DNA of 59,688 nt from Prevotella ihumii (GTDB lineage Bacteria; Bacteroidota; Bacteroidia; Bacteroidales; Bacteroidaceae): positions 1,697,715 through 1,757,402 of the forward strand of contig NZ_LT706987.1 of NCBI RefSeq assembly GCF_900155655.1, in the 5' to 3' direction. A program made the position numbers and the translations under genes. A model generated the notes under the pieces. It was not told the origin of the DNA and ran no database searches. It saw only the letters and a program-made list of their open reading frames with translations. Of the stretch, positions 1-59,688 are shown in pieces. Each line of letters opens with the position of its first letter. Position 1 is the stretch's first letter.

Positions 1-258
1 GTCGCCAACCTTGATGCGGGGAACACTGGCATGAAGGTAGCAAAGATGCTCGAAGAAATTTAAGTGGCGCCAAGTCTTGTCTATGGTGTCATAGGCTGTA
101 GCCTCTGCCTCACCGACTTTGAAACGATGACCACGAGGGAAACTTAGCCATATATGAAGCTCCTTGGCGGAATGCTCGCCATCAATAAACTCAATCTTGG
201 ATACTGTCCAAGGTTCTGACAGGCCTAATGCCATTGTAAATATCTCGGTACTATTCAT
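1..258 (-). CDS. ISL3-family transposase, N-terminal 86 residues (3' end outside window)
   Basis: The reverse strand from ATG at 258 reads open to the window edge. The product begins MNSTEIFTMALGLSEPW and contains TWRHLNFFEHLCYLHASVPR, which matches the N-terminal region of ISL3 (IS204/IS1001/IS1165) transposases, where a W-R-H-L-(N/D) stretch and a V-P-R-(I/V) stretch flank the zinc-binding region. The usual CxxC pair is not obvious in the visible part. The catalytic DDE domain would lie to the left of the window. It is a mobile-element gene and is unrelated to the permease block next to it. Confidence 0.75.
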   Translation of the reverse strand, partial: MNSTEIFTMALGLSEPWTVSKIEFIDGEHSAKELHIWLSFPRGHRFKVGEAEATAYDTIDKTWRHLNFFEHLCYLHASVPRIKVGD

Positions 259-322
259 TTTGCAAAGGTAACATTTTGACGAGAAATATTCGATACCTAC
301 CCACACGATTCGTTATAGAGCC
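1..322 (-). mobile_element. ISL3-family insertion sequence, one end (partial)
   Basis: The transposase start (258) is preceded by a TACCTTTG -7 element (minus strand, 263-270). Reading on the minus strand, the sequence at 322-311 is GGCTCTATAACG, which resembles the GGCTCT-type terminal inverted repeat of ISL3 elements. The element therefore probably ends at 322, and 323-330 would be one copy of the target duplication. The other end lies outside the window. The family match is seen in the protein; the exact terminus is inference. Confidence 0.6.
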
Positions 323-367
323 ATAATCTATGATGCTCCGTAGTGGTGTTTCTCCTATTCGTTGGGC

Positions 368-1672
368 TTAATTTATCTGCCCCATTGTCTTCCCTGTTTT
401 CTTGTCAATGTGAATGATTGCTGTTACAACGAAGGGCAGAATGTTTGCAACAGATACAATTACGAAGAAATGGCGATAGCCTACATACTCTTGTAAGATG
501 CCAGTAAACCATCCCGAAGCCATAAGCGAGAAGGCTGTAACGGCTGTAACGAGCGACAAACGAAAGGTGGAATACTTGCCAATGGAGAGATGGAAAAGCA
601 AATAAATGTATGCCATAACACCAAAACCGAAACAGAATTGCTCTACAAATACTACCACGTTAATGACAGAAAGGGTAGAAACAAAATTGTAACTGAGGTA
701 GATATAAAGCATTTTTGGAAAGGTTATGGCACACACCATCCACCAAATACAACGTTTTAACCCCCACTTATGTATCGCTTTGATGCCTAAAATGCAACCC
801 CAAATCACAGCAAACGCACCCACAGAACCTTGCGCTAAAGCCAATTCTTGCGGCGAAAGGCTCAAGCCACCATTGCTTTCGGGGTCAATAAGAAACAAGG
901 GGGCAATGCGAAAGAACATTCCTTCAGGTATCAAGAATAAGAGTAGAAAAAAGAGAATGGAAAGCGAATACGGCAATTGCATAAAGCTATTTTTCGTTTC
1001 GTTCCACCATCGCCGAGTTAAGCCCGAACCTACACGCATCGAAGGTTTATCGGTAGGTCTTGGAAGCATTATTAAATGGTAGACAAAGAGAACAAAAAAG
1101 GCAAGAGCAAGCAAGTTGAAAGTTGTTATCCACGATGTTGTAACCCTGCGATTGAGTACTTCCAAATTGCCTGCAACCATTATTGGAATACCTAACCCAA
1201 AAACAATGGAGAGAAACATAAAAACAATGTTGCTCCCAGCATAAACAGTATGCTGGCGAGGCACTACCAACTTGTAAAAACGAGATATAGCCACATCGTG
1301 GATAACAGCTGCCGAAGCGGTGAAAAACAAGAGCAACATAGACAACAGAAACCAACTCGAGCTTGTCAACGATTTGGCTATCCCCATCATACATAGCCCT
1401 AAAGCAAGTTCCATTGTAAGCACCCAGAATCGTTTGGTGCTAAAACTTGACACAAAGCGTCCAAGCACAGGACGCAAAATGAAAGGTATGAAGAACGAAG
1501 AAGTACTCAACGTAATAGCTCCGTTGCTTTCGCCCATACGATTGTAGAACACTAACGACACAAGAAACACTATCACGTAAGGCAATCCGCCCGTGAAATG
1601 CAACGATGGAAGCCACCACCCATACCGCTTGGGTAATGGTTCTTTGCTTGAATATAAGGTTTCTTGTTCCAT
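368..1672 (-). CDS. MFS-type inner-membrane permease (AmpG-like?)
   Basis: A 434-residue, highly hydrophobic protein with about twelve predicted membrane spans, starting MEQETLYSSKEPLPKRYG. The N-terminal stretch FTGGLPYVIVFLVSLVFY resembles the first helix of AmpG/PAT-type permeases (G-L-P-Y), and charged loops between spans are typical of the major facilitator fold. It is the last gene of a minus-strand block that runs from the glycosyltransferase at 5568 through the DUF4922 and SpoIID-domain genes. Because SpoIID-type proteins act on peptidoglycan, import of a muropeptide is a reasonable guess, but the substrate is not readable from the sequence. The membrane transporter call is secure; the specific role is inference. 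Confidence 0.8.
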   Translation of the reverse strand: MEQETLYSSKEPLPKRYGWWLPSLHFTGGLPYVIVFLVSLVFYNRMGESNGAITLSTSSFFIPFILRPVLGRFVSSFSTKRFWVLTMELALGLCMMGIAKSLTSSSWFLLSMLLLFFTASAAVIHDVAISRFYKLVVPRQHTVYAGSNIVFMFLSIVFGLGIPIMVAGNLEVLNRRVTTSWITTFNLLALAFFVLFVYHLIMLPRPTDKPSMRVGSGLTRRWWNETKNSFMQLPYSLSILFFLLLFLIPEGMFFRIAPLFLIDPESNGGLSLSPQELALAQGSVGAFAVIWGCILGIKAIHKWGLKRCIWWMVCAITFPKMLYIYLSYNFVSTLSVINVVVFVEQFCFGFGVMAYIYLLFHLSIGKYSTFRLSLVTAVTAFSLMASGWFTGILQEYVGYRHFFVIVSVANILPFVVTAIIHIDKKTGKTMGQIN

Positions 1673-1725
1673 ATATTTTGCTCTCTTGGTTTCTGCCAGT
1701 AGCTCTTTTACCTTACTGATTGCTA

Positions 1726-3054
1726 TTATTTGTGCAGTTTTACTATCTCTGCGCCACGATAGTAATGCAGCAATATTTCGTTGTAGTTATACCTACGTTC
1801 GCCCATTACTGCCGCACCTATTTGACAAAGTCCAACACCGTGTCCCCAACCTTTACCCTTGATGGTGAAAAGTTGTGGTATGCCGTCCTCGTTATTGGTT
1901 TTCTCAACAATAAAAGCCGAGCTATACAAGTGGGTTTTGCTAAGTGTGCGACGTATTTCGAGTTCTTTACCAATTATAAAACTACGCTCTGAACCCACAA
2001 TCCTCAAACGATAGATGCGCCCACTTTTGCCTCTTGAAAGTGGAACAAGGTCGATTATCTTGCCCAACTTCATGCCGCACTTTTCTTCTATCAAACTACG
2101 GATTTCGTCTTGTGTATAAATTTGAGTCCATCGATAGAAGTCTTGTGTTTCTTGGTCGTAATTATTGAGAATTTGTTTCAGCACCTTTGCCTCTTTTGTG
2201 TTGCAGAAAACATCTTCCGAGGTTTGTATCCATTGGCGTGCATTGTCCTCATTGGTGAGGTCTAACGATGGCGCATTGTCCTGCGGTGCATCAACCAATG
2301 TGGTGAGATAAGGCTTGCGAATATTCTCCCAACAATACTGAAACTCCTCCACAACTCCTCCACAACACTTGCTAAAACGTGCATCGCACAACGTTCCATT
2401 GTACATCAATATTTCGCCTCTTGTTTGTTTTATAGCTTCCGTTACGTGTATGTTGGTTGCTTTGGTTATGCCTTGATAGCGTTGACAGTGGTCGTCTGCA
2501 CACACATCAAATAGGCTGTGGTCATCTCTGTCGTACCATCTTGTAAGTTCTGTCTCGGTCTTTGTGCAACTGCACATTGATGCCGTTGTTGCCTTGACTT
2601 TTGCTTTTCTGTTCTCAATCTGTGCCAATAGCCAACTGCGCGATATAACTGCGTGTGCTTTCAGTAGTTCTAACGATGATGTAGCATTCATTTCGCTTGA
2701 GATAACACTCGTTAGATAGGTTTCGATAGGTAGCTCGTTGATGGCGCAAATGCTATCATTTGCCACTACAAAATGAAGTTTGCCCAAGAAAGTTTGCGCC
2801 TCTTTGCGCTCCCAATGAAAGTTTACACCGATGGTAACGTCCTCCAATGTAAACGATGCGTGGTCGGTTGTGGGTACAAAGGTTAATTCTTGATAGTCTT
2901 TGCCTTGCCACTGAATAGCCCCATCTACAAGTTCTACTTCTTGTCGACCCTCACACACCTTCTCTTCTATGGTATATGCGCCATTCAGCGTGAAACACAA
3001 GCGTGCTGCACTCACTATGCCTACTGTTACTTTGGGTTCTTCTTGCATCATCAT
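1726..3054 (-). CDS. SpoIID/LytB-domain protein
   Basis: A 442-residue protein. The central part carries the SpoIID signature: the stretch LPIETYLTSVISSEM (~residues 104-118), whose Glu is the likely catalytic residue of SpoIID lytic transglycosylases, followed by LLKAHAVISRSWLL. Near the C-terminus is GKGWGHGVGLCQIGA, the second conserved SpoIID block. The start chosen is the first ATG of three in a row. No signal peptide or membrane anchor is visible, which is odd for an enzyme acting on peptidoglycan and suggests either a cytoplasmic substrate (recycled muropeptides) or an atypical export route. It sits between the permease and the DUF4922 gene on the same strand, with gaps of 53 and 85 bp. 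Confidence 0.85.
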   Translation of the reverse strand: MMMQEEPKVTVGIVSAARLCFTLNGAYTIEEKVCEGRQEVELVDGAIQWQGKDYQELTFVPTTDHASFTLEDVTIGVNFHWERKEAQTFLGKLHFVVANDSICAINELPIETYLTSVISSEMNATSSLELLKAHAVISRSWLLAQIENRKAKVKATTASMCSCTKTETELTRWYDRDDHSLFDVCADDHCQRYQGITKATNIHVTEAIKQTRGEILMYNGTLCDARFSKCCGGVVEEFQYCWENIRKPYLTTLVDAPQDNAPSLDLTNEDNARQWIQTSEDVFCNTKEAKVLKQILNNYDQETQDFYRWTQIYTQDEIRSLIEEKCGMKLGKIIDLVPLSRGKSGRIYRLRIVGSERSFIIGKELEIRRTLSKTHLYSSAFIVEKTNNEDGIPQLFTIKGKGWGHGVGLCQIGAAVMGERRYNYNEILLHYYRGAEIVKLHK

Positions 3055-3139
3055 TTCTATATCTTTTTTACATCAAACTATCTTGTTTTTTTATATCAAA
3101 CCACCTTCTCTTTCAGGTCTGACCACGTTCTTTCTCGCC

Positions 3140-3982
3140 TTACAGTTGCCCCTTTACACCTAAGACTATCTTCTTTTTCACCTCGTCTATTTGCGTTGGT
3201 GTCAGTATGATTTCACTCATAATCTCCAAAACCTTAGTTTTGGTGAGCCTATCAAAGTCTTCTTGGCGAGGCAGTATCAATAATCCACCCATATCCAATG
3301 CACCCGGGCTAATCATATATTGTGCTTTGCCTTCAGCCGAGTAGCACGTTGGGCGATGCTTTCTTCGTGGGAACACTACCGAAACATAGGCGTCTTCCTC
3401 CTTCCAAGCTACAATGTTCATCATAGGTTCTATATCGTCTTGTTGCATAGGAAGTGCATCGTAAAGGCGATTGAACATAGCGCAATGAATGGCTTCCGAC
3501 TTGCTTTGCAGAACAATAGCTGGAAAAACAAAATCCTTAACTAAAGCTATTTGTTCGCCTTCGCCATAACTCACCCACGTTTCAAGATGGTTTGCTAACT
3601 GTTTCCATTGCTGCTGAATGGGCAGTAAACCCTTGCTACCAGCCTGCAAGTGTAGATGGTCGGGCGCACTTGCCCCACATTTTGGCCCATTGTAAAACAC
3701 CATAAACTCTGGATATAGTTCCAACAAGCGGTGTATCTTGGCATAACTTTGCTTTATCTTTTGCAGTTGATGCGTGCGTGATGGTATGGTAAAATGGATA
3801 GGCAGAATGGGGAATGGATTGATAAGAATTTCAAATTCCTCATCAAAGGGTTTTACTATCTGCACCTCTGGTCGGTTCTTTTCGCATAAGAAACACGGAC
3901 GTTTGGCAATAGTAGCCTTGTCCACTTTAGCCCCACTACTTACCATTCGGGCAGGGTTAAACTGTAAGGTTATTCCGCCCAA
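3140..3982 (-). CDS. DUF4922 HIT-like / nucleotidyl phosphorylase-like protein, 5' end frameshifted
   Basis: The open frame encodes a protein with PCFLCEKNRP (Cys30, Cys33, likely zinc ligands) and DHLHLQ (His109, His111, Gln113), the HxHxQ motif of GalT/Ap4A-phosphorylase-type HIT enzymes. This fits the DUF4922 family. The first usable codon in this frame is TTG at 3982, but conserved-looking sequence ([18 protein letters not shown]) continues upstream in the same frame as far as a run of seven A (plus strand, 4054-4060), with no ATG, GTG or TTG. One extra base in that run would join it to ATG at 4068, which has AGGAGGG 10 nt upstream. It would then also join it to the glycosyltransferase frame. 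So the real product either starts near 4068 through a frameshift or is a fusion. Function is known only at fold level. Confidence 0.75.
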   Translation of the reverse strand: MGGITLQFNPARMVSSGAKVDKATIAKRPCFLCEKNRPEVQIVKPFDEEFEILINPFPILPIHFTIPSRTHQLQKIKQSYAKIHRLLELYPEFMVFYNGPKCGASAPDHLHLQAGSKGLLPIQQQWKQLANHLETWVSYGEGEQIALVKDFVFPAIVLQSKSEAIHCAMFNRLYDALPMQQDDIEPMMNIVAWKEEDAYVSVVFPRRKHRPTCYSAEGKAQYMISPGALDMGGLLILPRQEDFDRLTKTKVLEIMSEIILTPTQIDEVKKKIVLGVKGQL

Positions 3983-4041
3983 ATCTCTTGTCTTTATGAG
4001 CTGTAAGTCGTGAAAATGTTTTTCAGCGTCCTTCCACAGAC

Positions 4042-5568
4042 TTAGTTGACGATAAAAAAAGCCGACATACTGTCTGCGCCCTCCTTGTCGCTACCTCGGT
4101 TTTGTCGTTGTCGAGCCACCAGCTCTATTGTGCGCAACCTATCTTTATAAAGGTTATTTGCATTTACCTTTTCTACACTCAATGCCGCATCGCTGTTTCC
4201 TCCCCATCTACGACAGAGGTACAACTCATTGTACAATCTGCCAATACGAAATCTGCGACTAAAGGCTAATCCCATAGCATAATCCTCGCCATAGCTTGTG
4301 TTAGGGAATTTCACCTCACGCGCCAAAGGCGTATAGAAGGCACGTGGCGCACCCAATCCGTTGATGCGTAGGGCGTTGTTACACCCATTGTCTTCTGTCC
4401 ATTCGCTATGGTCTATCAACCCCGGGGGAAGGGTGTTCAGTTCGAAGTCGCACATACGATATGCCCCAATTATCATTGCAGCCTTTTGTTCGTGGAACGC
4501 ATCAACGATTTGTTGCAAGGTTTGGTCTGACGAATAGAGGTCGTCGCTATCCAACTGTACTGCAAATCGTCCACAATATTTGCTCTCTATGGCATAGTTC
4601 CAACAACCTCCGATGCCCAAATCTTTGCGTTCGGGAACGAGGTGTATCAAGCGAGGATTCTCCTTAGCTATCTCGTTGAGTATCTGTGTTGTACCATCGG
4701 TAGAATGATTGTCAACTACGATAACATTATAATCGAATTTTGCCACTTGTGCCAACGCCGATTGCACCGCATCACGTATGGTCTTCTCACGATTGAATAC
4801 AGGGATAACCACCGAAGCCTCCAACTCGAAACCATCATTGTCAAAGTTGGGTTGCTCGTAGTTGTGTGTATCTATCAGTGCCCCCACAGCTTTGAGGTGA
4901 GCCGTAGCCACCTTTTCCATTTCTATCTGCACCTCACGATTGCGAGGGTTCACATAGTCGAATTGCTTCTCACCACTTGCACGCAAATCATCTTCCTCTT
5001 CAGTGTATAAATACTCGTTGAGATGGAAGATAGCAGCCTTACGACTAAAGAACAAACGAAGGTTGTACCACCCTGCAAATTGGTATTCTGAAGAAGCCAT
5101 TTCTTGCAGATAAGCCTTTAAAAGGCGGGTATTTAGAAGTACTAATGAACCAAAATCGAAATCATCACGTATGCTTCCTACTTGGTAGTCTATCACAGGA
5201 TGTTTTACTACCACCCCTTGTTCCACCGAATAGCGGTCTGCATAGACGATGCCTGCCCTCGTGTTTTCAGCTACCTGCACCATACGTTCTAAAGCCTGAT
5301 AACCTATGGTGATAGGTGATGACTTCATATAAAACAAAGCGTAGTCGGCATTAGCGTGTTCGGCAAGGGTACGCATCGTGTTGTCAGATAGCAAATTGTT
5401 TACCGCTACTGCCTTTACATTGCAAGGCAAGACAGTATCTATGGTGTGTGAGGTAAGCAAGCAAATTTGCCCAACGAGTGGGTTGTTGGCAAATTGTGCT
5501 ATCGTTTCGTTCATCTTCTGAATATCTTCGCAAGGAAGAAAACAGTCTATTTTCATATCTTGGTTCAT
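4042..5568 (-). CDS. family 2 glycosyltransferase, two-domain
   Basis: A 508-residue protein. The C-terminal half holds a canonical GT-A family 2 domain: [20 protein letters not shown] (~residue 255), the nucleotide-binding VDNHSTDGT, and QLDSDD, the metal-binding DxD-type motif. Near the end, [13 protein letters not shown] corresponds to the catalytic ED region. The first ~240 residues resemble a second, degenerate glycosyltransferase-like domain without a clear DxD. No membrane segment is visible. It is the first gene of the minus-strand block and has a TATCTTTG -7 element at 5667-5674 (minus strand). Acceptor and sugar are unknown. The end at 4042 lies just after the A/T homopolymer discussed under the DUF4922 gene, so the true C-terminus may differ. 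Confidence 0.85.
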
Positions 5569-5595
5569 TGTTATTTTATTTTCTTATTTGGCTTT

Positions 5596-5646
5596 GTCGG
5601 ACCAGTCGGACCAGTCGGACAGGTCAGACGAGTCCGACTGATCCGA
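5596..5646. repeat. short tandem repeat, GTCGGACCA unit
   Basis: About five imperfect copies of a 9-base unit (GTCGGACCA and variants GTCGGACAG, GTCAGACGA, GTCCGACTG), immediately upstream of the glycosyltransferase start. The complementary unit (GTCGGACTG) is repeated again at 7366-7440, so this is a dispersed minisatellite. Confidence 0.85.
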
Positions 5647-5666
5647 TAATAGCAGCCTATCTTATG

Positions 5667-5674
5667 CAAAGATA
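5667..5674 (-). promoter_or_regulatory. -7 promoter element for the 5568-368 block
   Basis: The minus strand reads TATCTTTG, a perfect Bacteroidetes TAnnTTTG -7 element, about 100 nt upstream of the glycosyltransferase start codon. A -33 element is not clear. Confidence 0.5.
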
Positions 5675-5814
5675 TAACAGAATTGCGAAAAAGACGAAAT
5701 TTTGAACCTATATTTCACGTTTAATAGCAGTGTGCTTTGAACCTTTTTACGCCTTAGCATATTGTTCTGTTTTTCGGTTGTCGAACTTTCAAAAATTAAA
5801 CATCAATCTTTGAG

Positions 5815-5950
5815 CTGCAAAACATATATGTTTGGCGTTGTCAAAGTTCAACTTTGAGGCGGTAAAACATATATGTTTGAGAGGGTAAAACATATATGTT
5901 TTGCAATGCTCTTGTAAGGGTTTGATAATCAAAGATTTATGAATGACTTT
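5815..5950. repeat. AT-rich palindrome cassette, copy 1
   Basis: Three perfect AAACATATATGTTT palindromes lie at 5820-5833, 5865-5878 and 5888-5901, with a CAAAGTTCAACTTTG palindrome between the first two and a TTTGATAATCAA tail. The same arrangement recurs at 13471-13600, so this is a dispersed repeat and not a random AT-rich tract. No ORF covers it. Confidence 0.8.
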
Positions 5951-6012
5951 TTAAAAGGTAGTCTTGTTTTTATGATTGTTCTATTCTTCTTTTTTCAAGA
6001 TTAGTGTTTTAT

Positions 6013-6205
6013 CCCAAATCGTTCGTTAGACTTCTTCGAGATTTGCGAGCTTATTTTGAGCTATTTTTGGTTGTTTTTGAAGACGTTTAGCGAGCTAAAC
6101 AACTGAAAAAACAAACGAAAAGAGCCAAAATAAGGTGCAAAGACGAAGAAAAGCATAACATCTAAACGCTTTAAAAAGCCTTTGCGGGCTAATGATCGAT
6201 TTGGG
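6013..6205 (-). repeat. 193-bp palindromic dispersed repeat, copy 1 (inverted orientation)
   Basis: It begins CCCAAATCG and ends CGATTTGGG. The interior is a large imperfect inverted repeat: the arm with GAAGAAAAGCATAAC faces the arm with TTCTTCGAGATTTGC around a TTTAGCGAGCTAAA centre. It is in the opposite orientation to the five copies at 11831, 13234, 19404, 28811 and 31042. It has no coding capacity of its own; short ORFs seen inside copies are by-products. Confidence 0.9.
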
Positions 6206-6343
6206 TTTATGCTCAAAACTATTCTTTACAAGGCGAGAAAAATGAAGAAAAAGCGTTGCGATGATACGTTTCGAATAGATAAAAGCTGTATCAACACTTG
6301 CAAATTTCTAATCCACAACGTGGCATAAGTCGAAAAAAATGCG

Positions 6344-6351
6344 TAAGTTTG
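6344..6351 (+). promoter_or_regulatory. -7 element upstream of the TPR gene
   Basis: TAAGTTTG matches TAnnTTTG exactly and lies 118 nt before the TPR start codon at 6470. No convincing -33 element is visible. Confidence 0.4.
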
Positions 6352-6469
6352 CAGATACTTACACTTGAAAACAATAAGAACGTGCTGCTTTTCCACCTTA
6401 TATATAATATACGGAGTGGAGAGTGCATAACACAAAAATAATCTTTCACAAAAGAAATACATATAGCGT

Positions 6470-7348
6470 ATGAACTTTTTTCAGAAACTTTTTGGAGGTA
6501 AAGAAGAAACCAAAGAAGAAGTAAAGGTGCAGAACGAAGCGAAAAACTTCGAGATGTTTAAATATGACGGTGTGCGTGCAATGAAGACAGGCGAGGTGGA
6601 ATATGCTGTGAAATGCTTCAAACGAGCTTTAGAAATACAAGACGATTTGGAGATACACGACCATCTTTCGGTACTTTTTGCACATCAAGGACAGCTTACC
6701 GAAGCATACGACGAACTCCAACTATTGAGCGAAGCACAGCCCGATAACATTCAGATATATGTGCGAATGGCAAATATTGCTTATATGATGGAGAATTATG
6801 GGACGATGGCAACAGCGTGCGAAAAAGCCATACTGATAGACAAGGACAATGCCGAAGCACATTATTTATACGCACAAGCCAGCAAAGGGCAGGGCGATGA
6901 TGTAAATACGGTGGCTATGGCTACGAAGGCAATATCGTTAAACGAAAAATATGGCGATGCCTACTTGCTCCGTGGCGAAACCTACCTACGTATGGAGCAG
7001 TTGGACGATGCTACGGCGGATGCCAACTGGTTGTTGGAACATACTGCAGACAATGAAGACGTGTTGTTGCTCAAGGCGCATATAGAACGTGCTTTGCCGC
7101 ATAACGAGGAAGCCATTGCGTGGTTTGGCAAAGTGATAGATGCTAATCCTTTCTCTGCACAGGCTTATAAAGAGCGTGGCGAAGTGTATGCAGAAATGGG
7201 TAAGGATAGTGAAGCGGCAGCCGATGCAGCAAAGGCGGCAGAGTTGATGCCTGTGGGAGGCGATAACGAAGGTGATGGGGCATCGTCACAAGATATTGCC
7301 ACCCAAATGGAAAAGAAATATAAAGAGATGAATCCCTATGGCTTTTAA
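6470..7348 (+). CDS. tetratricopeptide-repeat protein
   Basis: A 292-residue soluble protein made of about seven TPR-like helical pairs; examples are GEVEYAVKCFKRALEIQDD, TMATACEKAILIDKDNAEAH and EEAIAWFGKVIDANPFSAQA. The first ~25 residues (MNFFQKLFGGKEETKEEVK) are charged and lack a signal peptide, so it probably acts in the cytoplasm as a scaffold. The C-terminus (TQMEKKYKEMNPYGF) is not TPR. It stands alone: the gene before it is 900 bp away on the other strand, and a repeat with a hairpin separates it from the next gene. The binding partner cannot be deduced. Confidence 0.85.
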   Translation: MNFFQKLFGGKEETKEEVKVQNEAKNFEMFKYDGVRAMKTGEVEYAVKCFKRALEIQDDLEIHDHLSVLFAHQGQLTEAYDELQLLSEAQPDNIQIYVRMANIAYMMENYGTMATACEKAILIDKDNAEAHYLYAQASKGQGDDVNTVAMATKAISLNEKYGDAYLLRGETYLRMEQLDDATADANWLLEHTADNEDVLLLKAHIERALPHNEEAIAWFGKVIDANPFSAQAYKERGEVYAEMGKDSEAAADAAKAAELMPVGGDNEGDGASSQDIATQMEKKYKEMNPYGF

Positions 7349-7349
7349 A

Positions 7350-7452
7350 CCCAAATCGCTCATTAGACTGGTCGGACTGGTCGGACTGGTCGGACTGGTC
7401 GGACTTGTCTGACGGGTCTGGATGGTCTGACTGGTCGGACGACCGATTTGGG
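7350..7452. repeat. variant of the palindromic repeat with a minisatellite interior
   Basis: The ends are those of the 193-bp family (CCCAAATCGCTCATTAGAC at left, GACCGATTTGGG at right), but the interior is replaced by tandem GTCGGACTG units (7366-7440). Confidence 0.8.
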
Positions 7453-7479
7453 TTAAATTGTCAAACTGATTTAAAGCGG

Positions 7480-7541
7480 TGTAGGGGATCGATTTATCGA
7501 GTTCCATAAGCCAACGGAACTCGATAAATCGAGCCCCTACA
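7480..7541. repeat. 62-bp near-perfect hairpin
   Basis: TGTAGGGG and TCGATTTATCGAGTTCC pair with GGAACTCGATAAATCGA and CCCCTACA across a short loop, giving a stem of about 25 bp with one mismatch. It ends 23 bp before the DAHP synthase start codon and has no T-run, so it is probably a REP-like palindrome and not an intrinsic terminator. If transcribed it would occupy the mRNA leader. Confidence 0.85.
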
Positions 7542-7564
7542 TAATAAGGAAAATATAGTATAAG

Positions 7565-8632
7565 ATGGAATTAGAACTATTGCCATTGGGGCTATCACAG
7601 CAAGACAATCAGCCCATAATTATAGCTGGTCCTTGTTCGGCAGAGACCGAAGAGCAGGTGATGACAACGGCACGGCAGTTGGCAGATAAAGGTTGCAAAA
7701 ACTTTAGAGCAGGTGTGTGGAAACCACGCACTAAACCAGGCTGTTTTGAGGGTAATGGCGAAAAAGCATTGCCTTGGTTGAAGCGAGTGAAAGACGAGAC
7801 TGGTATGTTGGTCTCAACTGAAGTGGCAACCCCCGAACACGTAGAACTGGCATTAAAATATGGCATTGATTTCTTTTGGATAGGTGCTCGCACTACTGCC
7901 AATCCTTTTGCGATGCAGGCTTTGGCTGACGCTTTAGCAGATGCAAAAGATTGTGCTGTGTTGGTGAAAAATCCCGTTAATCCCGACCTTGAGTTGTGGA
8001 TAGGAGCACTGCAACGCCTTAATCAAGCTGGTATAAAGCGATTGGGGGCTATTCATCGTGGATTTTCTACTTACGAACAGAAACTTTATCGCAATCTTCC
8101 GATGTGGCAAATCCCTATCGAACTTCAGCGTCGTATCCCTTCATTGCCCATCATTGGCGACCCAAGTCATATAGGTGGGCGAAGAGAGTTGATAGCCCCT
8201 TTGTGTCAACAAGGTTTAGATTTGGGTTTCGATGGTTTAATTGTGGAGAGTCATTGCAAACCCGATGAGGCGTGGAGCGATGCTGCACAGCAAGTAACTC
8301 CCGAACTGTTAGACTATATACTTTCGTTGCTTGTGGTGCGTGATAAGAAAACCACACGTGAAGAATTGAGCAGATTGCGCTCGTTGATTGACGAAATGGA
8401 CAATAATTTGATAGACTTATTGGCTAAACGTTTTCAGCTTTGTAGGAAGATAGGTAAGTTTAAGAAAGCGCATAACATGACCGTTCTTCAGTCTACACGC
8501 TACAATGAGATGATGGAAAAATGTAGTGCGCAAGGCAGCTTGTGTGGTATCGACCCTGTCTTTTCCAAACATCTGTTCGAGTTGATACACGAAGAGAGCG
8601 TGCGACAGCAGCTTAATATCATTAATCAATAA
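7565..8632 (+). CDS. bifunctional DAHP synthase / chorismate mutase
   Basis: A 355-residue enzyme. Residues ~1-255 are a class I-beta 3-deoxy-D-arabino-heptulosonate-7-phosphate synthase: GPCSAETEEQ (~21-30), RAGVWKPRTKPGCFEG (PEP/metal region), KNPVNPDLELWIGAL, and DPSHIGGRR. Residues ~265-355 are an AroQ-type chorismate mutase (SRLRSLIDEMDNNLIDLLAK, then RFQLCRKIGKFKK). The fusion joins the first step of the shikimate pathway to the first step toward phenylalanine and tyrosine, and in this family the mutase domain commonly serves as an allosteric sensor of prephenate or chorismate. It is monocistronic and ends at a clear terminator. Confidence 0.93.
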   Translation: MELELLPLGLSQQDNQPIIIAGPCSAETEEQVMTTARQLADKGCKNFRAGVWKPRTKPGCFEGNGEKALPWLKRVKDETGMLVSTEVATPEHVELALKYGIDFFWIGARTTANPFAMQALADALADAKDCAVLVKNPVNPDLELWIGALQRLNQAGIKRLGAIHRGFSTYEQKLYRNLPMWQIPIELQRRIPSLPIIGDPSHIGGRRELIAPLCQQGLDLGFDGLIVESHCKPDEAWSDAAQQVTPELLDYILSLLVVRDKKTTREELSRLRSLIDEMDNNLIDLLAKRFQLCRKIGKFKKAHNMTVLQSTRYNEMMEKCSAQGSLCGIDPVFSKHLFELIHEESVRQQLNIINQ

Positions 8633-8640
8633 TATTCTAC

Positions 8641-8689
8641 GAGGCTGAAATAAGGAGTTAAACTCTTTGTTGCAGCCTCTTTAGTTTTT
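8641..8689 (+). terminator. intrinsic terminator after DAHP synthase
   Basis: GAGGCTG (8641-8647) pairs with CAGCCTC (8673-8679), followed by TTTAGTTTTT. Confidence 0.85.
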
Positions 8690-8698
8690 AATCAATAT

Positions 8699-9682
8699 AT
8701 GAGGCATTTACTAATTCTTATCTTTATTCTTCTTCCTTTTAGACTTTCGGCACAAGAGCGGTTAAGGATTGTAGAGTGGAACGTGGAAAATCTTTTCGAT
8801 ACGCTTCACGATTCGCTGAAAAACGATACAGAGTTTATGCCCAATTCGCCACGCCATTGGACACGCACAAAGTATTGGGAGAAACTTAATAAGGTAGGGC
8901 AGGGTATTATAGCTTGCGGAATGGACTCAACAACGTGCCGACTTCCCGACCTGATAGGGCTTTGCGAGGTGGAAAACGATAGTACAATGATTTATCTCAC
9001 ACAACGTTCATTACTTAGGAAAGCACACTATGAATATGTTATGACAGCTTCGCCCGACGAACGAGGTATAGATGTGGCATTGCTTTATTCGCCGTTTGCT
9101 TTCCGACTTATCAAAGCCGATACGCTCCGTATTCCACCTTTGAAAGATATGCGACCTACGAGAGACATTTTGCACGTTGAGGGCGAGGTTATTACGGGCG
9201 ATACTTTACACGTGTTTCTGTTGCACGCACCAAGTAGACGAGGAGGCGAATTGGCTTCACAACCTTATCGATTGCACGTTGCCGACCATCTTTGTGCAGC
9301 CATAGATTTGCTTCGTAAGGCTCACACTTCGCCTATGATTATCGTAATGGGAGACTTTAACGATTATACGAACAATCTTTCTTTGCAGTGCATTTATGCT
9401 CACGGAATGACAGATGTATCTGCACAAGCCACAGGGCGTAATGGTGCGAAAGCCACCTATCGATATAAAGGAGAATGGGGAAGCTTAGATCACATCTTGA
9501 TGAGTAATAATTTGTGTGCAAAGGTTCAAACGTGCTATATCAACGACCAACGCTTCTTTGTGGAAGAAGACAAGAAATACGGTGGCATACGTCCCTCTCA
9601 CTTTTACAATGGGATGCGCTATAATGGTGGGGTGAGTGACCATTTGCCTTTGATATTAGACCTCCAATTATCCGAAGAATAA
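8699..9682 (+). CDS. secreted endonuclease/exonuclease/phosphatase-family protein
   Basis: A 327-residue protein with a signal peptide (MRHLLILIFILLPFRLSAQ). Motifs of the EEP fold appear in order: VEWNVENLFDT (Asn metal/active-site region), GLCEVEND (catalytic Glu), APSRRGG, IIVMGDFNDYTNN (catalytic Asp and Asn) and GGVSDHLPLIL (catalytic Asp-His pair at the C-terminus). The substrate could be nucleic acid or a phosphate ester; the family does not say which. Export suggests a periplasmic or extracellular role, such as nutrient scavenging. It starts 10 bp after the preceding terminator and has no obvious partner gene. Confidence 0.85.
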   Translation: MRHLLILIFILLPFRLSAQERLRIVEWNVENLFDTLHDSLKNDTEFMPNSPRHWTRTKYWEKLNKVGQGIIACGMDSTTCRLPDLIGLCEVENDSTMIYLTQRSLLRKAHYEYVMTASPDERGIDVALLYSPFAFRLIKADTLRIPPLKDMRPTRDILHVEGEVITGDTLHVFLLHAPSRRGGELASQPYRLHVADHLCAAIDLLRKAHTSPMIIVMGDFNDYTNNLSLQCIYAHGMTDVSAQATGRNGAKATYRYKGEWGSLDHILMSNNLCAKVQTCYINDQRFFVEEDKKYGGIRPSHFYNGMRYNGGVSDHLPLILDLQLSEE

Positions 9683-9778
9683 CCTAAAACGTCCTTTCTC
9701 TCAAGCTTAAACCATAAGAAAAGTGAGGTTTCAATCACAAAACATCAATATTATAGAGCTATATTCACGATAATGTTG

Positions 9779-9786
9779 TACCTTTG
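9779..9786 (+). promoter_or_regulatory. -7 element for thrS
   Basis: TACCTTTG is a perfect TAnnTTTG match 35 nt upstream of the thrS ATG. Confidence 0.6.
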
Positions 9787-9820
9787 TTGCAATATTGATT
9801 TATAAAAACTAATTTGTATT

Positions 9821-11770
9821 ATGGTTAAAATCACTTTCCCAGACGGTTCTGTACGTGAATACGAACAGGGCGTAACTGGTCTTCAAATCGCAGAGAGCAT
9901 ATCACCTGCTCTCGCTCGCAACGTTGTATCTTGCGGGGTTAATGGTGTTACAACTGAGTTGAATCGTCCTATTAACGAGGACGCCACTATAGCTCTCTAT
10001 AAGTTTGAGGACGAAGAAGGCAAGCATACTTTCTGGCATTCGTCTGCTCACTTGCTTGCAGAGGCATTAAAAGAACTCTATCCAGGCATACAGTTTGGCT
10101 TCGGTCCTGCATTGGAGAATGGTTTCTTCTATGATGTTCAGACAGCTAATGGCGAAGTAATATCAGAGAATGACTTCCCAAAGATTGAGGCTAAGATGCT
10201 TGAATTGGCAAAGAAAGACTCACCTATCGTGCGCCGTGACGTGGCAAAGAGCGATGCCGTGAAAGAGTTTACTGAAGATGGACAGGCTTACAAGGTGGAA
10301 CATATCGTGGAAGACCTTGAAGACGGAACAATCTCAACTTACTCGCAAGGCAACTTTACCGACCTTTGTCGTGGCCCTCACTTGATGTCGACAGGTGCTA
10401 TAAAGGCAGTAAAACTTACCAGTGTTGCGGGGGCTTTCTGGCGTGGAGATGCTGAAAGCGACCAACTTACACGCATCTATGGTATCACCTTCCCTAAAAA
10501 GAAGATGCTTGATGAGTATCTCGTTATGTTGGAAGAGGCTAAGAAGCGCGACCACAGAAAGATAGGCAAGGAGATGGAACTCTTTATGTTCTCAGACAAG
10601 GTGGGTAAAGGGCTTCCTATCTGGTTGCCCAAGGGAACCCAGCTTCGCCTTCGTTTACAAGAAGTGTTGCGTAAGTTGCAGAAGCCTTACGGATACCAAG
10701 AAGTTATCACCCCGGGTATTGGTGGAAAGAACCTCTATGTAACTTCGGGTCACTATGCGCATTATAGCAAAGACGCTTTCCGCCCAATCACAACTCCTGA
10801 AGAAGGTGAAGAGTATATGTTGAAGCCTATGAACTGTCCTCACCACTGCGAGGTGTTTGCACATAAACCACGTTCTTACAAAGACCTTCCATTGCGTATT
10901 GCTGAATTTGGTACAGTGTTCCGCTATGAAAAGAGTGGTGAATTGCACGGTTTAACACGTGTACGTACCTTTACACAAGACGATGCTCACCTCTTTGTAC
11001 GTCCTGAACAGGTGAAGAAAGAGTTCAAAGATGTTATTGACATCATTCAAAAAGTGTTTGCAACCTTCGGATTTGAAAACTACGAAGCGCAGATTTCTCT
11101 CCGTGACCCAGCTGATAAAGAGAAGTATATCGGTTCAGATGAGATATGGGAAGAGAGCGAAAGAGCGATTAAAGAAGCTTGTAAAGAAAAGGGAATGGTA
11201 GCAAGAACCGAAATAGGCGAAGCTGCTTTCTATGGTCCTAAGCTCGACTTTATGGTGAAAGATGCTATTGGTCGTCGTTGGCAGTTGGGTACTATTCAGG
11301 TAGACTATAACTTGCCTAACCGCTTCAAGTTGGAATATACAGCTGAAGACAACTCAAAGCAGACCCCTGTGATGATACACCGTGCGCCATTCGGCTCGTT
11401 GGAACGCTTTACAGCCGTATTGATTGAACACACCGCAGGTCACTTCCCATTGTGGTTGACACCAGACCAAGTAGCTATTCTTCCTATTTCTGAGAAGTAT
11501 AACGACTATGCACAAGAGGTGAAAAAGTTCCTTGAAGCAAGCGATGTACGTGCTTTAGTAGACGACAGAAACGAAAAGATAGGTCGTAAGATACGTGATA
11601 ACGAGTTGAAGCGTATTCCTTATATGGTTATTGTAGGCGAAAAAGAAATGGCAGACGGCTTAGTTTCTATGCGTCAGCAAGGTGGTGGCGAACAGGCTAC
11701 AATGAGCAAGGAAGACTTTGCAAAGCGTATTCAAGCTGAAGTAGCTGACCAACTTAAGAGCTTAGATTAA
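9821..11770 (+). CDS. thrS: threonyl-tRNA synthetase
   Basis: A 649-residue protein, the usual length for bacterial ThrRS. The TGS domain is at 1-60 ([17 protein letters not shown]). The editing (SAD) domain follows, with [11 protein letters not shown] and DLCRGPH. The class II catalytic core has [17 protein letters not shown] (zinc-ligand Cys and motif 2 region), [11 protein letters not shown] and APFGSLERF (motif 3). The anticodon-binding domain closes the protein ([10 protein letters not shown], then [20 protein letters not shown]). It charges tRNA-Thr in the cytoplasm and removes mischarged Ser. The upstream TACCTTTG element suggests its own promoter. No T-box-like leader is visible. Confidence 0.97.
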
Positions 11771-11830
11771 ACTCGTTTGTTCCTTTGATTGCAAGCACAA
11801 GCAAGGGAACATTGATAATAAAGACATAAC

Positions 11831-12023
11831 CCCCAATCGGTCATTAGCCCGCAAAGGCTTTTTAAAGCGTTTAGCTGTTATGCTTTTCTTCGTCTTTGCA
11901 CCTTATTTTGGCTCTTTTTGGTTGTTTTTTCAGTTATTTAGCTCGCTAAACGTCTTCAAAAACAACCAAAAATAGCTCAAAATAAGCTTGCAAATCTCGA
12001 AGAAGTCTAACGACCGATTTGGG
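11831..12023 (+). repeat. 193-bp palindromic dispersed repeat, copy 2
   Basis: CCCAATCGGTCATTAGCCCG at the left and CTAACGACCGATTTGGG at the right. The interior matches the copies at 13234, 19404 and 31042 almost base for base. It lies between thrS and a hairpin terminator. Confidence 0.9.
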
Positions 12024-12025
12024 AT

Positions 12026-12085
12026 AAAAGAAGTGCAATACTTCCATCACGAGTAAAGTGTTGGGGTATTGCACTTCTTTTGTTT
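12026..12085. terminator. bidirectional hairpin terminator
   Basis: AAAAGAAGTGCAATAC (12026-12041) is perfectly complementary to GTATTGCACTTCTTTT (12066-12081), with T-rich flanks on both strands. It could stop transcripts from thrS and from the convergent gene ending at 12121. Confidence 0.85.
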
Positions 12086-12120
12086 TGCACCCTTCAGTGC
12101 GTTTGATAAAGCGATTTGGG

Positions 12121-13017
12121 TTAAATCGAATCGATTTCCATATCTACTTCTGCATCACTATTATTGCCTGAACCCAAGCCCAAATCCTCTAATAAGCCGT
12201 TGATAGCCGAACCCATCATACCCTTAATGGCATCAGTAGCAGGATTGATAACATTCTCTCGCAAAGCGTCTTCGGCTTGTTTTCGGAGGTCAGCCTCCAC
12301 CTTTAGTTCAGCTTCATTGTAATATTTTTCAGCTGCTTTCTTGAGCGTATTCTTGTCAGTGGTGAAGATATGCTTCAATGCACCTACCGATACCACTTTG
12401 TCTTGATTGGCGTAATGCACCTTGCCCACTGAGAAAAAGAAATAATTGTCTACTGTGATAAGATTGTCAACTGCTGCATCAATCACCTTACCTGTAAAGG
12501 CTTTGCTGATGGCTTGGAAAGCTTTGCCCAGCCAATCATCGTGAATGCTGTCTGTGGTTTGCTGTACTTCCTCGTTTACGGTTGCCGTAATGACATCCGA
12601 AAGTGCATCTTTATGGTCTTGCGTATCGGGGCAAGTAAATACCAACAACGCCAATACCACCACTACCGATACGATGAAAGCCGTGAGACATCCCCAATGA
12701 CTTTTTTTAGGTTCGGGTGCGGTATAGGGTGGGGGCGTAATGGGTTGCGCTTCTACGTATGGCATATCGTTTACAGGTTTGCCAACTGCAGGTTCTTCCT
12801 CCTCTTTTTGCGGTTCAGCAATGGGCTTTTCTGCAACAACCTGTTGTGTTTCTTTTCCCATCAACACGTTTCTTAGCTCCTCTATTTGCCAAGCTGGAGT
12901 CCACTGTTCGCTATCGGTGGGCATCACAAGCGTTGTAGCATCAATGCCACGCTCTGCCAACTCGTTGAGGTTGTAAGGTCCTCTTTTCTCGTTATTAATG
13001 CTAATGTAGTATTCCAT
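12121..13017 (-). CDS. GYF_2 (DUF4339)-domain membrane protein
   Basis: A 298-residue protein. Residues 1-52 form a GYF_2/DUF4339 module (YYISINNEKRGPYNLNELAE, then W-x-P-A-W-Q). A Pro-rich linker leads to a single transmembrane helix (~110-132, CLTAFIVSVVVVLALLVFTC). The remaining ~165 residues are a predicted extracytoplasmic domain with Lys/Glu-rich helices and a Gly-rich tail. This arrangement (cytoplasmic peptide-binding module, one span, outer domain) is common among uncharacterised Bacteroidetes proteins. No function can be assigned. It is monocistronic and converges on the thrS terminator. Confidence 0.75.
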   Translation of the reverse strand: MEYYISINNEKRGPYNLNELAERGIDATTLVMPTDSEQWTPAWQIEELRNVLMGKETQQVVAEKPIAEPQKEEEEPAVGKPVNDMPYVEAQPITPPPYTAPEPKKSHWGCLTAFIVSVVVVLALLVFTCPDTQDHKDALSDVITATVNEEVQQTTDSIHDDWLGKAFQAISKAFTGKVIDAAVDNLITVDNYFFFSVGKVHYANQDKVVSVGALKHIFTTDKNTLKKAAEKYYNEAELKVEADLRKQAEDALRENVINPATDAIKGMMGSAINGLLEDLGLGSGNNSDAEVDMEIDSI

Positions 13018-13233
13018 ATTTCTACGTTCTAAACCTTTCGTTTGTTCAAAATAGGTTGCGAATATAGCGATTATTTCGCAAGCACCAAAAGTTTTTTAGA
13101 ATTTTAATGATTTATGAAGGATTAGAAAAATACTCATCAGTGCTGTCGGTTGCTATTCTCACAATGAAAAAAACAGCGACTATGTCGTTATTTCTTGTGC
13201 AATGCTGCCATAAAAATAGTTGTTCTATTTATC

Positions 13234-13425
13234 CTCAATCGGTCATTAGCCCGCAAAGGCTTTTTAAAGCGTTTAGCTGTTATGCTTTTCTTCGTCTTTG
13301 CACCTTATTTTGGCTCTTTTCGTTTGTTTTTTCAGTTGTTTAGCTCGCTAAACGTCTTCAAAAACAACCAAAAATAGCTCAAAATAAGCTCGCAAATCTC
13401 GAAGAAGTCTAACGACCGATTTGGG
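13234..13425 (+). repeat. 193-bp palindromic dispersed repeat, copy 3
   Basis: Same interior as copies 2, 4 and 6; the left terminal CCCAAATCGG is worn to CTCAATCGG. The right end is intact (GACCGATTTGGG). Two short ORFs inside are artefacts of the repeat; the same peptide recurs at copy 4. Confidence 0.9.
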
Positions 13426-13470
13426 TTTATCCTCTTCCCATCTTTTGTTTTTAAGACCCCAATCTATGGA

Positions 13471-13600
13471 AGGCAAAACGTATATGTTTGGCGTTCCCAA
13501 AGTTGAACTTTGACAAGGTAAAACATATATGTTTGACTATCCCAAACATATATATATTGTAGTGCAGGTGTAATATTTTGATAATCAATGTGTTATAAAA
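13471..13600. repeat. AT-rich palindrome cassette, copy 2
   Basis: AAACGTATATGTTT (13476-13489), a CAAAGTTGAACTTTG palindrome, AAACATATATGTTT (13521-13534), then AAACATATATATA and a TTTTGATAATCAA tail. It has the same order and spacing style as the copy at 5815-5950. The rest of the 13018-14010 gap holds only the palindromic repeat and the ffh promoter. Confidence 0.8.
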
Positions 13601-13876
13601 ATATGTTTGCGGCTTTGCTTGCTTGTTGGCATTGTTCTATATTTCCACTATCAGATTGTGTCGTTACTCCTTTTTGATAGTTTGATTTACGCATTAGAGC
13701 GCAAATGGTAAAAGTATTTCTCGAACTTTTATTAGTTGAGCATAGAGAAGTTTATTACATTTCTGTTTAATCATACAAAAACTGAAATGTTAAGTCTATC
13801 TCTTCTTATGAATTTACACCTTATTTATCTATAGGGATTTATTTTGCCTAAAAAACAAAAAAAAACTTACTTTTAG

Positions 13877-13908
13877 TTTGTTATTATATTACATATTTAT
13901 TATCTTTG
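13877..13908 (+). promoter_or_regulatory. ffh promoter (-33 TTTG, -7 TATCTTTG)
   Basis: TTTG at 13877-13880 and TATCTTTG at 13901-13908, separated by 20 nt, match the Bacteroidetes housekeeping consensus closely. The ffh start codon is ~100 nt downstream. Confidence 0.75.
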
Positions 13909-14010
13909 CATTAGATAGACTTCTTAATGCACATATTAGAGAGATTTCTATTGCATTTGTAAGTACTATTGGAAAAATAAATATCATTAAAACTACATAG
14001 GAAACAATAA

Positions 14011-15408
14011 ATGTTTGAGAATTTAAGTGACCGCCTTGATCGTTCCTTTAAGATACTGAAAGGTGAGGGAAAGATTACAGAAATTAATGTTGCTGAAACG
14101 TTGAAAGACGTGCGCAGAGCATTATTAGATGCCGACGTAAACTATAAGGTAGCAAAATCGTTTACCGATACCGTGAAGCAAAAGGCTTTGGGTATGAACG
14201 TATTAACAGCAGTGAAGCCTGGACAATTGATGGTGAAGATAGTTCACGATGAATTGGCTGAACTGATGGGAGGCGAGACCGTAGGAATGAAATTGGAGGG
14301 TCGTCCTGCTATTATCTTGATGAGTGGTTTGCAAGGTTCGGGTAAGACAACTTTCTCTGGTAAGTTGGCTAACTTGCTTAAAACAAAAGAACATAAAAAT
14401 CCGTTGCTTGTAGCGTGCGACGTATATCGCCCTGCTGCTATCGAACAGTTGAAGGTAGTGGGCGAGTCGGTTGGCGTACCTGTGTACAGCGAACCTGAAA
14501 GCAAGAACGTGAATAGCATTGCAGAAAACGCTATTAAAGAAGCAAAAGCAAAAGGAAACGATGTCGTTATCATCGATACCGCTGGCCGTTTGGCAGTAGA
14601 TGCGGAGATGATGGACGAGATAGAGAGCTTGAAACATCACGTAAACCCTGACGAAATATTGTTTGTTGTCGACTCGATGACAGGTCAGGATGCGGTGAAT
14701 ACAGCTAAGGAATTTAATGACAGATTGGATTTCGATGGTGTAGTATTGACCAAACTCGACGGTGATACACGTGGCGGTGCGGCACTCTCAATCCGTACGG
14801 TAGTAACAAAGCCTATCAAGTTTATCGGTACTGGCGAAAAGATGGAGGCGTTGGACGTGTTCCACCCTGCACGTATGGCAGACCGTATTTTGGGTATGGG
14901 TGACGTAGTTTCGCTTGTTGAACGTGCGCAAGAGCAGTTTGACGAAGAAGAAGCTAAGAAACTGCAAAAGAAAATTCAGAAAAATCAGTTCGATTTCAAC
15001 GACTTCTACAACCAGATACAACAAATCAAGAAGATGGGTAACCTAAAAGACCTCGCTTCGATGATACCTGGTGTAGGCAAAGCTATTCGCGACGTTGATA
15101 TTGACGACAACGCATTTAAGGGAATTGAGGCTATCATCCTCAGTATGACACCAAAGGAACGCACCAATCCACAACTATTGAACAATGCTCGCCGTCAGCG
15201 CATTGCAAAGGGTTCGGGTACAAGCATTCAGGAGGTGAACCGCCTTATAAAGCAATTCGACCAGACACGTAAGATGATGAAGATGGTAACGGGTTCGAAA
15301 ATGGCAGGTATGATGAACAGAATGAAGAATATGCCAAATATGAAAGATATGGAGGGAATGCCAGATCTTTCTAAGATGCCAAATATGCCTAAAATGCCTA
15401 AATTGTAA
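14011..15408 (+). CDS. ffh: signal recognition particle protein Ffh (SRP54)
   Basis: A 465-residue protein with the N-domain helical bundle (MFENLSDRLDRSFKILKGEG), then the G-domain: GLQGSGKTTFSGKLA (P-loop), DVYRPAAIEQL, VVIIDTAGRLA and LTKLDGDTRGGAALS. The C-terminal M-domain is very methionine-rich, including repeated N-M-P-N/K-M units at the extreme end, which bind 4.5S RNA and hydrophobic signal sequences. It works with FtsY and the SRP RNA to deliver nascent membrane proteins to the translocon. It is followed after 39 bp by folD. Confidence 0.97.
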   Translation: MFENLSDRLDRSFKILKGEGKITEINVAETLKDVRRALLDADVNYKVAKSFTDTVKQKALGMNVLTAVKPGQLMVKIVHDELAELMGGETVGMKLEGRPAIILMSGLQGSGKTTFSGKLANLLKTKEHKNPLLVACDVYRPAAIEQLKVVGESVGVPVYSEPESKNVNSIAENAIKEAKAKGNDVVIIDTAGRLAVDAEMMDEIESLKHHVNPDEILFVVDSMTGQDAVNTAKEFNDRLDFDGVVLTKLDGDTRGGAALSIRTVVTKPIKFIGTGEKMEALDVFHPARMADRILGMGDVVSLVERAQEQFDEEEAKKLQKKIQKNQFDFNDFYNQIQQIKKMGNLKDLASMIPGVGKAIRDVDIDDNAFKGIEAIILSMTPKERTNPQLLNNARRQRIAKGSGTSIQEVNRLIKQFDQTRKMMKMVTGSKMAGMMNRMKNMPNMKDMEGMPDLSKMPNMPKMPKL

Positions 15409-15447
15409 ATAATAAATCTATATATTGCCAAAAACCAATTTAACCTT

Positions 15448-16332
15448 ATGGAATATAAACTTATAGACGGTAAAGCTACTGCAACTGCCATTAAGGCAGA
15501 AATTGCAGAAGAAGTAAAAGCTATTATGGCTGCGGGCGGCAAGCAACCTCACTTAGCTGCAGTGCTCGTAGGTCACGATGGCGGTAGCGAAACTTATGTG
15601 AAAAACAAAGTGTTAGCTTGTGAACAATGTGGATTTAAATCTACACTTATTCGTTATGAAGACGATGTAACAGAAGAGGAACTCCTCGCTTGTGTTGATC
15701 GTTTGAACAAGGACGAAGATGTAGATGGCTACATTATGCAGCTACCATTGCCAAAGCACATTGATGAGCAGAAAGTTATTATGGCTGTGGACTACAGAAA
15801 GGACGTGGACGGTTTCCACCCCATTAACGTAGGTCGTATGGCTATCGGTTTGCCTTGCTTCATTTCAGCAACTCCTTATGGTATCCTCACCTTGTTGCGC
15901 CATTACAACATTCCTACATCAGGAAAGAAGTGTGTAATCTTGGGACGTAGCAATATCGTGGGCAAGCCTATGGCTTCGTTGATGATGCAAAAGTGCTATG
16001 GCGATGCAACAGTAACAGTTTGTCACTCTCGTTCTGTAACATTGAAGGAAGAATGTCGTGAAGCTGACATCGTGATTGCAGCAATCGGTATTCCTGAATT
16101 TGTTACAGCAGATATGGTAAAAGAAGGTGCGGTAGTAATCGACGTGGGTACAACACGTGTGAAGGACGAAACACGCAAGAGCGGCTTCCGCCTCTCAGGT
16201 GATGTTAAGTTCGATGAGGTTGCTCCTAAGTGTTCTTACATTACCCCTGTTCCTGGTGGCGTTGGTCCGATGACCATTTGTTCTTTGATGAAGAACACAT
16301 TGGCAGCAGGTAAGAAGGAATACTACAAGTAA
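15448..16332 (+). CDS. folD: bifunctional methylene-THF dehydrogenase / methenyl-THF cyclohydrolase
   Basis: A 294-residue protein of normal FolD length. Recognisable motifs are [18 protein letters not shown] (catalytic Tyr/Lys region, YVxxK), [24 protein letters not shown], the Rossmann segment [12 protein letters not shown], and [10 protein letters not shown] at the end. It interconverts 5,10-methylene- and 10-formyl-tetrahydrofolate in the cytoplasm. It sits close behind ffh (39 bp) and 44 bp before a small TPR gene on the same strand, so co-transcription is likely. Confidence 0.96.
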
Positions 16333-16376
16333 ACCTTACCGACACCAACAACAAACCAACACAAAAACTAAACATT

Positions 16377-16556
16377 ATGACAGCAGAGGAATTTTTAAAG
16401 AAGGGAAATGAATACAGGAGAAACGGAGACTTTAAGAATGCAATGAACTGCTACTTAGAGGCTATCGAGTTAGACCCAAATTCTCCTGCCGTGGAAGCGA
16501 AGAATATGTTAGAGAACATATTTAATTTTTATAATAAAGACGCGTATAATCCTTAA
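16377..16556 (+). CDS. 59-residue single-TPR protein
   Basis: A short gene (ATG 16377, TAA 16554-16556) encoding MTAEEFLKKGNEYRRNGDFK and onward to a C-terminus FYNKDAYNP. It holds one clear tetratricopeptide pair (AMNCYLEAIELDPNSPAVEA) and a final helix. It lies 44 bp after folD and 14 bp before the ferredoxin subunit of the oxidoreductase operon, so it is probably the first gene of that operon and may help its assembly. Such a role is inference from position. Confidence 0.8.
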   Translation: MTAEEFLKKGNEYRRNGDFKNAMNCYLEAIELDPNSPAVEAKNMLENIFNFYNKDAYNP

Positions 16557-16570
16557 AAAATACAAAAACT

Positions 16571-16804
16571 ATGAGCAAGATGAAAGGAGCTATAGTCGTG
16601 AACACCGACAGATGCAAAGGATGCCAATTGTGCATTGTTGCATGTCCAAAGGATGTTATCGCACTGGCTCAAAAGAAAGTGAATGTACATGGATACCCAT
16701 ACGTAGAACCTGCTCAGGCAGATTTATGTATCGGTTGTGTAGCGTGTGCTACTGTGTGTCCAGACGGGTGTATTACAGTTTATCGTAAAAAAGTGGAGGC
16801 ATAA
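16571..16804 (+). CDS. 2-oxoacid:ferredoxin oxidoreductase, 4Fe-4S subunit (delta)
   Basis: A 77-residue protein with two [4Fe-4S] motifs: CKGCQLCIVACPKDV and CIGCVACATVCPDGC. It passes electrons from the thiamine-diphosphate centre to ferredoxin. It lies 2 bp before the alpha subunit, so translational coupling is likely. With the next three genes it forms a complete four-subunit VOR/KOR-type complex used by anaerobes for oxidative decarboxylation of branched-chain 2-oxoacids or 2-oxoglutarate. Confidence 0.9.
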   Translation: MSKMKGAIVVNTDRCKGCQLCIVACPKDVIALAQKKVNVHGYPYVEPAQADLCIGCVACATVCPDGCITVYRKKVEA

Positions 16805-16806
16805 CT

Positions 16807-17892
16807 ATGGCAGAAAAAGAAGTAATGTTAATGAAAGGCAATGAGGCAATTGCCCATGCTGCTATTCGCTGTGGTACAGATGGCTATTTTGGTTATCCTA
16901 TTACTCCACAAAGTGAAATAATTGAAACCTTGGCAGAATTGAAGCCTTGGGAAACTACTGGTATGGTTGTATTGCAGGCAGAGAGCGAAACAGCATCTAT
17001 CAATATGATTTATGGCGGTGCTGGAGCAGGTAAGCGTGTGCTTACATCATCATCTTCACCAGGTATCGCATTGATGCAGGAGGGTATTAGCTATATGGCT
17101 GGTGCTGAACTCCCTGGAGTATTTATTAATGTACAGCGTGGTGGCCCTGGTTTGGGAACTATTCAGCCCAGTCAGAGCGACTACTTCCAAGCTACACGTG
17201 GTGGTGGTAACGGCGACTACAACGTGATAGTGCTTGCGCCAAACTCTGTGCAGGAAATGGCAGACTTTGTTGACTTGGCTTTCGAGTTGGCATTCAAGTA
17301 TCGCAATCCTGCAATGATTTTGTCGGATGGTGTGATTGGTCAGATGATGGAGAAGATTATCTTGCCTCCAATGAAACCACGTCGCACAGAAGAAGAAATA
17401 CGCAAGGAATGTCCTTGGGCTGCTATGGGCAGAAAAGCTGACCGCAACCCAAATATTATTACCTCATTGGAATTGAAGTCGGAGGTGATGGAACAACGCA
17501 ACATTCACTTGCAGGAAAAGTATAAGACTATTCGTGAAAACGAGGTGCGTTACGAAACCCGTAATTGCGAAGATGCTGATTATATCATTGTAAGTTTCGG
17601 TAGTGCTGCTCGTATTGGCGAGAAGGCTGTGGAACTTGCACGTGAACAAGGAATTAAGGTTGGACTCTTCCGTCCTATTACACTTTGGCCATTCCCAAGC
17701 AAGGAAATCCTTGAGTTGGCAAAGAGTAAGAAGGGTGTATTGGTAAGCGAAATTAATGCTGGACAAATGGTTCAGGATGTTCGCCTTGCTGTTAATGGTG
17801 CTGTGCCTGTAGAGCACTTCGGTCGTTTGGGTGGTATCGTGCCTGATCCAGAAGAAATAGTAGAAGCACTAAAGGAAAAACTTATTAAATAA
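16807..17892 (+). CDS. vorB: 2-oxoacid:ferredoxin oxidoreductase alpha subunit (VorB-like)
   Basis: A 361-residue protein. It starts MAEKEVMLMKGNEAIAHAAI and contains GYFGYPITPQSEIIETLA and VVLQAESETASINMIYGGAG, the pyrimidine-binding half of the 2-oxoacid:ferredoxin oxidoreductase fold, including the conserved Glu that activates thiamine diphosphate. The C-terminal part (IIVSFGSAARIGEKAVELAR, then GLFRPITLWPFP) is the transketolase-C-like domain. Sequence style matches the subunits annotated VorB in Bacteroidales; the true substrate (2-oxoisovalerate or 2-oxoglutarate) cannot be fixed from sequence. Confidence 0.9.
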   Translation: MAEKEVMLMKGNEAIAHAAIRCGTDGYFGYPITPQSEIIETLAELKPWETTGMVVLQAESETASINMIYGGAGAGKRVLTSSSSPGIALMQEGISYMAGAELPGVFINVQRGGPGLGTIQPSQSDYFQATRGGGNGDYNVIVLAPNSVQEMADFVDLAFELAFKYRNPAMILSDGVIGQMMEKIILPPMKPRRTEEEIRKECPWAAMGRKADRNPNIITSLELKSEVMEQRNIHLQEKYKTIRENEVRYETRNCEDADYIIVSFGSAARIGEKAVELAREQGIKVGLFRPITLWPFPSKEILELAKSKKGVLVSEINAGQMVQDVRLAVNGAVPVEHFGRLGGIVPDPEEIVEALKEKLIK

Positions 17893-17910
17893 GAAAAGGA
17901 GGAAAGCCTT

Positions 17911-18681
17911 ATGGCAGTAAATGATATAATCGCACCAGAGAACCTGGTGTACCAAAAACCAAAATTGATGAACGACACGACAATGCATTATTGTCCTGGT
18001 TGTTCGCACGGAGTTGTCCATAAACTCGTAGCGGAAGTAATTGCCGATATGGAAATGGAAGAAAAAACAGTTGGTGTATGTCCTGTAGGTTGTGCTGTAT
18101 TTGCATACCGCTATTTAGATATTGACTGGCAGGAAGCTGCTCATGGTCGTGCGCCAGCAGTGGCAACAGGTGTTAAGCGTATGTGGCCAGATCGCTTGGT
18201 ATTTACTTACCAAGGCGATGGCGACTTGGCTTGTATCGGTACAGCTGAAACCATTCATGCATTGAACCGTGGAGAGAATATTACAATCATCTTCATCAAC
18301 AATGCAATCTATGGTATGACAGGTGGACAGATGGCACCAACAACGCTGATTGGACAGAAGACAGCCACTTGTCCGTATGGTCGTAATCCAGACATCCACG
18401 GCTATCCATTGAATATGACCGACCTTGCAAGTCGTTTGGAAGGTACTTGTTTTGTAACACGCCAAAGTGTTGACACGGTGGCTTCTATCACAAAAGCGAA
18501 GAAGGCTATTCGTAAAGCATTCGAAGCAAGTATGCAAGGCAAAGGCAGCTCGCTTGTAGAAATTGTAGCTACTTGCAATAGCGGTTGGAAGCTCACACCT
18601 GCACAGGCGAATGAGTGGATGCGTGAGAATATGTTCCCACATTATGTTAAGGGAGACCTTAAAGACACAACGGGAATTTAG
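17911..18681 (+). CDS. 2-oxoacid:ferredoxin oxidoreductase, thiamine-diphosphate-binding beta subunit
   Basis: A 256-residue protein with HYCPGCSHGVVHKLVAEVI at its start and the ThDP motif GDGDLACIGTAETIHALNRG followed by IIFINNAIYGMTGGQ. These give the G-D-G ... N-N magnesium/ThDP signature. It follows the alpha subunit by 18 bp and contains a good ribosome-binding stretch (AAAGGAGGAAA) before ATG. It pairs with the alpha subunit to form the active site. Confidence 0.92.
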   Translation: MAVNDIIAPENLVYQKPKLMNDTTMHYCPGCSHGVVHKLVAEVIADMEMEEKTVGVCPVGCAVFAYRYLDIDWQEAAHGRAPAVATGVKRMWPDRLVFTYQGDGDLACIGTAETIHALNRGENITIIFINNAIYGMTGGQMAPTTLIGQKTATCPYGRNPDIHGYPLNMTDLASRLEGTCFVTRQSVDTVASITKAKKAIRKAFEASMQGKGSSLVEIVATCNSGWKLTPAQANEWMRENMFPHYVKGDLKDTTGI

Positions 18682-18704
18682 TTTATCATTAATAAGGACG
18701 ACAC

Positions 18705-19247
18705 ATGAAAACAGAAATTATTATTAGTGGTTTCGGAGGTCAAGGCGTACTCTCTATGGGTAAAATTCTTGCATACTCTGGGCTGATGGAAGATAAGGAA
18801 GTTACATGGATGCCAGCTTATGGACCAGAACAAAGAGGTGGTACAGCCAATGTGACAGTAATTGTTAGTGATGACCCAGTTTCTTCACCTATCTTAAGTA
18901 AATATGATGTAGCAATCGTGCTTAACCAACCTTCACTTGAGAAGTTTGAACCAAAGGTTAAGCCAGGCGGTATCTTGATTTACGATGGATTTGGAGTAAT
19001 CAATCCACCAACACGTTCAGACATCAAAGTTTATCGCATTGATGCTATGGATAAGGCGGCAGAGATGAAGAACTCGAAAGTGTTTAATATGATTGTTCTT
19101 GGAGGTTTGCTTCAGGTATGCCCTGTTGTTAGCCTTGATGGTTTGAAGAAGGCATTGACTAAGACCTTGCCTGAACGCCACCACCACCTTATTCCATTAA
19201 ATATGGAAGCTGTGGAGGAAGGGAAGAAGATTATTAAGCAACTATAA
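18705..19247 (+). CDS. 2-oxoacid:ferredoxin oxidoreductase gamma subunit
   Basis: A 180-residue protein with ISGFGGQGVLSMGKILAYSG at the N-terminus and PAYGPEQRGGTANVTVIVS, both typical of the gamma (CoA-binding-side) domain of these oxidoreductases. It closes the operon 24 bp after the beta subunit; a strong terminator follows about 95 bp downstream. Confidence 0.92.
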   Translation: MKTEIIISGFGGQGVLSMGKILAYSGLMEDKEVTWMPAYGPEQRGGTANVTVIVSDDPVSSPILSKYDVAIVLNQPSLEKFEPKVKPGGILIYDGFGVINPPTRSDIKVYRIDAMDKAAEMKNSKVFNMIVLGGLLQVCPVVSLDGLKKALTKTLPERHHHLIPLNMEAVEEGKKIIKQL

Positions 19248-19342
19248 GAATGTAGTAAGCAGTTGAATATCAATTGCATTATTGCCATTAAATAAGGTTT
19301 ATTATAAATAAACATATTTTTATAACTCTCTAATTTGTTTCA

Positions 19343-19380
19343 GGAGGTCTTAAGCAGTGATGTTACAAGACCTCCATTTT
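19343..19380 (+). terminator. intrinsic terminator of the oxidoreductase operon
   Basis: GGAGGTCTT (19343-19351) pairs with AAGACCTCC (19367-19375), followed by ATTTTTCTTTT. Confidence 0.85.
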
Positions 19381-19403
19381 TCTTTTATTATCAGTTCTTT
19401 AAA

Positions 19404-19596
19404 CCCAGATCGGTCGTTAGCCCGCAAAGGCTTTTTAAAGCGTTTAGCTGTTATGCTTTTCTTCGTCTTTGCACCTTATTTTGGCTCTTTTCGTTTGTTT
19501 TTTCAGTTGTTTAGCTCGCTGAACGTCTTCAAAAACAACCAAAAATAGCTCAAAATAAGCTCGCAAATCTCGAAGAAGTCTAACGACCGATTTGGG
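19404..19596 (+). repeat. 193-bp palindromic dispersed repeat, copy 4
   Basis: CCCAGATCGGTCGTTAGCCCG at left, CTAACGACCGATTTGGG at right. It lies between the operon terminator and the ompA promoter and fills most of that 530-bp gap. Confidence 0.9.
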
Positions 19597-19694
19597 TTAA
19601 AACATTTCAATTAGCTGTTTTTATAGCTTTTTATGCTAAATATTGTTGAAGAATGAGCAAATATAAAGGTTTACTGCACTTTTTAGTGAAAATA

Positions 19695-19726
19695 TTTGGC
19701 TATATGGGTATTTTTTTATTACTTTG
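19695..19726 (+). promoter_or_regulatory. ompA promoter
   Basis: TTTG (19695-19698) and TTACTTTG (19719-19726, one mismatch to TAnnTTTG) are 20 nt apart, ~50 nt upstream of the ompA start codon. Confidence 0.6.
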
Positions 19727-19778
19727 CACCCATAAATAGAACAAAAATTATTTTAAATATTAATTAAATCAGAGAGAC

Positions 19779-20882
19779 ATGAAAAAGTTAGTTTTATTGT
19801 TTGCTGCCGCAACTATGGCAGTTTCTGTATCAGCTCAGACTGTTGCAGAGAGCAAAACATTCGATAACATCTACGTTGGCATCAACGGTGGTGTTGCTAC
19901 AAAGACAACAGGTCACAAGTGGTTGAGCGATCTTAATCCTAACGCTGGCCTCCGTATCGGTCGTTACTTCACTCCTGTATTTGGATTGGCAGTTGAGAGC
20001 AATGCATACTTCTCTAACAAGCCTTATAAGTCTTTAGGTACAGCTGTTCGCTTCATCAATACTTCTTTGCTCGGTACAATCAATTTGAGCAATTGGTTTG
20101 GTGGTTACAAGGGTGAACCACGTGCTTTCGAAGTAAGCGCACTTTATGGTCTCGGTTGGGGTCATACATTTAATAACAAGGGTTTGAAGAACGCTAATAA
20201 TGCAACTTCTAAGGCTGCTCTTGATTTCGCTTTCAACTTCGGTTCACAGAAGCAATGGCAGATTTATATTGAGCCATCTATCACTTGGGCTTTGAATGCA
20301 GAAGAAGGTAGCTTCTTTATGGAAAAGAAAGGTGCAGATGTTTATCGTACTTCTACAGCATACCAAGGCATCAGCGATGTTAAGTATGATGTAAATCGTT
20401 CTATGGTTCAGTTGAACGCTGGTATCGTTTACAAGTTCAAGAACACTAACGGTACACACAACTTCACAATCGTTACTCCACGTGATCAAGCTGAAATTGA
20501 TGCTCTTAACGCACAGATTAACGAACTTCGTAACCGTAAGCCAGAGGTTATCACTAAGGAAGTTGAAGTTATCAAGGAAGTTCCAGCTGTTAAGGAATTC
20601 ACAGTTTCTGACCTCGTATTCGTAACATTCGCACAAGGCAAGTACGCTCTTACTAAGGAAGCTAAGGCAGCTCTTGATAACATCAAGGAAGGTTGCCACG
20701 TACAAGTTGTTGGTACTGCATCTCCAGAAGGTAGCGCAGCTTTCAACCAGCGTTTGTCTGAAAACCGTGCTAAGGTTGTTGCTGAATACCTCTCAGGTCG
20801 TGGTGTAGTTGTTGACGAAGCTACAGGTAAGGGTGTACAGGGTACAACTTCTAACCGTCTTGCAGTTGTTTACGTTAAGTAA
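19779..20882 (+). CDS. OmpA-family major outer-membrane protein
   Basis: A 367-residue protein with a signal peptide (MKKLVLLFAAATMAVSVSAQ). The N-terminal ~210 residues form an eight-strand beta-barrel-like region (alternating aromatic strands such as LLGTINLSNWFGGYKG). A coiled linker with repeated K-E-V-E-V-I-K-E follows. The C-terminal OmpA domain (~270-367) carries VVGTASPEGSAAFNQRLSEN and RAKVVAEYL, the peptidoglycan-binding motif. Codon use is biased toward a few preferred codons (GGT, AAC, CTC), a sign of strong expression, as expected for the major OmpA-like proteins of Prevotella and Porphyromonas. Confidence 0.93.
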   Translation: MKKLVLLFAAATMAVSVSAQTVAESKTFDNIYVGINGGVATKTTGHKWLSDLNPNAGLRIGRYFTPVFGLAVESNAYFSNKPYKSLGTAVRFINTSLLGTINLSNWFGGYKGEPRAFEVSALYGLGWGHTFNNKGLKNANNATSKAALDFAFNFGSQKQWQIYIEPSITWALNAEEGSFFMEKKGADVYRTSTAYQGISDVKYDVNRSMVQLNAGIVYKFKNTNGTHNFTIVTPRDQAEIDALNAQINELRNRKPEVITKEVEVIKEVPAVKEFTVSDLVFVTFAQGKYALTKEAKAALDNIKEGCHVQVVGTASPEGSAAFNQRLSENRAKVVAEYLSGRGVVVDEATGKGVQGTTSNRLAVVYVK

Positions 20883-20922
20883 TCAATTCCAAACAGATAG
20901 TAATTTTTAAATTACGATAATT

Positions 20923-20962
20923 ATATCCCCGATGCATTTTTGCATTGGGGATATTTTATTTT
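20923..20962 (+). terminator. intrinsic terminator after ompA
   Basis: ATATCCCCGATGCA pairs with TGCATTGGGGATAT around a TTTT loop, followed by TTTATTTT. Confidence 0.9.
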
Positions 20963-21032
20963 ATGGCGGACAGCTATGTTTTGATATTTCTGAGTTTACG
21001 ATTTACTTTTTATAGTTGACGTTGTATATTTA

Positions 21033-21824
21033 ATGTTTATGTATATGAGTAATTTACCTTCGATTGGCAGTTATCCTTTTCTTGCCGAACCTTTCCATTG
21101 TGATTGTTCCAAACGCTTGTTTATTGGGCATTTGGGCAACCATCTTTTGAATGCAGCCGATTACCATAGCAGCGAACGTGGTTATGGAATGAATTATCTG
21201 AATACGATTAATGCAACGTGGGTATTAAGCAGACTTGCAATAGAGTTAGGTGAAGTTCCACTGATGTACGACAAGTTTAATGTTGAAACTTGGGTTGAGA
21301 GTGTAATGCGGTATTTTACTAATCGTAATTTCAAAATTCTTGGCAGCAACGGAAAAGTTTATGGTTATGGCAGTAGCATTTGGGCTATGATAAATACTGA
21401 AAGCCGACAGCCTGTTGATATTTTAGATGTTAAAGATGGTGCGATAAACAATTGTGTAGAGAAAGAATACCTTTGTCCAATTGCTTCTTGCTCTCGTGTT
21501 AGGATAGGAACAGATATTCCATTGGTTCAAACTATTGATACGACCTATCACGACGTTGATGTAAATGGGCACATCAATTCTATAAAGTATATCGAACACG
21601 CATTAAACCTATGGTCTTTAGATTGGCATAAGCAGCATTTTGTAAAGCGAATAGAGGTTGCTTATGTTGCTGAAACCTACATTGGTGACAAGTTGAACTT
21701 CTATAAAATGGAAAGTTCTAATGCTACTTGTACTGAAGCATTGATACGTATTACGAAAACAAATATCGATGGAGAAGCTGAAGTTTGTAGAATAAAAATA
21801 GTTTTTAACCAAAAAATTGAATAA
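21033..21824 (+). CDS. acyl-ACP thioesterase (FatA/FatB-like)
   Basis: A 263-residue protein with two tandem hot-dog domains. The second contains YHDVDVNGHINSIKYIEHAL, carrying the D-x-N-x-H-x-N catalytic set of plant-type acyl-ACP thioesterases found in bacteria. The first domain has WVLSRLAIELGEVP and VETWVESV. It would release fatty acids from acyl carrier protein in the cytoplasm, setting chain length. Three in-frame ATGs lie within the first 13 bases (21033, 21039, 21045); the third gives MSNLPSIGSYPF and may be the true start. It is monocistronic. Confidence 0.88.
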   Translation: MFMYMSNLPSIGSYPFLAEPFHCDCSKRLFIGHLGNHLLNAADYHSSERGYGMNYLNTINATWVLSRLAIELGEVPLMYDKFNVETWVESVMRYFTNRNFKILGSNGKVYGYGSSIWAMINTESRQPVDILDVKDGAINNCVEKEYLCPIASCSRVRIGTDIPLVQTIDTTYHDVDVNGHINSIKYIEHALNLWSLDWHKQHFVKRIEVAYVAETYIGDKLNFYKMESSNATCTEALIRITKTNIDGEAEVCRIKIVFNQKIE

Positions 21825-21838
21825 ATTTATATTTTTAT

Positions 21839-21869
21839 TTTGCTATTTGTTATCAATTTGTTATCTTTG
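21839..21869 (+). promoter_or_regulatory. orphan promoter (-33 TTTG, -7 TATCTTTG)
   Basis: TTTG at 21839-21842 and TATCTTTG at 21862-21869 with a 19-nt spacer match the housekeeping consensus. The only thing downstream on this strand is 150 nt of structured, non-coding sequence. Confidence 0.65.
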
Positions 21870-21875
21870 TGGTGT

Positions 21876-22026
21876 GATTATTTATTAATAAGTATAATTT
21901 AGAGTTGAAGTTCAGAGATAACTTCATTGAGTTGAAGCGAAACTCAAGACAGTTGATTTAACAACTATTTTTTCTCGTACATAATGAAGAAAGGAGTTCT
22001 CTGGTAGAAGAGAGCTCCTTTTCGTT
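21876..22026 (+). ncRNA. candidate structured small RNA
   Basis: Between the orphan promoter and the hairpin at 21991-22020 lie about 150 nt with no ORF on this strand and four consecutive stems: GAAGTT/AACTTC, GAGTT/AACTC, AGTTG/CAACT and the final AAGGAGTTCTCT/AGAGAGCTCCTT, which is followed by TTCGTTTTATT. A promoter plus several local hairpins plus a terminator is the plan of a free-standing small RNA. It does not resemble tmRNA, 4.5S RNA or RNase P by eye. Existence and function are inference. Confidence 0.45.
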
Positions 22027-22028
22027 TT
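21991..22028. terminator. terminator shared by the sRNA candidate and recQ
   Basis: AAGGAGTTCTCT (21991-22002) pairs imperfectly with AGAGAGCTCCTT (22009-22020) and is followed by T-rich sequence. The minus-strand recQ ends at 22027, so the hairpin can serve both directions. Confidence 0.7.
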
Positions 22029-23937
22029 ATTGCTTTTTGATGATATAACTACCTTCCATATAGACTTCCTCTTCTGCTAAGAGTTTTGTGAGGGCGTTTT
22101 TTAGTTCATCTTGATTGGTTATGCAATCGTTATTTTTTATTGTGTTTAGTTCTGTTATATGATGCTTTTTCCCATCCTCTAACAATTCTAAGATTGCTTC
22201 TTTTAGGCTTTTCACTTCCTCTTTGTTTTCTCCTTTGTGCGCTAAACATACATCGCATTGTCCACAATCCTTTGATGATGTTTCGCCAAAATAGCGCAGC
22301 AATTGTCTACTTCTACACACATTGTCGTTCTGTGCGTAATTTATCATTGCCAAGATGCGTTCCTCAAACTTTTCTTTTCTATCCTCGTAGGCTTCTTTCC
22401 CTATAACAACTTTCTCGCCATCCACTCTGTTGCGTGTATATCTGATGAGTGGAATATTTTTGCGAGGTATAAAGTTAATAATGCGCTTCTTGCTTAATTC
22501 AACAAAAATCGAATACGTTTGGTTTTTATCTAATCCTATTTCCTTTCCTATAAAGCCTTCGTCTATGTAGCTATAATCGGTAAATAAGCCACCATAGTTT
22601 CTAAGTAGGGCTGTTATCAAATTGTTTTCAAATCCCGAAAGTTCGTCTAATCTGTACAAATCGTTTCTACTCAAGAGAAATTTAACTCTTGCTTTTGTAT
22701 CTGGGTCTTGCTCATACTCTATATATCCAGCCTTTTGCAAGATGCTTAATGCCGAGTTTACACGGATAGGGTGGTGTTTGAATGCAACACAAAACTGCTC
22801 AATAGGAAATTCATACGTTACATCTTGCCCACTTTCCACTCCTAATTGGTAGAAGTAGGCCAAGTGTTCGTAAACCTCTCTTACATATTCTTTTTCAGGG
22901 AAAGTATCTGCAATACGCTTTCTTAATGTGTTTTCATCGTGCCTAATGGTGTGTAACAGAATGGCATACGACTTCTTCCCATCTCTTCCAGCACGTCCTG
23001 CCTCTTGAAAATAAGCCTCTGGAGAACTTGGAAAATCTATATGGATTACGGTGCGTACATCAGGTTTGTCAATACCCATACCGAAAGCGTTGGTTGCTAC
23101 CATTATTCTATATTTGTTAGCTTGCCAATCGCTTTGTCGTTCGTCCTTTACCATTGGGTCTAATCCTGCGTGATACCACGTAGCCGACTCCCCGTTTTCT
23201 ATCAAGTATTTTGCTACATCCTTAGTGCGTTTTCTGCTTCTGCAATACACTATGGCTGTGCCCTTTACAGCTTGCAAAATATGTAACATTTCACCAAACT
23301 TATCCTCTGTATTGCGTAAGACGTATGCAAGATTTTTGCGCTCGAAGCTCATTCGGAACACATTTTCGTGTTCAAAACCCAATTTGTTTTGAATATCCGT
23401 TATAACTTCTGGTGTTGCTGTGGCTGTGAGTGCAAGGATAGGAACATCAGGTACAAGCATTCTTATCTTTATAATTTCAAGATAAGAAGGGCGAAAATCG
23501 TATCCCCATTGACTTATGCAGTGAGCTTCGTCCACTGTTATAAAGCTCACTTTCATATGTTTTAGTTTAACTTGGAAAAGCTCAGACGATAGTCTTTCGG
23601 GCGATACATATAGAAGTTTTATTCCTCCAAAAATACAATTTTCTAACGTTGTAAGTATCTCGTCGTGCCTTAAACCTGAATAAATGGCAGCTGCCTTTAT
23701 ATGTTTGCTGCGCAAATTATCCACTTGGTCTTTCATCAGCGATATGAGCGGCGTAATAACAATACACACTCCTTCTTTTGCCAATGCAGGTACTTGAAAC
23801 GTGATAGATTTTCCACCACCTGTAGGCATTAGTCCGAGCGTATCTTTTCCCGTTCCGATGCTTTCAATCACTTCTGCTTGAATGCCTCGGAAATCAGGAT
23901 ACCCCCAATATTTTTGAAGGATAGCTTTATAGTCCAT
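22027..23937 (-). CDS. recQ: ATP-dependent DNA helicase RecQ
   Basis: A 636-residue superfamily 2 helicase: FRGIQAEVIESIGTGKD (motif 0/Q), MPTGGGKSITFQ (Walker A), TVDEAHCISQWGYDFRPSY (DEAH box plus the aromatic-rich RecQ loop), ALTATATP, and AFGMGIDKPDVR with EAGRAGRDGK (motifs V and VI). The RecQ zinc site is C-R-S-R ... CGQCDVC near residue 580. A winged-helix region follows, and the C-terminal HRDC domain appears absent or reduced. It unwinds recombination and replication intermediates. It lies 17 bp after recJ on the same strand, a logical pair because RecQ and RecJ act together in RecF-pathway end resection. Confidence 0.95.
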   Translation of the reverse strand: MDYKAILQKYWGYPDFRGIQAEVIESIGTGKDTLGLMPTGGGKSITFQVPALAKEGVCIVITPLISLMKDQVDNLRSKHIKAAAIYSGLRHDEILTTLENCIFGGIKLLYVSPERLSSELFQVKLKHMKVSFITVDEAHCISQWGYDFRPSYLEIIKIRMLVPDVPILALTATATPEVITDIQNKLGFEHENVFRMSFERKNLAYVLRNTEDKFGEMLHILQAVKGTAIVYCRSRKRTKDVAKYLIENGESATWYHAGLDPMVKDERQSDWQANKYRIMVATNAFGMGIDKPDVRTVIHIDFPSSPEAYFQEAGRAGRDGKKSYAILLHTIRHDENTLRKRIADTFPEKEYVREVYEHLAYFYQLGVESGQDVTYEFPIEQFCVAFKHHPIRVNSALSILQKAGYIEYEQDPDTKARVKFLLSRNDLYRLDELSGFENNLITALLRNYGGLFTDYSYIDEGFIGKEIGLDKNQTYSIFVELSKKRIINFIPRKNIPLIRYTRNRVDGEKVVIGKEAYEDRKEKFEERILAMINYAQNDNVCRSRQLLRYFGETSSKDCGQCDVCLAHKGENKEEVKSLKEAILELLEDGKKHHITELNTIKNNDCITNQDELKNALTKLLAEEEVYMEGSYIIKKQ

Positions 23938-23954
23938 CGTCCTTTTTGCCCTCT

Positions 23955-25685
23955 TTACGCTTGCTCTGCTTCTGAAGGTTTAATGCCTTCAATCTGCAAT
24001 TGCACCAATCCTCTTTTGAAAACGTTGTCTTCTATGGTATAAGTAATGTCAAACGAACGCTTCGACTTGATATACCTTGCAGATGCGCTTTGACCGAAGG
24101 CAATACCATTCATAACGTTGTTCGATTTAGAGTCTACCAATTCCAATTTTATGTGTTCTTGGTTTCGTCCTACAACCTTACTTGTTCCAAAGTCGAACAC
24201 CTCTTTTGTACAGAATAATGGTTTGGGGTTTTCAGGGCCGAAAGGTGCAAACTTCTTTAAGTCGTTGTGAAACTTTTTGCTTATTTCCTTGAAGTCTACT
24301 ACTGCGTCAATGTTTAGCATAGCTTCCATTTGTTCAGGCTGAATATGCTCGTCCACATACTTCTGAAAGCGTGTTCTAAACTCTTTTACGTCCTCCCATT
24401 TCAGCGTAAGTCCTGTGGCATAAGTATGTCCACCGAAATTAATGAGCAAGTCTCTGCAACTCTTTATGGCTGCATAAAGGTCGAACCCTGCTACGCTACG
24501 TGCTGAACCTGTAGCCAAATCGCCTTCTTTTGTGATTACAACCGTTGGGCGATAATATATTTCTGCCAACCGCGAAGCCACGATGCCGATAATACCCTTC
24601 TTCCAATTTTCATCATACAGCACAATGCTATGTTGGTGCTTCTGACTTTCCAACATCTCCACTATATTGTTGGCCTCATCGGTCATTTGTCGGTCAACGT
24701 CCTTTCGTTGGTCGTTATATTTGTCAATGTGTTTTGCTTCGATAATAGCTGAAGCCAAATCACGTTCTACAAGGAGGTCAACGCTTTCTCTTCCTTTTTC
24801 CATTCGTCCGCTGGCATTGATGCGAGGCCCTATTTTGAATATGATGTCGCTCATTGCAAGCTCACGCCCAGTCAGTCCACAAACATCAATAATAGCTTGT
24901 AGACCTACCGAAGGATTTTGGTTGAGCTGCTTCAGTCCGTGGAAAGCCAATATGCGGTTTTCGTCTACTACAGGTACAAGGTCGGCAGCAATGCTTACCG
25001 CACAGAAGTCGAGTAGGGGAATAAGTCGTGAGAAAGGTATGTTGTTGTTCTTTGCAAAGGCTTGCATAAACTTGAAGCCTACACCACAGCCACAAAGGTT
25101 CTTAAACGGATAAGTGTCGTCCTCTCGTTTTGGATTGAGAATAGCTACAGCAGGTGGCAACTCCTTATCGGGCACGTGGTGGTCGCAAATAATAAAGTCT
25201 ATGCCTTGTTCTTTGGCATAGCTTATCTCTTCGAATGCTTTTATTCCGCAGTCGAGTATGATGATGAGTTTCACTCCAGTCTCTTTGGCATAGTCTATTC
25301 CTTTTTTGCTTACTCCATAGCCTTCGTCGTAGCGGTCGGGTATGTAGTATTCAATGTTGGAATAGAACTGTCTGAGAAATTTATACACCAATGCTACAGC
25401 TGTGCAGCCGTCCACATCGTAGTCTCCATAAACCAATATTCCTTCTTTTCGTCCCATTGCATCGTTTAGACGGTCTACAGCGATATCCATATCCTTCATC
25501 AGGAAAGGGTTGATAAGGTCGGAAAGTTGTGGTCTAAAGAAACGTTTAGCAGCACTTTCTGTCGTTATTCCACGACGGATAAGTAGTGATGCCAATGTCG
25601 GACTTATGTTTAGTTTTGTTCCTAATTCATTGGCGGCGTTGCTTTGTGCAGATGTAGGAGGTGTGTAGTTCCATTTCAAATGCAT
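23955..25685 (-). CDS. recJ: single-stranded-DNA exonuclease RecJ
   Basis: A 576-residue DHH-family exonuclease. Motifs in order are ILVYGDYDVDGCTAVALVY (motif I), IIILDCGIKA, FIICDHHVPDKELPP (DHH motif III), GPRINASGRMEKGRESVDLL, then the DHHA1 domain with GSARSVAGFDLYAAI and NFGGHTYATG. It degrades ssDNA 5'-3' in recombination and mismatch repair. It is the first gene of the recJ-recQ pair. A strong hairpin terminator for the upstream gene lies just before its start. Confidence 0.95.
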   Translation of the reverse strand: MHLKWNYTPPTSAQSNAANELGTKLNISPTLASLLIRRGITTESAAKRFFRPQLSDLINPFLMKDMDIAVDRLNDAMGRKEGILVYGDYDVDGCTAVALVYKFLRQFYSNIEYYIPDRYDEGYGVSKKGIDYAKETGVKLIIILDCGIKAFEEISYAKEQGIDFIICDHHVPDKELPPAVAILNPKREDDTYPFKNLCGCGVGFKFMQAFAKNNNIPFSRLIPLLDFCAVSIAADLVPVVDENRILAFHGLKQLNQNPSVGLQAIIDVCGLTGRELAMSDIIFKIGPRINASGRMEKGRESVDLLVERDLASAIIEAKHIDKYNDQRKDVDRQMTDEANNIVEMLESQKHQHSIVLYDENWKKGIIGIVASRLAEIYYRPTVVITKEGDLATGSARSVAGFDLYAAIKSCRDLLINFGGHTYATGLTLKWEDVKEFRTRFQKYVDEHIQPEQMEAMLNIDAVVDFKEISKKFHNDLKKFAPFGPENPKPLFCTKEVFDFGTSKVVGRNQEHIKLELVDSKSNNVMNGIAFGQSASARYIKSKRSFDITYTIEDNVFKRGLVQLQIEGIKPSEAEQA

Positions 25686-25718
25686 TTTTATTGTTTTTTA
25701 TTTGCTTGTAAAGTTACA

Positions 25719-25759
25719 AAAAAAAAGCGTAACTCTATTTAAGAATTACGCTTTTTTAT
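25719..25759 (-). terminator. hairpin terminator after the C1 peptidase
   Basis: AAAAAAGCGTAA (25721-25732) pairs perfectly with TTACGCTTTTTT (25746-25757). Read on the minus strand, it ends the C1 peptidase transcript before the recJ start. Confidence 0.85.
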
Positions 25760-25828
25760 ATTATTGTAGGTTGATGTTGCCTATGTTAAAATAGTTGTCT
25801 GCTTCATCAAGCCTACTGCAACTTTTTA

Positions 25829-27040
25829 TTAGATGCCCATCTTTTTGCGGATGTGAGCAGGGATTGCATTCTTGTTAACGATGTAATCCATTGTGTTAGC
25901 TGCGATGAAGTTCTTGGTCATGTACCAAATGCCTTTGTAAGCACCTGTTTCACCCCAAGAGTTCTTTACCATATAGTATTCCTTACCGAATTGGTCCTTA
26001 GCAATACCGAAGATATGCATACCGTGGTCGTCAGTAAGTTCCCAGTTGTCGAAACGCTCTTGACGCATCTCTTGTGTAGGAGTTACTTCAGGAACCTTAG
26101 CACCGAGTTCAGCAATGATGTCCTTCTTCTTTGCAGCAGACATACCCAACCAACGTGCCATATCGCTACCTTGGAGGCTTTGTGCAGCAGCCTTACCGTC
26201 TACCATATAAGCCAAACCTTCGCGTGTGAAACCTGGTTCGCTAACGTCGCCACCCCAACCGATGGTGTAGCCGTTCATAATAGCGTTGTCGATGATTTCC
26301 ATCATTTCGTTCATTGGCAAGTTCCAAGATTGTGGGAAACGCCAGTTGTCTTGTACTTCAACAGCGAAAGTCTTGTAGAATGGGTGGTGTGTGTAAGAAG
26401 TGATAGTTACGTAGTCGCCCCAGTTCAAACCGAAGCTGTCAGCGAATGAGCGTGGAGTGTATTCCTTGCCTTCGTACATAAACTTCTCTGGGCACTTACC
26501 GAGGTAAGCATCGAGTACACCTTGTATACCCACTTTCCATTGGTTAGAGATCTTGTTTTGCTTGCTCTTTGCAACAGCGTCAACGATAGGGCTGAGTACT
26601 GAGAAGAACTCGTTGTAGTTGTTGAGTGAGTCGCCATAGAGTGAACCTGGGAAAGGCATTGCGTTTTCAGGGCAGATACCATAGTTTTCCAAGCAGTAGA
26701 ATGGGTCTTCGGCAGAACCACCCTGTGCAAACTGGCAGTCACCGTGGAAACGTACTACCTGAATAGCGCGATCCATATAAGTCTTGTTTGTAACGAAGCT
26801 TTCGCAAAGGTCTACTTCCTTACCTGTCTTCTTCAAGATTTCAGACTCGAAGAAGCTCAATGTTGAGTAAGCCCAACAAGTACCTGAACGGCTTTGGTTC
26901 TTGATGCTTGTGATAGGGTTTTGCTTCACTACAGTGAAAACTGGTTTGTTTGTATCTGCCTTAGGAGTAGTTTTTTTCTTTCCTGCAGATACGCTTGTAG
27001 CAACCATTGCTGCCACAGCCAATACTAAAAATTTTCTCAT
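25829..27040 (-). CDS. C1-family (papain/bleomycin hydrolase-like) cysteine peptidase, exported
   Basis: A 403-residue protein with a signal peptide (MRKFLVLAVAAMVATSVSAG). The active-site Cys is in SRSGTCWAYSTLSFFESEIL, the His in DDHGMHIFGIAKD and the Asn in MVKNSWGETGAYKG: the three catalytic residues of the PepC/bleomycin hydrolase group. Length is close to cytoplasmic PepC, but the leader peptide places it in the periplasm or outside, where Prevotella uses such enzymes to digest peptides for amino-acid catabolism. Codon bias suggests good expression. It has its own terminator. Confidence 0.92.
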   Translation of the reverse strand: MRKFLVLAVAAMVATSVSAGKKKTTPKADTNKPVFTVVKQNPITSIKNQSRSGTCWAYSTLSFFESEILKKTGKEVDLCESFVTNKTYMDRAIQVVRFHGDCQFAQGGSAEDPFYCLENYGICPENAMPFPGSLYGDSLNNYNEFFSVLSPIVDAVAKSKQNKISNQWKVGIQGVLDAYLGKCPEKFMYEGKEYTPRSFADSFGLNWGDYVTITSYTHHPFYKTFAVEVQDNWRFPQSWNLPMNEMMEIIDNAIMNGYTIGWGGDVSEPGFTREGLAYMVDGKAAAQSLQGSDMARWLGMSAAKKKDIIAELGAKVPEVTPTQEMRQERFDNWELTDDHGMHIFGIAKDQFGKEYYMVKNSWGETGAYKGIWYMTKNFIAANTMDYIVNKNAIPAHIRKKMGI

Positions 27041-27129
27041 AATAGTTTTAATGTTTTGCCTAATTTACAGTATTGTAGACTGATTTCGGTTCAACTGGTT
27101 TAATTAATTATTTTAATTTATACTCTTTT

Positions 27130-28533
27130 TTATCTATTTTTAGCAATGTAGTCCTCTACGTCATTTGCCTTATAAGGTATGAGCTCTTTACCGAGGAAGC
27201 GGCAACCTTCTTTTGTAATGAGTATGTCGTCTTCGATGCGGATACCTCCAAAGTTCTTGTATTCGTCAAGCTTGTCGAAGTTGAGGAAGTCAGCACAATG
27301 CTTCTTAGCTCTCCATTCATCAATAAGAGCAGGAATGAAGTAGATACCTGGTTCGTCAGTAACAACAAAACCTTCTTGCAAACGACGACCCATACGCAAG
27401 CAGTTTGTACCAAACTGGTCGAGGTTAGGGCGAGTTTCAGCATCGAAACCCACGTAGATTTGTCCCAAAGCCTCCATATCGTGTACATCAAGACCCATCA
27501 TATGGCCTAAGCCGTGAGGCAGGAACATAGCGTGTGCACCTGCTGCCAACGCATCGTCGGTATTGCCCTTGGCCAAACCTATTTCCTTCATTCGGTCGAA
27601 GATAACACGGCAAGCTGCAAAGTGTACTTCCTTGTAGGTGATACCTGGTCTTGAGAGTTCCAAAGCCTTGTCGTGTGCCTCTACTACTGCATTGTAAATG
27701 TCCAACTGCTGTGAGGTAAATTTGCCATTGATAGGGAAGGTACGTGTGTTGTCAGAGCAGTAATGGTTCATATTTTCTGCACCGCAGTCGCACAATACCA
27801 AGCGACCATCTTCCAACTCCTTCATTGAAGGACCACCGTGCATAATTTCGCCGTGCTGTGAGAAGATAATAGGGAACGAAACCATTGACCCATACGAGTT
27901 GGCAATGCCTTCGATCTGACCTGCTACAAACTTCTCTGTTACGCCTGGGCGTGCTATGCGCATAGCTGTGGTGTGCATCTTGTAGCCAATTTCAGCAGCA
28001 GCTTCCAATTCTGCTATTTCTTCTTCGGTCTTTACTGAGCGCATTTCTACAACAGCGTTGATAAGTTCTAAGCTTGCTGCTTCCTTTTGCTTGTAAGGGT
28101 GAATACCGAGAAGATCCAATATCTGAATTTGAATGTCGTGGCGGTAAGGAGGGAGGAAGTGTATCTTTCTGCCTGCCTTTTGTGCCTTGTCGCAGATGTT
28201 TTTAAGTTCTGCCATTGGCGCAGCGTGGTCAACACCTACCTGTGCAGCCAAATCTTTCACTGCATCAACGCTACCAAACCACACAATGTCTTCTATGTCA
28301 ATATCGTTACCGATAAGAATTTCTTTGTCCTCATCTATGTCAATTATACCTACAAGACCATCTCTTTTCTGTCCGAAATAGTAGAGAAATGATGAGTCCT
28401 GACGGAATGGTGCATAACTATTAGCTGGCCCGTTTACGGGTGCTTCGTTGTTGCCAAAAAGCACTATGATACCGCTTTTTATCAACTTCTTAAGTTGAGC
28501 TCTACGGCTTGTATAAGTTTCTTTCTTAAACAT
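27130..28533 (-). CDS. pepP: Xaa-Pro aminopeptidase (aminopeptidase P family)
   Basis: A 467-residue metallopeptidase of the pita-bread fold. The N-terminal creatinase-like domain begins MFKKETYTSRRAQLKKLIKS. The dinuclear metal ligands are visible: two Asp in CDCGAENMNHYCSDNTRTF, His in LPHGLGHMMGLDVHDME, Glu in VTDEPGIYFIP and Glu in GIRIEDDILI. It removes N-terminal residues before proline. No signal peptide is present, so it acts in the cytoplasm and complements the exported C1 peptidase encoded next to it. Confidence 0.92.
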   Translation of the reverse strand: MFKKETYTSRRAQLKKLIKSGIIVLFGNNEAPVNGPANSYAPFRQDSSFLYYFGQKRDGLVGIIDIDEDKEILIGNDIDIEDIVWFGSVDAVKDLAAQVGVDHAAPMAELKNICDKAQKAGRKIHFLPPYRHDIQIQILDLLGIHPYKQKEAASLELINAVVEMRSVKTEEEIAELEAAAEIGYKMHTTAMRIARPGVTEKFVAGQIEGIANSYGSMVSFPIIFSQHGEIMHGGPSMKELEDGRLVLCDCGAENMNHYCSDNTRTFPINGKFTSQQLDIYNAVVEAHDKALELSRPGITYKEVHFAACRVIFDRMKEIGLAKGNTDDALAAGAHAMFLPHGLGHMMGLDVHDMEALGQIYVGFDAETRPNLDQFGTNCLRMGRRLQEGFVVTDEPGIYFIPALIDEWRAKKHCADFLNFDKLDEYKNFGGIRIEDDILITKEGCRFLGKELIPYKANDVEDYIAKNR

Positions 28534-28559
28534 AATTGTTTTCTGTATTAGTTTTGCTG

Positions 28560-28567
28560 CAAAGATA
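28560..28567 (-). promoter_or_regulatory. -7 element for pepP
   Basis: The minus strand reads TATCTTTG, a perfect TAnnTTTG match 26 nt before the pepP ATG. Confidence 0.55.
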
Positions 28568-28810
28568 AGAAATTTTTCTAATAAAACCCTAATTTTTTAT
28601 GCAGAATTTATATCTTTTTTCCATTTCGTTTTGTTATCTATTTGTCTTTTTTATTCCAATGTTACTCATTTGTACTTTCCTTTTGATTGCTTATTACATT
28701 ATATATGTTGCAAAGTAGACATAATATAAATAAGGTATGCAAGCTTTCATTTTGATTGTTCCGTAATATTTTCATTAGCGTTGGAACTACTTGTTTTTCT
28801 CCTCACATTT

Positions 28811-29010
28811 AACCCAAATCGGTCATTAAACCAGTTTCGGGCTTGTCTATCTATTTACCGAAACTTATGAGTTGTCTTTTTGCCTTATTTTGGCTTTATT
28901 TTGCTTATATCTACAGTTACATAGCCCGCTATGCTCCTTTGATATATGCAAAATAAATCACAAAATAAGCTCAAAAAATACATTCTCATTCTAACGACCG
29001 ATTTAGGTTA
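28811..29010 (+). repeat. palindromic dispersed repeat, copy 5 (diverged interior)
   Basis: The outer ends match the family (AACCCAAATCGGTCATTA; CTAACGACCGATTTAGG), but the interior differs and still forms its own long inverted repeat around ACATAGCCCGCTATG. It fills most of the 28534-29092 gap; the rest is AT-rich with no ORF or other structure that I can see. Confidence 0.85.
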
Positions 29011-29038
29011 ATAAGGTGAGAATACTTTGAGTTATGCA

Positions 29039-29075
29039 ATAAAAAAATAGGAACAAGCCGTGGCTCATTCCTATT
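29039..29075 (-). terminator. trmD terminator
   Basis: On the minus strand AATAGGAA pairs with TTCCTATT (29068-29075 with 29046-29053), followed by a run of T. Confidence 0.8.
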
Positions 29076-29092
29076 TGTATGTGATGTAAGAT

Positions 29093-29770
29093 TTATTTTT
29101 CTAACAAGTCGGGGCGTAAGCGTTGGGTGCGTTCCATTGCTTGGTCAAACTCCCATTGCTTTATCTTTGCTTCGTTGCCACTAAGGAGTATTTCGGGAAC
29201 GTCCCACCCCTTGTAGCTGCGTGGGCGAGTATAGATGGGGGCTGACAACATATCATCTTGGAAACAGTCGGAGAGTGCACTTTGCTCATCACCTATTACG
29301 CCTGGCACAATGCGTACCACGGCATCGGCAATGATGGCTGCGGGCAATTCGCCACCTGTGAGAACAAAGTCGCCCACAGATATTTCACGTGTTATGAGAT
29401 GCTCGCGCACACGTTGGTCTACACCTTTGTAATGACCTGCCAATATAATAAGGTTGCCTCCCATTGAGAGGTCGTTGGCTATTTTCTGGTTGAAAGGCTC
29501 TCCATCGGGCGATGTAAATATCACTTCGTCGTAATCTCTTTCAGCTTTTAATGCGCTGATACAGCGGTCTATAGGTTCTATCTGCATCACCATACCAGCC
29601 TGTCCACCAAATGGATAGTCGTCTACTCGCTTCCATTTGTTGGTGCTATAATCGCGTAGGTTGTGCAGTCGTACCTCTGCTAATCCCTTCTTTTCTGCTC
29701 GTGCCAAAATGCTTTCGTGTACAAAGCCTTCAAGCATTTCGGGCAATACTGTGATAATGTCAATTCTCAT
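29093..29770 (-). CDS. trmD: tRNA (guanine-N1)-methyltransferase
   Basis: A 225-residue SPOUT methyltransferase: [20 protein letters not shown] at the start, [15 protein letters not shown], the trefoil-knot SAM site [15 protein letters not shown] and [14 protein letters not shown], and the C-terminal helical domain. It methylates G37 of tRNAs, preventing +1 frameshifting. I chose ATG at 29770 over the upstream in-frame GTG (29779), because that GTG lies inside the -7 promoter element. The operon mates common elsewhere (rpsP, rimM, rplS) are absent here. Confidence 0.95.
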
Positions 29771-29778
29771 AATTGGCA

Positions 29779-29786
29779 CAAAGTTA
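29779..29786 (-). promoter_or_regulatory. -7 element of trmD (near-leaderless transcript)
   Basis: The minus strand reads TAACTTTG ending 8 nt before the ATG at 29770, so transcription would begin only about 0-3 nt ahead of the start codon. Confidence 0.6.
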
Positions 29787-29846
29787 GCAATTATTTTATT
29801 AGCTTAGGACGATGAACGTAGGTTTTTTATGTTTGAAATGGAATAA

Positions 29847-30104
29847 GGCTGGTTCTATAAATTAGCTTTGTTAGATTTTGAGCTTATTTTTGAGGTCAAA
29901 ATGAAAGAGAGTGAAAGAGTGTAGCGAGCTACACGACTGAACGAACTTACATTTTGAACCAAAAACGGAGCAAGCCGAATGCAATCAAACTTGTTTGAAT
30001 TGTTGAGGCGCAGCCTGTTTTATATAAAAAGAAGCCAAAAGATAACAAAACGTATTTCATAACAATTTAATGACGATATGCGGTGGTAATTTATAGAACC
30101 AGCC
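29847..30104. mobile_element. 258-bp MITE-like element
   Basis: Perfect 18-bp terminal inverted repeats (GGCTGGTTCTATAAATTA at 29847-29864; its complement at 30087-30104) flanked on both sides by ATAA, a likely 4-bp target duplication. The interior has no ORF but a GTGTAGCGAGCTACAC palindrome. It has no transposase, so it would be moved by one supplied elsewhere. Confidence 0.8.
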
Positions 30105-30155
30105 ATAAACTTATTAAAAGTATGGAGCAGCGAGAAGATGTTTCTTGAATACTTC

Positions 30156-30186
30156 TTGTATAAGTCGTGGTTTTTACATAACTTTG
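30156..30186 (+). promoter_or_regulatory. promoter of the DUF5020 gene
   Basis: TTG at 30156-30158 and TAACTTTG at 30179-30186, 20 nt apart; the start codon is 33 nt downstream. The MITE ends ~50 bp upstream of it. Confidence 0.7.
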
Positions 30187-30218
30187 CACCCAATTAATAA
30201 TGTTAACTTAAAAGACCA

Positions 30219-30968
30219 ATGAAAAAGTTTTTATCCCTTGCCATATTTTCAATGGCAGCTTTTGCAGGTGTTCAGGCACAAAATGTGCAGGTACATTACG
30301 ACCTTGGAAAGACAATGTACGATGATTTAAATTCGCGTCCTGCGCTCACCACAACGGTAGAAATGTTTAAGCCCGATAGTTGGGGTTCTACCTTTCTTTT
30401 CACCGATATTGACTATAAGAACGACGGTACGGTGGGTGCATATTGGGAAATAGCTCGCGAGTTTAATCTTACCAAGAACAAACAATGGGCGGCACACGTA
30501 GAGTATAATGGCGGTGTAGGCACAGGCGAGCTTCCAGAAGGTTATTATGGCAATCGTTATCAGCACGCTTTCTTGGCTGGTGGTGCGTGGAATTGGGCTA
30601 ATTCTGATTTCTCTAAAACTTTCTCTGTGCAGTTGATGTACAAATACTATTTCAAGAATGGTCATACGGGTGCTCGTCCTTTTAGTGGTTTCCAACTTAC
30701 AGAGGTTTGGGGATTGCAGTTGGCTAAGGGTCTTTGTTCGTTCAATGGGTTCTGCGACTTGTGGTATGATCCTAATTGCAATGGCAAATTGATATTGCTT
30801 AGCGAACCCCAATTCTGGGTGAATATGAATAAGTTGAAGGGAATGGATAAGGTAAATCTTTCGTTGGGTACAGAGGTTGAAATCAGTAACAACTTTGTAT
30901 GGAACAACAAGGCACAGCACAATAAGTTCTATGCTATTCCTACGATAGCTGCCAAATGGACATTCTAA
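30219..30968 (+). CDS. DUF5020-family outer-membrane protein
   Basis: A 249-residue protein with a signal peptide (MKKFLSLAIFSMAAFAGVQAQ). The mature part alternates short aromatic-rich strands (VQVHYDLGKTMYDD, TFLFTDIDYKNDGTVGAYWE, FSVQLMYKYYF) and ends in a terminal aromatic residue (AAKWTF), as expected for a 12-strand outer-membrane barrel. It resembles Tsx-like nucleoside channels and the DUF5020 family of Bacteroidetes. Substrate unknown. Flanked by its own promoter and a very strong terminator. Confidence 0.82.
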   Translation: MKKFLSLAIFSMAAFAGVQAQNVQVHYDLGKTMYDDLNSRPALTTTVEMFKPDSWGSTFLFTDIDYKNDGTVGAYWEIAREFNLTKNKQWAAHVEYNGGVGTGELPEGYYGNRYQHAFLAGGAWNWANSDFSKTFSVQLMYKYYFKNGHTGARPFSGFQLTEVWGLQLAKGLCSFNGFCDLWYDPNCNGKLILLSEPQFWVNMNKLKGMDKVNLSLGTEVEISNNFVWNNKAQHNKFYAIPTIAAKWTF

Positions 30969-30982
30969 ATTAAGAAGATAGT

Positions 30983-31027
30983 ATAACAAAATGCTGCAAG
31001 TGAAGAGGACTTGCAGCATTTTGTTAT
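30983..31027. terminator. 18-bp perfect hairpin terminator
   Basis: ATAACAAAATGCTGCAAG (30983-31000) is perfectly complementary to the sequence at 31010-31027. Confidence 0.85.
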
Positions 31028-31041
31028 GCTTCATCAATAAA

Positions 31042-31234
31042 CCCAAATCGGTCATTAGCCCGCAAAGGCTTTTTAAAGCGTTTAGATGTTATGCTTTTCT
31101 TCGTCTTTGCACCTTATTTTGGCGCTTTGCGTTTGTTTTTTCAGTTGTTTAGCTCGCTAAACGTCTTCAAAAACAACCAAAAATAGCTCAAAATAAGCTC
31201 GCAAATCTCGAAGAAGTCTAACGACCGATTTGGG
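31042..31234 (+). repeat. 193-bp palindromic dispersed repeat, copy 6
   Basis: CCCAAATCGGTCATTAGCCCG at left, CTAACGACCGATTTGGG at right; the interior is like copies 2-4. It is the last clearly chromosomal landmark before the integrated element. Confidence 0.9.
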
Positions 31235-31468
31235 TTAAAGCAATGATTTTGTAAAGATTATTTCGTTGAAAAACGGTAATTTCGATTTGGCGTTGCGAAA
31301 GCGGCTGTTTTGCAACGCAAAACCTACGCTTTTGAGTGGCAACTAATCCTTGAAAAGGAAGAAAAATCGAAGTTGGTGTAAACTGACTGATAATGAGGAA
31401 GAAACGAAACGATTTGCGTAGAAGTGCTCTTTTCAAAAAGGGCAGGAATATGCAGATTTAGGCAGAAG

Positions 31469-31533
31469 TTCAGTTACCAAAGCATTACCTGATTTTGAGA
31501 TAGGTAACGATGAAGTAATGTTCGGTAACTGAA
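31469..31533. repeat. nested inverted repeats left of the integrase
   Basis: TTCAGTTACC (31469-31478) pairs with GGTAACTGAA (31524-31533), and inside it TTACCT (31485-31490) pairs with AGGTAA (31502-31507). GGTAAC recurs at 31604 and near the right end of the element (53348, 53464). These may be recombinase arm-binding sites. The rest of 31235-31631 shows no gene. Confidence 0.5.
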
Positions 31534-31586
31534 TTATTTTCGCTCGTGTGGCTGTTGCTGCGGTCGGCAGTTTTCTGCATAAGTGA

Positions 31587-31614
31587 GGAACGCTTTAATT
31601 CGGGTAACTTTGCC
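31587..31614. other. candidate left attachment site
   Basis: GGAACGCTTTAATTCGGGTAAC runs straight into GTAACTTTGC (31604-31613), which fits the GTANNTTTGC core known for CTnDOT-type recombinases. The related right-end sequence is at 53332-53370. The same TAACTTTG (31605-31612) can also serve as the -7 element of the recombinase gene. Confidence 0.4.
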
Positions 31615-31631
31615 CATAAAAATTAAAGCGT

Positions 31632-32861
31632 ATGAAACAAGAGAAAATGAAGGTGTTGCTCTACCTCAAAAAGAGCGGTCTTGACAAGTCGGGCAAGGCT
31701 CCCATCATGGGGCGTATTACACTTGGAAGGAGTATTGCACAGTTCAGTTGTAAACTCTCCTGCAACCCCGACTTGTGGAATCCACGAGAGAGCAGAATGG
31801 ATGGTAAGAGTCGTGAGGCGGTGGAGATAAACGGTAAATTGGAAAATCTGCTGTTGTCTGTTCAGTCGGCTTATCAATCTCTGCTATCCAAAGGTTGCCT
31901 ATTTGATGCAGCCGATGTGAAAGAGCTGTTCCAAGGGAGCGTACAGACACGATGCATGCTCATTGAAAGGCTGGATATGCTCATTAAGGAGAAGGAAAGC
32001 CATGTTGGTATAGACATCAAGGAAGGAGCCATACACGGCTATCACTCTACCCGAATTCATTTGCAGAAGTTTATTCAACGGAAATACAAGGTGACAGACT
32101 TGGCTTTCTCACAGCTCACAGAGAACTTTATCTATGAGTTTGGGCAGTATTTCTTAGGTGAGTGCGGTTTTCAAGAAAGCACATTCTATAATGCAGCCAC
32201 GCATTTGAAGACGGTATGCAGGTTGGCTTACCGTGAGGGATTGGCTGATGTACTTCTATTTGACAAAGCCAAAATTAGCAAGGGCGACAAGAGACTGCCC
32301 AAAGCACTTGACAGAGGGGCATTTGAGAAGTTAAAGACTCTTCAATTTGAGGACTTGGAGGAGGAAATGGAAACGGCAAGGGATATTTTCCTCTTTGCCT
32401 GTTATACAGGTGCTGCATATTGCGATTTGATGGAACTGAACAAGTCCCATCTTGTGCGTGATGATGAGGGTTGCCTTTGGCTGAAGTTCAACCGTCAGAA
32501 GACAGGTGTGCCTTGTCGTGTCAAACTGCTGCCCGAAGCCATACGGCTGATGGAGAAGCTCCACAGCGATGAAAGGGAAACATTGCTCCCTTTCATGGGA
32601 TATGCCACTTACCAATCTTATTTGAAAGCCCTGCGGCTTCGTGCAGGCATCTCGTTTCCTTTTACCACACATACGGCAAGGCACACCTTTGCCACATTCA
32701 TCACGCTTGAACAGGGTGTACCTATTGAGACCGTGAGTAAGATGCTGGGACATTCCAACGTGAGCATGACCGAGCGTTATGCAAAGGTAACGCCACAGAA
32801 ACTCTTTGAGGAATTCGACCGTTTCCTTTCTTTCACCGAAGAGATGCAGTTGGCTATCTAA
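31632..32861 (+). CDS. tyrosine recombinase 1 (integrase)
   Basis: A 409-residue recombinase of the Bacteroidetes type. It has an N-terminal arm-binding domain, a SAM-like core-binding domain (~105-205) and a catalytic domain. Catalytic residues visible are Lys in FNRQKTGVPCRVKLLP, the H-x-x-R box HTARHTFATF, GHSNVSMTERYAKV (His and nucleophile Tyr). The usual first Arg is missing: its place in the motif reads FACYTGAAYCDL, as also seen in IntDOT-like enzymes that lack Arg I. It starts 18 bp after a GTAACTTTGC sequence that may be both promoter and attachment core. It probably performs integration and excision of the element. Confidence 0.92.
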   Translation: MKQEKMKVLLYLKKSGLDKSGKAPIMGRITLGRSIAQFSCKLSCNPDLWNPRESRMDGKSREAVEINGKLENLLLSVQSAYQSLLSKGCLFDAADVKELFQGSVQTRCMLIERLDMLIKEKESHVGIDIKEGAIHGYHSTRIHLQKFIQRKYKVTDLAFSQLTENFIYEFGQYFLGECGFQESTFYNAATHLKTVCRLAYREGLADVLLFDKAKISKGDKRLPKALDRGAFEKLKTLQFEDLEEEMETARDIFLFACYTGAAYCDLMELNKSHLVRDDEGCLWLKFNRQKTGVPCRVKLLPEAIRLMEKLHSDERETLLPFMGYATYQSYLKALRLRAGISFPFTTHTARHTFATFITLEQGVPIETVSKMLGHSNVSMTERYAKVTPQKLFEEFDRFLSFTEEMQLAI

Positions 32862-32922
32862 TCCTTATTAAGTCATTTGATTTCTTATCTATTCATTTAA
32901 TTAACTTCAAACCACCAAGACA

Positions 32923-34218
32923 ATGAGAAGTACATTCAAGATACTGTTCTATATCAACAGACAGAAAACAAGGGCAGACGGCAACACCGCCATTCTCTGC
33001 CGTATCACCATAGACGGAAAGAGCACCGCCATTACCACAGGAGAAGAGTGTAAAGTCTCCGAGTGGAACTCCAAACAGGGTTTGACAACCAATAGGAAGA
33101 CCAACCAAAGAATCAATGAGTTCAGGGAATTGATAGAAAAAACCTATCGGGACATACTGACGATGGAAGGAGTGGTAAGTGTGGAACTTATCAAGAACAG
33201 TTTGCAAGGCATTGCCACCAATCCCACCACGCTCCTTGCAATGAGCAAGGCGGAACTGCAAGCCGTCAAGGAAAGCGTTGGAAAGTCAAGGGCAGAGGGG
33301 ACTTATCTGAACCTTTACTATTCTGATAAAAATCTCCGAGATTTTATCGAAAACAAAGGAGTACAAGACATATCTATCGTCACCATTACGGAGAGTTTGT
33401 TCGAGGAATACCGTTTCTTCCTGAAAAAGCGTGGACTGAAAGCATCGACTGTCAATACCAATCTATGTTGGCTGAGCCGACTGATGTTTCGTGCGGTGAG
33501 CAGCAGGATTATCCGCTGCAATTCCTTTGAGAACGCCAAGTATGAGAAGGAGGAAAAGAAGATACGCTTCTTGCAAAAGGGCGATGTAATGAAACTCATG
33601 GCAATGACGATGAACGACAGAGAATCGGAATTGGCTCGGCTGATGTTCGTCTTCTCCTGCTTCACAGGTATGGCTATCGCTGATATGGAAACGTTGCAAT
33701 ATAGGCATATCCAAACGGCAGCGGATGGACAGAGGTATATCCGCAAAGAGAGACAGAAGACAAAGGTCGAGTTCATCGTACCACTGCATCCCGTAGCTGA
33801 AGCCATCATCAGCCATTGCAGGAACGAGCAGGCAAGAAACGAAGAACAGCAGACGGTGAAAGAAAAAGGCGACAGCCTTGTCTTTCAACCTCATTGCAGC
33901 CGTAGCGTGATGGGCAAGAACCTGAGCATCGTGGGTAAGGCTTGCGGTATCCGTCAAAGACTTTCGTACCACATGGCAAGACATACGTTTGGTACGATGT
34001 GTCTAAGCGCAGGTATTCCTATTGAGAGCATAGCCAAGATGATGGGGCATACCTCCATATCAAGCACGCAGATTTATGCGCAGGTAACGGACAACAAGAT
34101 TTCAAAGGATATGGACAGGCTTATAGCCAAACAATCGGCAAATGAGAAAGAAATAGCGGAGAGAGAGACTTGTGAATCTTCGGATATTGTAACCTGTAAA
34201 ATGGAAGAAACGGCATGA
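32923..34218 (+). CDS. tyrosine recombinase 2
   Basis: A 431-residue recombinase similar in layout to the one upstream but not a recent duplicate. The catalytic stretch has VFSCFTGMAIADMETL (Arg I position again not Arg), RQKTKVEFIVPL (Lys), SYHMARHTFGTMCLSAG (H-x-x-R) and MMGHTSISSTQIYAQVT (His/Trp region and nucleophile Tyr). It lies 61 bp after recombinase 1. Paired recombinases at one end are common on Bacteroidetes mobilizable transposons. Its stop overlaps the start of the next gene (ATGA). Confidence 0.92.
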   Translation: MRSTFKILFYINRQKTRADGNTAILCRITIDGKSTAITTGEECKVSEWNSKQGLTTNRKTNQRINEFRELIEKTYRDILTMEGVVSVELIKNSLQGIATNPTTLLAMSKAELQAVKESVGKSRAEGTYLNLYYSDKNLRDFIENKGVQDISIVTITESLFEEYRFFLKKRGLKASTVNTNLCWLSRLMFRAVSSRIIRCNSFENAKYEKEEKKIRFLQKGDVMKLMAMTMNDRESELARLMFVFSCFTGMAIADMETLQYRHIQTAADGQRYIRKERQKTKVEFIVPLHPVAEAIISHCRNEQARNEEQQTVKEKGDSLVFQPHCSRSVMGKNLSIVGKACGIRQRLSYHMARHTFGTMCLSAGIPIESIAKMMGHTSISSTQIYAQVTDNKISKDMDRLIAKQSANEKEIAERETCESSDIVTCKMEETA

Positions 34219-34631
34219 ATACGAACTATAAACAAAGGACAATGACTAGCACGGAGAATCATCGTAGCTATTTTGATTGGGGCTGCAATATGCAGGTCAT
34301 TCGCAAGGGAAATGGAGGGATAGCCATGACAGAGAGTGAACTTGTGAGGTTCTTCGGGGTAACATGGAGGAAACTCAACCATAGGATGCAAACGATAATA
34401 AAATCCTCCAACCTATATCTCGATGAGAGGATTGCAGGTGAGGAAGATATTTATGCAAACGAACAACTAAAAGGTTATGCTCCGCTCTATCCGCTTCCTG
34501 TCATCATCGCCCTGTCTTTTCAGTTGGACAGCACGGAAGCCCATTTATTTAGAGAGTATCTCTGTGAGAGATTGCAGAAACCTGCATCCGTGATAACACC
34601 GATATTTCTGCTCGGTAACACGAATAACTAA
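34215..34631 (+). CDS. conserved-context hypothetical protein of the integrase operon
   Basis: A 138-residue protein whose ATG overlaps the stop of recombinase 2 (ATGA), so it is probably translationally coupled. I do not recognise a domain. The middle (MTESELVRFFGVTWRKLNHR) looks like a small helix-turn-helix, suggesting a DNA-binding accessory factor of recombination or an element regulator. An internal ATG at 34242 would give a slightly shorter form. There is no signal peptide or membrane segment. Confidence 0.6.
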   Translation: MNTNYKQRTMTSTENHRSYFDWGCNMQVIRKGNGGIAMTESELVRFFGVTWRKLNHRMQTIIKSSNLYLDERIAGEEDIYANEQLKGYAPLYPLPVIIALSFQLDSTEAHLFREYLCERLQKPASVITPIFLLGNTNN

Positions 34632-34644
34632 TGATTATTTCTTA

Positions 34645-34795
34645 TCTTTCCTTTTTCTTTCACCGATTATATCTTACTACATTACTACAATAGGAGTTAA
34701 AGCGGTGAAAGAAAAAGGATTAACGTGTAGTAAAATACCCGAAACAATGGTACTACGCAGTAACTACAACTGCCCTTCTTCTTTCACCGCTTGAT
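34645..34795. repeat. inverted-repeat and TGTAGTA-rich intergenic segment
   Basis: CCTTTTTCTTTCACCG and CGGTGAAAGAAAAAGG form a 16-bp inverted repeat, and a third related copy (TTCTTTCACCGCTT) lies near 34780. TACTACA occurs at 34675 and 34683 and TGTAGTA at 34726, the same heptamer that is repeated beside the primase gene at 49466-49558. Confidence 0.7.
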
Positions 34796-34812
34796 TACGA
34801 TTAAAAAGGAAA

Positions 34813-35292
34813 TTATATGATGTTTGTTATTTGCCTGACAATCCTCTGAAGTATGCTTTCATTGCTTACAAGTATAGATGCGGTGCCTGTCATTCCGCTG
34901 ATGAGATTATACTTGCAATCTGTTATCCTTACCTGTGCCGTGAACACGTTGCCTTCTGCCGTTTGTAAGGGTATATGCGATGTGGCTGTTATTACACCAT
35001 TTGCAACTCCGTAGGTTTCTGCATCGTAACCCTCAAATTCGATGTTTACCGTCATTCCTCTCGCTAACGTATTTACGTATTTATAGGGAACGGCGATTGT
35101 GCCTTGACGGGCATTTGTCATCTGTACCTTTGCACTGATGGTTTCAGGATAAGGTATAAAGTATGCACCTGCCAGTAGTCCTAATATTACAATAGTGATA
35201 ATCATGATGCCATAGCGTACAATTTTTGACGGTATCTCGCCAATGATGTGCCTTACCTTCTCGCTGCGGAGTTCTATCTTGTCGTCTACCAT
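34813..35292 (-). CDS. short HlyD-type membrane-fusion adaptor
   Basis: A 159-residue protein: a cytoplasmic N-terminus, one transmembrane helix (~27-49, IMIITIVILGLLAGAYF), then beta-rich segments (ISAKVQMTNARQGTIAVPY, MTVNIEFEGYDAETYGVANG, TAQVRITDCKYNLISGMTGT) that match the barrel/lipoyl-type parts of HlyD adaptors. The long coiled-coil hairpin that normally reaches the outer-membrane channel is missing, so it is less than half the usual length. It is 18 bp after the exporter gene and is the last gene of the RiPP operon. It may only chaperone the exporter or use another partner; no TolC gene is in the element. Confidence 0.75.
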   Translation of the reverse strand: MVDDKIELRSEKVRHIIGEIPSKIVRYGIMIITIVILGLLAGAYFIPYPETISAKVQMTNARQGTIAVPYKYVNTLARGMTVNIEFEGYDAETYGVANGVITATSHIPLQTAEGNVFTAQVRITDCKYNLISGMTGTASILVSNESILQRIVRQITNII

Positions 35293-35310
35293 AGTTGTTT
35301 TTCCTTTACG

Positions 35311-37512
35311 TTAGTTTCCTAACTCCAATTGATTCTTTACAAGATTGTAGTATGCACCACGCTTTGCCGTGAGTTCCTCGTGGTTGCCAATCTCGACCAC
35401 CTTGCCTTTATCCAGTACCACTATTTGGTCAGCATTCTTCACCGTGCTTAGTCGGTGTGCTACGATAACTACCGTCTTGCCTTTGTAGAACTCATCCAGA
35501 TGCTCCACAATCATGCGCTCGTTATTGGCATCGAGCGAGTTGGTGGCTTCATCAAGGAAAATATAATCGGGGTTCTTGTATACAGCTCTTGCTATCAAGA
35601 TACGCTGTTTCTGTCCTTGACTCAAGCCAACGCCATCGCGACCAATCTTAGTGTTGTATTTTAAGGGAAGTCCCATTACATAGTCATGAATACAAGCTAT
35701 TTCGGCTGCCCTTTGCAATCGCTCCTTGTCAATCTCACCATCATCTACGGCTATATTCCTTGCTATACTCTCGGAGAATATCACACCGTCTTGCATCACC
35801 ACGCCACACTGTCTGCGCCACCACTTCTTATTTAGCGTATTTACACCTGTTCCGCCTATGGTGATTTGTCCTCCCAATACGGGATAATAGCCCAACATCA
35901 GTTTGATGAGGGTGGTCTTTCCGCTACCCGACGCTCCGACAATGGCAGTTACCTTACCTTTGGGGATTGTGAGGCTTACATCATCAATGATGGTTTTCAA
36001 TGCGTGAGAATCGTACTTGAAGTTTACGGCTTCAAGGTCTATGCCTTGATTTTTTTCTTTCACTGCCATTTCCAATCCTTGCTTTCCGTTCTCATCATCC
36101 ATGCGGTGGATTTCATTGATACGCTCAAGACTTATCTTCACATCCTGCACCGAATAGAAGAAACTCATCAACTGCTCGACAGGTGAGTTGAGTTGCCCAA
36201 TGATATACTGCACGGCAAGCATCATACCCAGCGTGAGCTGTCCGTGAATGACGGCTGTGGCTGCCACCACGGTGATTACGATGTTTTTCAGTTCGTTGAT
36301 GAATATGCTACCAGCCTCTTGTGTCTGTTGGAGTTTAAGGGATTTCATCTGCACTCCAAAGAGGTCTGCCTGCACGTCCTCCCATTCCCAACGACGACGT
36401 TGTTCACAATCTTGGAGTTTTATCTCCTGCATAGAGGTGATAAACTCGTAGGTCTTGTTGTTGTTGATGGCTTGCTGCTCGAAGAGTTCGTAATCAAGTA
36501 CTTTTCTGCGCCTGAGGAAGAGTGCAAGCCAACCGCCATAGAGCAGACTACCGAGCATGAAGATGGTAAAGACAAGCCAATTATAGGATAGCAGCACGAT
36601 GCTGAACACCACAAAGGTAAAGAGGGAGAACACGATGCTAAGTGTCTTTTGAGTTAAGAACGTGTTCACCCTACTATGGTCACCCATACGCTGCATAAGG
36701 TCGCCCATCAGTTTAGTGTCGAAGAACGACATCGGCAGTTTGAGCAGCTTGATGAAGAAGTCACTCACAAGAGAAATATTGATCCGCATAGAGATATGCA
36801 GTAAGAGCCAACGACGGATAAAATCAATGGCAGTACGGCTCATGGTAAGGACAAGTTGTCCCAAGAGTATTAACCAAATAAAACCGATGTTCTGGTTTTT
36901 GATTCCCACATCCACAATTGATTGCGTGAGGAAAGGCAGGATAAGTTGCAGCAGACTGCCCACAAGTAAGCCTAAGACTATCTGCCCAAAGTGCTTTCCG
37001 TATTTTTTGACATAACCGAAAAGAAACTTGAGTGAGCGTTCTTCTTTCAGCTTGGATTCTTCTTTAATATTATTGTTATCAAGTAACTGAGTAGTACTGC
37101 AAAGCATAGCGATTCCTTGCTCTTTATCTTTCAATCTTGTACTAATCCAATGACTCTTAAATTCCTCTAAATTATATTTAATTAATCCTTTACTAGGATC
37201 TGCTATATAAAATCTCTTGTCTCTTCTTATTTTATATAGTATTACAAAATGATTCTGATTCCAATGGAGAATACAAGGTAACGGATATTTGGATAAATTG
37301 GTAATATCTATCTGGGTACAAATCGTATCAAAGCCTAGGTAATTTGCAGCTTTACTTAGTCCCAATAAAGAAATTCCTTCTGTAGTTGGCGTACATAGTT
37401 TTTCTAAAAAAGATAAAGAGTATCTTTTTCCATAATATTCGCATATCATTTGTAAGCATGTAATACCACATTGCATAGAATCGTATTGATGTAAGAAACG
37501 AATATGTTTCAT
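35311..37512 (-). CDS. peptidase-containing ABC exporter (C39-PCAT, LanT/ComA type)
   Basis: A 733-residue protein. Residues 1-140 are a C39 peptidase: Gln9 and Cys15 in HQYDSMQCGITCLQMICEYY, the active His in CILHWNQNHFVILYKI and Asp in YIADPSKG. About 170-440 is a six-helix ABC membrane domain. The nucleotide-binding domain has VGASGSGKTTLIKLML (Walker A), LSQGQKQRILIARA (signature) and YIFLDEATNSLDA (Walker B). Such exporters cut leaders after double-Gly motifs while exporting the peptide; the precursor at 42007 ends its leader in Tyr-Gly-Gly. The substrate link is inference from motif and operon. Confidence 0.92.
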   Translation of the reverse strand: MKHIRFLHQYDSMQCGITCLQMICEYYGKRYSLSFLEKLCTPTTEGISLLGLSKAANYLGFDTICTQIDITNLSKYPLPCILHWNQNHFVILYKIRRDKRFYIADPSKGLIKYNLEEFKSHWISTRLKDKEQGIAMLCSTTQLLDNNNIKEESKLKEERSLKFLFGYVKKYGKHFGQIVLGLLVGSLLQLILPFLTQSIVDVGIKNQNIGFIWLILLGQLVLTMSRTAIDFIRRWLLLHISMRINISLVSDFFIKLLKLPMSFFDTKLMGDLMQRMGDHSRVNTFLTQKTLSIVFSLFTFVVFSIVLLSYNWLVFTIFMLGSLLYGGWLALFLRRRKVLDYELFEQQAINNNKTYEFITSMQEIKLQDCEQRRRWEWEDVQADLFGVQMKSLKLQQTQEAGSIFINELKNIVITVVAATAVIHGQLTLGMMLAVQYIIGQLNSPVEQLMSFFYSVQDVKISLERINEIHRMDDENGKQGLEMAVKEKNQGIDLEAVNFKYDSHALKTIIDDVSLTIPKGKVTAIVGASGSGKTTLIKLMLGYYPVLGGQITIGGTGVNTLNKKWWRRQCGVVMQDGVIFSESIARNIAVDDGEIDKERLQRAAEIACIHDYVMGLPLKYNTKIGRDGVGLSQGQKQRILIARAVYKNPDYIFLDEATNSLDANNERMIVEHLDEFYKGKTVVIVAHRLSTVKNADQIVVLDKGKVVEIGNHEELTAKRGAYYNLVKNQLELGN

Positions 37513-37568
37513 TAAACTGTGAGCTTTAGCATTAATATTTCAATAATAGTCAAAAATAAAACTGGACG

Positions 37569-39074
37569 TTAGATATTCGATATTGTTAAAATACAGTTTT
37601 CTATCATCCGGTAAATAATTCTTTCTACATATCTTAAATTAGCTTCATACTCTTCTTTACCATATTTGTTTTGTGATAGTGCACAAACATTATCTATTAT
37701 ATCGGAGGCTGTTGCTGTATGCTCCTGTAGGAGATAGTCTATAATAGTTTCAACCGTTCCACGAGCAACTACTTCATAAACTGTTTGACGAAAAGCATCT
37801 GGTATAGTTACAACTTTATACATTTTATTTTCAATTTTTTGATTTTTTGTAATATACATCAATGTTTCTGATGATATATCTGTCAAGCTAATAAAAGGAT
37901 TTAAAATAAACTGACAATTACTCTCATATAATCTCTCATTTTCCCAAAAGCTATTAATGCAAGTATACTGCTTTTTAAAAAATTCCTTCTTATTATCTTC
38001 TAGTTGTTTCTCAACTTTGATGCACGTGTTGTCCAGTTTCTTAATTTCGGTATAGATTCTTTCTTTCATTATTTTTCCTATATCATAATTTTTAGAAACT
38101 TTAAAACTACGTGACCTTTCTAATATTTCGTTGGAAGTCCTGTAATGATGGATATAAGGAGTATCTATAAAATTCAGATAATTAGATATTGGGATACCGC
38201 CATGCTGGATATATGTATTGATTATATGATGATGTAAAGCAGGATCTATTTTTTCTAGAAGCCTTGATGCAAAAATTTGTGCATCATTTCTTTTTTTTAT
38301 ATTTCCAAGCATATGACAATAGCCGTGTTTTTTCAAACACGACATATCAAGATTCATCCAATCAAACAAAGTACTTAATTTTTCACCTTCAGTGCAGTAG
38401 CTTATAGTTTTATTATATTTTTGAGCTAGGCAATAAAAGAAAAGTTGCTCGTAAACAGAATTTATAAAACCGTCATGATTAAGTTTCAAAATCCTATCAT
38501 TGTTATATATAAATCTATATGCTTGTTCTGTGTAGTATTGAATGAATTTCACATCATTTCCTCCGAGTACGCCTGCATTAGCCACACTAATAATCTTATT
38601 TTTAAGCTCTATATCTGCAAAATTGGGAATTTTTCCTCCAACTTGTATGAAACGATCTATGCACTTACGATTATACAATTGATCGTCATACTCAATATTT
38701 TGTGCGAATAAGTCTGCTTTCCAAAAGGAATCTGGTAAGCTGTCATACAACAAAAAATCACAATCTACATGTAAAAATGGTTCATGCTGTTCACTGTATG
38801 TATATAATTTTGGCAAAGCCCATAATTCATAGCCAGAATACCCTTCCATAATATTCGGAATTGTTACTATCTGATCATAAGGAATACACAATTCTTCAAC
38901 AACTTTTTTAGCTGTGGAATTGCAATACAGCGTAACATGACCATAATGCTGCTTTAGTAAAAGGCAACTAATAGCCATAGTTATCCAATGAAATTCAGGT
39001 GAGAGAAATCCTGCTTTATCGAACATAGGATCTTCATCTGTGGAGAAACTGTAATATGTCTGTAAAAACCTCAT
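37569..39074 (-). CDS. DUF6734-type glycosyltransferase-like RiPP tailoring protein A
   Basis: A 501-residue protein. The first ~300 residues match the DUF6734 family: MRFLQTYYSFSTDED, FLSPEFHWITMAISCLLL, and PFLHVDCDFLLYDSLP, whose Asp104-Cys-Asp106 is a DxD-like metal/nucleotide-sugar site, then ISVANAGVLGGNDVKFIQYY, a loop typical of GT-A enzymes. The C-terminal ~110 residues (DAFRQTVYEVVARGTVETI and onward) look like a winged-helix module that could bind the leader peptide. It is paralogous to the next protein in the operon. Sugar transfer to the core Ser, Tyr or Cys is an inference; the family has no known reaction. Confidence 0.75.
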   Translation of the reverse strand: MRFLQTYYSFSTDEDPMFDKAGFLSPEFHWITMAISCLLLKQHYGHVTLYCNSTAKKVVEELCIPYDQIVTIPNIMEGYSGYELWALPKLYTYSEQHEPFLHVDCDFLLYDSLPDSFWKADLFAQNIEYDDQLYNRKCIDRFIQVGGKIPNFADIELKNKIISVANAGVLGGNDVKFIQYYTEQAYRFIYNNDRILKLNHDGFINSVYEQLFFYCLAQKYNKTISYCTEGEKLSTLFDWMNLDMSCLKKHGYCHMLGNIKKRNDAQIFASRLLEKIDPALHHHIINTYIQHGGIPISNYLNFIDTPYIHHYRTSNEILERSRSFKVSKNYDIGKIMKERIYTEIKKLDNTCIKVEKQLEDNKKEFFKKQYTCINSFWENERLYESNCQFILNPFISLTDISSETLMYITKNQKIENKMYKVVTIPDAFRQTVYEVVARGTVETIIDYLLQEHTATASDIIDNVCALSQNKYGKEEYEANLRYVERIIYRMIENCILTISNI

Positions 39075-39286
39075 GTATGCAATAATATTAATAAAACAAA
39101 ATCTTTTTCTAAAAATACCTTTAAGCTACTAACAAAAACCTTAATTTTAGGTTGTATAAGTATTAAACCTTCTGAGTGTATATGACTATATAATTAGTAC
39201 ACTTAAAATACATTAGTGTAGCATTATGCTCATGCCACCAAAGTATTAATTATAAAGTATGCACTATGTTTTGTTATTTTATGGTG

Positions 39287-40543
39287 TCATATAATTAATA
39301 CATTATCAAATAATCCCTTGCGAATACTTGTAATTAAATATTCTTGTTGAAAGGGATTCAAGTCTGTTATTATTTCGTTTAACCGAATAGGCTTCCTAAA
39401 TATTTTAAGTAGATTTGTCATAACAGAGTCGTATTTTATATACACATTCTGCGCAAGATATGTATTGTATGTTTTTAGATATCCCTCCTGTTTGCATTCC
39501 TTTTTATCAGGTAATGTTGAAACTTTTTTATTACTTATGAATTTAACATCAGGAGAAATTGAAATTATAGAGTTTAATAAGTCTCCATTAGATATTTTTT
39601 CATATTCTATTGCTCTTTTCTCATACTCACTATTTGCAATACCTTTTAGTGTGATTTTTTGACAAATATCATTTTTATGGCATACATAGAGTATTCGGTC
39701 AAAATACTCTGGATACTTCCTATACATTTGCCTAATGATATAGCTATTACAGCGTGGATGACTTTTGTAATTCATTATGTGAATATAAGGATGATTGTTA
39801 GCTTCCACTACTTGGTCAGGGACTGTTCCCCAAGGCATAACAAAATCCTTAACAACACCCTTAATAAATGTTTCAACCTTGATTCTTTTTGTATGTGCTA
39901 AGGCATAAAAAATCCATTGTTCAAAAACAACATTATAAAGAAACTTCTTGTCTGACTTTCTTATACTATTAGCATTGCTTGATAAAAAATCTTTAACATA
40001 TTCAATGTACTCTTTCCAAAAGAACACATTATTACCACCCAATACCCCTGCATTATATGAATGTATATTATTTTCACCGAAACATACTCTCATGTAATCA
40101 GGAATTATCGCATTGCATGATTTCAAATGGTTTAGTACTAACATGTAGAAATTTGAATCGTTTTCTTCATGCTGGGCTACTAAGTCTGCTGTTAATAAGC
40201 GCTTCTTGAGCGCTTCCTTGCAAAACACATCACAGTCTATATGCAAAAAGGGAGCATTTTGCATACTATATGTTTGAATTTTAGGGTAACAGTAAAAATC
40301 CCTATACTCATTCTTGATGTCATCCAATATGAAGTATGTATCATATGGCAATAGAAACAAATCTTTAAATATATGTTTTAACTCAAAATTTGTATACATA
40401 CAAAGGGGTATTTGTGGGTTATACTCTTTTAAGAGTAATCCACTCAATGCTATTGATAGCCAATTGACTAGTGGAGATAAATAACCTCCGCAAAAGTTCA
40501 GTCCATAACTTCTTAACTGACTATATGTTTGAATTATATGCAT
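39287..40543 (-). CDS. DUF6734-type glycosyltransferase-like RiPP tailoring protein B
   Basis: A 418-residue paralogue of the preceding protein. Shared landmarks are MHIIQTYSQL, YLSPLVNWLSIALSGLLLKE, PFLHIDCDVFCKEAL (Asp103-Cys-Asp105) and HSYNAGVLGGNNVFFWKEY. The C-terminal ~60 residues (SVMTNLLKIFRKPIRLNEII) again suggest a small winged helix. It lies 7 bp after the radical SAM gene, so the two are co-translated; a 212-bp AT-rich gap without a gene separates it from protein A. Two diverged copies suggest two transfers or an active/inactive pair. Confidence 0.75.
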   Translation of the reverse strand: MHIIQTYSQLRSYGLNFCGGYLSPLVNWLSIALSGLLLKEYNPQIPLCMYTNFELKHIFKDLFLLPYDTYFILDDIKNEYRDFYCYPKIQTYSMQNAPFLHIDCDVFCKEALKKRLLTADLVAQHEENDSNFYMLVLNHLKSCNAIIPDYMRVCFGENNIHSYNAGVLGGNNVFFWKEYIEYVKDFLSSNANSIRKSDKKFLYNVVFEQWIFYALAHTKRIKVETFIKGVVKDFVMPWGTVPDQVVEANNHPYIHIMNYKSHPRCNSYIIRQMYRKYPEYFDRILYVCHKNDICQKITLKGIANSEYEKRAIEYEKISNGDLLNSIISISPDVKFISNKKVSTLPDKKECKQEGYLKTYNTYLAQNVYIKYDSVMTNLLKIFRKPIRLNEIITDLNPFQQEYLITSIRKGLFDNVLII

Positions 40544-40550
40544 TATGTTA

Positions 40551-41909
40551 TTATTTTATATGGTTAAGTCTGTATATAGCATTTATTAGCATGCGATCCT
40601 CTATATTATATATAAACATAGGGCATCTAGGTTCTTTCTCATATAATGCAAGTGGACATAATCCTCCACATAAAGGATAATACTTACAATCTTTACACTG
40701 TTTAATCTGACCACTTAACAACATGTGGGGAATGGTCGCTAAGGCACTATTTTTGCGCTTATTACCTCGGTTATGTATATTGCCCAAATGCAATGGACCT
40801 CCTAAATATCTTGTAGAATAGGCTGTCTCCGAACAGTCGTAAATATTACCATAAGCATCATACATTAAGGACTCTTTCATTGTCCCAATACATATATAAG
40901 GCCCACTTCTGTGCGGAAGAATCTCTGTTCTAAAACCATGCGTTAGCATATAAAGTATATACTCTGTAGACTTTTTCCCAATTATCTTCCATGTCTTGGC
41001 ATCACCAGCACCATTGTTTGCCCATGAAACAACACATGCACAATAAAAACGAATTTTATCCTGCATCCCATCATTGTACAGTTTATGTAAAAGTGGAATA
41101 ACACCATCTATATTACTTTGATCAATATTACATCGAATGGTTATCATGCATTTAGTCTTATCATAGTATGGGCTTGAGACTATAGACTTTAAATTGTTGT
41201 ATAATTTAACAAAAGTTCCTTTACCGCTACACGTGAAACGGTGCTTGTCATGGAATTCCTTATCTCCATCTATTGTTATTTCTATCCTCCTGCAATTAAA
41301 TTGTTCCTTTAACTCTCTATATACATCTGGCGTGAGTATATAGCCATTTGTAGTTATATGAGATAGATTTTTAATCTTATGCTTATTTGTCAGAATTTTT
41401 ATATGCTTATTGATTATACGCATTTTATCTAAGGCGCATAACGGTTCTCCTCCAAACCATCCTATTTCCATGTCCTGATAATCATGTGCAGATAATTTAA
41501 TATCAATCTGTTTGATGAGACATTCTATGGTATCTATACTGATTTCTGCATGGTTGTGCTCTTGACCACAATAGTTACAAGCAAATTGACATTTATCAGT
41601 TGGTTGAATGGACATATATAGGTGCTCACTATGGTACTGTCTTTGCTTCTTTAAAATCTTTTGGTTTTCTATGTTTATTGATCTAAACTCGTCTTCTTCC
41701 TTTGGAACAAGCACCTTTGCTTTAATTAATAACTCCATTGTATTTTTGTCTATATGCCTAAAATCTTCATTGATGACAGAATTATAGGTGTTAGCTGATA
41801 CAAAAATGTTTTTTGCTGTTCTTCCAGAAAAGAAGAGACCTAATTGATGTCTCTTAATGTGATATAAATTCTTAAATAAATATGCTGAGAGTTTAAGTTT
41901 ATTTTCCAT
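40551..41909 (-). CDS. radical SAM/SPASM peptide maturase
   Basis: A 452-residue protein. The N-terminal ~95 residues have no motif but resemble the winged-helix leader-binding region of such maturases. The radical SAM cluster is Cys107-xxx-Cys111-xx-Cys114 in PTDKCQFACNYCGQEH, followed by GWFGGEPLC (GGEP SAM-binding motif) and ITTNGYIL. The C-terminal SPASM/twitch domain (~340-440) supplies further Cys: YICIGTM, YDCSETAY, CKDCKYYPLCGGLCP and PRCP, enough for auxiliary [4Fe-4S] clusters. It probably installs a thioether or C-C cross-link in the core peptide encoded just upstream. It is separated from the precursor gene by an attenuator-like hairpin. Confidence 0.92.
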   Translation of the reverse strand: MENKLKLSAYLFKNLYHIKRHQLGLFFSGRTAKNIFVSANTYNSVINEDFRHIDKNTMELLIKAKVLVPKEEDEFRSINIENQKILKKQRQYHSEHLYMSIQPTDKCQFACNYCGQEHNHAEISIDTIECLIKQIDIKLSAHDYQDMEIGWFGGEPLCALDKMRIINKHIKILTNKHKIKNLSHITTNGYILTPDVYRELKEQFNCRRIEITIDGDKEFHDKHRFTCSGKGTFVKLYNNLKSIVSSPYYDKTKCMITIRCNIDQSNIDGVIPLLHKLYNDGMQDKIRFYCACVVSWANNGAGDAKTWKIIGKKSTEYILYMLTHGFRTEILPHRSGPYICIGTMKESLMYDAYGNIYDCSETAYSTRYLGGPLHLGNIHNRGNKRKNSALATIPHMLLSGQIKQCKDCKYYPLCGGLCPLALYEKEPRCPMFIYNIEDRMLINAIYRLNHIK

Positions 41910-41929
41910 TTTCTATGTTATAATATTAG

Positions 41930-41984
41930 AAAAAAGGGAATGCTATTGTCGGAGTAAAACTCACGCTCCAGAGTTAGCATCCCC
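41930..41984 (-). terminator. attenuator-like hairpin between precursor and radical SAM genes
   Basis: On the minus strand GGGATGCTA (41983-41975) pairs with TAGCATTCCC (41945-41936), with GGAG/CTCC and ACTC/GAGT pairs inside, followed by six T. Partial termination here would yield more precursor than enzyme mRNA. Confidence 0.75.
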
Positions 41985-42006
41985 TAATACTCATTTTGTA
42001 ACTGTC

Positions 42007-42162
42007 TTAGTGACAATTACCGAATGAACAGTTACCATAGTAACCCCATTCTGCTCCTCCGTATAATTCGTCGGCCTGCTCTTCGTTCAAAATAATGCAA
42101 TCTTGATCGATTTCTTTCAACATGGACTCATCAAGGAGCTTTTTTAAATTAATTTCTGCCAT
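42007..42162 (-). CDS. 51-residue RiPP precursor peptide with double-Gly leader
   Basis: ATG at 42162, TAA at 42009-42007. Leader: residues 1-36, beginning MAEINLKKLLDESMLKEID and ending LNEEQADELYGG, acidic and helical with the Gly35-Gly36 pair expected by C39 exporters. Core: AEWGYYGNCSFGNCH (37-51), aromatic-rich, with two Cys (45 and 50) in a tandem pentapeptide YGNCS/FGNCH. It lies 83 bp behind the outer-membrane protein and ahead of the radical SAM, DUF6734 and exporter genes on the same strand. The short length explains why gene finders miss it. Precursor identity is strongly supported by position and motif; the modification is unknown. Confidence 0.88.
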   Translation of the reverse strand: MAEINLKKLLDESMLKEIDQDCIILNEEQADELYGGAEWGYYGNCSFGNCH

Positions 42163-42245
42163 AAGGCTAAAAGTATTTAATAACGTCTACTCTTTTAAAG
42201 ATTTTCGACATCCTCTTTATCTGTACGTGAATTTATATTTATCTG

Positions 42246-44546
42246 CTACTTCGTTGTTGGCACAATACCTGCATCAGTATCAGAGTTATGAATACGTTGG
42301 TTCACCTCAGAACCGTGCTTTCCAAAGTTCAGGTTGAAATGAAAGTCTATGCCAAAAACCTTACATAGATTTTTCGACCATACCATTTGATTATAAGGAG
42401 CAAGATGGGAAAGATTTTCTACAGACATTTCATAACGTGAACTGAAGATGTTCTGCAACTGGAGTTCTACACCCCATTTTTCTCTATTGTACCCAAAAAC
42501 TATACTATGTGATTTCTCATCTTTGTTAAGTGTCTCCCCCCACAGTCTATGAAAACTTGTCTCAAGATTGGCGCCTACATACCAATTCTTGTACATTCCC
42601 ATTAAGTTGGCACGCAAGCCCCAGTTAGTATGTGTATGCGTATAGGTATTGCCATTGCTGATATAGCGATTGACAAATGGGGTAAATTGGATGGACATAT
42701 AATCCCTCCAAGGTTGTACTTTTAGGTTTATTTGAGAGTTCAGACGATGGAAGCCTCTTTGATTGGCATAACTCCTAACATAGAAGCCATTCGAATAGGT
42801 TGTTTCTTCCATATATGGTTTATCATCATAGCTATAACGAGTAAACCATTCTGCACTAATATATTTTGTTCCTACGCTAATTGATAGTTCATTAGAGAAA
42901 AATCTGACCGCCTGTAGATTTGGATTTCCACGGCGTATTTGGTAAATGTCTATGTGTTGTTCAACATCGCTTAATTCGGCAAGTGAGGGTGCGTAGCCTC
43001 CCATGTAGGCTTTGTAGCGTATTGACAGATAATTGTTGAAACGGTACCCCAGCTGAATAGTTGGACGAAATATATATTTTACCTGTTTGGCATTTCCTTG
43101 GCTAACATAGGTTCTCATAGCACCTACACCTACCATATAATCCAGTTTTCCTAACTTTGAAGCCCATTCTCCAAAACCATAACTCTCACCTGTATTCATC
43201 TTTACGCTTGAGGATGTGTTTCCATCATATGCGTTTTTTGTGTACATCTGCTGATGTCGCAGACCGAATGACAACCGCGAATCCTTGATTTTCTGCTCGT
43301 AAATAACTTCAGCTATGGTCGAATATTTATTGCCATTGACATGGGAAGTTATTTCCTGCACAGCATTCCCCAGAGATTGGCGATATAAACGGTCGTTTTT
43401 AGTATTGATATATGTTCCTATCAGGTCAAAGAACAGATGCCGATCCTTGGTAAACTCATGCTGATAATAAATATCTAACGATGGATTGTTGCTCCTTGAC
43501 TTGGTGCGGTCCTTGATATCGAATGTATTGCTATCCTGAATAAGTTTGGAATTTCTATCAGATACCGCATGAGGCGTATTGTTATATAAATCACGAAAAG
43601 TAACACTCAATATGTTTCCGCTATTTATGTAATCGTATCCTATGGATAGATTGATGTTGTCATATCGTGCCTTTGTCTTTTGCCCTATCTCATAGTTACT
43701 GATACTGGGGGTCGTTGCATGGAAAGCCTCCATGTTTTCACGTAACCAGTTTACATCACGTCGATTCCAGTTTACAGATGCCTTGAAGTTTGACTTACCT
43801 ACATGATAATTACCCGATAACTGATAATCTCCTATACCTAAGGGATTGATAGTGTTCATAAACTCTCCGGAGATGCTTCCACCATTCTTCTTTTCTTTTA
43901 AGATAATGTCAATTACGGCAGCTACATTTCCGTATCTTAGACCAGGATTATCATGATATTCTATTCTCAATACGTCTGCCGGCAAGAGAGCCTTCACCTC
44001 CTGTATCTCTGCCTTTACACCATTAATACGTAACTCTACGGCATCCCCCATAGTGGTAGTCACCTTACTGTCAAGCGTATTTACAGAGATTCGTGAAAGC
44101 TGAAGATGCTGCAACAAACTTAAACCATTGCTTGATGTTTTTTGCTGAAGCAGATTAGGGATAATTATTTGGCGGTCAGCTTTTTGTATTACGTTGTTGG
44201 CGATCACTGTAACGTCATTAAGCTGCTTACTTTCTGGTTCCAACATGATTGTACCCACCGAAAGGTGCTTAGAAATGTTTTGGCATTTAATTTCCTGCGT
44301 AGAATACCCAACAAAAGATATCCTTATTCTATAGTTCTCTCCTTCATGCGTATTCAGTTCAAAGCCGCCATTCATATCAGTTACTACTCCACTAATCATC
44401 TTATTTTCGCTTTCACGAAACAACGAAACCGTTGCAGCTGGTAATGGTTGCTTGTTTTCATCTACGACCGTTCCCGTAGTTTGTGCAGCAAGAATACCAT
44501 AGCAGCCAGACATGAGCAACGTGAGAATTTTCTTTTTCATAAACAT
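42246..44546 (-). CDS. TonB-receptor-like outer-membrane beta-barrel protein
   Basis: A 766-residue protein with a signal peptide (MKKKILTLLMSGCYGILAAQ, start at 44546 or 44540), a carboxypeptidase-regulatory-like beta-sandwich (~25-105, GTVVDENKQPLPAATVSLF), a plug-like domain (DVTVIANNVIQKADRQ and onward) and a large C-terminal barrel of the outer-membrane beta-barrel group. No TonB box is obvious. It is the first gene of the RiPP operon and has two TTACAC-N4-GTGTAA boxes upstream of a TACATTTG -7 element. It might import the finished product, serve as its receptor for immunity or sensing, or be its outer-membrane exit. Which of these is unknown. Confidence 0.85.
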   Translation of the reverse strand: MFMKKKILTLLMSGCYGILAAQTTGTVVDENKQPLPAATVSLFRESENKMISGVVTDMNGGFELNTHEGENYRIRISFVGYSTQEIKCQNISKHLSVGTIMLEPESKQLNDVTVIANNVIQKADRQIIIPNLLQQKTSSNGLSLLQHLQLSRISVNTLDSKVTTTMGDAVELRINGVKAEIQEVKALLPADVLRIEYHDNPGLRYGNVAAVIDIILKEKKNGGSISGEFMNTINPLGIGDYQLSGNYHVGKSNFKASVNWNRRDVNWLRENMEAFHATTPSISNYEIGQKTKARYDNINLSIGYDYINSGNILSVTFRDLYNNTPHAVSDRNSKLIQDSNTFDIKDRTKSRSNNPSLDIYYQHEFTKDRHLFFDLIGTYINTKNDRLYRQSLGNAVQEITSHVNGNKYSTIAEVIYEQKIKDSRLSFGLRHQQMYTKNAYDGNTSSSVKMNTGESYGFGEWASKLGKLDYMVGVGAMRTYVSQGNAKQVKYIFRPTIQLGYRFNNYLSIRYKAYMGGYAPSLAELSDVEQHIDIYQIRRGNPNLQAVRFFSNELSISVGTKYISAEWFTRYSYDDKPYMEETTYSNGFYVRSYANQRGFHRLNSQINLKVQPWRDYMSIQFTPFVNRYISNGNTYTHTHTNWGLRANLMGMYKNWYVGANLETSFHRLWGETLNKDEKSHSIVFGYNREKWGVELQLQNIFSSRYEMSVENLSHLAPYNQMVWSKNLCKVFGIDFHFNLNFGKHGSEVNQRIHNSDTDAGIVPTTK

Positions 44547-44633
44547 TATATTATTTATTATATGTATTGTCTTATTATAATTTTGGAGTCAACATCATGA
44601 TATGCCGACAACTTTTCTTGTCTTTCGATGTTG

Positions 44634-44719
44634 CAAATGTATTGGTTTCTCCAAATTATATCGTTACACTTTTGTGTAATTCTGAATTTGTTGTCTGAAA
44701 TATTACACAAAAGTGTAAT
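44634..44719 (-). promoter_or_regulatory. promoter and two palindromic operators of the receptor/RiPP operon
   Basis: Minus-strand -7 element TACATTTG at 44641-44634. Operator palindromes TTACAC-N4-GTGTAA lie at 44664-44679 and 44703-44718 (extended to ATTACACAAAAGTGTAAT). The nearer box is 22 nt from the -7 element. The farther one abuts the stop codon of the GNAT gene. Confidence 0.85.
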
Positions 44720-45348
44720 CATGCAGCCTTGCAAAGTTCACCATACTTTGAAAAGAACCCCATTATACCTCTCTTACTGGAACATACAGGAACAGTTTCC
44801 GATGTCAGGTAATCTATGGATTTCCCTATTTGACGTGTGCCAAATCCCAAGCCCTTCATTACTTTCAATAGTTTGCTGTCAATCTCTGCTATCATATAGC
44901 TGTACTTGTCCTCTACTATCGGTTTTACTGCCAATGCCATTAGCCGCTTGAACAATGTCAATGTGGATATTCCCGAATCCTTTGCAACGGCAAAGCGCCC
45001 GATATGCCAAAAACTATATTTACTTTCCCCGTGAATAGCATTCAGTGGATTTATTCCGTATATTTTTTCAATAGGAAGAGTCTTGTGTTTATCCCAATGG
45101 AAACTCCTGATGCAGCCAATTATATTCCCAAAGGCATCCCTTGCAATATAAATATGAGATTTGTTATCATACAGATATTCCTCTTCTTCAAGCACTGATT
45201 TGATATCTTCATTTACTTCTTTCTCTGTAAATGAAGATAAGTGATGGGAGTAATTTTCCTTGACCACAAACTGTGCTATTTCCAACAGACTCGTTTTGTC
45301 TGCCATGAAGATAGCGTAGTCCTTAAATGTTGCAATCTGTTTTTCCAT
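44719..45348 (-). CDS. GNAT-fold acyltransferase (FeeM/LuxI-like shape)
   Basis: About 209 residues from ATG 45348 (MEKQIATFKDYAIFMADKTS). The frame is open 48 bp further up, but the -7 element at 45377-45384 makes the downstream ATG the likely start. Motifs are SHIYIARDAFGNIIGCIRSF (adjacent beta strands) and SFWHIGRFAVAKDSG, which resembles the E-I-S-R-L-A-V block of N-acyl amino acid synthases and acyl-homoserine-lactone-like synthases. So the donor may be acyl-ACP and not acetyl-CoA. It is divergent from the LuxR-type gene and co-regulated with the RiPP operon. Acylation of the peptide or synthesis of a signal are both possible. Confidence 0.65.
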   Translation of the reverse strand: MEKQIATFKDYAIFMADKTSLLEIAQFVVKENYSHHLSSFTEKEVNEDIKSVLEEEEYLYDNKSHIYIARDAFGNIIGCIRSFHWDKHKTLPIEKIYGINPLNAIHGESKYSFWHIGRFAVAKDSGISTLTLFKRLMALAVKPIVEDKYSYMIAEIDSKLLKVMKGLGFGTRQIGKSIDYLTSETVPVCSSKRGIMGFFSKYGELCKAA

Positions 45349-45376
45349 AATGCTTTTTGTTTCTTGATTTATATGG

Positions 45377-45498
45377 CAAAAATACTTCTTATGCAAATAT
45401 CACCTATTACACTTTTGTGTAAATCTTCATTTCTCTCTTTGTTTTTTACACTTTTGTGTAATCTTTTTGCGGTATTTCGCATTAAAAATGTACTTTTG
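45377..45498. promoter_or_regulatory. divergent control region, GNAT and LuxR-type genes
   Basis: Minus strand: -7 TATTTTTG (45384-45377) with operator 45407-45422 exactly 22 nt upstream. Plus strand: operator 45446-45461, -33 TTTG (45466-45469) and -7 TACTTTTG (45491-45498). Both operators are perfect TTACAC-TTTT-GTGTAA palindromes. Confidence 0.85.
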
Positions 45499-45538
45499 TA
45501 GTGAAATATATCAGAGAATCTTAGCACGTTTAGCATAT

Positions 45539-46294
45539 ATGACAGACATAAAAGATTTCTTTATAGCATCGAACACCGTGCGTAATGCACCAGATTACGA
45601 TTCAAATGTATTGTCAACATTGATTCATACAGTAGAGTCCTTTGCACGTGTAACCTATCAGAGCATTTATTTGATAGACTATTATAAGCAGGAGTTTCTT
45701 TATGTATCAGATAATCCTTTGTTTCTTTGTGGTCATACAGCAAAGGAGGTGAAGGAATTGGGGTATAGTTTTTATTTGAAATATGTACCAGAGGAAGAAC
45801 TAAAAATGCTTGTTGAGCTGAATAAAAGTGGGTTTAAGTTCTTTGATACTTTCGACAATGTTGATAAATACCAATGTTCCATGTCATATCATTTTCATCT
45901 GAAGAGTGGAACAAAAAGTAAGTTGATTAATCACCAGCTTACTCCCATTCTATTGACAGATGAAGGCAATATATGGATTGGTATGTGTGTCGTATCACTA
46001 TCTTCACATAAAACAGTGGGACATGTAGAGTTTCACAAAAAGGGTAATCTTAACTATTGGAAATATTCTTTCGAAGGGCATCGGTGGAAAGAACGTGATG
46101 GAATATCACTCAAAGAAGAAGAACTTGAAGTGCTACGGTTATCAGCAGCAGGGCTTACCATGACGGAAATTGCGAACAGAATGTGCCGCTCGTTAGATTC
46201 TATCAAAACCTATAAACGCCACGCCTTTGACAAATTAGGCGTGACGAATATCACCGAAGCTATTTCAAGAGCTACCTTAAACAAACTCTTCTGA
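45539..46294 (+). CDS. LuxR-type regulator with PAS-like sensor domain
   Basis: From ATG 45539 (MTDIKDFFIASNTVR) the protein is 251 residues. The N-terminal ~165 residues form a PAS-like domain (QSIYLIDYYKQEFLYVSDNP, then GHTAKEVKELGYSFYLKYV). The C-terminus is a LuxR/GerE helix-turn-helix: LKEEELEVLRLSAAGLTMTE, IANRMCRSLDSIKTYKRHAF and DKLGVTNITEAI. The frame is open 72 bp further upstream, but a -33/-7 promoter occupies that stretch. It is the best candidate for binding the palindromes near all four promoters, including its own. The ligand is unknown. Confidence 0.85.
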   Translation: MTDIKDFFIASNTVRNAPDYDSNVLSTLIHTVESFARVTYQSIYLIDYYKQEFLYVSDNPLFLCGHTAKEVKELGYSFYLKYVPEEELKMLVELNKSGFKFFDTFDNVDKYQCSMSYHFHLKSGTKSKLINHQLTPILLTDEGNIWIGMCVVSLSSHKTVGHVEFHKKGNLNYWKYSFEGHRWKERDGISLKEEELEVLRLSAAGLTMTEIANRMCRSLDSIKTYKRHAFDKLGVTNITEAISRATLNKLF

Positions 46295-46303
46295 AAAAAT
46301 AAC

Positions 46304-47053
46304 TTACGGCAAAAGCGAAGAGAGATAGAATTTAGGAAAATAGTTCACAGGTTTTCCTGTAGCAAGATTGTACATTGCCGTTGTACACAAGCCTGCTGCA
46401 ATCCATGATGCTATGGACAGTTGTAGAGGTGGAAGCATTTCGCTTTCCTTTTTATATTGGGTTACAATTTTGTCTAACCACTCTTTAGGTTGATTCCAAA
46501 AAGCCCCGTGTCCAGTAACATACTCAGCTACCTTTAATTCAAATCCCTTTGGCTCTTCAGTCAGTTCAGATAAAGAATGCCCCAATGGGTCTACAACCGT
46601 AACAAAGCCAGCCCAACCAAAGTTGTATGGGTGCAGTACTGGGATTTTTCTTTCTTTGCAAATTTCATCAAAGACGAATGGAGTTTTATCCTTAAAGTCC
46701 AATGCATTGATGGCTACATTATGCCCATTCAGCATCTCTTCGATGTTATCAGGGTTAAGGAACTCTGTATGGTAATCTATCTGTGCATCAGGATTGATGC
46801 TTAGCAAACGCTCAGCCAAGCACTCAGCCTTGTATCTGCCAATATCATTCTCTGTATAGTTCTGCCTGTTCAGGTTGCTTTGCTCTACCTTATCGCCATC
46901 AACAATGGTAATATGCTCGAAGCCAAACCGCAAGGCACATTCTGCCACAATGCTGCCGATACCTGCACCACCAAGGAATATCTTATAATCCTTTATCACA
47001 CTTTGCTCTTTCTCACTCATATAGAGCCTGTTTCTGCTGTATCTTTCTTCCAT
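46304..47053 (-). CDS. ThiF/E1-like adenylyltransferase
   Basis: A 249-residue protein of the ThiF/MoeB/HesA fold: MEERYSRNRLYMSEKEQ (N-terminal R-Y-S-R-N typical of the group), IFLGGAGIGSIVAECALRFG (nucleotide-binding Gly loop), ITIVDGDKVEQSNLNRQNY (Asp and Arg that position ATP), then VAINALDFKDKTPFVF. The zinc-binding CxxC pairs of MoeB are absent, as in several natural-product E1-like enzymes. It would activate a carboxylate, possibly a peptide C-terminus. It converges on the LuxR-type gene with a 9-bp gap and carries its own operator box, so it belongs to the RiPP regulon. Confidence 0.82.
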   Translation of the reverse strand: MEERYSRNRLYMSEKEQSVIKDYKIFLGGAGIGSIVAECALRFGFEHITIVDGDKVEQSNLNRQNYTENDIGRYKAECLAERLLSINPDAQIDYHTEFLNPDNIEEMLNGHNVAINALDFKDKTPFVFDEICKERKIPVLHPYNFGWAGFVTVVDPLGHSLSELTEEPKGFELKVAEYVTGHGAFWNQPKEWLDKIVTQYKKESEMLPPLQLSIASWIAAGLCTTAMYNLATGKPVNYFPKFYLSSLLP

Positions 47054-47073
47054 AATGAAACAATTATTTTAGG

Positions 47074-47119
47074 CAAAAGTAGATGTAATAAAGCATATAT
47101 ACATTACACAAAAGTGTAA
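47074..47119 (-). promoter_or_regulatory. promoter and operator of the ThiF-like gene
   Basis: -7 TACTTTTG (47081-47074, minus strand) and the perfect palindrome TTACAC-AAAA-GTGTAA at 47104-47119, separated by 22 nt. An AATAATCAA/TTGATTATT hairpin (47118-47143) follows immediately and may end the convergent HTH transcript. Confidence 0.85.
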
Positions 47120-47180
47120 TAATCAATCACATTGTTGATTATTTTAGATTTTATAACATATTCAGAAGAGAACATGTTTG

Positions 47181-47471
47181 CTACTCCTTATAGTTATCCT
47201 CCAACAACCTTTCCAAATCCGACTCCTTATAGAGTATCTTCCCTGCAAACTGAGTGTAGGGGATAATTCCCCTATCCCGATAGTCCTGCAAGGTGCGAGG
47301 ACTGATATACAGCCTCTCGCATACTTCTTTACCTGTGAGGAAATGTTCTCCACCAAACAGCGGTTTGTGGGTCTGTGCTACTTCCTTTATCCTTCTACTT
47401 ACACTGCTGATAGCGGACAGCACCACCTGCATATCGTCAGCCTCCGTGTTTAAGTCCCTTACCTGTTCCAT
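47181..47471 (-). CDS. HTH/excisionase-like DNA-binding protein 1
   Basis: A 96-residue protein with a MerR/Xis-type winged helix-turn-helix: GKEVCERLYISPRTLQDYRD, then RGIIPYTQFAGKILYKESDL and ERLLEDN. This helix-wing motif (recognise, dispose, fix start residues) is standard for the excisionase or directionality factors of Bacteroidetes integrative elements. It lies 27 bp after a second protein of the same family on the same strand, and the pair stands at the junction of cargo and mobilization module. A role in controlling excision or in copy/replication control is inferred. Confidence 0.8.
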   Translation of the reverse strand: MEQVRDLNTEADDMQVVLSAISSVSRRIKEVAQTHKPLFGGEHFLTGKEVCERLYISPRTLQDYRDRGIIPYTQFAGKILYKESDLERLLEDNYKE

Positions 47472-47498
47472 CGTTCTCTTGTCTTATTTCTCGTTCTT

Positions 47499-47786
47499 TT
47501 ATTTGTCTGTTTTTGATTTCTCCGATTTTGTCTGTAACAGCCATTCTACATCCTCACGCTTGTAGTAGCACTTATGCCCGATTTGGGCAAAGGGCAAGAC
47601 ACCCGTATCACGATAGTGCTGTAAGGTACGCTTGCTGATGTTGAGCAGCCTGCACACATCCCCGTTGTGCAGCCAATCGGTATGCCTGCTTTGTTCCCCG
47701 AATGCCTTGTGGCATGTCTCGGCAAGGCTGAGTATCTCGTTCCTCAGCTTTGCCCAGTTTGAATCCGTAATGATAAAATATCCCAT
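47499..47786 (-). CDS. HTH/excisionase-like DNA-binding protein 2
   Basis: A 95-residue protein starting MGYFIITDSNWAKLRNEILS. The frame is open 87 bp further up, but a -7 element (minus strand, 47858-47851, TACTTTTG) favours the ATG at 47786. The same DNA-binding unit as the neighbouring protein is present: WLHNGDVCRLLNISKRTLQH and YRDTGVLPFAQIGHKCYYKR. The two proteins probably arose by duplication. Confidence 0.8.
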   Translation of the reverse strand: MGYFIITDSNWAKLRNEILSLAETCHKAFGEQSRHTDWLHNGDVCRLLNISKRTLQHYRDTGVLPFAQIGHKCYYKREDVEWLLQTKSEKSKTDK

Positions 47787-48217
47787 AATTTTATTGTTGT
47801 TTTGTTTGTAATTCCTTTTTGTATTGCGCCTTAATGCACGTTTCTGTCTGCAAAAGTATGATGTGTTTGCCATACTTCAAAGCACGAGAGAGCAGCAAGG
47901 AAATACAGGGAAAAACAAGGAAAAGACAAAGGGATTGTCGCTCTCTTTCTTTGCCTCCATACTCCATTTTATCATATCCGTTTTATCTGACGCAATGCTA
48001 TTCGGATTGGAGCAAATAAACACATTCCTTTCTTGCATCATTTCTATACTTGTCCTCTTGTTTGGGGCTTAAATCCATGCTTTCCGACAGTTTCCTACCT
48101 GAAATCCGTGAGAAATTCATTGCCAATGTGCGCAACATTATGCAAGCACTCTCCGAATGCTTGGCACTTTCCTGTTCTCTTCATAACTTCACTCTTTGAA
48201 ACCAAACCAATCATATA
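47787..48217. other. intergenic gap between HTH genes and VapE-like gene
   Basis: 431 bp with a minus-strand TACTTTTG -7 element at 47851-47858 for the HTH pair. I see no gene, long inverted repeat or convincing promoter for the VapE-like gene in the rest. Confidence 0.6.
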
Positions 48218-49483
48218 ATGAAGAAGAATGCAGATAAAGGCAAATCTGAGGGCGGAAACAGCGAATTTCATACAAGAAGGAAGTTTTCCAAGAACTCGGA
48301 GATAGAAGCCTATCTCTCCTCTCGCTATGAGTTCAGATACAACACGGTATTGGGACGAACCGAATACCGCAGAATGAATAGCAGCGATTTCACAAAGGTG
48401 GGGCGCTATGAAATCAACACGCTCCGCAGGGAACTTGACAACGATGTGGGGATTATCACATCTTCCGACAACCTCTATTCAATTATCGAGAGCAGCTTCT
48501 CTCCACGTATCAATCCCATACAGGAGTATTTCAAGGGATTGCCATTGGTGGATGTAAGCAGTAGTTCTCCCTTTTCATTGAAAGCGATTCCCGATTTGGC
48601 AAGCTGCGTTGTTGTCCGTAATTCTAACAAATGGTTGCCGTATCTTACCAAATGGCTTGTGGCGGTGGTCGCCAATGCGATGGACGACCGTGAGTGCCGT
48701 AATCATACCTGCCTTGTGTTGACAGGTGAGCAGGGAAAGTTCAAGACCACGTTCCTTGATCTGCTCTGTCCCCCAGCACTGCACGGTTACAGTTACACAG
48801 GAAAAATATATCCGCAGGAGAAAGACACACTCACTTATATCGGTCAGAACCTTATCGTAAACATAGACGACCAGCTAAAAGCCCTCAATAAGCGGGATGA
48901 GAACGAACTGAAGAACCTCATTACCTGCCCGATGGTCAAATACCGTATGCCATACGACAAGTATGTGGAGGAACATCCCCACTTGGCAAGCTTTGTGGCA
49001 TCGGTGAACGGCAACGATTTTCTTACCGACCCGACAGGCAGCAGACGGTTCCTGCCCTTTGAAGTGCTTTCCATAGATATTGAGAGAGCAAAAGCTATCT
49101 CGATGGACAATATCTATGCGGAAGCTAAAGCCTTGTTGAATATGGGCTTCCGCTATTGGTTTGATGATGATGAGATTGCCGAACTATACAGAGAGAGTGA
49201 GGACTTTCAAGTACAAACTGCAGAGATGGAGCTTTTGTTGCGTTGTTTTGAAAAGCCAACGGAGGATGAAAGATATTCGTTAATGACCACTACGGAGATA
49301 CTTACCTATCTGGGTATTTATACCCACCAGCCACTTGTTGCCAAGCGGATGGGCGAAGCCTTGAAGAAAGCAGGATACATAAAGGTGAGCAAACGAAGAA
49401 ATGGTGGTAGCCCCATCTATGTCTACAAGATTAGGAAAATCTTGCCATGCCCGCTCCTTCACACTTGTAGTAGCCAAATGTAG
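48218..49483 (+). CDS. VapE/VirE-type P-loop ATPase
   Basis: A 421-residue protein. The central part is a VirE/VapE domain: TCLVLTGEQGKFKTTFLDLL (Walker A), NLIVNIDDQLKALNKRDENE (Walker B and ID-D motif), ASVNGNDFLTDPTGSRRFLP (sensor and arginine finger region). The C-terminus has a small winged-helix part (TTTEILTYLGIYTHQPL). Proteins of this family accompany primases on phage-like islands and mobilizable transposons and act as replicative helicases or initiator ATPases. It is followed by the primase gene, with TGTAGTA repeats overlapping its last codons. Confidence 0.85.
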   Translation: MKKNADKGKSEGGNSEFHTRRKFSKNSEIEAYLSSRYEFRYNTVLGRTEYRRMNSSDFTKVGRYEINTLRRELDNDVGIITSSDNLYSIIESSFSPRINPIQEYFKGLPLVDVSSSSPFSLKAIPDLASCVVVRNSNKWLPYLTKWLVAVVANAMDDRECRNHTCLVLTGEQGKFKTTFLDLLCPPALHGYSYTGKIYPQEKDTLTYIGQNLIVNIDDQLKALNKRDENELKNLITCPMVKYRMPYDKYVEEHPHLASFVASVNGNDFLTDPTGSRRFLPFEVLSIDIERAKAISMDNIYAEAKALLNMGFRYWFDDDEIAELYRESEDFQVQTAEMELLLRCFEKPTEDERYSLMTTTEILTYLGIYTHQPLVAKRMGEALKKAGYIKVSKRRNGGSPIYVYKIRKILPCPLLHTCSSQM

Positions 49484-49558
49484 TAGAATGTGTAGTATTG
49501 TCTTATACTACAAAGTAACACTGATTATCAATCACTTATCACAGAATAGTATGTAGTA
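49466..49558. repeat. TGTAGTA iteron-like repeats (candidate replication origin)
   Basis: TGTAGTA occurs at 49466, 49479, 49491 and 49552, and as the reverse complement at 49506, in 93 bp between the VapE-like ATPase and the primase. The first three are spaced 12-13 bp, close to one helical turn. Confidence 0.6.
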
Positions 49559-49665
49559 AGAAGAAAGATGAAAAAGTTTGGAGGGGAAAAACTTTGGAAA
49601 AGGTAAAACCATAAACACAGACAAACATAAATAATTATCATTCAACCCATTAAAGTATCAAAACA

Positions 49666-50640
49666 ATGAAAGAAGAAGATTTATCACGTATCAAACGATA
49701 CCCCATCGTGGAGTATCTCGAAAGGAAAGGTATCAAACCTGTCCGCAAAACACCGACCTATGCCATGTACCGTTCACCGCTCAGGGAGGAAACGCATCCG
49801 AGTTTTAAGGTGGACACTGAGAAGAACCTTTGGATAGATTATGGCGAAGGTAGGGGCGGAAGCATCATCGACCTCTGTATGCGTATGGAGGGCTGCACGC
49901 TATCTGAAGCTATCCGCCATTTGGGGCAGAACGCTCCCGATAATGGCACATATAGTTCTCGTAATGGCTTCGCACCAAACAACACCCAGCCTGTAATGGC
50001 TGTAAATGGAGCAAGGAGACTGATAGAAATATCAGACACCCTACCACCACATTTTCAGGAGTACCTTACAAAGGTGCGTTGCATCAACTTGGAAAAGGCT
50101 ATGCCATTCCTCAAATGTATCAGCTATGAGGTAAGGGGCAGGCGCTATCAAGCCATCGGCTTTACCAATCTCTCTAGCGGCTATGAGCTTCGGGACGACA
50201 TGACGTTCAAGGGAACGATAGCCCCGAAGGACATTACTCCGATATTCACGGACAGAGCGGAGCCAGTATGTATCTTTGAAGGCTTCATGGACTTCCTCTC
50301 CTTCCTTTCAATGAAAGAAGAGATTACCAACCACTGCCTTGTGATGAACTCCGTGAGCAACGTGGCAAGGACTATCCGCTATTTGAATGACCGACACCTC
50401 ACCCATATCCGTTCCTTCCTTGACAATGACGAAGCAGGACGGAGGGCTGTTCAAGATTTCATAAAGGCAGGCTTCCATGTTGAGGACATGAACATACATT
50501 ACAAAGACTTCAAGGATCTCAACGAATATCATGTCAGCCGTGCCCGTGAGCAGCAGAAACGGAAAGCGCAGGAACAGACACACATATCAATTACAGGACA
50601 AAACAAGAAATCAAAACAAGTCAAACTTAAAATGAAATAG
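49666..50640 (+). CDS. DnaG-like primase (zinc-finger-derived and Toprim domains)
   Basis: A 324-residue protein. The N-terminal ~100 residues have the CHC2-type primase layout (YPIVEYLERKGIKPVRKTPT, PLREETHPSFKVDTEKNLW, DYGEGRGGSIIDLCMRMEG), although the usual zinc Cys/His set is largely lost. A Toprim domain follows (ICIFEGFMDFLSFLS with the catalytic Glu; SFLDNDEAGRRA with the D-x-D-like pair). It would synthesise primers for element replication after transfer. It lies 183 bp after the VapE-like gene and 2 bp before the DUF3408 gene. Confidence 0.88.
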   Translation: MKEEDLSRIKRYPIVEYLERKGIKPVRKTPTYAMYRSPLREETHPSFKVDTEKNLWIDYGEGRGGSIIDLCMRMEGCTLSEAIRHLGQNAPDNGTYSSRNGFAPNNTQPVMAVNGARRLIEISDTLPPHFQEYLTKVRCINLEKAMPFLKCISYEVRGRRYQAIGFTNLSSGYELRDDMTFKGTIAPKDITPIFTDRAEPVCIFEGFMDFLSFLSMKEEITNHCLVMNSVSNVARTIRYLNDRHLTHIRSFLDNDEAGRRAVQDFIKAGFHVEDMNIHYKDFKDLNEYHVSRAREQQKRKAQEQTHISITGQNKKSKQVKLKMK

Positions 50641-50642
50641 AA

Positions 50643-51077
50643 ATGGAAAAGAAAACTATGATGAGCGACAAAGACCTTTCATGGTTCTTGGGCGTGGAAG
50701 ATGAAGCAGAGGACGATTCTACTTCACAAGAAGCGACTGCGGTTCCTGAAAGAGAAAGACCAACAAACAAGCAGGACACAGAGAATACCATGCACTCCGA
50801 CCCTGCACGGAACACTGAGAGTGCAACTGTTCAAAGACGTATCAGTGCCAAGATGAGAAAGAAAACACTCGAAGCCTACAAGCAAGCCTATCTTGTGCCG
50901 ACCAAGTTAAACAACCGTAAGGCAGTCTATCTGAGTAGGGAAACACAGGAGCGTGCCGACTTCATTGTGCGTAGATTAGGCGACAGGGGCAGCAACCTTT
51001 CAAGCTTCGTTGAGAACATCGTTCGTCAGCATCTGGAGGAATATGGTGAGGACATAGAGAAATGGAGAAGACTGTAA
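50643..51077 (+). CDS. DUF3408-type mobilization-associated protein
   Basis: A 144-residue protein. The N-terminal half is acidic and low-complexity (DDSTSQEATAVPERERPTNK). The C-terminal half (KAVYLSRETQERADFIVRRL, then SNLSSFVENIVRQHLEEYGE) looks like a ribbon-helix-helix DNA-binding domain and matches the DUF3408 family found next to mob genes on Bacteroidetes elements. It starts 3 bp after the primase. A perfect 14-bp inverted repeat follows 6 bp after its stop. Confidence 0.78.
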   Translation: MEKKTMMSDKDLSWFLGVEDEAEDDSTSQEATAVPERERPTNKQDTENTMHSDPARNTESATVQRRISAKMRKKTLEAYKQAYLVPTKLNNRKAVYLSRETQERADFIVRRLGDRGSNLSSFVENIVRQHLEEYGEDIEKWRRL

Positions 51078-51082
51078 GCCGT

Positions 51083-51148
51083 AAGAAAAGGTAGACGGTT
51101 TTCTGGAAAAAGGTCTACCCCTTCTTCAAAATAGGTCTACCTTTTCTT
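51083..51148. repeat. 14-bp perfect inverted repeat downstream of the DUF3408 gene
   Basis: AAGAAAAGGTAGAC (51083-51096) pairs with GTCTACCTTTTCTT (51135-51148), with a third GGTCTACC copy at 51112. It may be a terminator (T-rich tail) or part of oriT. Confidence 0.75.
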
Positions 51149-51475
51149 CTTCGGTTTAGTTCTCTGTGAGAATGCCACGAATGCAGTTAGTCATAGAATG
51201 CACGGCATTCGTTTTTAAGCTATAAAACGTTTTAAGCGTAAATGGTTTGTTCGGTAGCATTGCAAGACGTCAGTTTGTACCCACAAACTGCGCCCAGCTC
51301 CCCTCGTCAGACTATCGGGGAGATAAGACCGTAATCACTCCGTTCTCATCGGTCAGCATTCAAGAATTAAGAGACAATGAATCATCTATAATGATTAACT
51401 TTCAAAGAAGCATATATGAACAGATATAATAAAAAGACTGCCAAATGGCAGCAACAGAATAAGGAAGAGCAGAAG
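51149..51475. other. candidate oriT region upstream of mobC
   Basis: Non-coding sequence before the mob genes with several short inverted repeats: CTCCCC (51298-51303) with GGGGAG (51317-51322), GTTTGT with ACAAAC near 51275, and an AATGC/GCATT pair near 51200. Mobilizable elements of this type usually keep oriT directly upstream of mobC/mobA. The nic site cannot be fixed by eye. Confidence 0.45.
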
Positions 51476-51847
51476 ATGAACAAGACAGAGTTCATCAAGG
51501 TTAGATGCACCTTAGAGGAAAAGCAGCGTATCAAGTCAAAGGCGGAAAGTGCGGGGCGTAAGTTCTCCGATTACTGTCGTGAGATACTCCTAAATGGAGA
51601 GGTGGCAGCCGTTCCTAGGATGACCGACAATGAAATGGAAGCCATTTGTATACTTCAGCATACAGGACGGTTCTATGGGCAGATTTCCAACCTCATCAAG
51701 GTAAAGGATGAAAGGTGGGTACATATCACTAAGAACCTTTCGCTATGTGCCAAAGAAGCATTTAAGCGGTTTTACGACCCTCATTTTCGTGTGGATGATG
51801 AGATATATAAGGTCTTAAATATGACAAGAGATGATAGGAAAGTGTAA
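51416..51847 (+). CDS. mobC: MobC-like relaxosome protein
   Basis: A 143-residue frame; the ATG at 51476 (MNKTEFIKVRCTLEEKQRIK) gives 123 residues and is more plausible. It has a ribbon-helix-helix start (FIKVRCTLEEKQRIKSKAES, AGRKFSDYCREILLNGEV) and a C-terminal MobC region (GRFYGQISNLIKVKDERWVH). It would bind oriT and open it for the relaxase. Its stop overlaps the start of the relaxase gene by 17 bp, so the two are translationally coupled. Confidence 0.85.
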   Translation: MNRYNKKTAKWQQQNKEEQKMNKTEFIKVRCTLEEKQRIKSKAESAGRKFSDYCREILLNGEVAAVPRMTDNEMEAICILQHTGRFYGQISNLIKVKDERWVHITKNLSLCAKEAFKRFYDPHFRVDDEIYKVLNMTRDDRKV

Positions 51848-52892
51848 GGCAATAGCGCACGGCAGCAATGCGCTGGAGTATATTTTTCGGGAGGGCAAGC
51901 TTGGCAATCGGCTTGCCTTCCACAACCTTTGCAGCAGGGAACCGAAGGCTATCTACGAGGAAATGAAAGTGGTCAGCGATTACAACACACGATGCAGAAA
52001 CAAGTTCCTCCGCATCGAAATCGGTATCGCACCACAAGACGAAAGAAAGCTACCTGTGTCAGAACTTATGGGAATAGCCCATTTGTTTGCCAAGCGAATG
52101 GGACTTGACAACCACCAATGGGTGGCGGTAACGCACAAGGACACCGACAACAGACATATTCACATTATTGCCAACCGTATCAGTCTGTACGGAGAGGTCT
52201 ATGATACCACCTTTGTAAGCAACAAGGCAGCGAGGGTAGCGGAGGAAATAAGCAGGGAGAAAAACTTGACTATCGCAAAAGAAGTCAAGGCAGAAAGAAA
52301 ACACCCAAAGGCAAAAGCCAATCCAACAAGAGAGCAGACAAAGCATCAAATACAGAATGTTTGCTATACCCTGCTTGAGAAGTATAAAGGAACAGGCATC
52401 ACGGGACACTCCATGTTCCTCTATGAACTGAATAAGAACGGCATTTCCATAGAGCGTATGAAGAACAAGCAGGGCAAGGTCTATGGTTTGAAGTTCTCAT
52501 TTGGCGGACAATCTTTCAAGGCATCGGAAGTGGGCAGGGAGTTTGGCTACCATTCCTTGCAAAAGAATTTCGAGGCAAGTCAGAAAGCCGAGACGAATGT
52601 ATCTGCCCAAGTAATACGCAAATCGTCAGAGCATACAGATACTAAGGATGCTGGCTATCAACTCGTACCCCCAAGACTTTCATACAGCCCACGAGCAACG
52701 GAGGATACTCCACAAATCGCACAGGCTATAAGAGCGATGGCAGATACAGCTATCAGCGCAGCCGATGAATTGGTGGAGGGAGTAGGTGGAATGATTACGC
52801 CAATGACACATGGCGAGGACTATGCCGAGACCGCATGGCAACGTAAGCTCAGATACCAAGCCAATAGGAAAAAGAAAGGACGAAGGCTGTAG
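51831..52892 (+). CDS. mobA: MobA-type relaxase (MOBP-like)
   Basis: A 353-residue protein. The relaxase domain occupies the first ~200 residues: GKCKAIAHGSNALEYIFREG (N-terminal region with the likely catalytic Tyr), RIEIGIAPQDERKLPVSEL, and HKDTDNRHIHIIANRISLYG, the H-x-D-x-x-x-x-H-x-H metal-binding motif III. The C-terminal part is basic and ends KLRYQANRKKKGRRL. It nicks oriT and pilots the strand through a helper transfer system. No type IV coupling or pilus genes are present, so the element is mobilizable and not self-transmissible. Confidence 0.9.
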   Translation: MIGKCKAIAHGSNALEYIFREGKLGNRLAFHNLCSREPKAIYEEMKVVSDYNTRCRNKFLRIEIGIAPQDERKLPVSELMGIAHLFAKRMGLDNHQWVAVTHKDTDNRHIHIIANRISLYGEVYDTTFVSNKAARVAEEISREKNLTIAKEVKAERKHPKAKANPTREQTKHQIQNVCYTLLEKYKGTGITGHSMFLYELNKNGISIERMKNKQGKVYGLKFSFGGQSFKASEVGREFGYHSLQKNFEASQKAETNVSAQVIRKSSEHTDTKDAGYQLVPPRLSYSPRATEDTPQIAQAIRAMADTAISAADELVEGVGGMITPMTHGEDYAETAWQRKLRYQANRKKKGRRL

Positions 52893-52976
52893 AAAATTTG
52901 AATAACAATACTTTCATTGTTGGCACATTATTTGCTAGTTGACAATAAGAATTTATTAACTATTAATACAAACAAT

Positions 52977-53258
52977 ATGGAAAGAACATACAATGTGCTG
53001 TTAACCTACGATATAGATAGCAGACATACCGAAGTTAGGAATACATTAATTGAAGAGTATGGTTTTAAGGATATAATCATAGGTAATAATGGCACGAGGT
53101 GTTATTTGCCGAATACCACATTACTAAAGAGAAATACCACCAAGGAGGATGTCCATAATATAATAAAGAACGTATGTAAGATGCTTAATGCAAATCTAAA
53201 AAGGACTATTTCCTCAGAATGTTCAAACTGGATAGCATTACAAGGTGAAAAGTTTTAG
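52977..53258 (+). CDS. 93-residue Cas2/VapD-like ferredoxin-fold protein
   Basis: Start chosen at ATG 52977 (MERTYNVLLTYDIDSRHTEV), 84 bp after the relaxase. The pattern strand (YNVLLTYDID), helix (HTEVRNTLIEEYGF), two strands (KDIIIGNNGTRCYLPNTT), helix (KEDVHNIIKNVCKMLNANLK) and strand (NWIALQGEKF) matches the small ferredoxin-like fold of Cas2 and VapD nucleases, with Asp in the first strand end. No CRISPR array or other Cas genes are nearby. An element-borne nuclease or toxin is possible, but this is inference from secondary structure. Confidence 0.6.
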   Translation: MERTYNVLLTYDIDSRHTEVRNTLIEEYGFKDIIIGNNGTRCYLPNTTLLKRNTTKEDVHNIIKNVCKMLNANLKRTISSECSNWIALQGEKF

Positions 53259-53331
53259 ATTTGTAAGTAGAAACTATAAGTCCAACCACTTGTTTCATTC
53301 AAGCTGGTAAAATTATGTGTGTTTTTCATCA

Positions 53332-53390
53332 AGAACGCTTGTTATTCGGTAACAAAGTATTATCTTTGCAGATAGAATAACAAGCGTTCT
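53332..53390. repeat. 16-bp inverted repeat at the right end (candidate attachment site)
   Basis: AGAACGCTTGTTATTC (53332-53347) is perfectly complementary to GAATAACAAGCGTTCT (53375-53390). The 27-bp loop contains TTATCTTTGC (53360-53369), one base from the GTANNTTTGC core, and a TATCTTTG -7 element. The left part resembles the sequence at 31587-31609. Confidence 0.7.
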
Positions 53391-53900
53391 TTGTTAGGTA
53401 GAAAACAGCAACTTGAAGTAGCTCGCTCGTTTCCAAATCGTTACCTGTTTAGTTATACCAACAAGGTAACTTCTTTATTTTCAATTAGATACAATTTTAT
53501 AATTATATTGCAGTGCAAAACAATAGGTTTTGCAACACGTTGATATATAGATAGTTATACAAGATATACACTTGCGAAAAATATTTACACTGTTTGTGCG
53601 CATTTTGAACAGCAGCAGTAGATACTTGGACTTGCCTATAAAGCGTGCTATCCTCGCAGCAGGCTCTGTCAGAGTAATGTTCTCACCCATTAGCAGTTTT
53701 CCTTTGTTATCGTATAACGAATTGGCAGAATGTTGAAAAATATCACGATTTTTCTTCTTTTCGTTTGTGTAGTTAAAATAATATTTTTATTTTTGCAAAA
53801 ATTAGTAGATATTTACCAATAAGAAAAGATAATTAAAAACCATACATAGCCTTATACCTTAATTTATACAGAGGTAGGGCAGGGAACGTTACAATCAGTA
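53391..53900. other. non-coding flank right of the element
   Basis: About 500 bp, AT-rich. It includes TTACCT (53443) facing AGGTAA (53463), a possible recombinase-binding pair. The minus-strand ORF of 69 codons at 53481-53690 is compositionally plausible only in its first ~30 codons and is not supported as a gene. Confidence 0.5.
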
Positions 53901-53909
53901 ATCTGAAAG

Positions 53910-54008
53910 AAAAATAGCAATCTTCAGGCAGGTCGGCACGTAGCTTTGACGCAAGACAGCTACACCGTGCGCACTGCCAACGCCACACATTTGGTGGTAG
54001 AGAAGTAA
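53910..54008 (+). pseudogene. C-terminal relic of a secreted protein
   Basis: The frame ending at TAA 54006-54008 reads ALTQDSYTVRTANATHLVVEK, which looks like the last strand set of a T9SS-type sorting domain. No start or upstream body remains; the gene appears to have been cut away. Confidence 0.4.
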
Positions 54009-54046
54009 GGTTGGGCAGCCGTATGCAGGCACGAAATGAAAAAAAA

Positions 54047-54054
54047 TATCTTTG
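54047..54054 (+). promoter_or_regulatory. -7 element for the large secreted protein
   Basis: TATCTTTG, a perfect TAnnTTTG match 42 nt upstream of the ATG at 54096. Confidence 0.55.
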
Positions 54055-54095
54055 TCATCATCGTAGTAACATTTTAAATACTAAATTTATTGCTT

Positions 54096-57000
54096 ATGGA
54101 AAAGAAGTCAAACTTTATGTTTGCTGGCTTTTTAGCCTTTTTGCTGTGTTTGCCGTTGGGAATAATGGCACAGAGCAACAGCCAGCGTGAGAGTAAATTG
54201 AGAGATGCCTTGTCAAGCAGACGAGGCGGTTTGGTGTTGGGTTCAACACTGAATATGCCTGTCGGTTCATTTCTTAATACAGATAGTCCGCTATTGCAAG
54301 TAGCGGGTGCACCATTGCAGAAGCCATTTGGTGCGCCTATAATGAAAGACCCTGCAACGGGAACTGTTCTTTGGGGCAATGTTATCCGCCAAGAAAACTG
54401 GAAGCCGGGTTCAACCGCTTATGGTATGTATTCTGTGGGCACGACGCTTCCTATTCAAGTCAATCCATTGGTTATACGAGAGTTTATGGAGGTAAACTCG
54501 GGCTGTGGCATTGTGGGCGATGTTTTCCACGCAATGTATTTGGATTTTATGGCGTATGCGGAAGGTCGGTTCGTAATACATCATTCCACCTACGATATTG
54601 ACACTTGGGAACAGCTGTCTGACGATGATTTGGGCGAAGACGGATTGTCTTTGTGTGCTATGGAAACGGCACAAGACCGCAATACAGGCAAAATCTATGG
54701 CGTGTTCTGGGACGACAGCGGTACAAACTTGCAATGGGGAGTAATTGACTATACCAAAATGAAGCGCGAGTTCATCGGTTGGGCGGAACACCAGTATGTG
54801 GCTCTCGGCATCAGCAAGGAGGGAACGCTCTATGGAATATCGCTCGAGGGCGACCTATACTCTATCAGTACTGCCGACGGAAAGGAGACACTCGTAGGTT
54901 CGACCGGTGTTACCGTGAAGGATTCGTATGGCAAATATTACCAGCAAAGTGGCGAAATAGACCAGAAAACCAACACGTTCTATTGGGCAAGCATAGACCA
55001 AGACGGAAATTCGGTGCTCTATACTGTAGACCTTGCTACGGGACGTGCCAACAAAATTGGCGATATGCCTGCCGAAACGCAGGTGTTGGCACTGACTATT
55101 CCTGCGAATACGGCAGCTCCAGAAGCTCCTGCACGCATCGAAGACCTCAAGTTTGTATTCGACAAAGGTAATACTACGGGTCGCATACAGTTTACTGCAC
55201 CAAGCAAGAAGATGAACGGTGAAAGTCTTTCGGGCAACCTTACCTACTATGTTGTTGCCAACAACGACACCATAAAGAAAGGCGTTGCAGTGGCAGGTTC
55301 GAAGGTAGATGCAGAGATAACCGTTGCTGGTGGCGATACAAAGTTCCTCGTTACCACTGCCAACGATGCAGGCTCGTCGCCCAAGGTCAGACATTCTCTA
55401 TGGGTAGGCTACGATATTCCTGCTGATATAGAGCGAGTGAAGTTCAGCTACGACGGTGCAACCGCTGTCGTTACATGGGCTGCCGTAACGAAAGGCGAGC
55501 ATGGCGGATATGTAGGCGATGTGAAATATGACGTGAAGCGAATGCCTGACGGTGCACAAGTGCAGACCGATGTTGCAGGCACAAGTCTGTCAGTAGCATT
55601 CACAGCTACCGAATTAAAGAAGTATAGCTTTGTTGTTACACCGAAAGCGGGCAACCGCAAGGGTAAGGGCATTGCATCTAACGGAATCGTTATCGGCAAT
55701 GCGCTCACGCCACCGTTCAAGGAGAGCTTCTACGACGAGGAGTCTTTCAATAACTTTACAGCAGTAGATGCCAACGACGACAACCAGACATGGGATTGGG
55801 GATTGGCTGACGACTGGAAGGGACGCGCACAATCGGGCTACAATCCTAAGGGTGCAGCAGACGATTGGCTTATGTCGCCACCGTTTGAACTGAAAGCCGA
55901 CCGACTCTACACCGTTTCGCTCGAGGCTTACAATACGCTTGCAGGAGAGTACAAGGAGGTGATGGAGGTTGCCTATGGCGAAGGCTACAATCCTGCAACC
56001 TATACGAAAGTGGGTCAGCCAGTAGTCGTTCCGAAAGCGCAGACAAAGTTCGCTTACGAAATTAGAGTACCGAAAAACGGCACATATCGTTTGGCTATTC
56101 ACGACAGAAGCCCTTATGCACAATGGCGTTTCTATGTTCGCAACTTCCAATTGGCACTCGGTTCGCTCTTGACGGCACCCGATGCATCGACCGATTTCAG
56201 CGTAACCGTAGACCAAACAGGTGCGGAAAAAGCCACATTGAACTTTACTCTGCCTACAAAAACCATCGGTGGCAACGCACTTGCTGCACAGTTGGATTCG
56301 GCAGTGATATACCGCGACAATGTTAAACTCGGTGTAATGAAGCAACTGACAAGCGGTAAGCGGGTGAGCTATCAAGACAACAACGTTGCAAAGGGCGCAC
56401 ATATATATAAGGTAGTAGCCTATAATACGGCAGGAGCGGGACGCGAAGCAGTAGCGAAAGCCTTTGTCGGACCCGATATGCCAGCTGCACCAACAGGCTT
56501 GAAGGCATTGGACAAGGGCACAATGGCTACCCTGTCGTGGGACAAGATTTCTACAGTCGGAGCCAATGGTGGCGTTGTCTTCCCCGAAGAGGTTACCTAT
56601 AATGTAATTTCGATGAAGAATGCGAAGGAACCTACCGATACTTTGGCATCGTTCAAGAACAACACCAACTTCGATGTAACGTCTATCAACCTCAACGATG
56701 GCGAGCAACAACGCTTCGTTTATTGGGGTGTTTCAGCGCAAAACCAGTTGGGAAGCAGTAGCATAGCTACCACCCGACTCATTGCTGGTAAGGCTTATAA
56801 CGTGCCATTCAAGGAGAGTTTTGCCAATGCATCGCTCTCTTCATTAGTTTGGTTGGCTGATACGAAGGGCACATCATGGAAGATTAAACGTGGCGTAGCT
56901 TACGACAACGACGGTGGCGCACTCTGCTTTGAGCCTACAAATGCAGGCGATGAAAGTACTTTAGGTACAGGAAAGATTTCGTTAATGGGTACTACTGCCC

Positions 57001-58565
57001 CGAGATTGATATTCAACTACGGGCGTAAAGATTTCCCCGACACCAAGCTTGTTGTGTTTGCACAGCGTCCTGACGGCACACGCACCGAACTGAAGACCAT
57101 TGATTACTCTAAAATAAATGGGAACGAAGCATGGCTGACCGAAGTTTTGTCATTGGAAGGATTTGAAAACGAACGCTACATATTCGTTGGTTTCAAAGCC
57201 ATTGGCGGCGATAACCGTGCGCCAATCTTCGTCGATAACATTCGCATAATGGAGGTTCAGCAATACAACTTGGCTGTTACCGTATCTGGAACAGGAAAGG
57301 TTATCAAGGGACGCAATGCCAAACTGAATGTGAAAGTTGAAAACATCGGCGAGCGCAGTGCTGAAGAGTTCACCATACGCATAAAGTCTGCTGATAAGGA
57401 AATTGCTTCTTCCGAGCAGACAGAGGCAATCGCATCGTTCAATAATCGCACGCTGACCTTCGATGTCCCTACATCTGCCATCATCGCAGAAGCGAAAGAG
57501 ATGAAGGTAGTGGCAGAAGTTGAATACGATAAGGACTTGGATAACACCGACAACAAAGCCGAGTTTATCATCAGACTCGAAGATTCTGAAAAACCAAAGG
57601 TTCGGGATTTGCGTGGAGTAAGGGAACAATCGAAAGTCTCTCTTATATGGAGAGCTCCAAGTATAGAGCCACAGACCGTAACGGAAGACTTCGAACGCTA
57701 CGACGCATGGTCTACGGAGTTCGGCGATTGGACTCTGGTGGACGGCAACAAGGGCTATGCAGGCGGTTTCTTCAACGACCTTTGGTATCCTAACCAGTTC
57801 ACGCAGTTTGCTTACATCATCTTCAATCCGTATGTCTTGGGCGAAGATGTGCCACGCCTTAATCCGTGGTTGCTGCCGTCCTCGGGCAAGCAATACGCTG
57901 CTGTTCCTTACGAACTCGATGCCACTGGACAGACTTATGTGAACAGCGATAACTGGATTATCAGTCCGAAACTCTCTGGGCAGGCGCAAACCATCTCGTT
58001 CTATGTGCACAATATGATGGTGAACAACGTTGCTTATATTGAGAATTACGACGTGCTTTGTTCGACAACAGGCAACGAGATTGCCCATTTCACCAACACT
58101 GTTGTTAAGAACCGAGAAGCCGTTTCGGGCGAATGGGAAAAGATAACCATTGACGTGCCCGCAGGTACGACCTACTTTGCAATCCATCAGACGACACCGC
58201 AGACTGGTCTTATGTTCGGTATCGACGACGTAACTTTCATTAAAGCGACGCCTGTGCCTACGCACTATGGCATCTATCGTGAGGGAGAGCGTATCGACAA
58301 GGTAACAGCTAAACAGTTCTATTATGTAGACAATGCTGCAGGAAGCAATAATCGCTATGCCGTAACAGCAATTTATGCCGACGGAACAGAGTCTGCTCCG
58401 GTTGAAGTCAATATTCCTACGGGAATCGACAGCGTTGTCATAGACGGAAAACCTGTAGATGTTTATACTATCGACGGCAAACTTGTGCGTCGCCAGACAA
58501 CCACACTTCGTGGTCTGCGCAAGGGCGTATATGTTGTTGGAAACAAGAAAGTAGTAGTAGAATAG
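54096..58565 (+). CDS. large secreted protein with cleaved-adhesin/FnIII domains and a T9SS-like tail
   Basis: A 1489-residue protein from ATG 54096, with a signal peptide (MEKKSNFMFAGFLAFLLCLP ... LGIMAQ). The first ~350 residues look like a beta-propeller-like region. Repeated fibronectin-III-like modules follow (PARIEDLKFVFDKGNTTGRI; APTGLKALDKGTMATLSWDK). Two choice-of-anchor/cleaved-adhesin-type domains contain ADDWLMSPPFEL and SDNWIISPKLSG, like the adhesin domains of Porphyromonas gingipains. The end (VDVYTIDGKLVRRQT, then GLRKGVYVVGNKKVVV) matches a type IX secretion C-terminal domain. It is probably exported through T9SS and surface-attached, acting as an adhesin. It has its own promoter and terminator. 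Confidence 0.85.
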   Translation: MEKKSNFMFAGFLAFLLCLPLGIMAQSNSQRESKLRDALSSRRGGLVLGSTLNMPVGSFLNTDSPLLQVAGAPLQKPFGAPIMKDPATGTVLWGNVIRQENWKPGSTAYGMYSVGTTLPIQVNPLVIREFMEVNSGCGIVGDVFHAMYLDFMAYAEGRFVIHHSTYDIDTWEQLSDDDLGEDGLSLCAMETAQDRNTGKIYGVFWDDSGTNLQWGVIDYTKMKREFIGWAEHQYVALGISKEGTLYGISLEGDLYSISTADGKETLVGSTGVTVKDSYGKYYQQSGEIDQKTNTFYWASIDQDGNSVLYTVDLATGRANKIGDMPAETQVLALTIPANTAAPEAPARIEDLKFVFDKGNTTGRIQFTAPSKKMNGESLSGNLTYYVVANNDTIKKGVAVAGSKVDAEITVAGGDTKFLVTTANDAGSSPKVRHSLWVGYDIPADIERVKFSYDGATAVVTWAAVTKGEHGGYVGDVKYDVKRMPDGAQVQTDVAGTSLSVAFTATELKKYSFVVTPKAGNRKGKGIASNGIVIGNALTPPFKESFYDEESFNNFTAVDANDDNQTWDWGLADDWKGRAQSGYNPKGAADDWLMSPPFELKADRLYTVSLEAYNTLAGEYKEVMEVAYGEGYNPATYTKVGQPVVVPKAQTKFAYEIRVPKNGTYRLAIHDRSPYAQWRFYVRNFQLALGSLLTAPDASTDFSVTVDQTGAEKATLNFTLPTKTIGGNALAAQLDSAVIYRDNVKLGVMKQLTSGKRVSYQDNNVAKGAHIYKVVAYNTAGAGREAVAKAFVGPDMPAAPTGLKALDKGTMATLSWDKISTVGANGGVVFPEEVTYNVISMKNAKEPTDTLASFKNNTNFDVTSINLNDGEQQRFVYWGVSAQNQLGSSSIATTRLIAGKAYNVPFKESFANASLSSLVWLADTKGTSWKIKRGVAYDNDGGALCFEPTNAGDESTLGTGKISLMGTTAPRLIFNYGRKDFPDTKLVVFAQRPDGTRTELKTIDYSKINGNEAWLTEVLSLEGFENERYIFVGFKAIGGDNRAPIFVDNIRIMEVQQYNLAVTVSGTGKVIKGRNAKLNVKVENIGERSAEEFTIRIKSADKEIASSEQTEAIASFNNRTLTFDVPTSAIIAEAKEMKVVAEVEYDKDLDNTDNKAEFIIRLEDSEKPKVRDLRGVREQSKVSLIWRAPSIEPQTVTEDFERYDAWSTEFGDWTLVDGNKGYAGGFFNDLWYPNQFTQFAYIIFNPYVLGEDVPRLNPWLLPSSGKQYAAVPYELDATGQTYVNSDNWIISPKLSGQAQTISFYVHNMMVNNVAYIENYDVLCSTTGNEIAHFTNTVVKNREAVSGEWEKITIDVPAGTTYFAIHQTTPQTGLMFGIDDVTFIKATPVPTHYGIYREGERIDKVTAKQFYYVDNAAGSNNRYAVTAIYADGTESAPVEVNIPTGIDSVVIDGKPVDVYTIDGKLVRRQTTTLRGLRKGVYVVGNKKVVVE

Positions 58566-58575
58566 ACAATTTTTT

Positions 58576-58617
58576 GTCGGTGTCTTCGTTCTTATCAGTC
58601 GGGGACACCGACATTTC
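58576..58617 (+). terminator. terminator of the large secreted protein gene
   Basis: GTCGGTGTC (58576-58584) pairs with GACACCGAC (58604-58612), followed by ATTTCT. Confidence 0.75.
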
Positions 58618-58693
58618 TCTAACCATAAGGTAATGGAAAAGTCGAGCAGCAAATGCAGTTCGTTTCCCCACCTGATATTCATTTTTTAAAACA

Positions 58694-59688
58694 CCTTAAT
58701 TCCGCAGTATTTTTTCTTGTGAGAAAATTTTATATGTTGAGATGTCTTTTTGGGCTCTATATGTTGATATGAGGTGCTTCGGTGTTTTTTTTGGGTCTTT
58801 TTTAAGCATAAAATCCCCCACCCAAACCAATGGGGAAGTATGAAAAACCACAAAAAATGATGTTTATTCAATGAAGACCTCAGAGTAGTAGATTTTATTT
58901 GTATATAGGTTCAGAACGTTCCGCCTTCCAGTGCGCACCCATTTTGCTGGCACGCTGACAAAATGCAGGATAAAGGCTTTCAGCCTGCTTGTCTTTTTCA
59001 ATGGCTTGACCTTATCGCTGATATGACGGACGAGATAGAGATAGAAGTTCTTCAGCATGGCGGTAACCATCATGAAAACCATGTTCTCAGCCATAAAGGA
59101 AAAGGGCAGATGTGACCATCCGAAGTCATTGTTCTGTATGTCGAAGTTCTTTTCGCTTGCTCCACGCTCATTATAAAATGTAATGATGTCTTTCTCAGTA
59201 GATGTCCAGTTATTGGTGAGGATACAGCGGTATGTGTATATTACTCCGAACATATCCGTCTGTTGCTTGCCATCCTTGTCTTTCAAAGGACTACGCTGTA
59301 CGACAAGCCTGTATGACTTTCCTTCTATTAAGTTGTCTATGCTGATGGATGTGACATCGCATTTCTCATAACCAACCTCAACACTCTTCCATTCTTTCAG
59401 CTGGCGGAAGTCCTCGTGTCGGCTGCCGCAGTTGACTGCACGTATATAGAACGTGTTGCAGCGCTGCTCTACGGTTTGGATAATTTCCTTTGAGAACGAT
59501 CCGCAATCAGCACGGAAACGCTCTATTACCACACCAAGTTCTGAGGTTACACGGTCCATAATGCGACGGAGCGTGTCTTCTTGATGGAATCTCACATTGG
59601 TGTTTCCGTCACGATTCTCACCTCCGACTATGATTCCCCCAATGGAAGCCCAACCAGGGAAATAGCCAAAATCCTGCTTGTAAGAATA
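58694..59688 (-). mobile_element. IS1380-family insertion sequence (partial)
   Basis: The transposase gene runs off the right edge. The inner terminus is probably near 58694, where the sequence CCTTAATTCCGCAG begins with the CC expected for IS1380 ends. No matching second end is in the window, so this boundary is a guess. Confidence 0.5.
58864..59688 (-). CDS. IS1380-family transposase (5' end outside window)
   Basis: The minus strand is open from the window edge to a stop at 58864, about 274 residues. An apparent start at 59595 is only an internal GTG, since conserved sequence continues upstream of it (YKQDFGYFPGWASIGGIIVG and GGENRDGNTNVRFHQED, typical of IS1380 transposases). Further landmarks are FRADCGSFSKEII (catalytic Asp region), FYNERGASEKNFDIQNNDFG (the Y-x-x-R-G-x-x-E motif carrying the last DDE acid) and MAENMVFMMVTAML. 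It encodes a DDE transposase and is intact as far as visible. Confidence 0.9.
   Translation of the reverse strand, partial: YSYKQDFGYFPGWASIGGIIVGGENRDGNTNVRFHQEDTLRRIMDRVTSELGVVIERFRADCGSFSKEIIQTVEQRCNTFYIRAVNCGSRHEDFRQLKEWKSVEVGYEKCDVTSISIDNLIEGKSYRLVVQRSPLKDKDGKQQTDMFGVIYTYRCILTNNWTSTEKDIITFYNERGASEKNFDIQNNDFGWSHLPFSFMAENMVFMMVTAMLKNFYLYLVRHISDKVKPLKKTSRLKAFILHFVSVPAKWVRTGRRNVLNLYTNKIYYSEVFIE

Follow-up and report, generated by a model that had tools for sequence, protein, structure and literature searches.

Export of double-glycine (GG) peptides by C39 exporters and HlyD proteins is the classic bacteriocin plan. Glycocins of the sublancin type combine a C39 exporter with a peptide glycosyltransferase. 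For Bacteroidales RiPP clusters, the passages of PMC10352776 drawn on here give colicin V as an example of the export plan, and describe BGC3 as a radical SAM/LanC/glycosyltransferase cluster and BGC9 as a LanM/glycosyltransferase cluster. Fusions of RRE domains and glycosyltransferases, outside the known classes, are mentioned in a passage of RRE-Finder (2020) that names no family, peptide or motif for them (PMC7470986).

The operon described here lies in a 59,688-nucleotide stretch of Prevotella ihumii DNA (the window). Like the sactipeptide and ranthipeptide systems (CteB, PapB and TIGR04463-type), it has a radical SAM/SPASM enzyme and a Cys-containing core, but it adds two predicted glycosyltransferases and a tandem Aro-x-Asn-Cys core, and its radical SAM enzyme scores below each of the NCBIfam cut-offs listed. 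It shares the Aro-x-Asn motif, in tandem, with three-residue cyclophane peptides, and differs from them in the Cys that follows each Asn and in an enzyme that stays under the listed cyclophane maturase cut-offs. As in glycocins, a predicted peptide glycosyltransferase and a C39 exporter are present; however, the glycosyltransferase is GT8-like with an RRE-like tail, and a radical SAM enzyme accompanies it. Two other DUF6734 loci resemble glycocin clusters: L072 and L074 both encode a Cys-rich GG peptide and a VKOR protein (VKOR-thioredoxin in L072), and L072 also has a C39 exporter. The window has the Bacteroidales origin, GG-type precursor and glycosyltransferases in common with BGC3 and BGC9, and the C39 exporter with BGC9, but its partner enzymes differ from those given in the passages on these clusters (PMC10352776). 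The terms "timonensis", "histicola" and "TonB" are absent from the main text of that paper. The initial annotation called the system probably undescribed; we found no description of it in the open-access literature searched, although RRE-glycosyltransferase fusions as such had been mentioned in the 2020 passage (PMC7470986).

We consider it fairly probable, from sequence families and predicted structures, that the operon makes a ribosomal peptide, with cross-links likely introduced into its 15-residue core by the radical SAM enzyme and sugars likely added by two DUF6734 enzymes that would bind the leader, before the C39 exporter removes the leader at YGG and secretes the product. All steps of this mechanism are inferred from families and models.

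Gene order and mobile context

The operon encodes, in transcription order, a receptor, a precursor, a radical SAM enzyme, two DUF6734 proteins, a C39 exporter and an HlyD protein, all on the minus strand and separated by gaps of 7–212 bp. Gene order is identical in two diverged loci, with radical SAM enzymes 51–56% identical, and a third, partial locus fits the same seven-gene order as far as it is readable. The initial annotation had thus listed the genes correctly in position and order: all seven ORFs are present, and the set is conserved in diverged loci. Its interpretation as a RiPP system is likewise supported, and the checks that could have overturned it did not. Two DUF6734 genes adjoin every readable radical SAM homologue of at least 50% identity (the window, its near-copies L003, L004 and L005, and G092, G583 and G548), and a conserved GG precursor occurs at the same loci, that of G548 being cut by the contig end.

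The pairing of radical SAM and DUF6734 holds within this clade and not beyond it, as a DUF6734 profile search of 12 loci around radical SAM homologues at about 24–34% identity found none. Because the DUF6734 link breaks outside the clade of at least 50% identity, the combination is, on sequence comparison, clade-specific. Seven radical SAM and GT2 homologue entries agree in the length of their longest contig, a possible and indirect hint of linkage. A weak GT2-like blastp match in L160 was ruled out as a purine-biosynthesis enzyme. A scan of viral contigs with the radical SAM query found no relative.

The operon is carried by a 22-kb mobilizable element, present at 90–99.9% identity in three other species. 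The common DNA stops at about 31,310 and 53,510, and the flanks differ beyond these positions. The plus strand encodes two tyrosine integrases (31632–32861 and 32923–34218; PF00589) and, within 48218–52892, the replication and mobilization proteins VapE, primase, DUF3408, NikA-like MobC and relaxase, assigned by family matches. The mobilizable element proposed at the outset is borne out by the integrases, VapE, primase, MobC and relaxase together with the common DNA and differing flanks. The window contains no tRNA genes, and the longest identical stretch that the two element ends have in common is 10 bp. The exporter and receptor frames of the P. histicola copy are broken in that assembly.

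Precursor peptide and predicted cross-links

The precursor peptide has 51 residues (42007–42162, minus strand), divided into a leader of residues 1–36 ending in ADELYGG and a core of residues 37–51. We take the leader, with Leu at −12, Leu at −4 and YGG, to be of the ColV-type GG class. The 15-residue core, AEWGYYGNCSFGNCH, contains tandem YGNC and FGNC units. A three-sequence profile search found 52 relatives among 58 candidates, and the precursor is therefore not a chance ORF; the double-Gly precursor first proposed from the bare letters stands. The leader pattern D/E-CI[IV]L....AD.IYGG is kept in the family. Two Asn-Cys units occur in 20 distinct cores; the Tyr-x-Asn-Cys unit is present in all 20 of these and the Phe-x-Asn-Cys unit in 18. 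One related locus has a core devoid of Ser and Thr. Features by which RiPP clusters are recognized are present: a conserved leader–core precursor beside modifying enzymes, and a GG leader with a C39 exporter. A reading of broken precursor variants as arrays in one genome was dropped, as seven genomes each gave one precursor match; one of the seven has a weak second match (E 0.18).

The radical SAM/SPASM peptide maturase (452 aa; 40551–41909, minus strand) gives a Radical_SAM match at 5e-12 (Pfam/NCBIfam). Its CxxxCxxC motif at residue 107 and SPASM cysteine pattern from residue 340 are kept in 42 and 43 of 45 homologues, respectively, and they fall in invariant columns of one alignment. The nearest solved relative by sequence is 5wgg, which we take to be CteB. 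The enzyme scores 178.6 bits with TIGR04463 (cut-off 525), 135.7 with CefB (600) and 89.2 with PapB (340). Models of cyclophane and other carbon–carbon maturases give 68 bits for DynA, 59 for YhhB (cut-off 445), 52 for GrrM/OscB and 42 for FxsB (370). No NCBIfam cut-off is reached among the model matches listed. An HHalign comparison of the N-terminus with PqqD proteins from relatives, made for an RRE, gave no match.

The SPASM enzyme would join side chains inside the tandem Tyr-x-Asn-Cys and Phe-x-Asn-Cys units. Cys-derived thioethers are the likely cross-links and our choice, because both the nearest enzyme models and the neighbours of distant homologues indicate Cys-rich peptides; Cys-rich small ORFs adjoin the enzyme in at least six of 12 distant loci (L038–L041, L159 and L160). 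Aro-x-Asn, which in the core precedes both Cys in tandem, is also a motif named for strained cyclophanes in a passage of PMC9062424. The enzyme might then, in an otherwise unchanged pathway, link Tyr or Phe to the second residue after it, Asn, in carbon–carbon cyclophanes; both Cys would remain available for S-glycosylation by the two glycosyltransferases, whose number equals that of the Aro-x-Asn-Cys units. We regard this as a serious though unlikely alternative: maturase models for Cys-rich peptides outscore the carbon–carbon ones, though all are below cut-offs, distant homologues adjoin Cys-rich cores free of the tandem motif, and the second unit of the L036 core lacks the aromatic residue.

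DUF6734 proteins and predicted glycosylation

The two DUF6734 proteins, GT1 (39287–40543) and GT2 (37569–39074), are encoded on the minus strand and match PF20508 at 6.6e-58 and 3e-59, with 196.8 and 201.2 bits against a cut-off of 27. GT1 is a predicted GT8-like peptide glycosyltransferase that keeps the HxDxD and NxG..GG motifs. GT2 is composed of a predicted GT8-like glycosyltransferase domain in residues 1–290 and a C-terminal RRE-like domain within residues 376–501. The predicted model of GT2 has a GT-A fold, and DxD occurs in 21 of 21 aligned DUF6734 proteins hand-picked from the loci; both agree with the GT-A-like character proposed initially. The winged-helix-like tails proposed alongside it hold for GT2, refined by predicted structure to an RRE-type fold, but for GT1 the GT2-tail profile detected none in the window copy (E 0.84).

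The tail of GT2 has the RRE fold by predicted structure. Its comparison with PqqD proteins from relatives by HHalign gave no match; RREs diverge strongly in sequence. A Foldseek search with the tail alone returned nothing below E 0.07, its top two rows being the RiPP complex TglHI. With the GT2 sequence as query, no solved structure was matched up to E 1, and no glycocin enzyme is among the best 50 structural matches listed for GT2. We hypothesize that the conserved leader docks onto the tail of GT2, perhaps also onto the GT1 tail, and that the GT8-like domains attach one or two sugars. The acceptor, if a conserved residue, would be Tyr42, Asn44, Asn49, Cys45 or Cys50.

Tail-less DUF6734 relatives occur at L112–L116, where no peptide was seen, as might be expected if DUF6734 proteins built or decorated another glycan or lipid and only travelled with the cluster. 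We hold this to be very improbable, given the RRE-like tail of GT2 and the repeated adjacency of DUF6734 to unrelated GG precursors; L101, L102, L104 and L105 have such precursors and no RiPP enzyme among their annotated neighbours. The set comprises 22 DUF6734 loci, excluding near-duplicates and the partial, short or broken L071, L075, L080, L103, L110 and L111. The rule used for GG ORFs missed L072 and L074, whose precursors lie some 3 kb off, and also L107, because of the leader pattern there; the match that it gave in L070 looks spurious. The presence of Cys in every core is in part a circular observation, because the rule required it.

Export, receptor and apparent regulatory switch

The C39-peptidase ABC exporter (733 aa; 35311–37512, minus strand) matches PF03412 at 2e-34, PF00005 and PF00664. 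The short HlyD-type adaptor (159 aa; 34813–35292, minus strand) matches the C-terminal part of the TIGR01843 model (6e-8). The exporter would remove the leader at YGG and, with the help of the adaptor, secrete the peptide. The receptor-like protein (766 aa; 42246–44546, minus strand) matches CarbopepD_reg_2 at 4e-16. It had been read as an outer-membrane receptor, which agrees with this match and with the β-barrel matches of relatives in L036 (46% identical; OMP_b-brl_3) and L076, although the window copy itself matches no β-barrel model. The receptor is probably the cognate outer-membrane partner of the peptide, for self-protection or re-uptake.

That the operon begins with the receptor gene, that receptor identity varies with the cassette and that a LuxR-type gene lies nearby would also suit a signal or scavenged ligand re-imported through the receptor. 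We think such a product unlikely in place of an antibacterial peptide, since a GG peptide with C39 and HlyD proteins fits, by analogy, the bacteriocin plan, and since chassis L210 retains a receptor with no peptide gene recognized, as an immunity gene might be retained.

Three genes lie beyond the operon: a FeeM-like N-acyl synthase (225 aa; 44719–45396, minus strand; PF21926 1.1e-5, 25.7 bits, just below the cut-off of 27), a LuxR-type regulator (275 aa; 45467–46294, plus strand; GerE 4e-10) and a ThiF/E1-like adenylyltransferase (249 aa; 46304–47053, minus strand; PF00899 1.7e-36). The N-terminus of the LuxR-type protein has no family match in a Pfam search. Paired 16-bp palindromes, TTACACTTTTGTGTAA, 39 bp apart, lie at the head of the peptide operon (44664–44718); a second pair, also 39 bp apart, is located between the FeeM-like and LuxR genes (45407–45461), and a single palindrome upstream of ThiF (47104–47119). 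The trio and its palindromes were absent from the initial list of features. The receptor and LuxR genes are each preceded by one loose match to Bacteroidota −33/−7 promoter patterns, and neither match is strict.

The FeeM-like gene is conserved across chassis loci, a reading that covers 11 of the 14 genomes with a FeeM-like match (G465, G503 and G514 left out). Elsewhere, the trio and palindromes precede different peptide cassettes, including a second copy in the same genome, and apparently form a transferable switch with exchangeable cargo, as judged from these arrangements. The FeeM-like enzyme would make a signal for LuxR, which probably binds the paired palindromes and turns the operon on.

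Tentatively, we propose that the LuxR/acyl-synthase/ThiF switch, with its pairs of palindromic operators, is a fixed part of a family of mobile elements in Bacteroidota, and that entire peptide cassettes are swapped in front of it. One cassette would represent a new hybrid RiPP class of tandem Tyr-x-Asn-Cys/Phe-x-Asn-Cys peptides, into which a radical SAM enzyme puts cross-links and to which leader-guided GT8-RRE enzymes (DUF6734) attach sugars. Two peptide modifications would thereby be joined, in a form of pairing for which we found no paper in the open-access literature searched. The function-unknown Pfam family DUF6734 gains a testable role, that of a GT8-type enzyme which glycosylates peptides under the guidance of their leader. 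The control of mobile elements over their peptide cargo becomes directly testable, and a transferable, perhaps population-sensing, switch could, in Prevotella and its relatives, be combined with various peptides that serve as weapons or signals.

Peptide operon and its conservation

The operon lies on the minus strand and begins with a receptor-like protein (42246-44546), followed by the 51-residue precursor (42007-42162), the radical SAM/SPASM enzyme (rSAM; 40551-41909), the DUF6734 proteins GT1 (39287-40543) and GT2 (37569-39074), a C39 ABC exporter (35311-37512), and a 159-residue HlyD-type protein (34813-35292). The coordinates and order of this seven-gene set are as claimed in the initial annotation. 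The CxxxCxxC motif of rSAM is at position 107, and the cysteines of a SPASM pattern follow from position 340. The motif is kept in 42 and the SPASM cysteines in 43 of the 45 closest homologues, the exceptions being proteins of 280-376 residues. The top curated model for rSAM is TIGR04463 (rSAM_vs_C_rich), with 178.6 bits versus a cut-off of 525. The nearest solved structure in a sequence search is 5wgg (CteB). Its companion entry, 5why, has a title concerning thioether formation in sactipeptides. The reading of the operon as a RiPP system is well supported, and the predicted structure of GT2 newly specifies a probable role of DUF6734 proteins as peptide glycosyltransferases.

DUF6734 matches were found in 17 of 398 genomes of the genus sample, 16 of them above the cut-off, and in 16 of 395 genomes of the phylum sample. 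Two genomes carry diverged full operons (loci L036 and L076), each with a precursor positioned between the receptor and rSAM genes. L036 is identical to the window at 56% for rSAM, 38% for GT1, 43% for GT2, and 87% for the exporter; the values for L076 are 51% for rSAM, 46% over the first 291 residues of GT1, 39% for GT2, and 77% for the exporter. A partial L076-type locus, L075, is cut by a contig end within the precursor. The set of receptor, precursor, rSAM, DUF6734 proteins, and exporter is conserved as a unit.

At an E-value of 1e-20 or better, the rSAM query had matches in 31 of the 399 genomes sampled from the family and in 25 of the 395 sampled from the phylum, and nearly all of the matches listed are about 24-34% identical. 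The expected rSAM neighborhood with DUF6734 and a GG-type precursor was recovered in L036 and L076, but the DUF6734 profile found nothing in 12 loci of distant rSAM homologues (L038-L041 and L157-L164). Cys-rich small ORFs, mostly with GG leaders, adjoin the distant homologues in L038-L041, L159, and L160. The four loci L038-L041 also hold receptor-like genes, and example cores contain CCKLQFSCN and CCDIQFSCN.

Precursor family and candidate sugar acceptors

A profile built from three precursor sequences identified 52 relatives, 47 of which have the YGG site; together with the precursors in L036 and L076, they bear out the proposed conservation of the small double-Gly ORF. The 47 YGG-bearing relatives and three loci provided 50 sequences with 39 distinct cores. 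Two Asn-Cys units are present in 20 distinct cores, many of them closely related and a few with read-through tails, and an aromatic residue is located two positions before Asn in 20/20 first and 18/20 second units, giving the consensus Tyr-x-Asn-Cys ... Phe-x-Asn-Cys. The two units are missing from the other 19 distinct cores, several of which represent one shared downstream DNA after frameshifts. Many relatives (P0200-P0224) retain the leader with a core broken by frameshifts, which could be assembly noise or genuine loss, and in P0212 the precursor appears to be joined to the beginning of the rSAM gene. The leader residue Cys22 (42097-42099) is invariant in the three-locus alignment, which is curious as the leader would be removed.

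Linked precursors beside DUF6734 were defined as ORFs on the same strand within 3 kb, with a GG leader pattern and Cys in the core. Such ORFs were found in 11 of 22 DUF6734 loci; the opposite strand gave one in 22, and shuffled DNA an expectation of 0.2. Among the 11, the hit in L070 appears spurious, and the rule overlooked precursors in L072, L074, and L107. The partners of DUF6734 differ from locus to locus. L072 has a VKOR-thioredoxin protein together with a C39 exporter, and L068 combines five precursor-like ORFs with a C39 exporter and an OMP_b-brl_3 receptor. In L106, the partners are a C39 exporter, a second glycosyltransferase, and two rSAM enzymes, whereas L109 encodes a LanB dehydratase. 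No peptide was seen beside DUF6734 in L112-L116. The GG precursors that accompany DUF6734 in L072, L074, L068, L106, and L109, each with its own partners, perhaps represent a wider family of glycosylated peptides.

The L036 core, KGKWICGGVYNNCVNC, contains neither Ser nor Thr, which leaves Tyr, Asn, or Cys if the sugar is attached to a conserved residue. Tyr is absent from several DUF6734-linked cores in L068 and Asn from one in L107. Cys is present in every linked core read, which favors it weakly as the acceptor, since the search rule itself required Cys in the core.

Mobile element, putative switch, and cargo

DNA from ~31,310 to ~53,510 of the window is common to other species and has differing flanks. 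The copy in Hoylesella timonensis S9-PR14 is 99.95% identical over the 19.6 kb read first, and that in Prevotella histicola JCM 15637 is 98% identical over 19 kb and 94% at both ends. P. vespertina A2879 shares part of the element, at 95% over the operon and 90% over the switch side. With its integrases and mobilization genes, the region matches the mobilizable element proposed from the sequence. A 1491-residue ORF with a Cleaved_Adhesin domain (54090-58565) is located just beyond its edge.

FeeM-like, LuxR, and ThiF genes adjoin the peptide operon and are surrounded by five copies of a perfect 16-bp palindrome (44664-47119), some of them paired; together they form the putative switch of the element. 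ThiF might aid signal making or act on the peptide. The genome of 3.3 Mb has 11 copies of the palindrome and none of the backwards-read pattern. The six copies outside the window comprise five in L189, a second copy of the mobile-element chassis in this genome (G000:C1:1286000-1305900), and one upstream of LuxR in L190. L190 (G000:C4) is an orphan LuxR, 65% identical, with this single palindrome; a nearby 1487-residue ORF presumably resembles Cas9, judged by its start. A palindrome pair lies directly behind the FeeM-like gene in eight loci (the window, L189, and L209-L214). Seven of these pairs have a spacing of 39 bp and the other a spacing of 38 bp, and four of the eight include one copy with a single mismatch. 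In L216, a variant palindrome, TTACCCAAAAGGGTAA, is positioned upstream of LuxR and also behind a 50% identical FeeM-like gene. Because the L216 LuxR is only 50-52% identical and has this different palindrome, the sequences suggest that operator and regulator may change together. The exact palindrome is absent from L036 and L076, and the switch is therefore separable from the peptide pathway.

L189 has a layout similar to that of the window, with identities of 96% for the FeeM-like protein, 86% for LuxR, 95% for ThiF, 86% for the exporter, and 81-82% for HlyD. Its cassette consists only of a small ORF, MRQSFFEELNKKELELVKAG..., whose leader is of the AG type, and a receptor that is partially alignable at 26% identity; no relatives of rSAM or DUF6734 were found there. 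A segment containing ORFs of 128 and 539 residues splits the L189 FeeM-like gene.

FeeM-like matches occur in 14 of 368 genomes of the genus sample, and eight further loci were read from eight of these. The cargo of L214 comprises an rSAM enzyme, a GG precursor, a receptor, and a C39 exporter. That of L209 (7563-13337) includes an arginase-family protein (PF00491), an M50-like protein, an OMP_b-brl_3 receptor, a small ORF, and a 369-residue protein without a Pfam match. L212 holds a Cys-rich GG precursor, a weak rSAM-like frame, and a receptor; L211 a receptor and an exporter, with no precursor recognized; L210 a receptor alone; and in L213 nothing was recognized. L215 (FeeM-like protein 46% identical) and L216 are more distant than the other FeeM-like loci.

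The open-access literature searched gave no mention of DUF6734, none of FeeM with LuxR in a Bacteroid- context, and none of three-residue cyclophanes formed at asparagine by radical SAM enzymes; nor was a paper found there that joins the two peptide modifications in the form proposed here. For a Prevotella RiPP with a radical SAM enzyme and a glycosyltransferase, the open-access match was PMC10352776, and PMC9062424 is the source for the cyclophane radical SAM RiPP motif. RRE-glycosyltransferase fusions are already mentioned in RRE-Finder (PMC7470986), without details in its section 10. Relative to these sources, what appears to be new is the probable role of DUF6734 indicated by predicted structure and, as a partly tested proposal, a conserved switch with exchangeable peptide cargo behind it.
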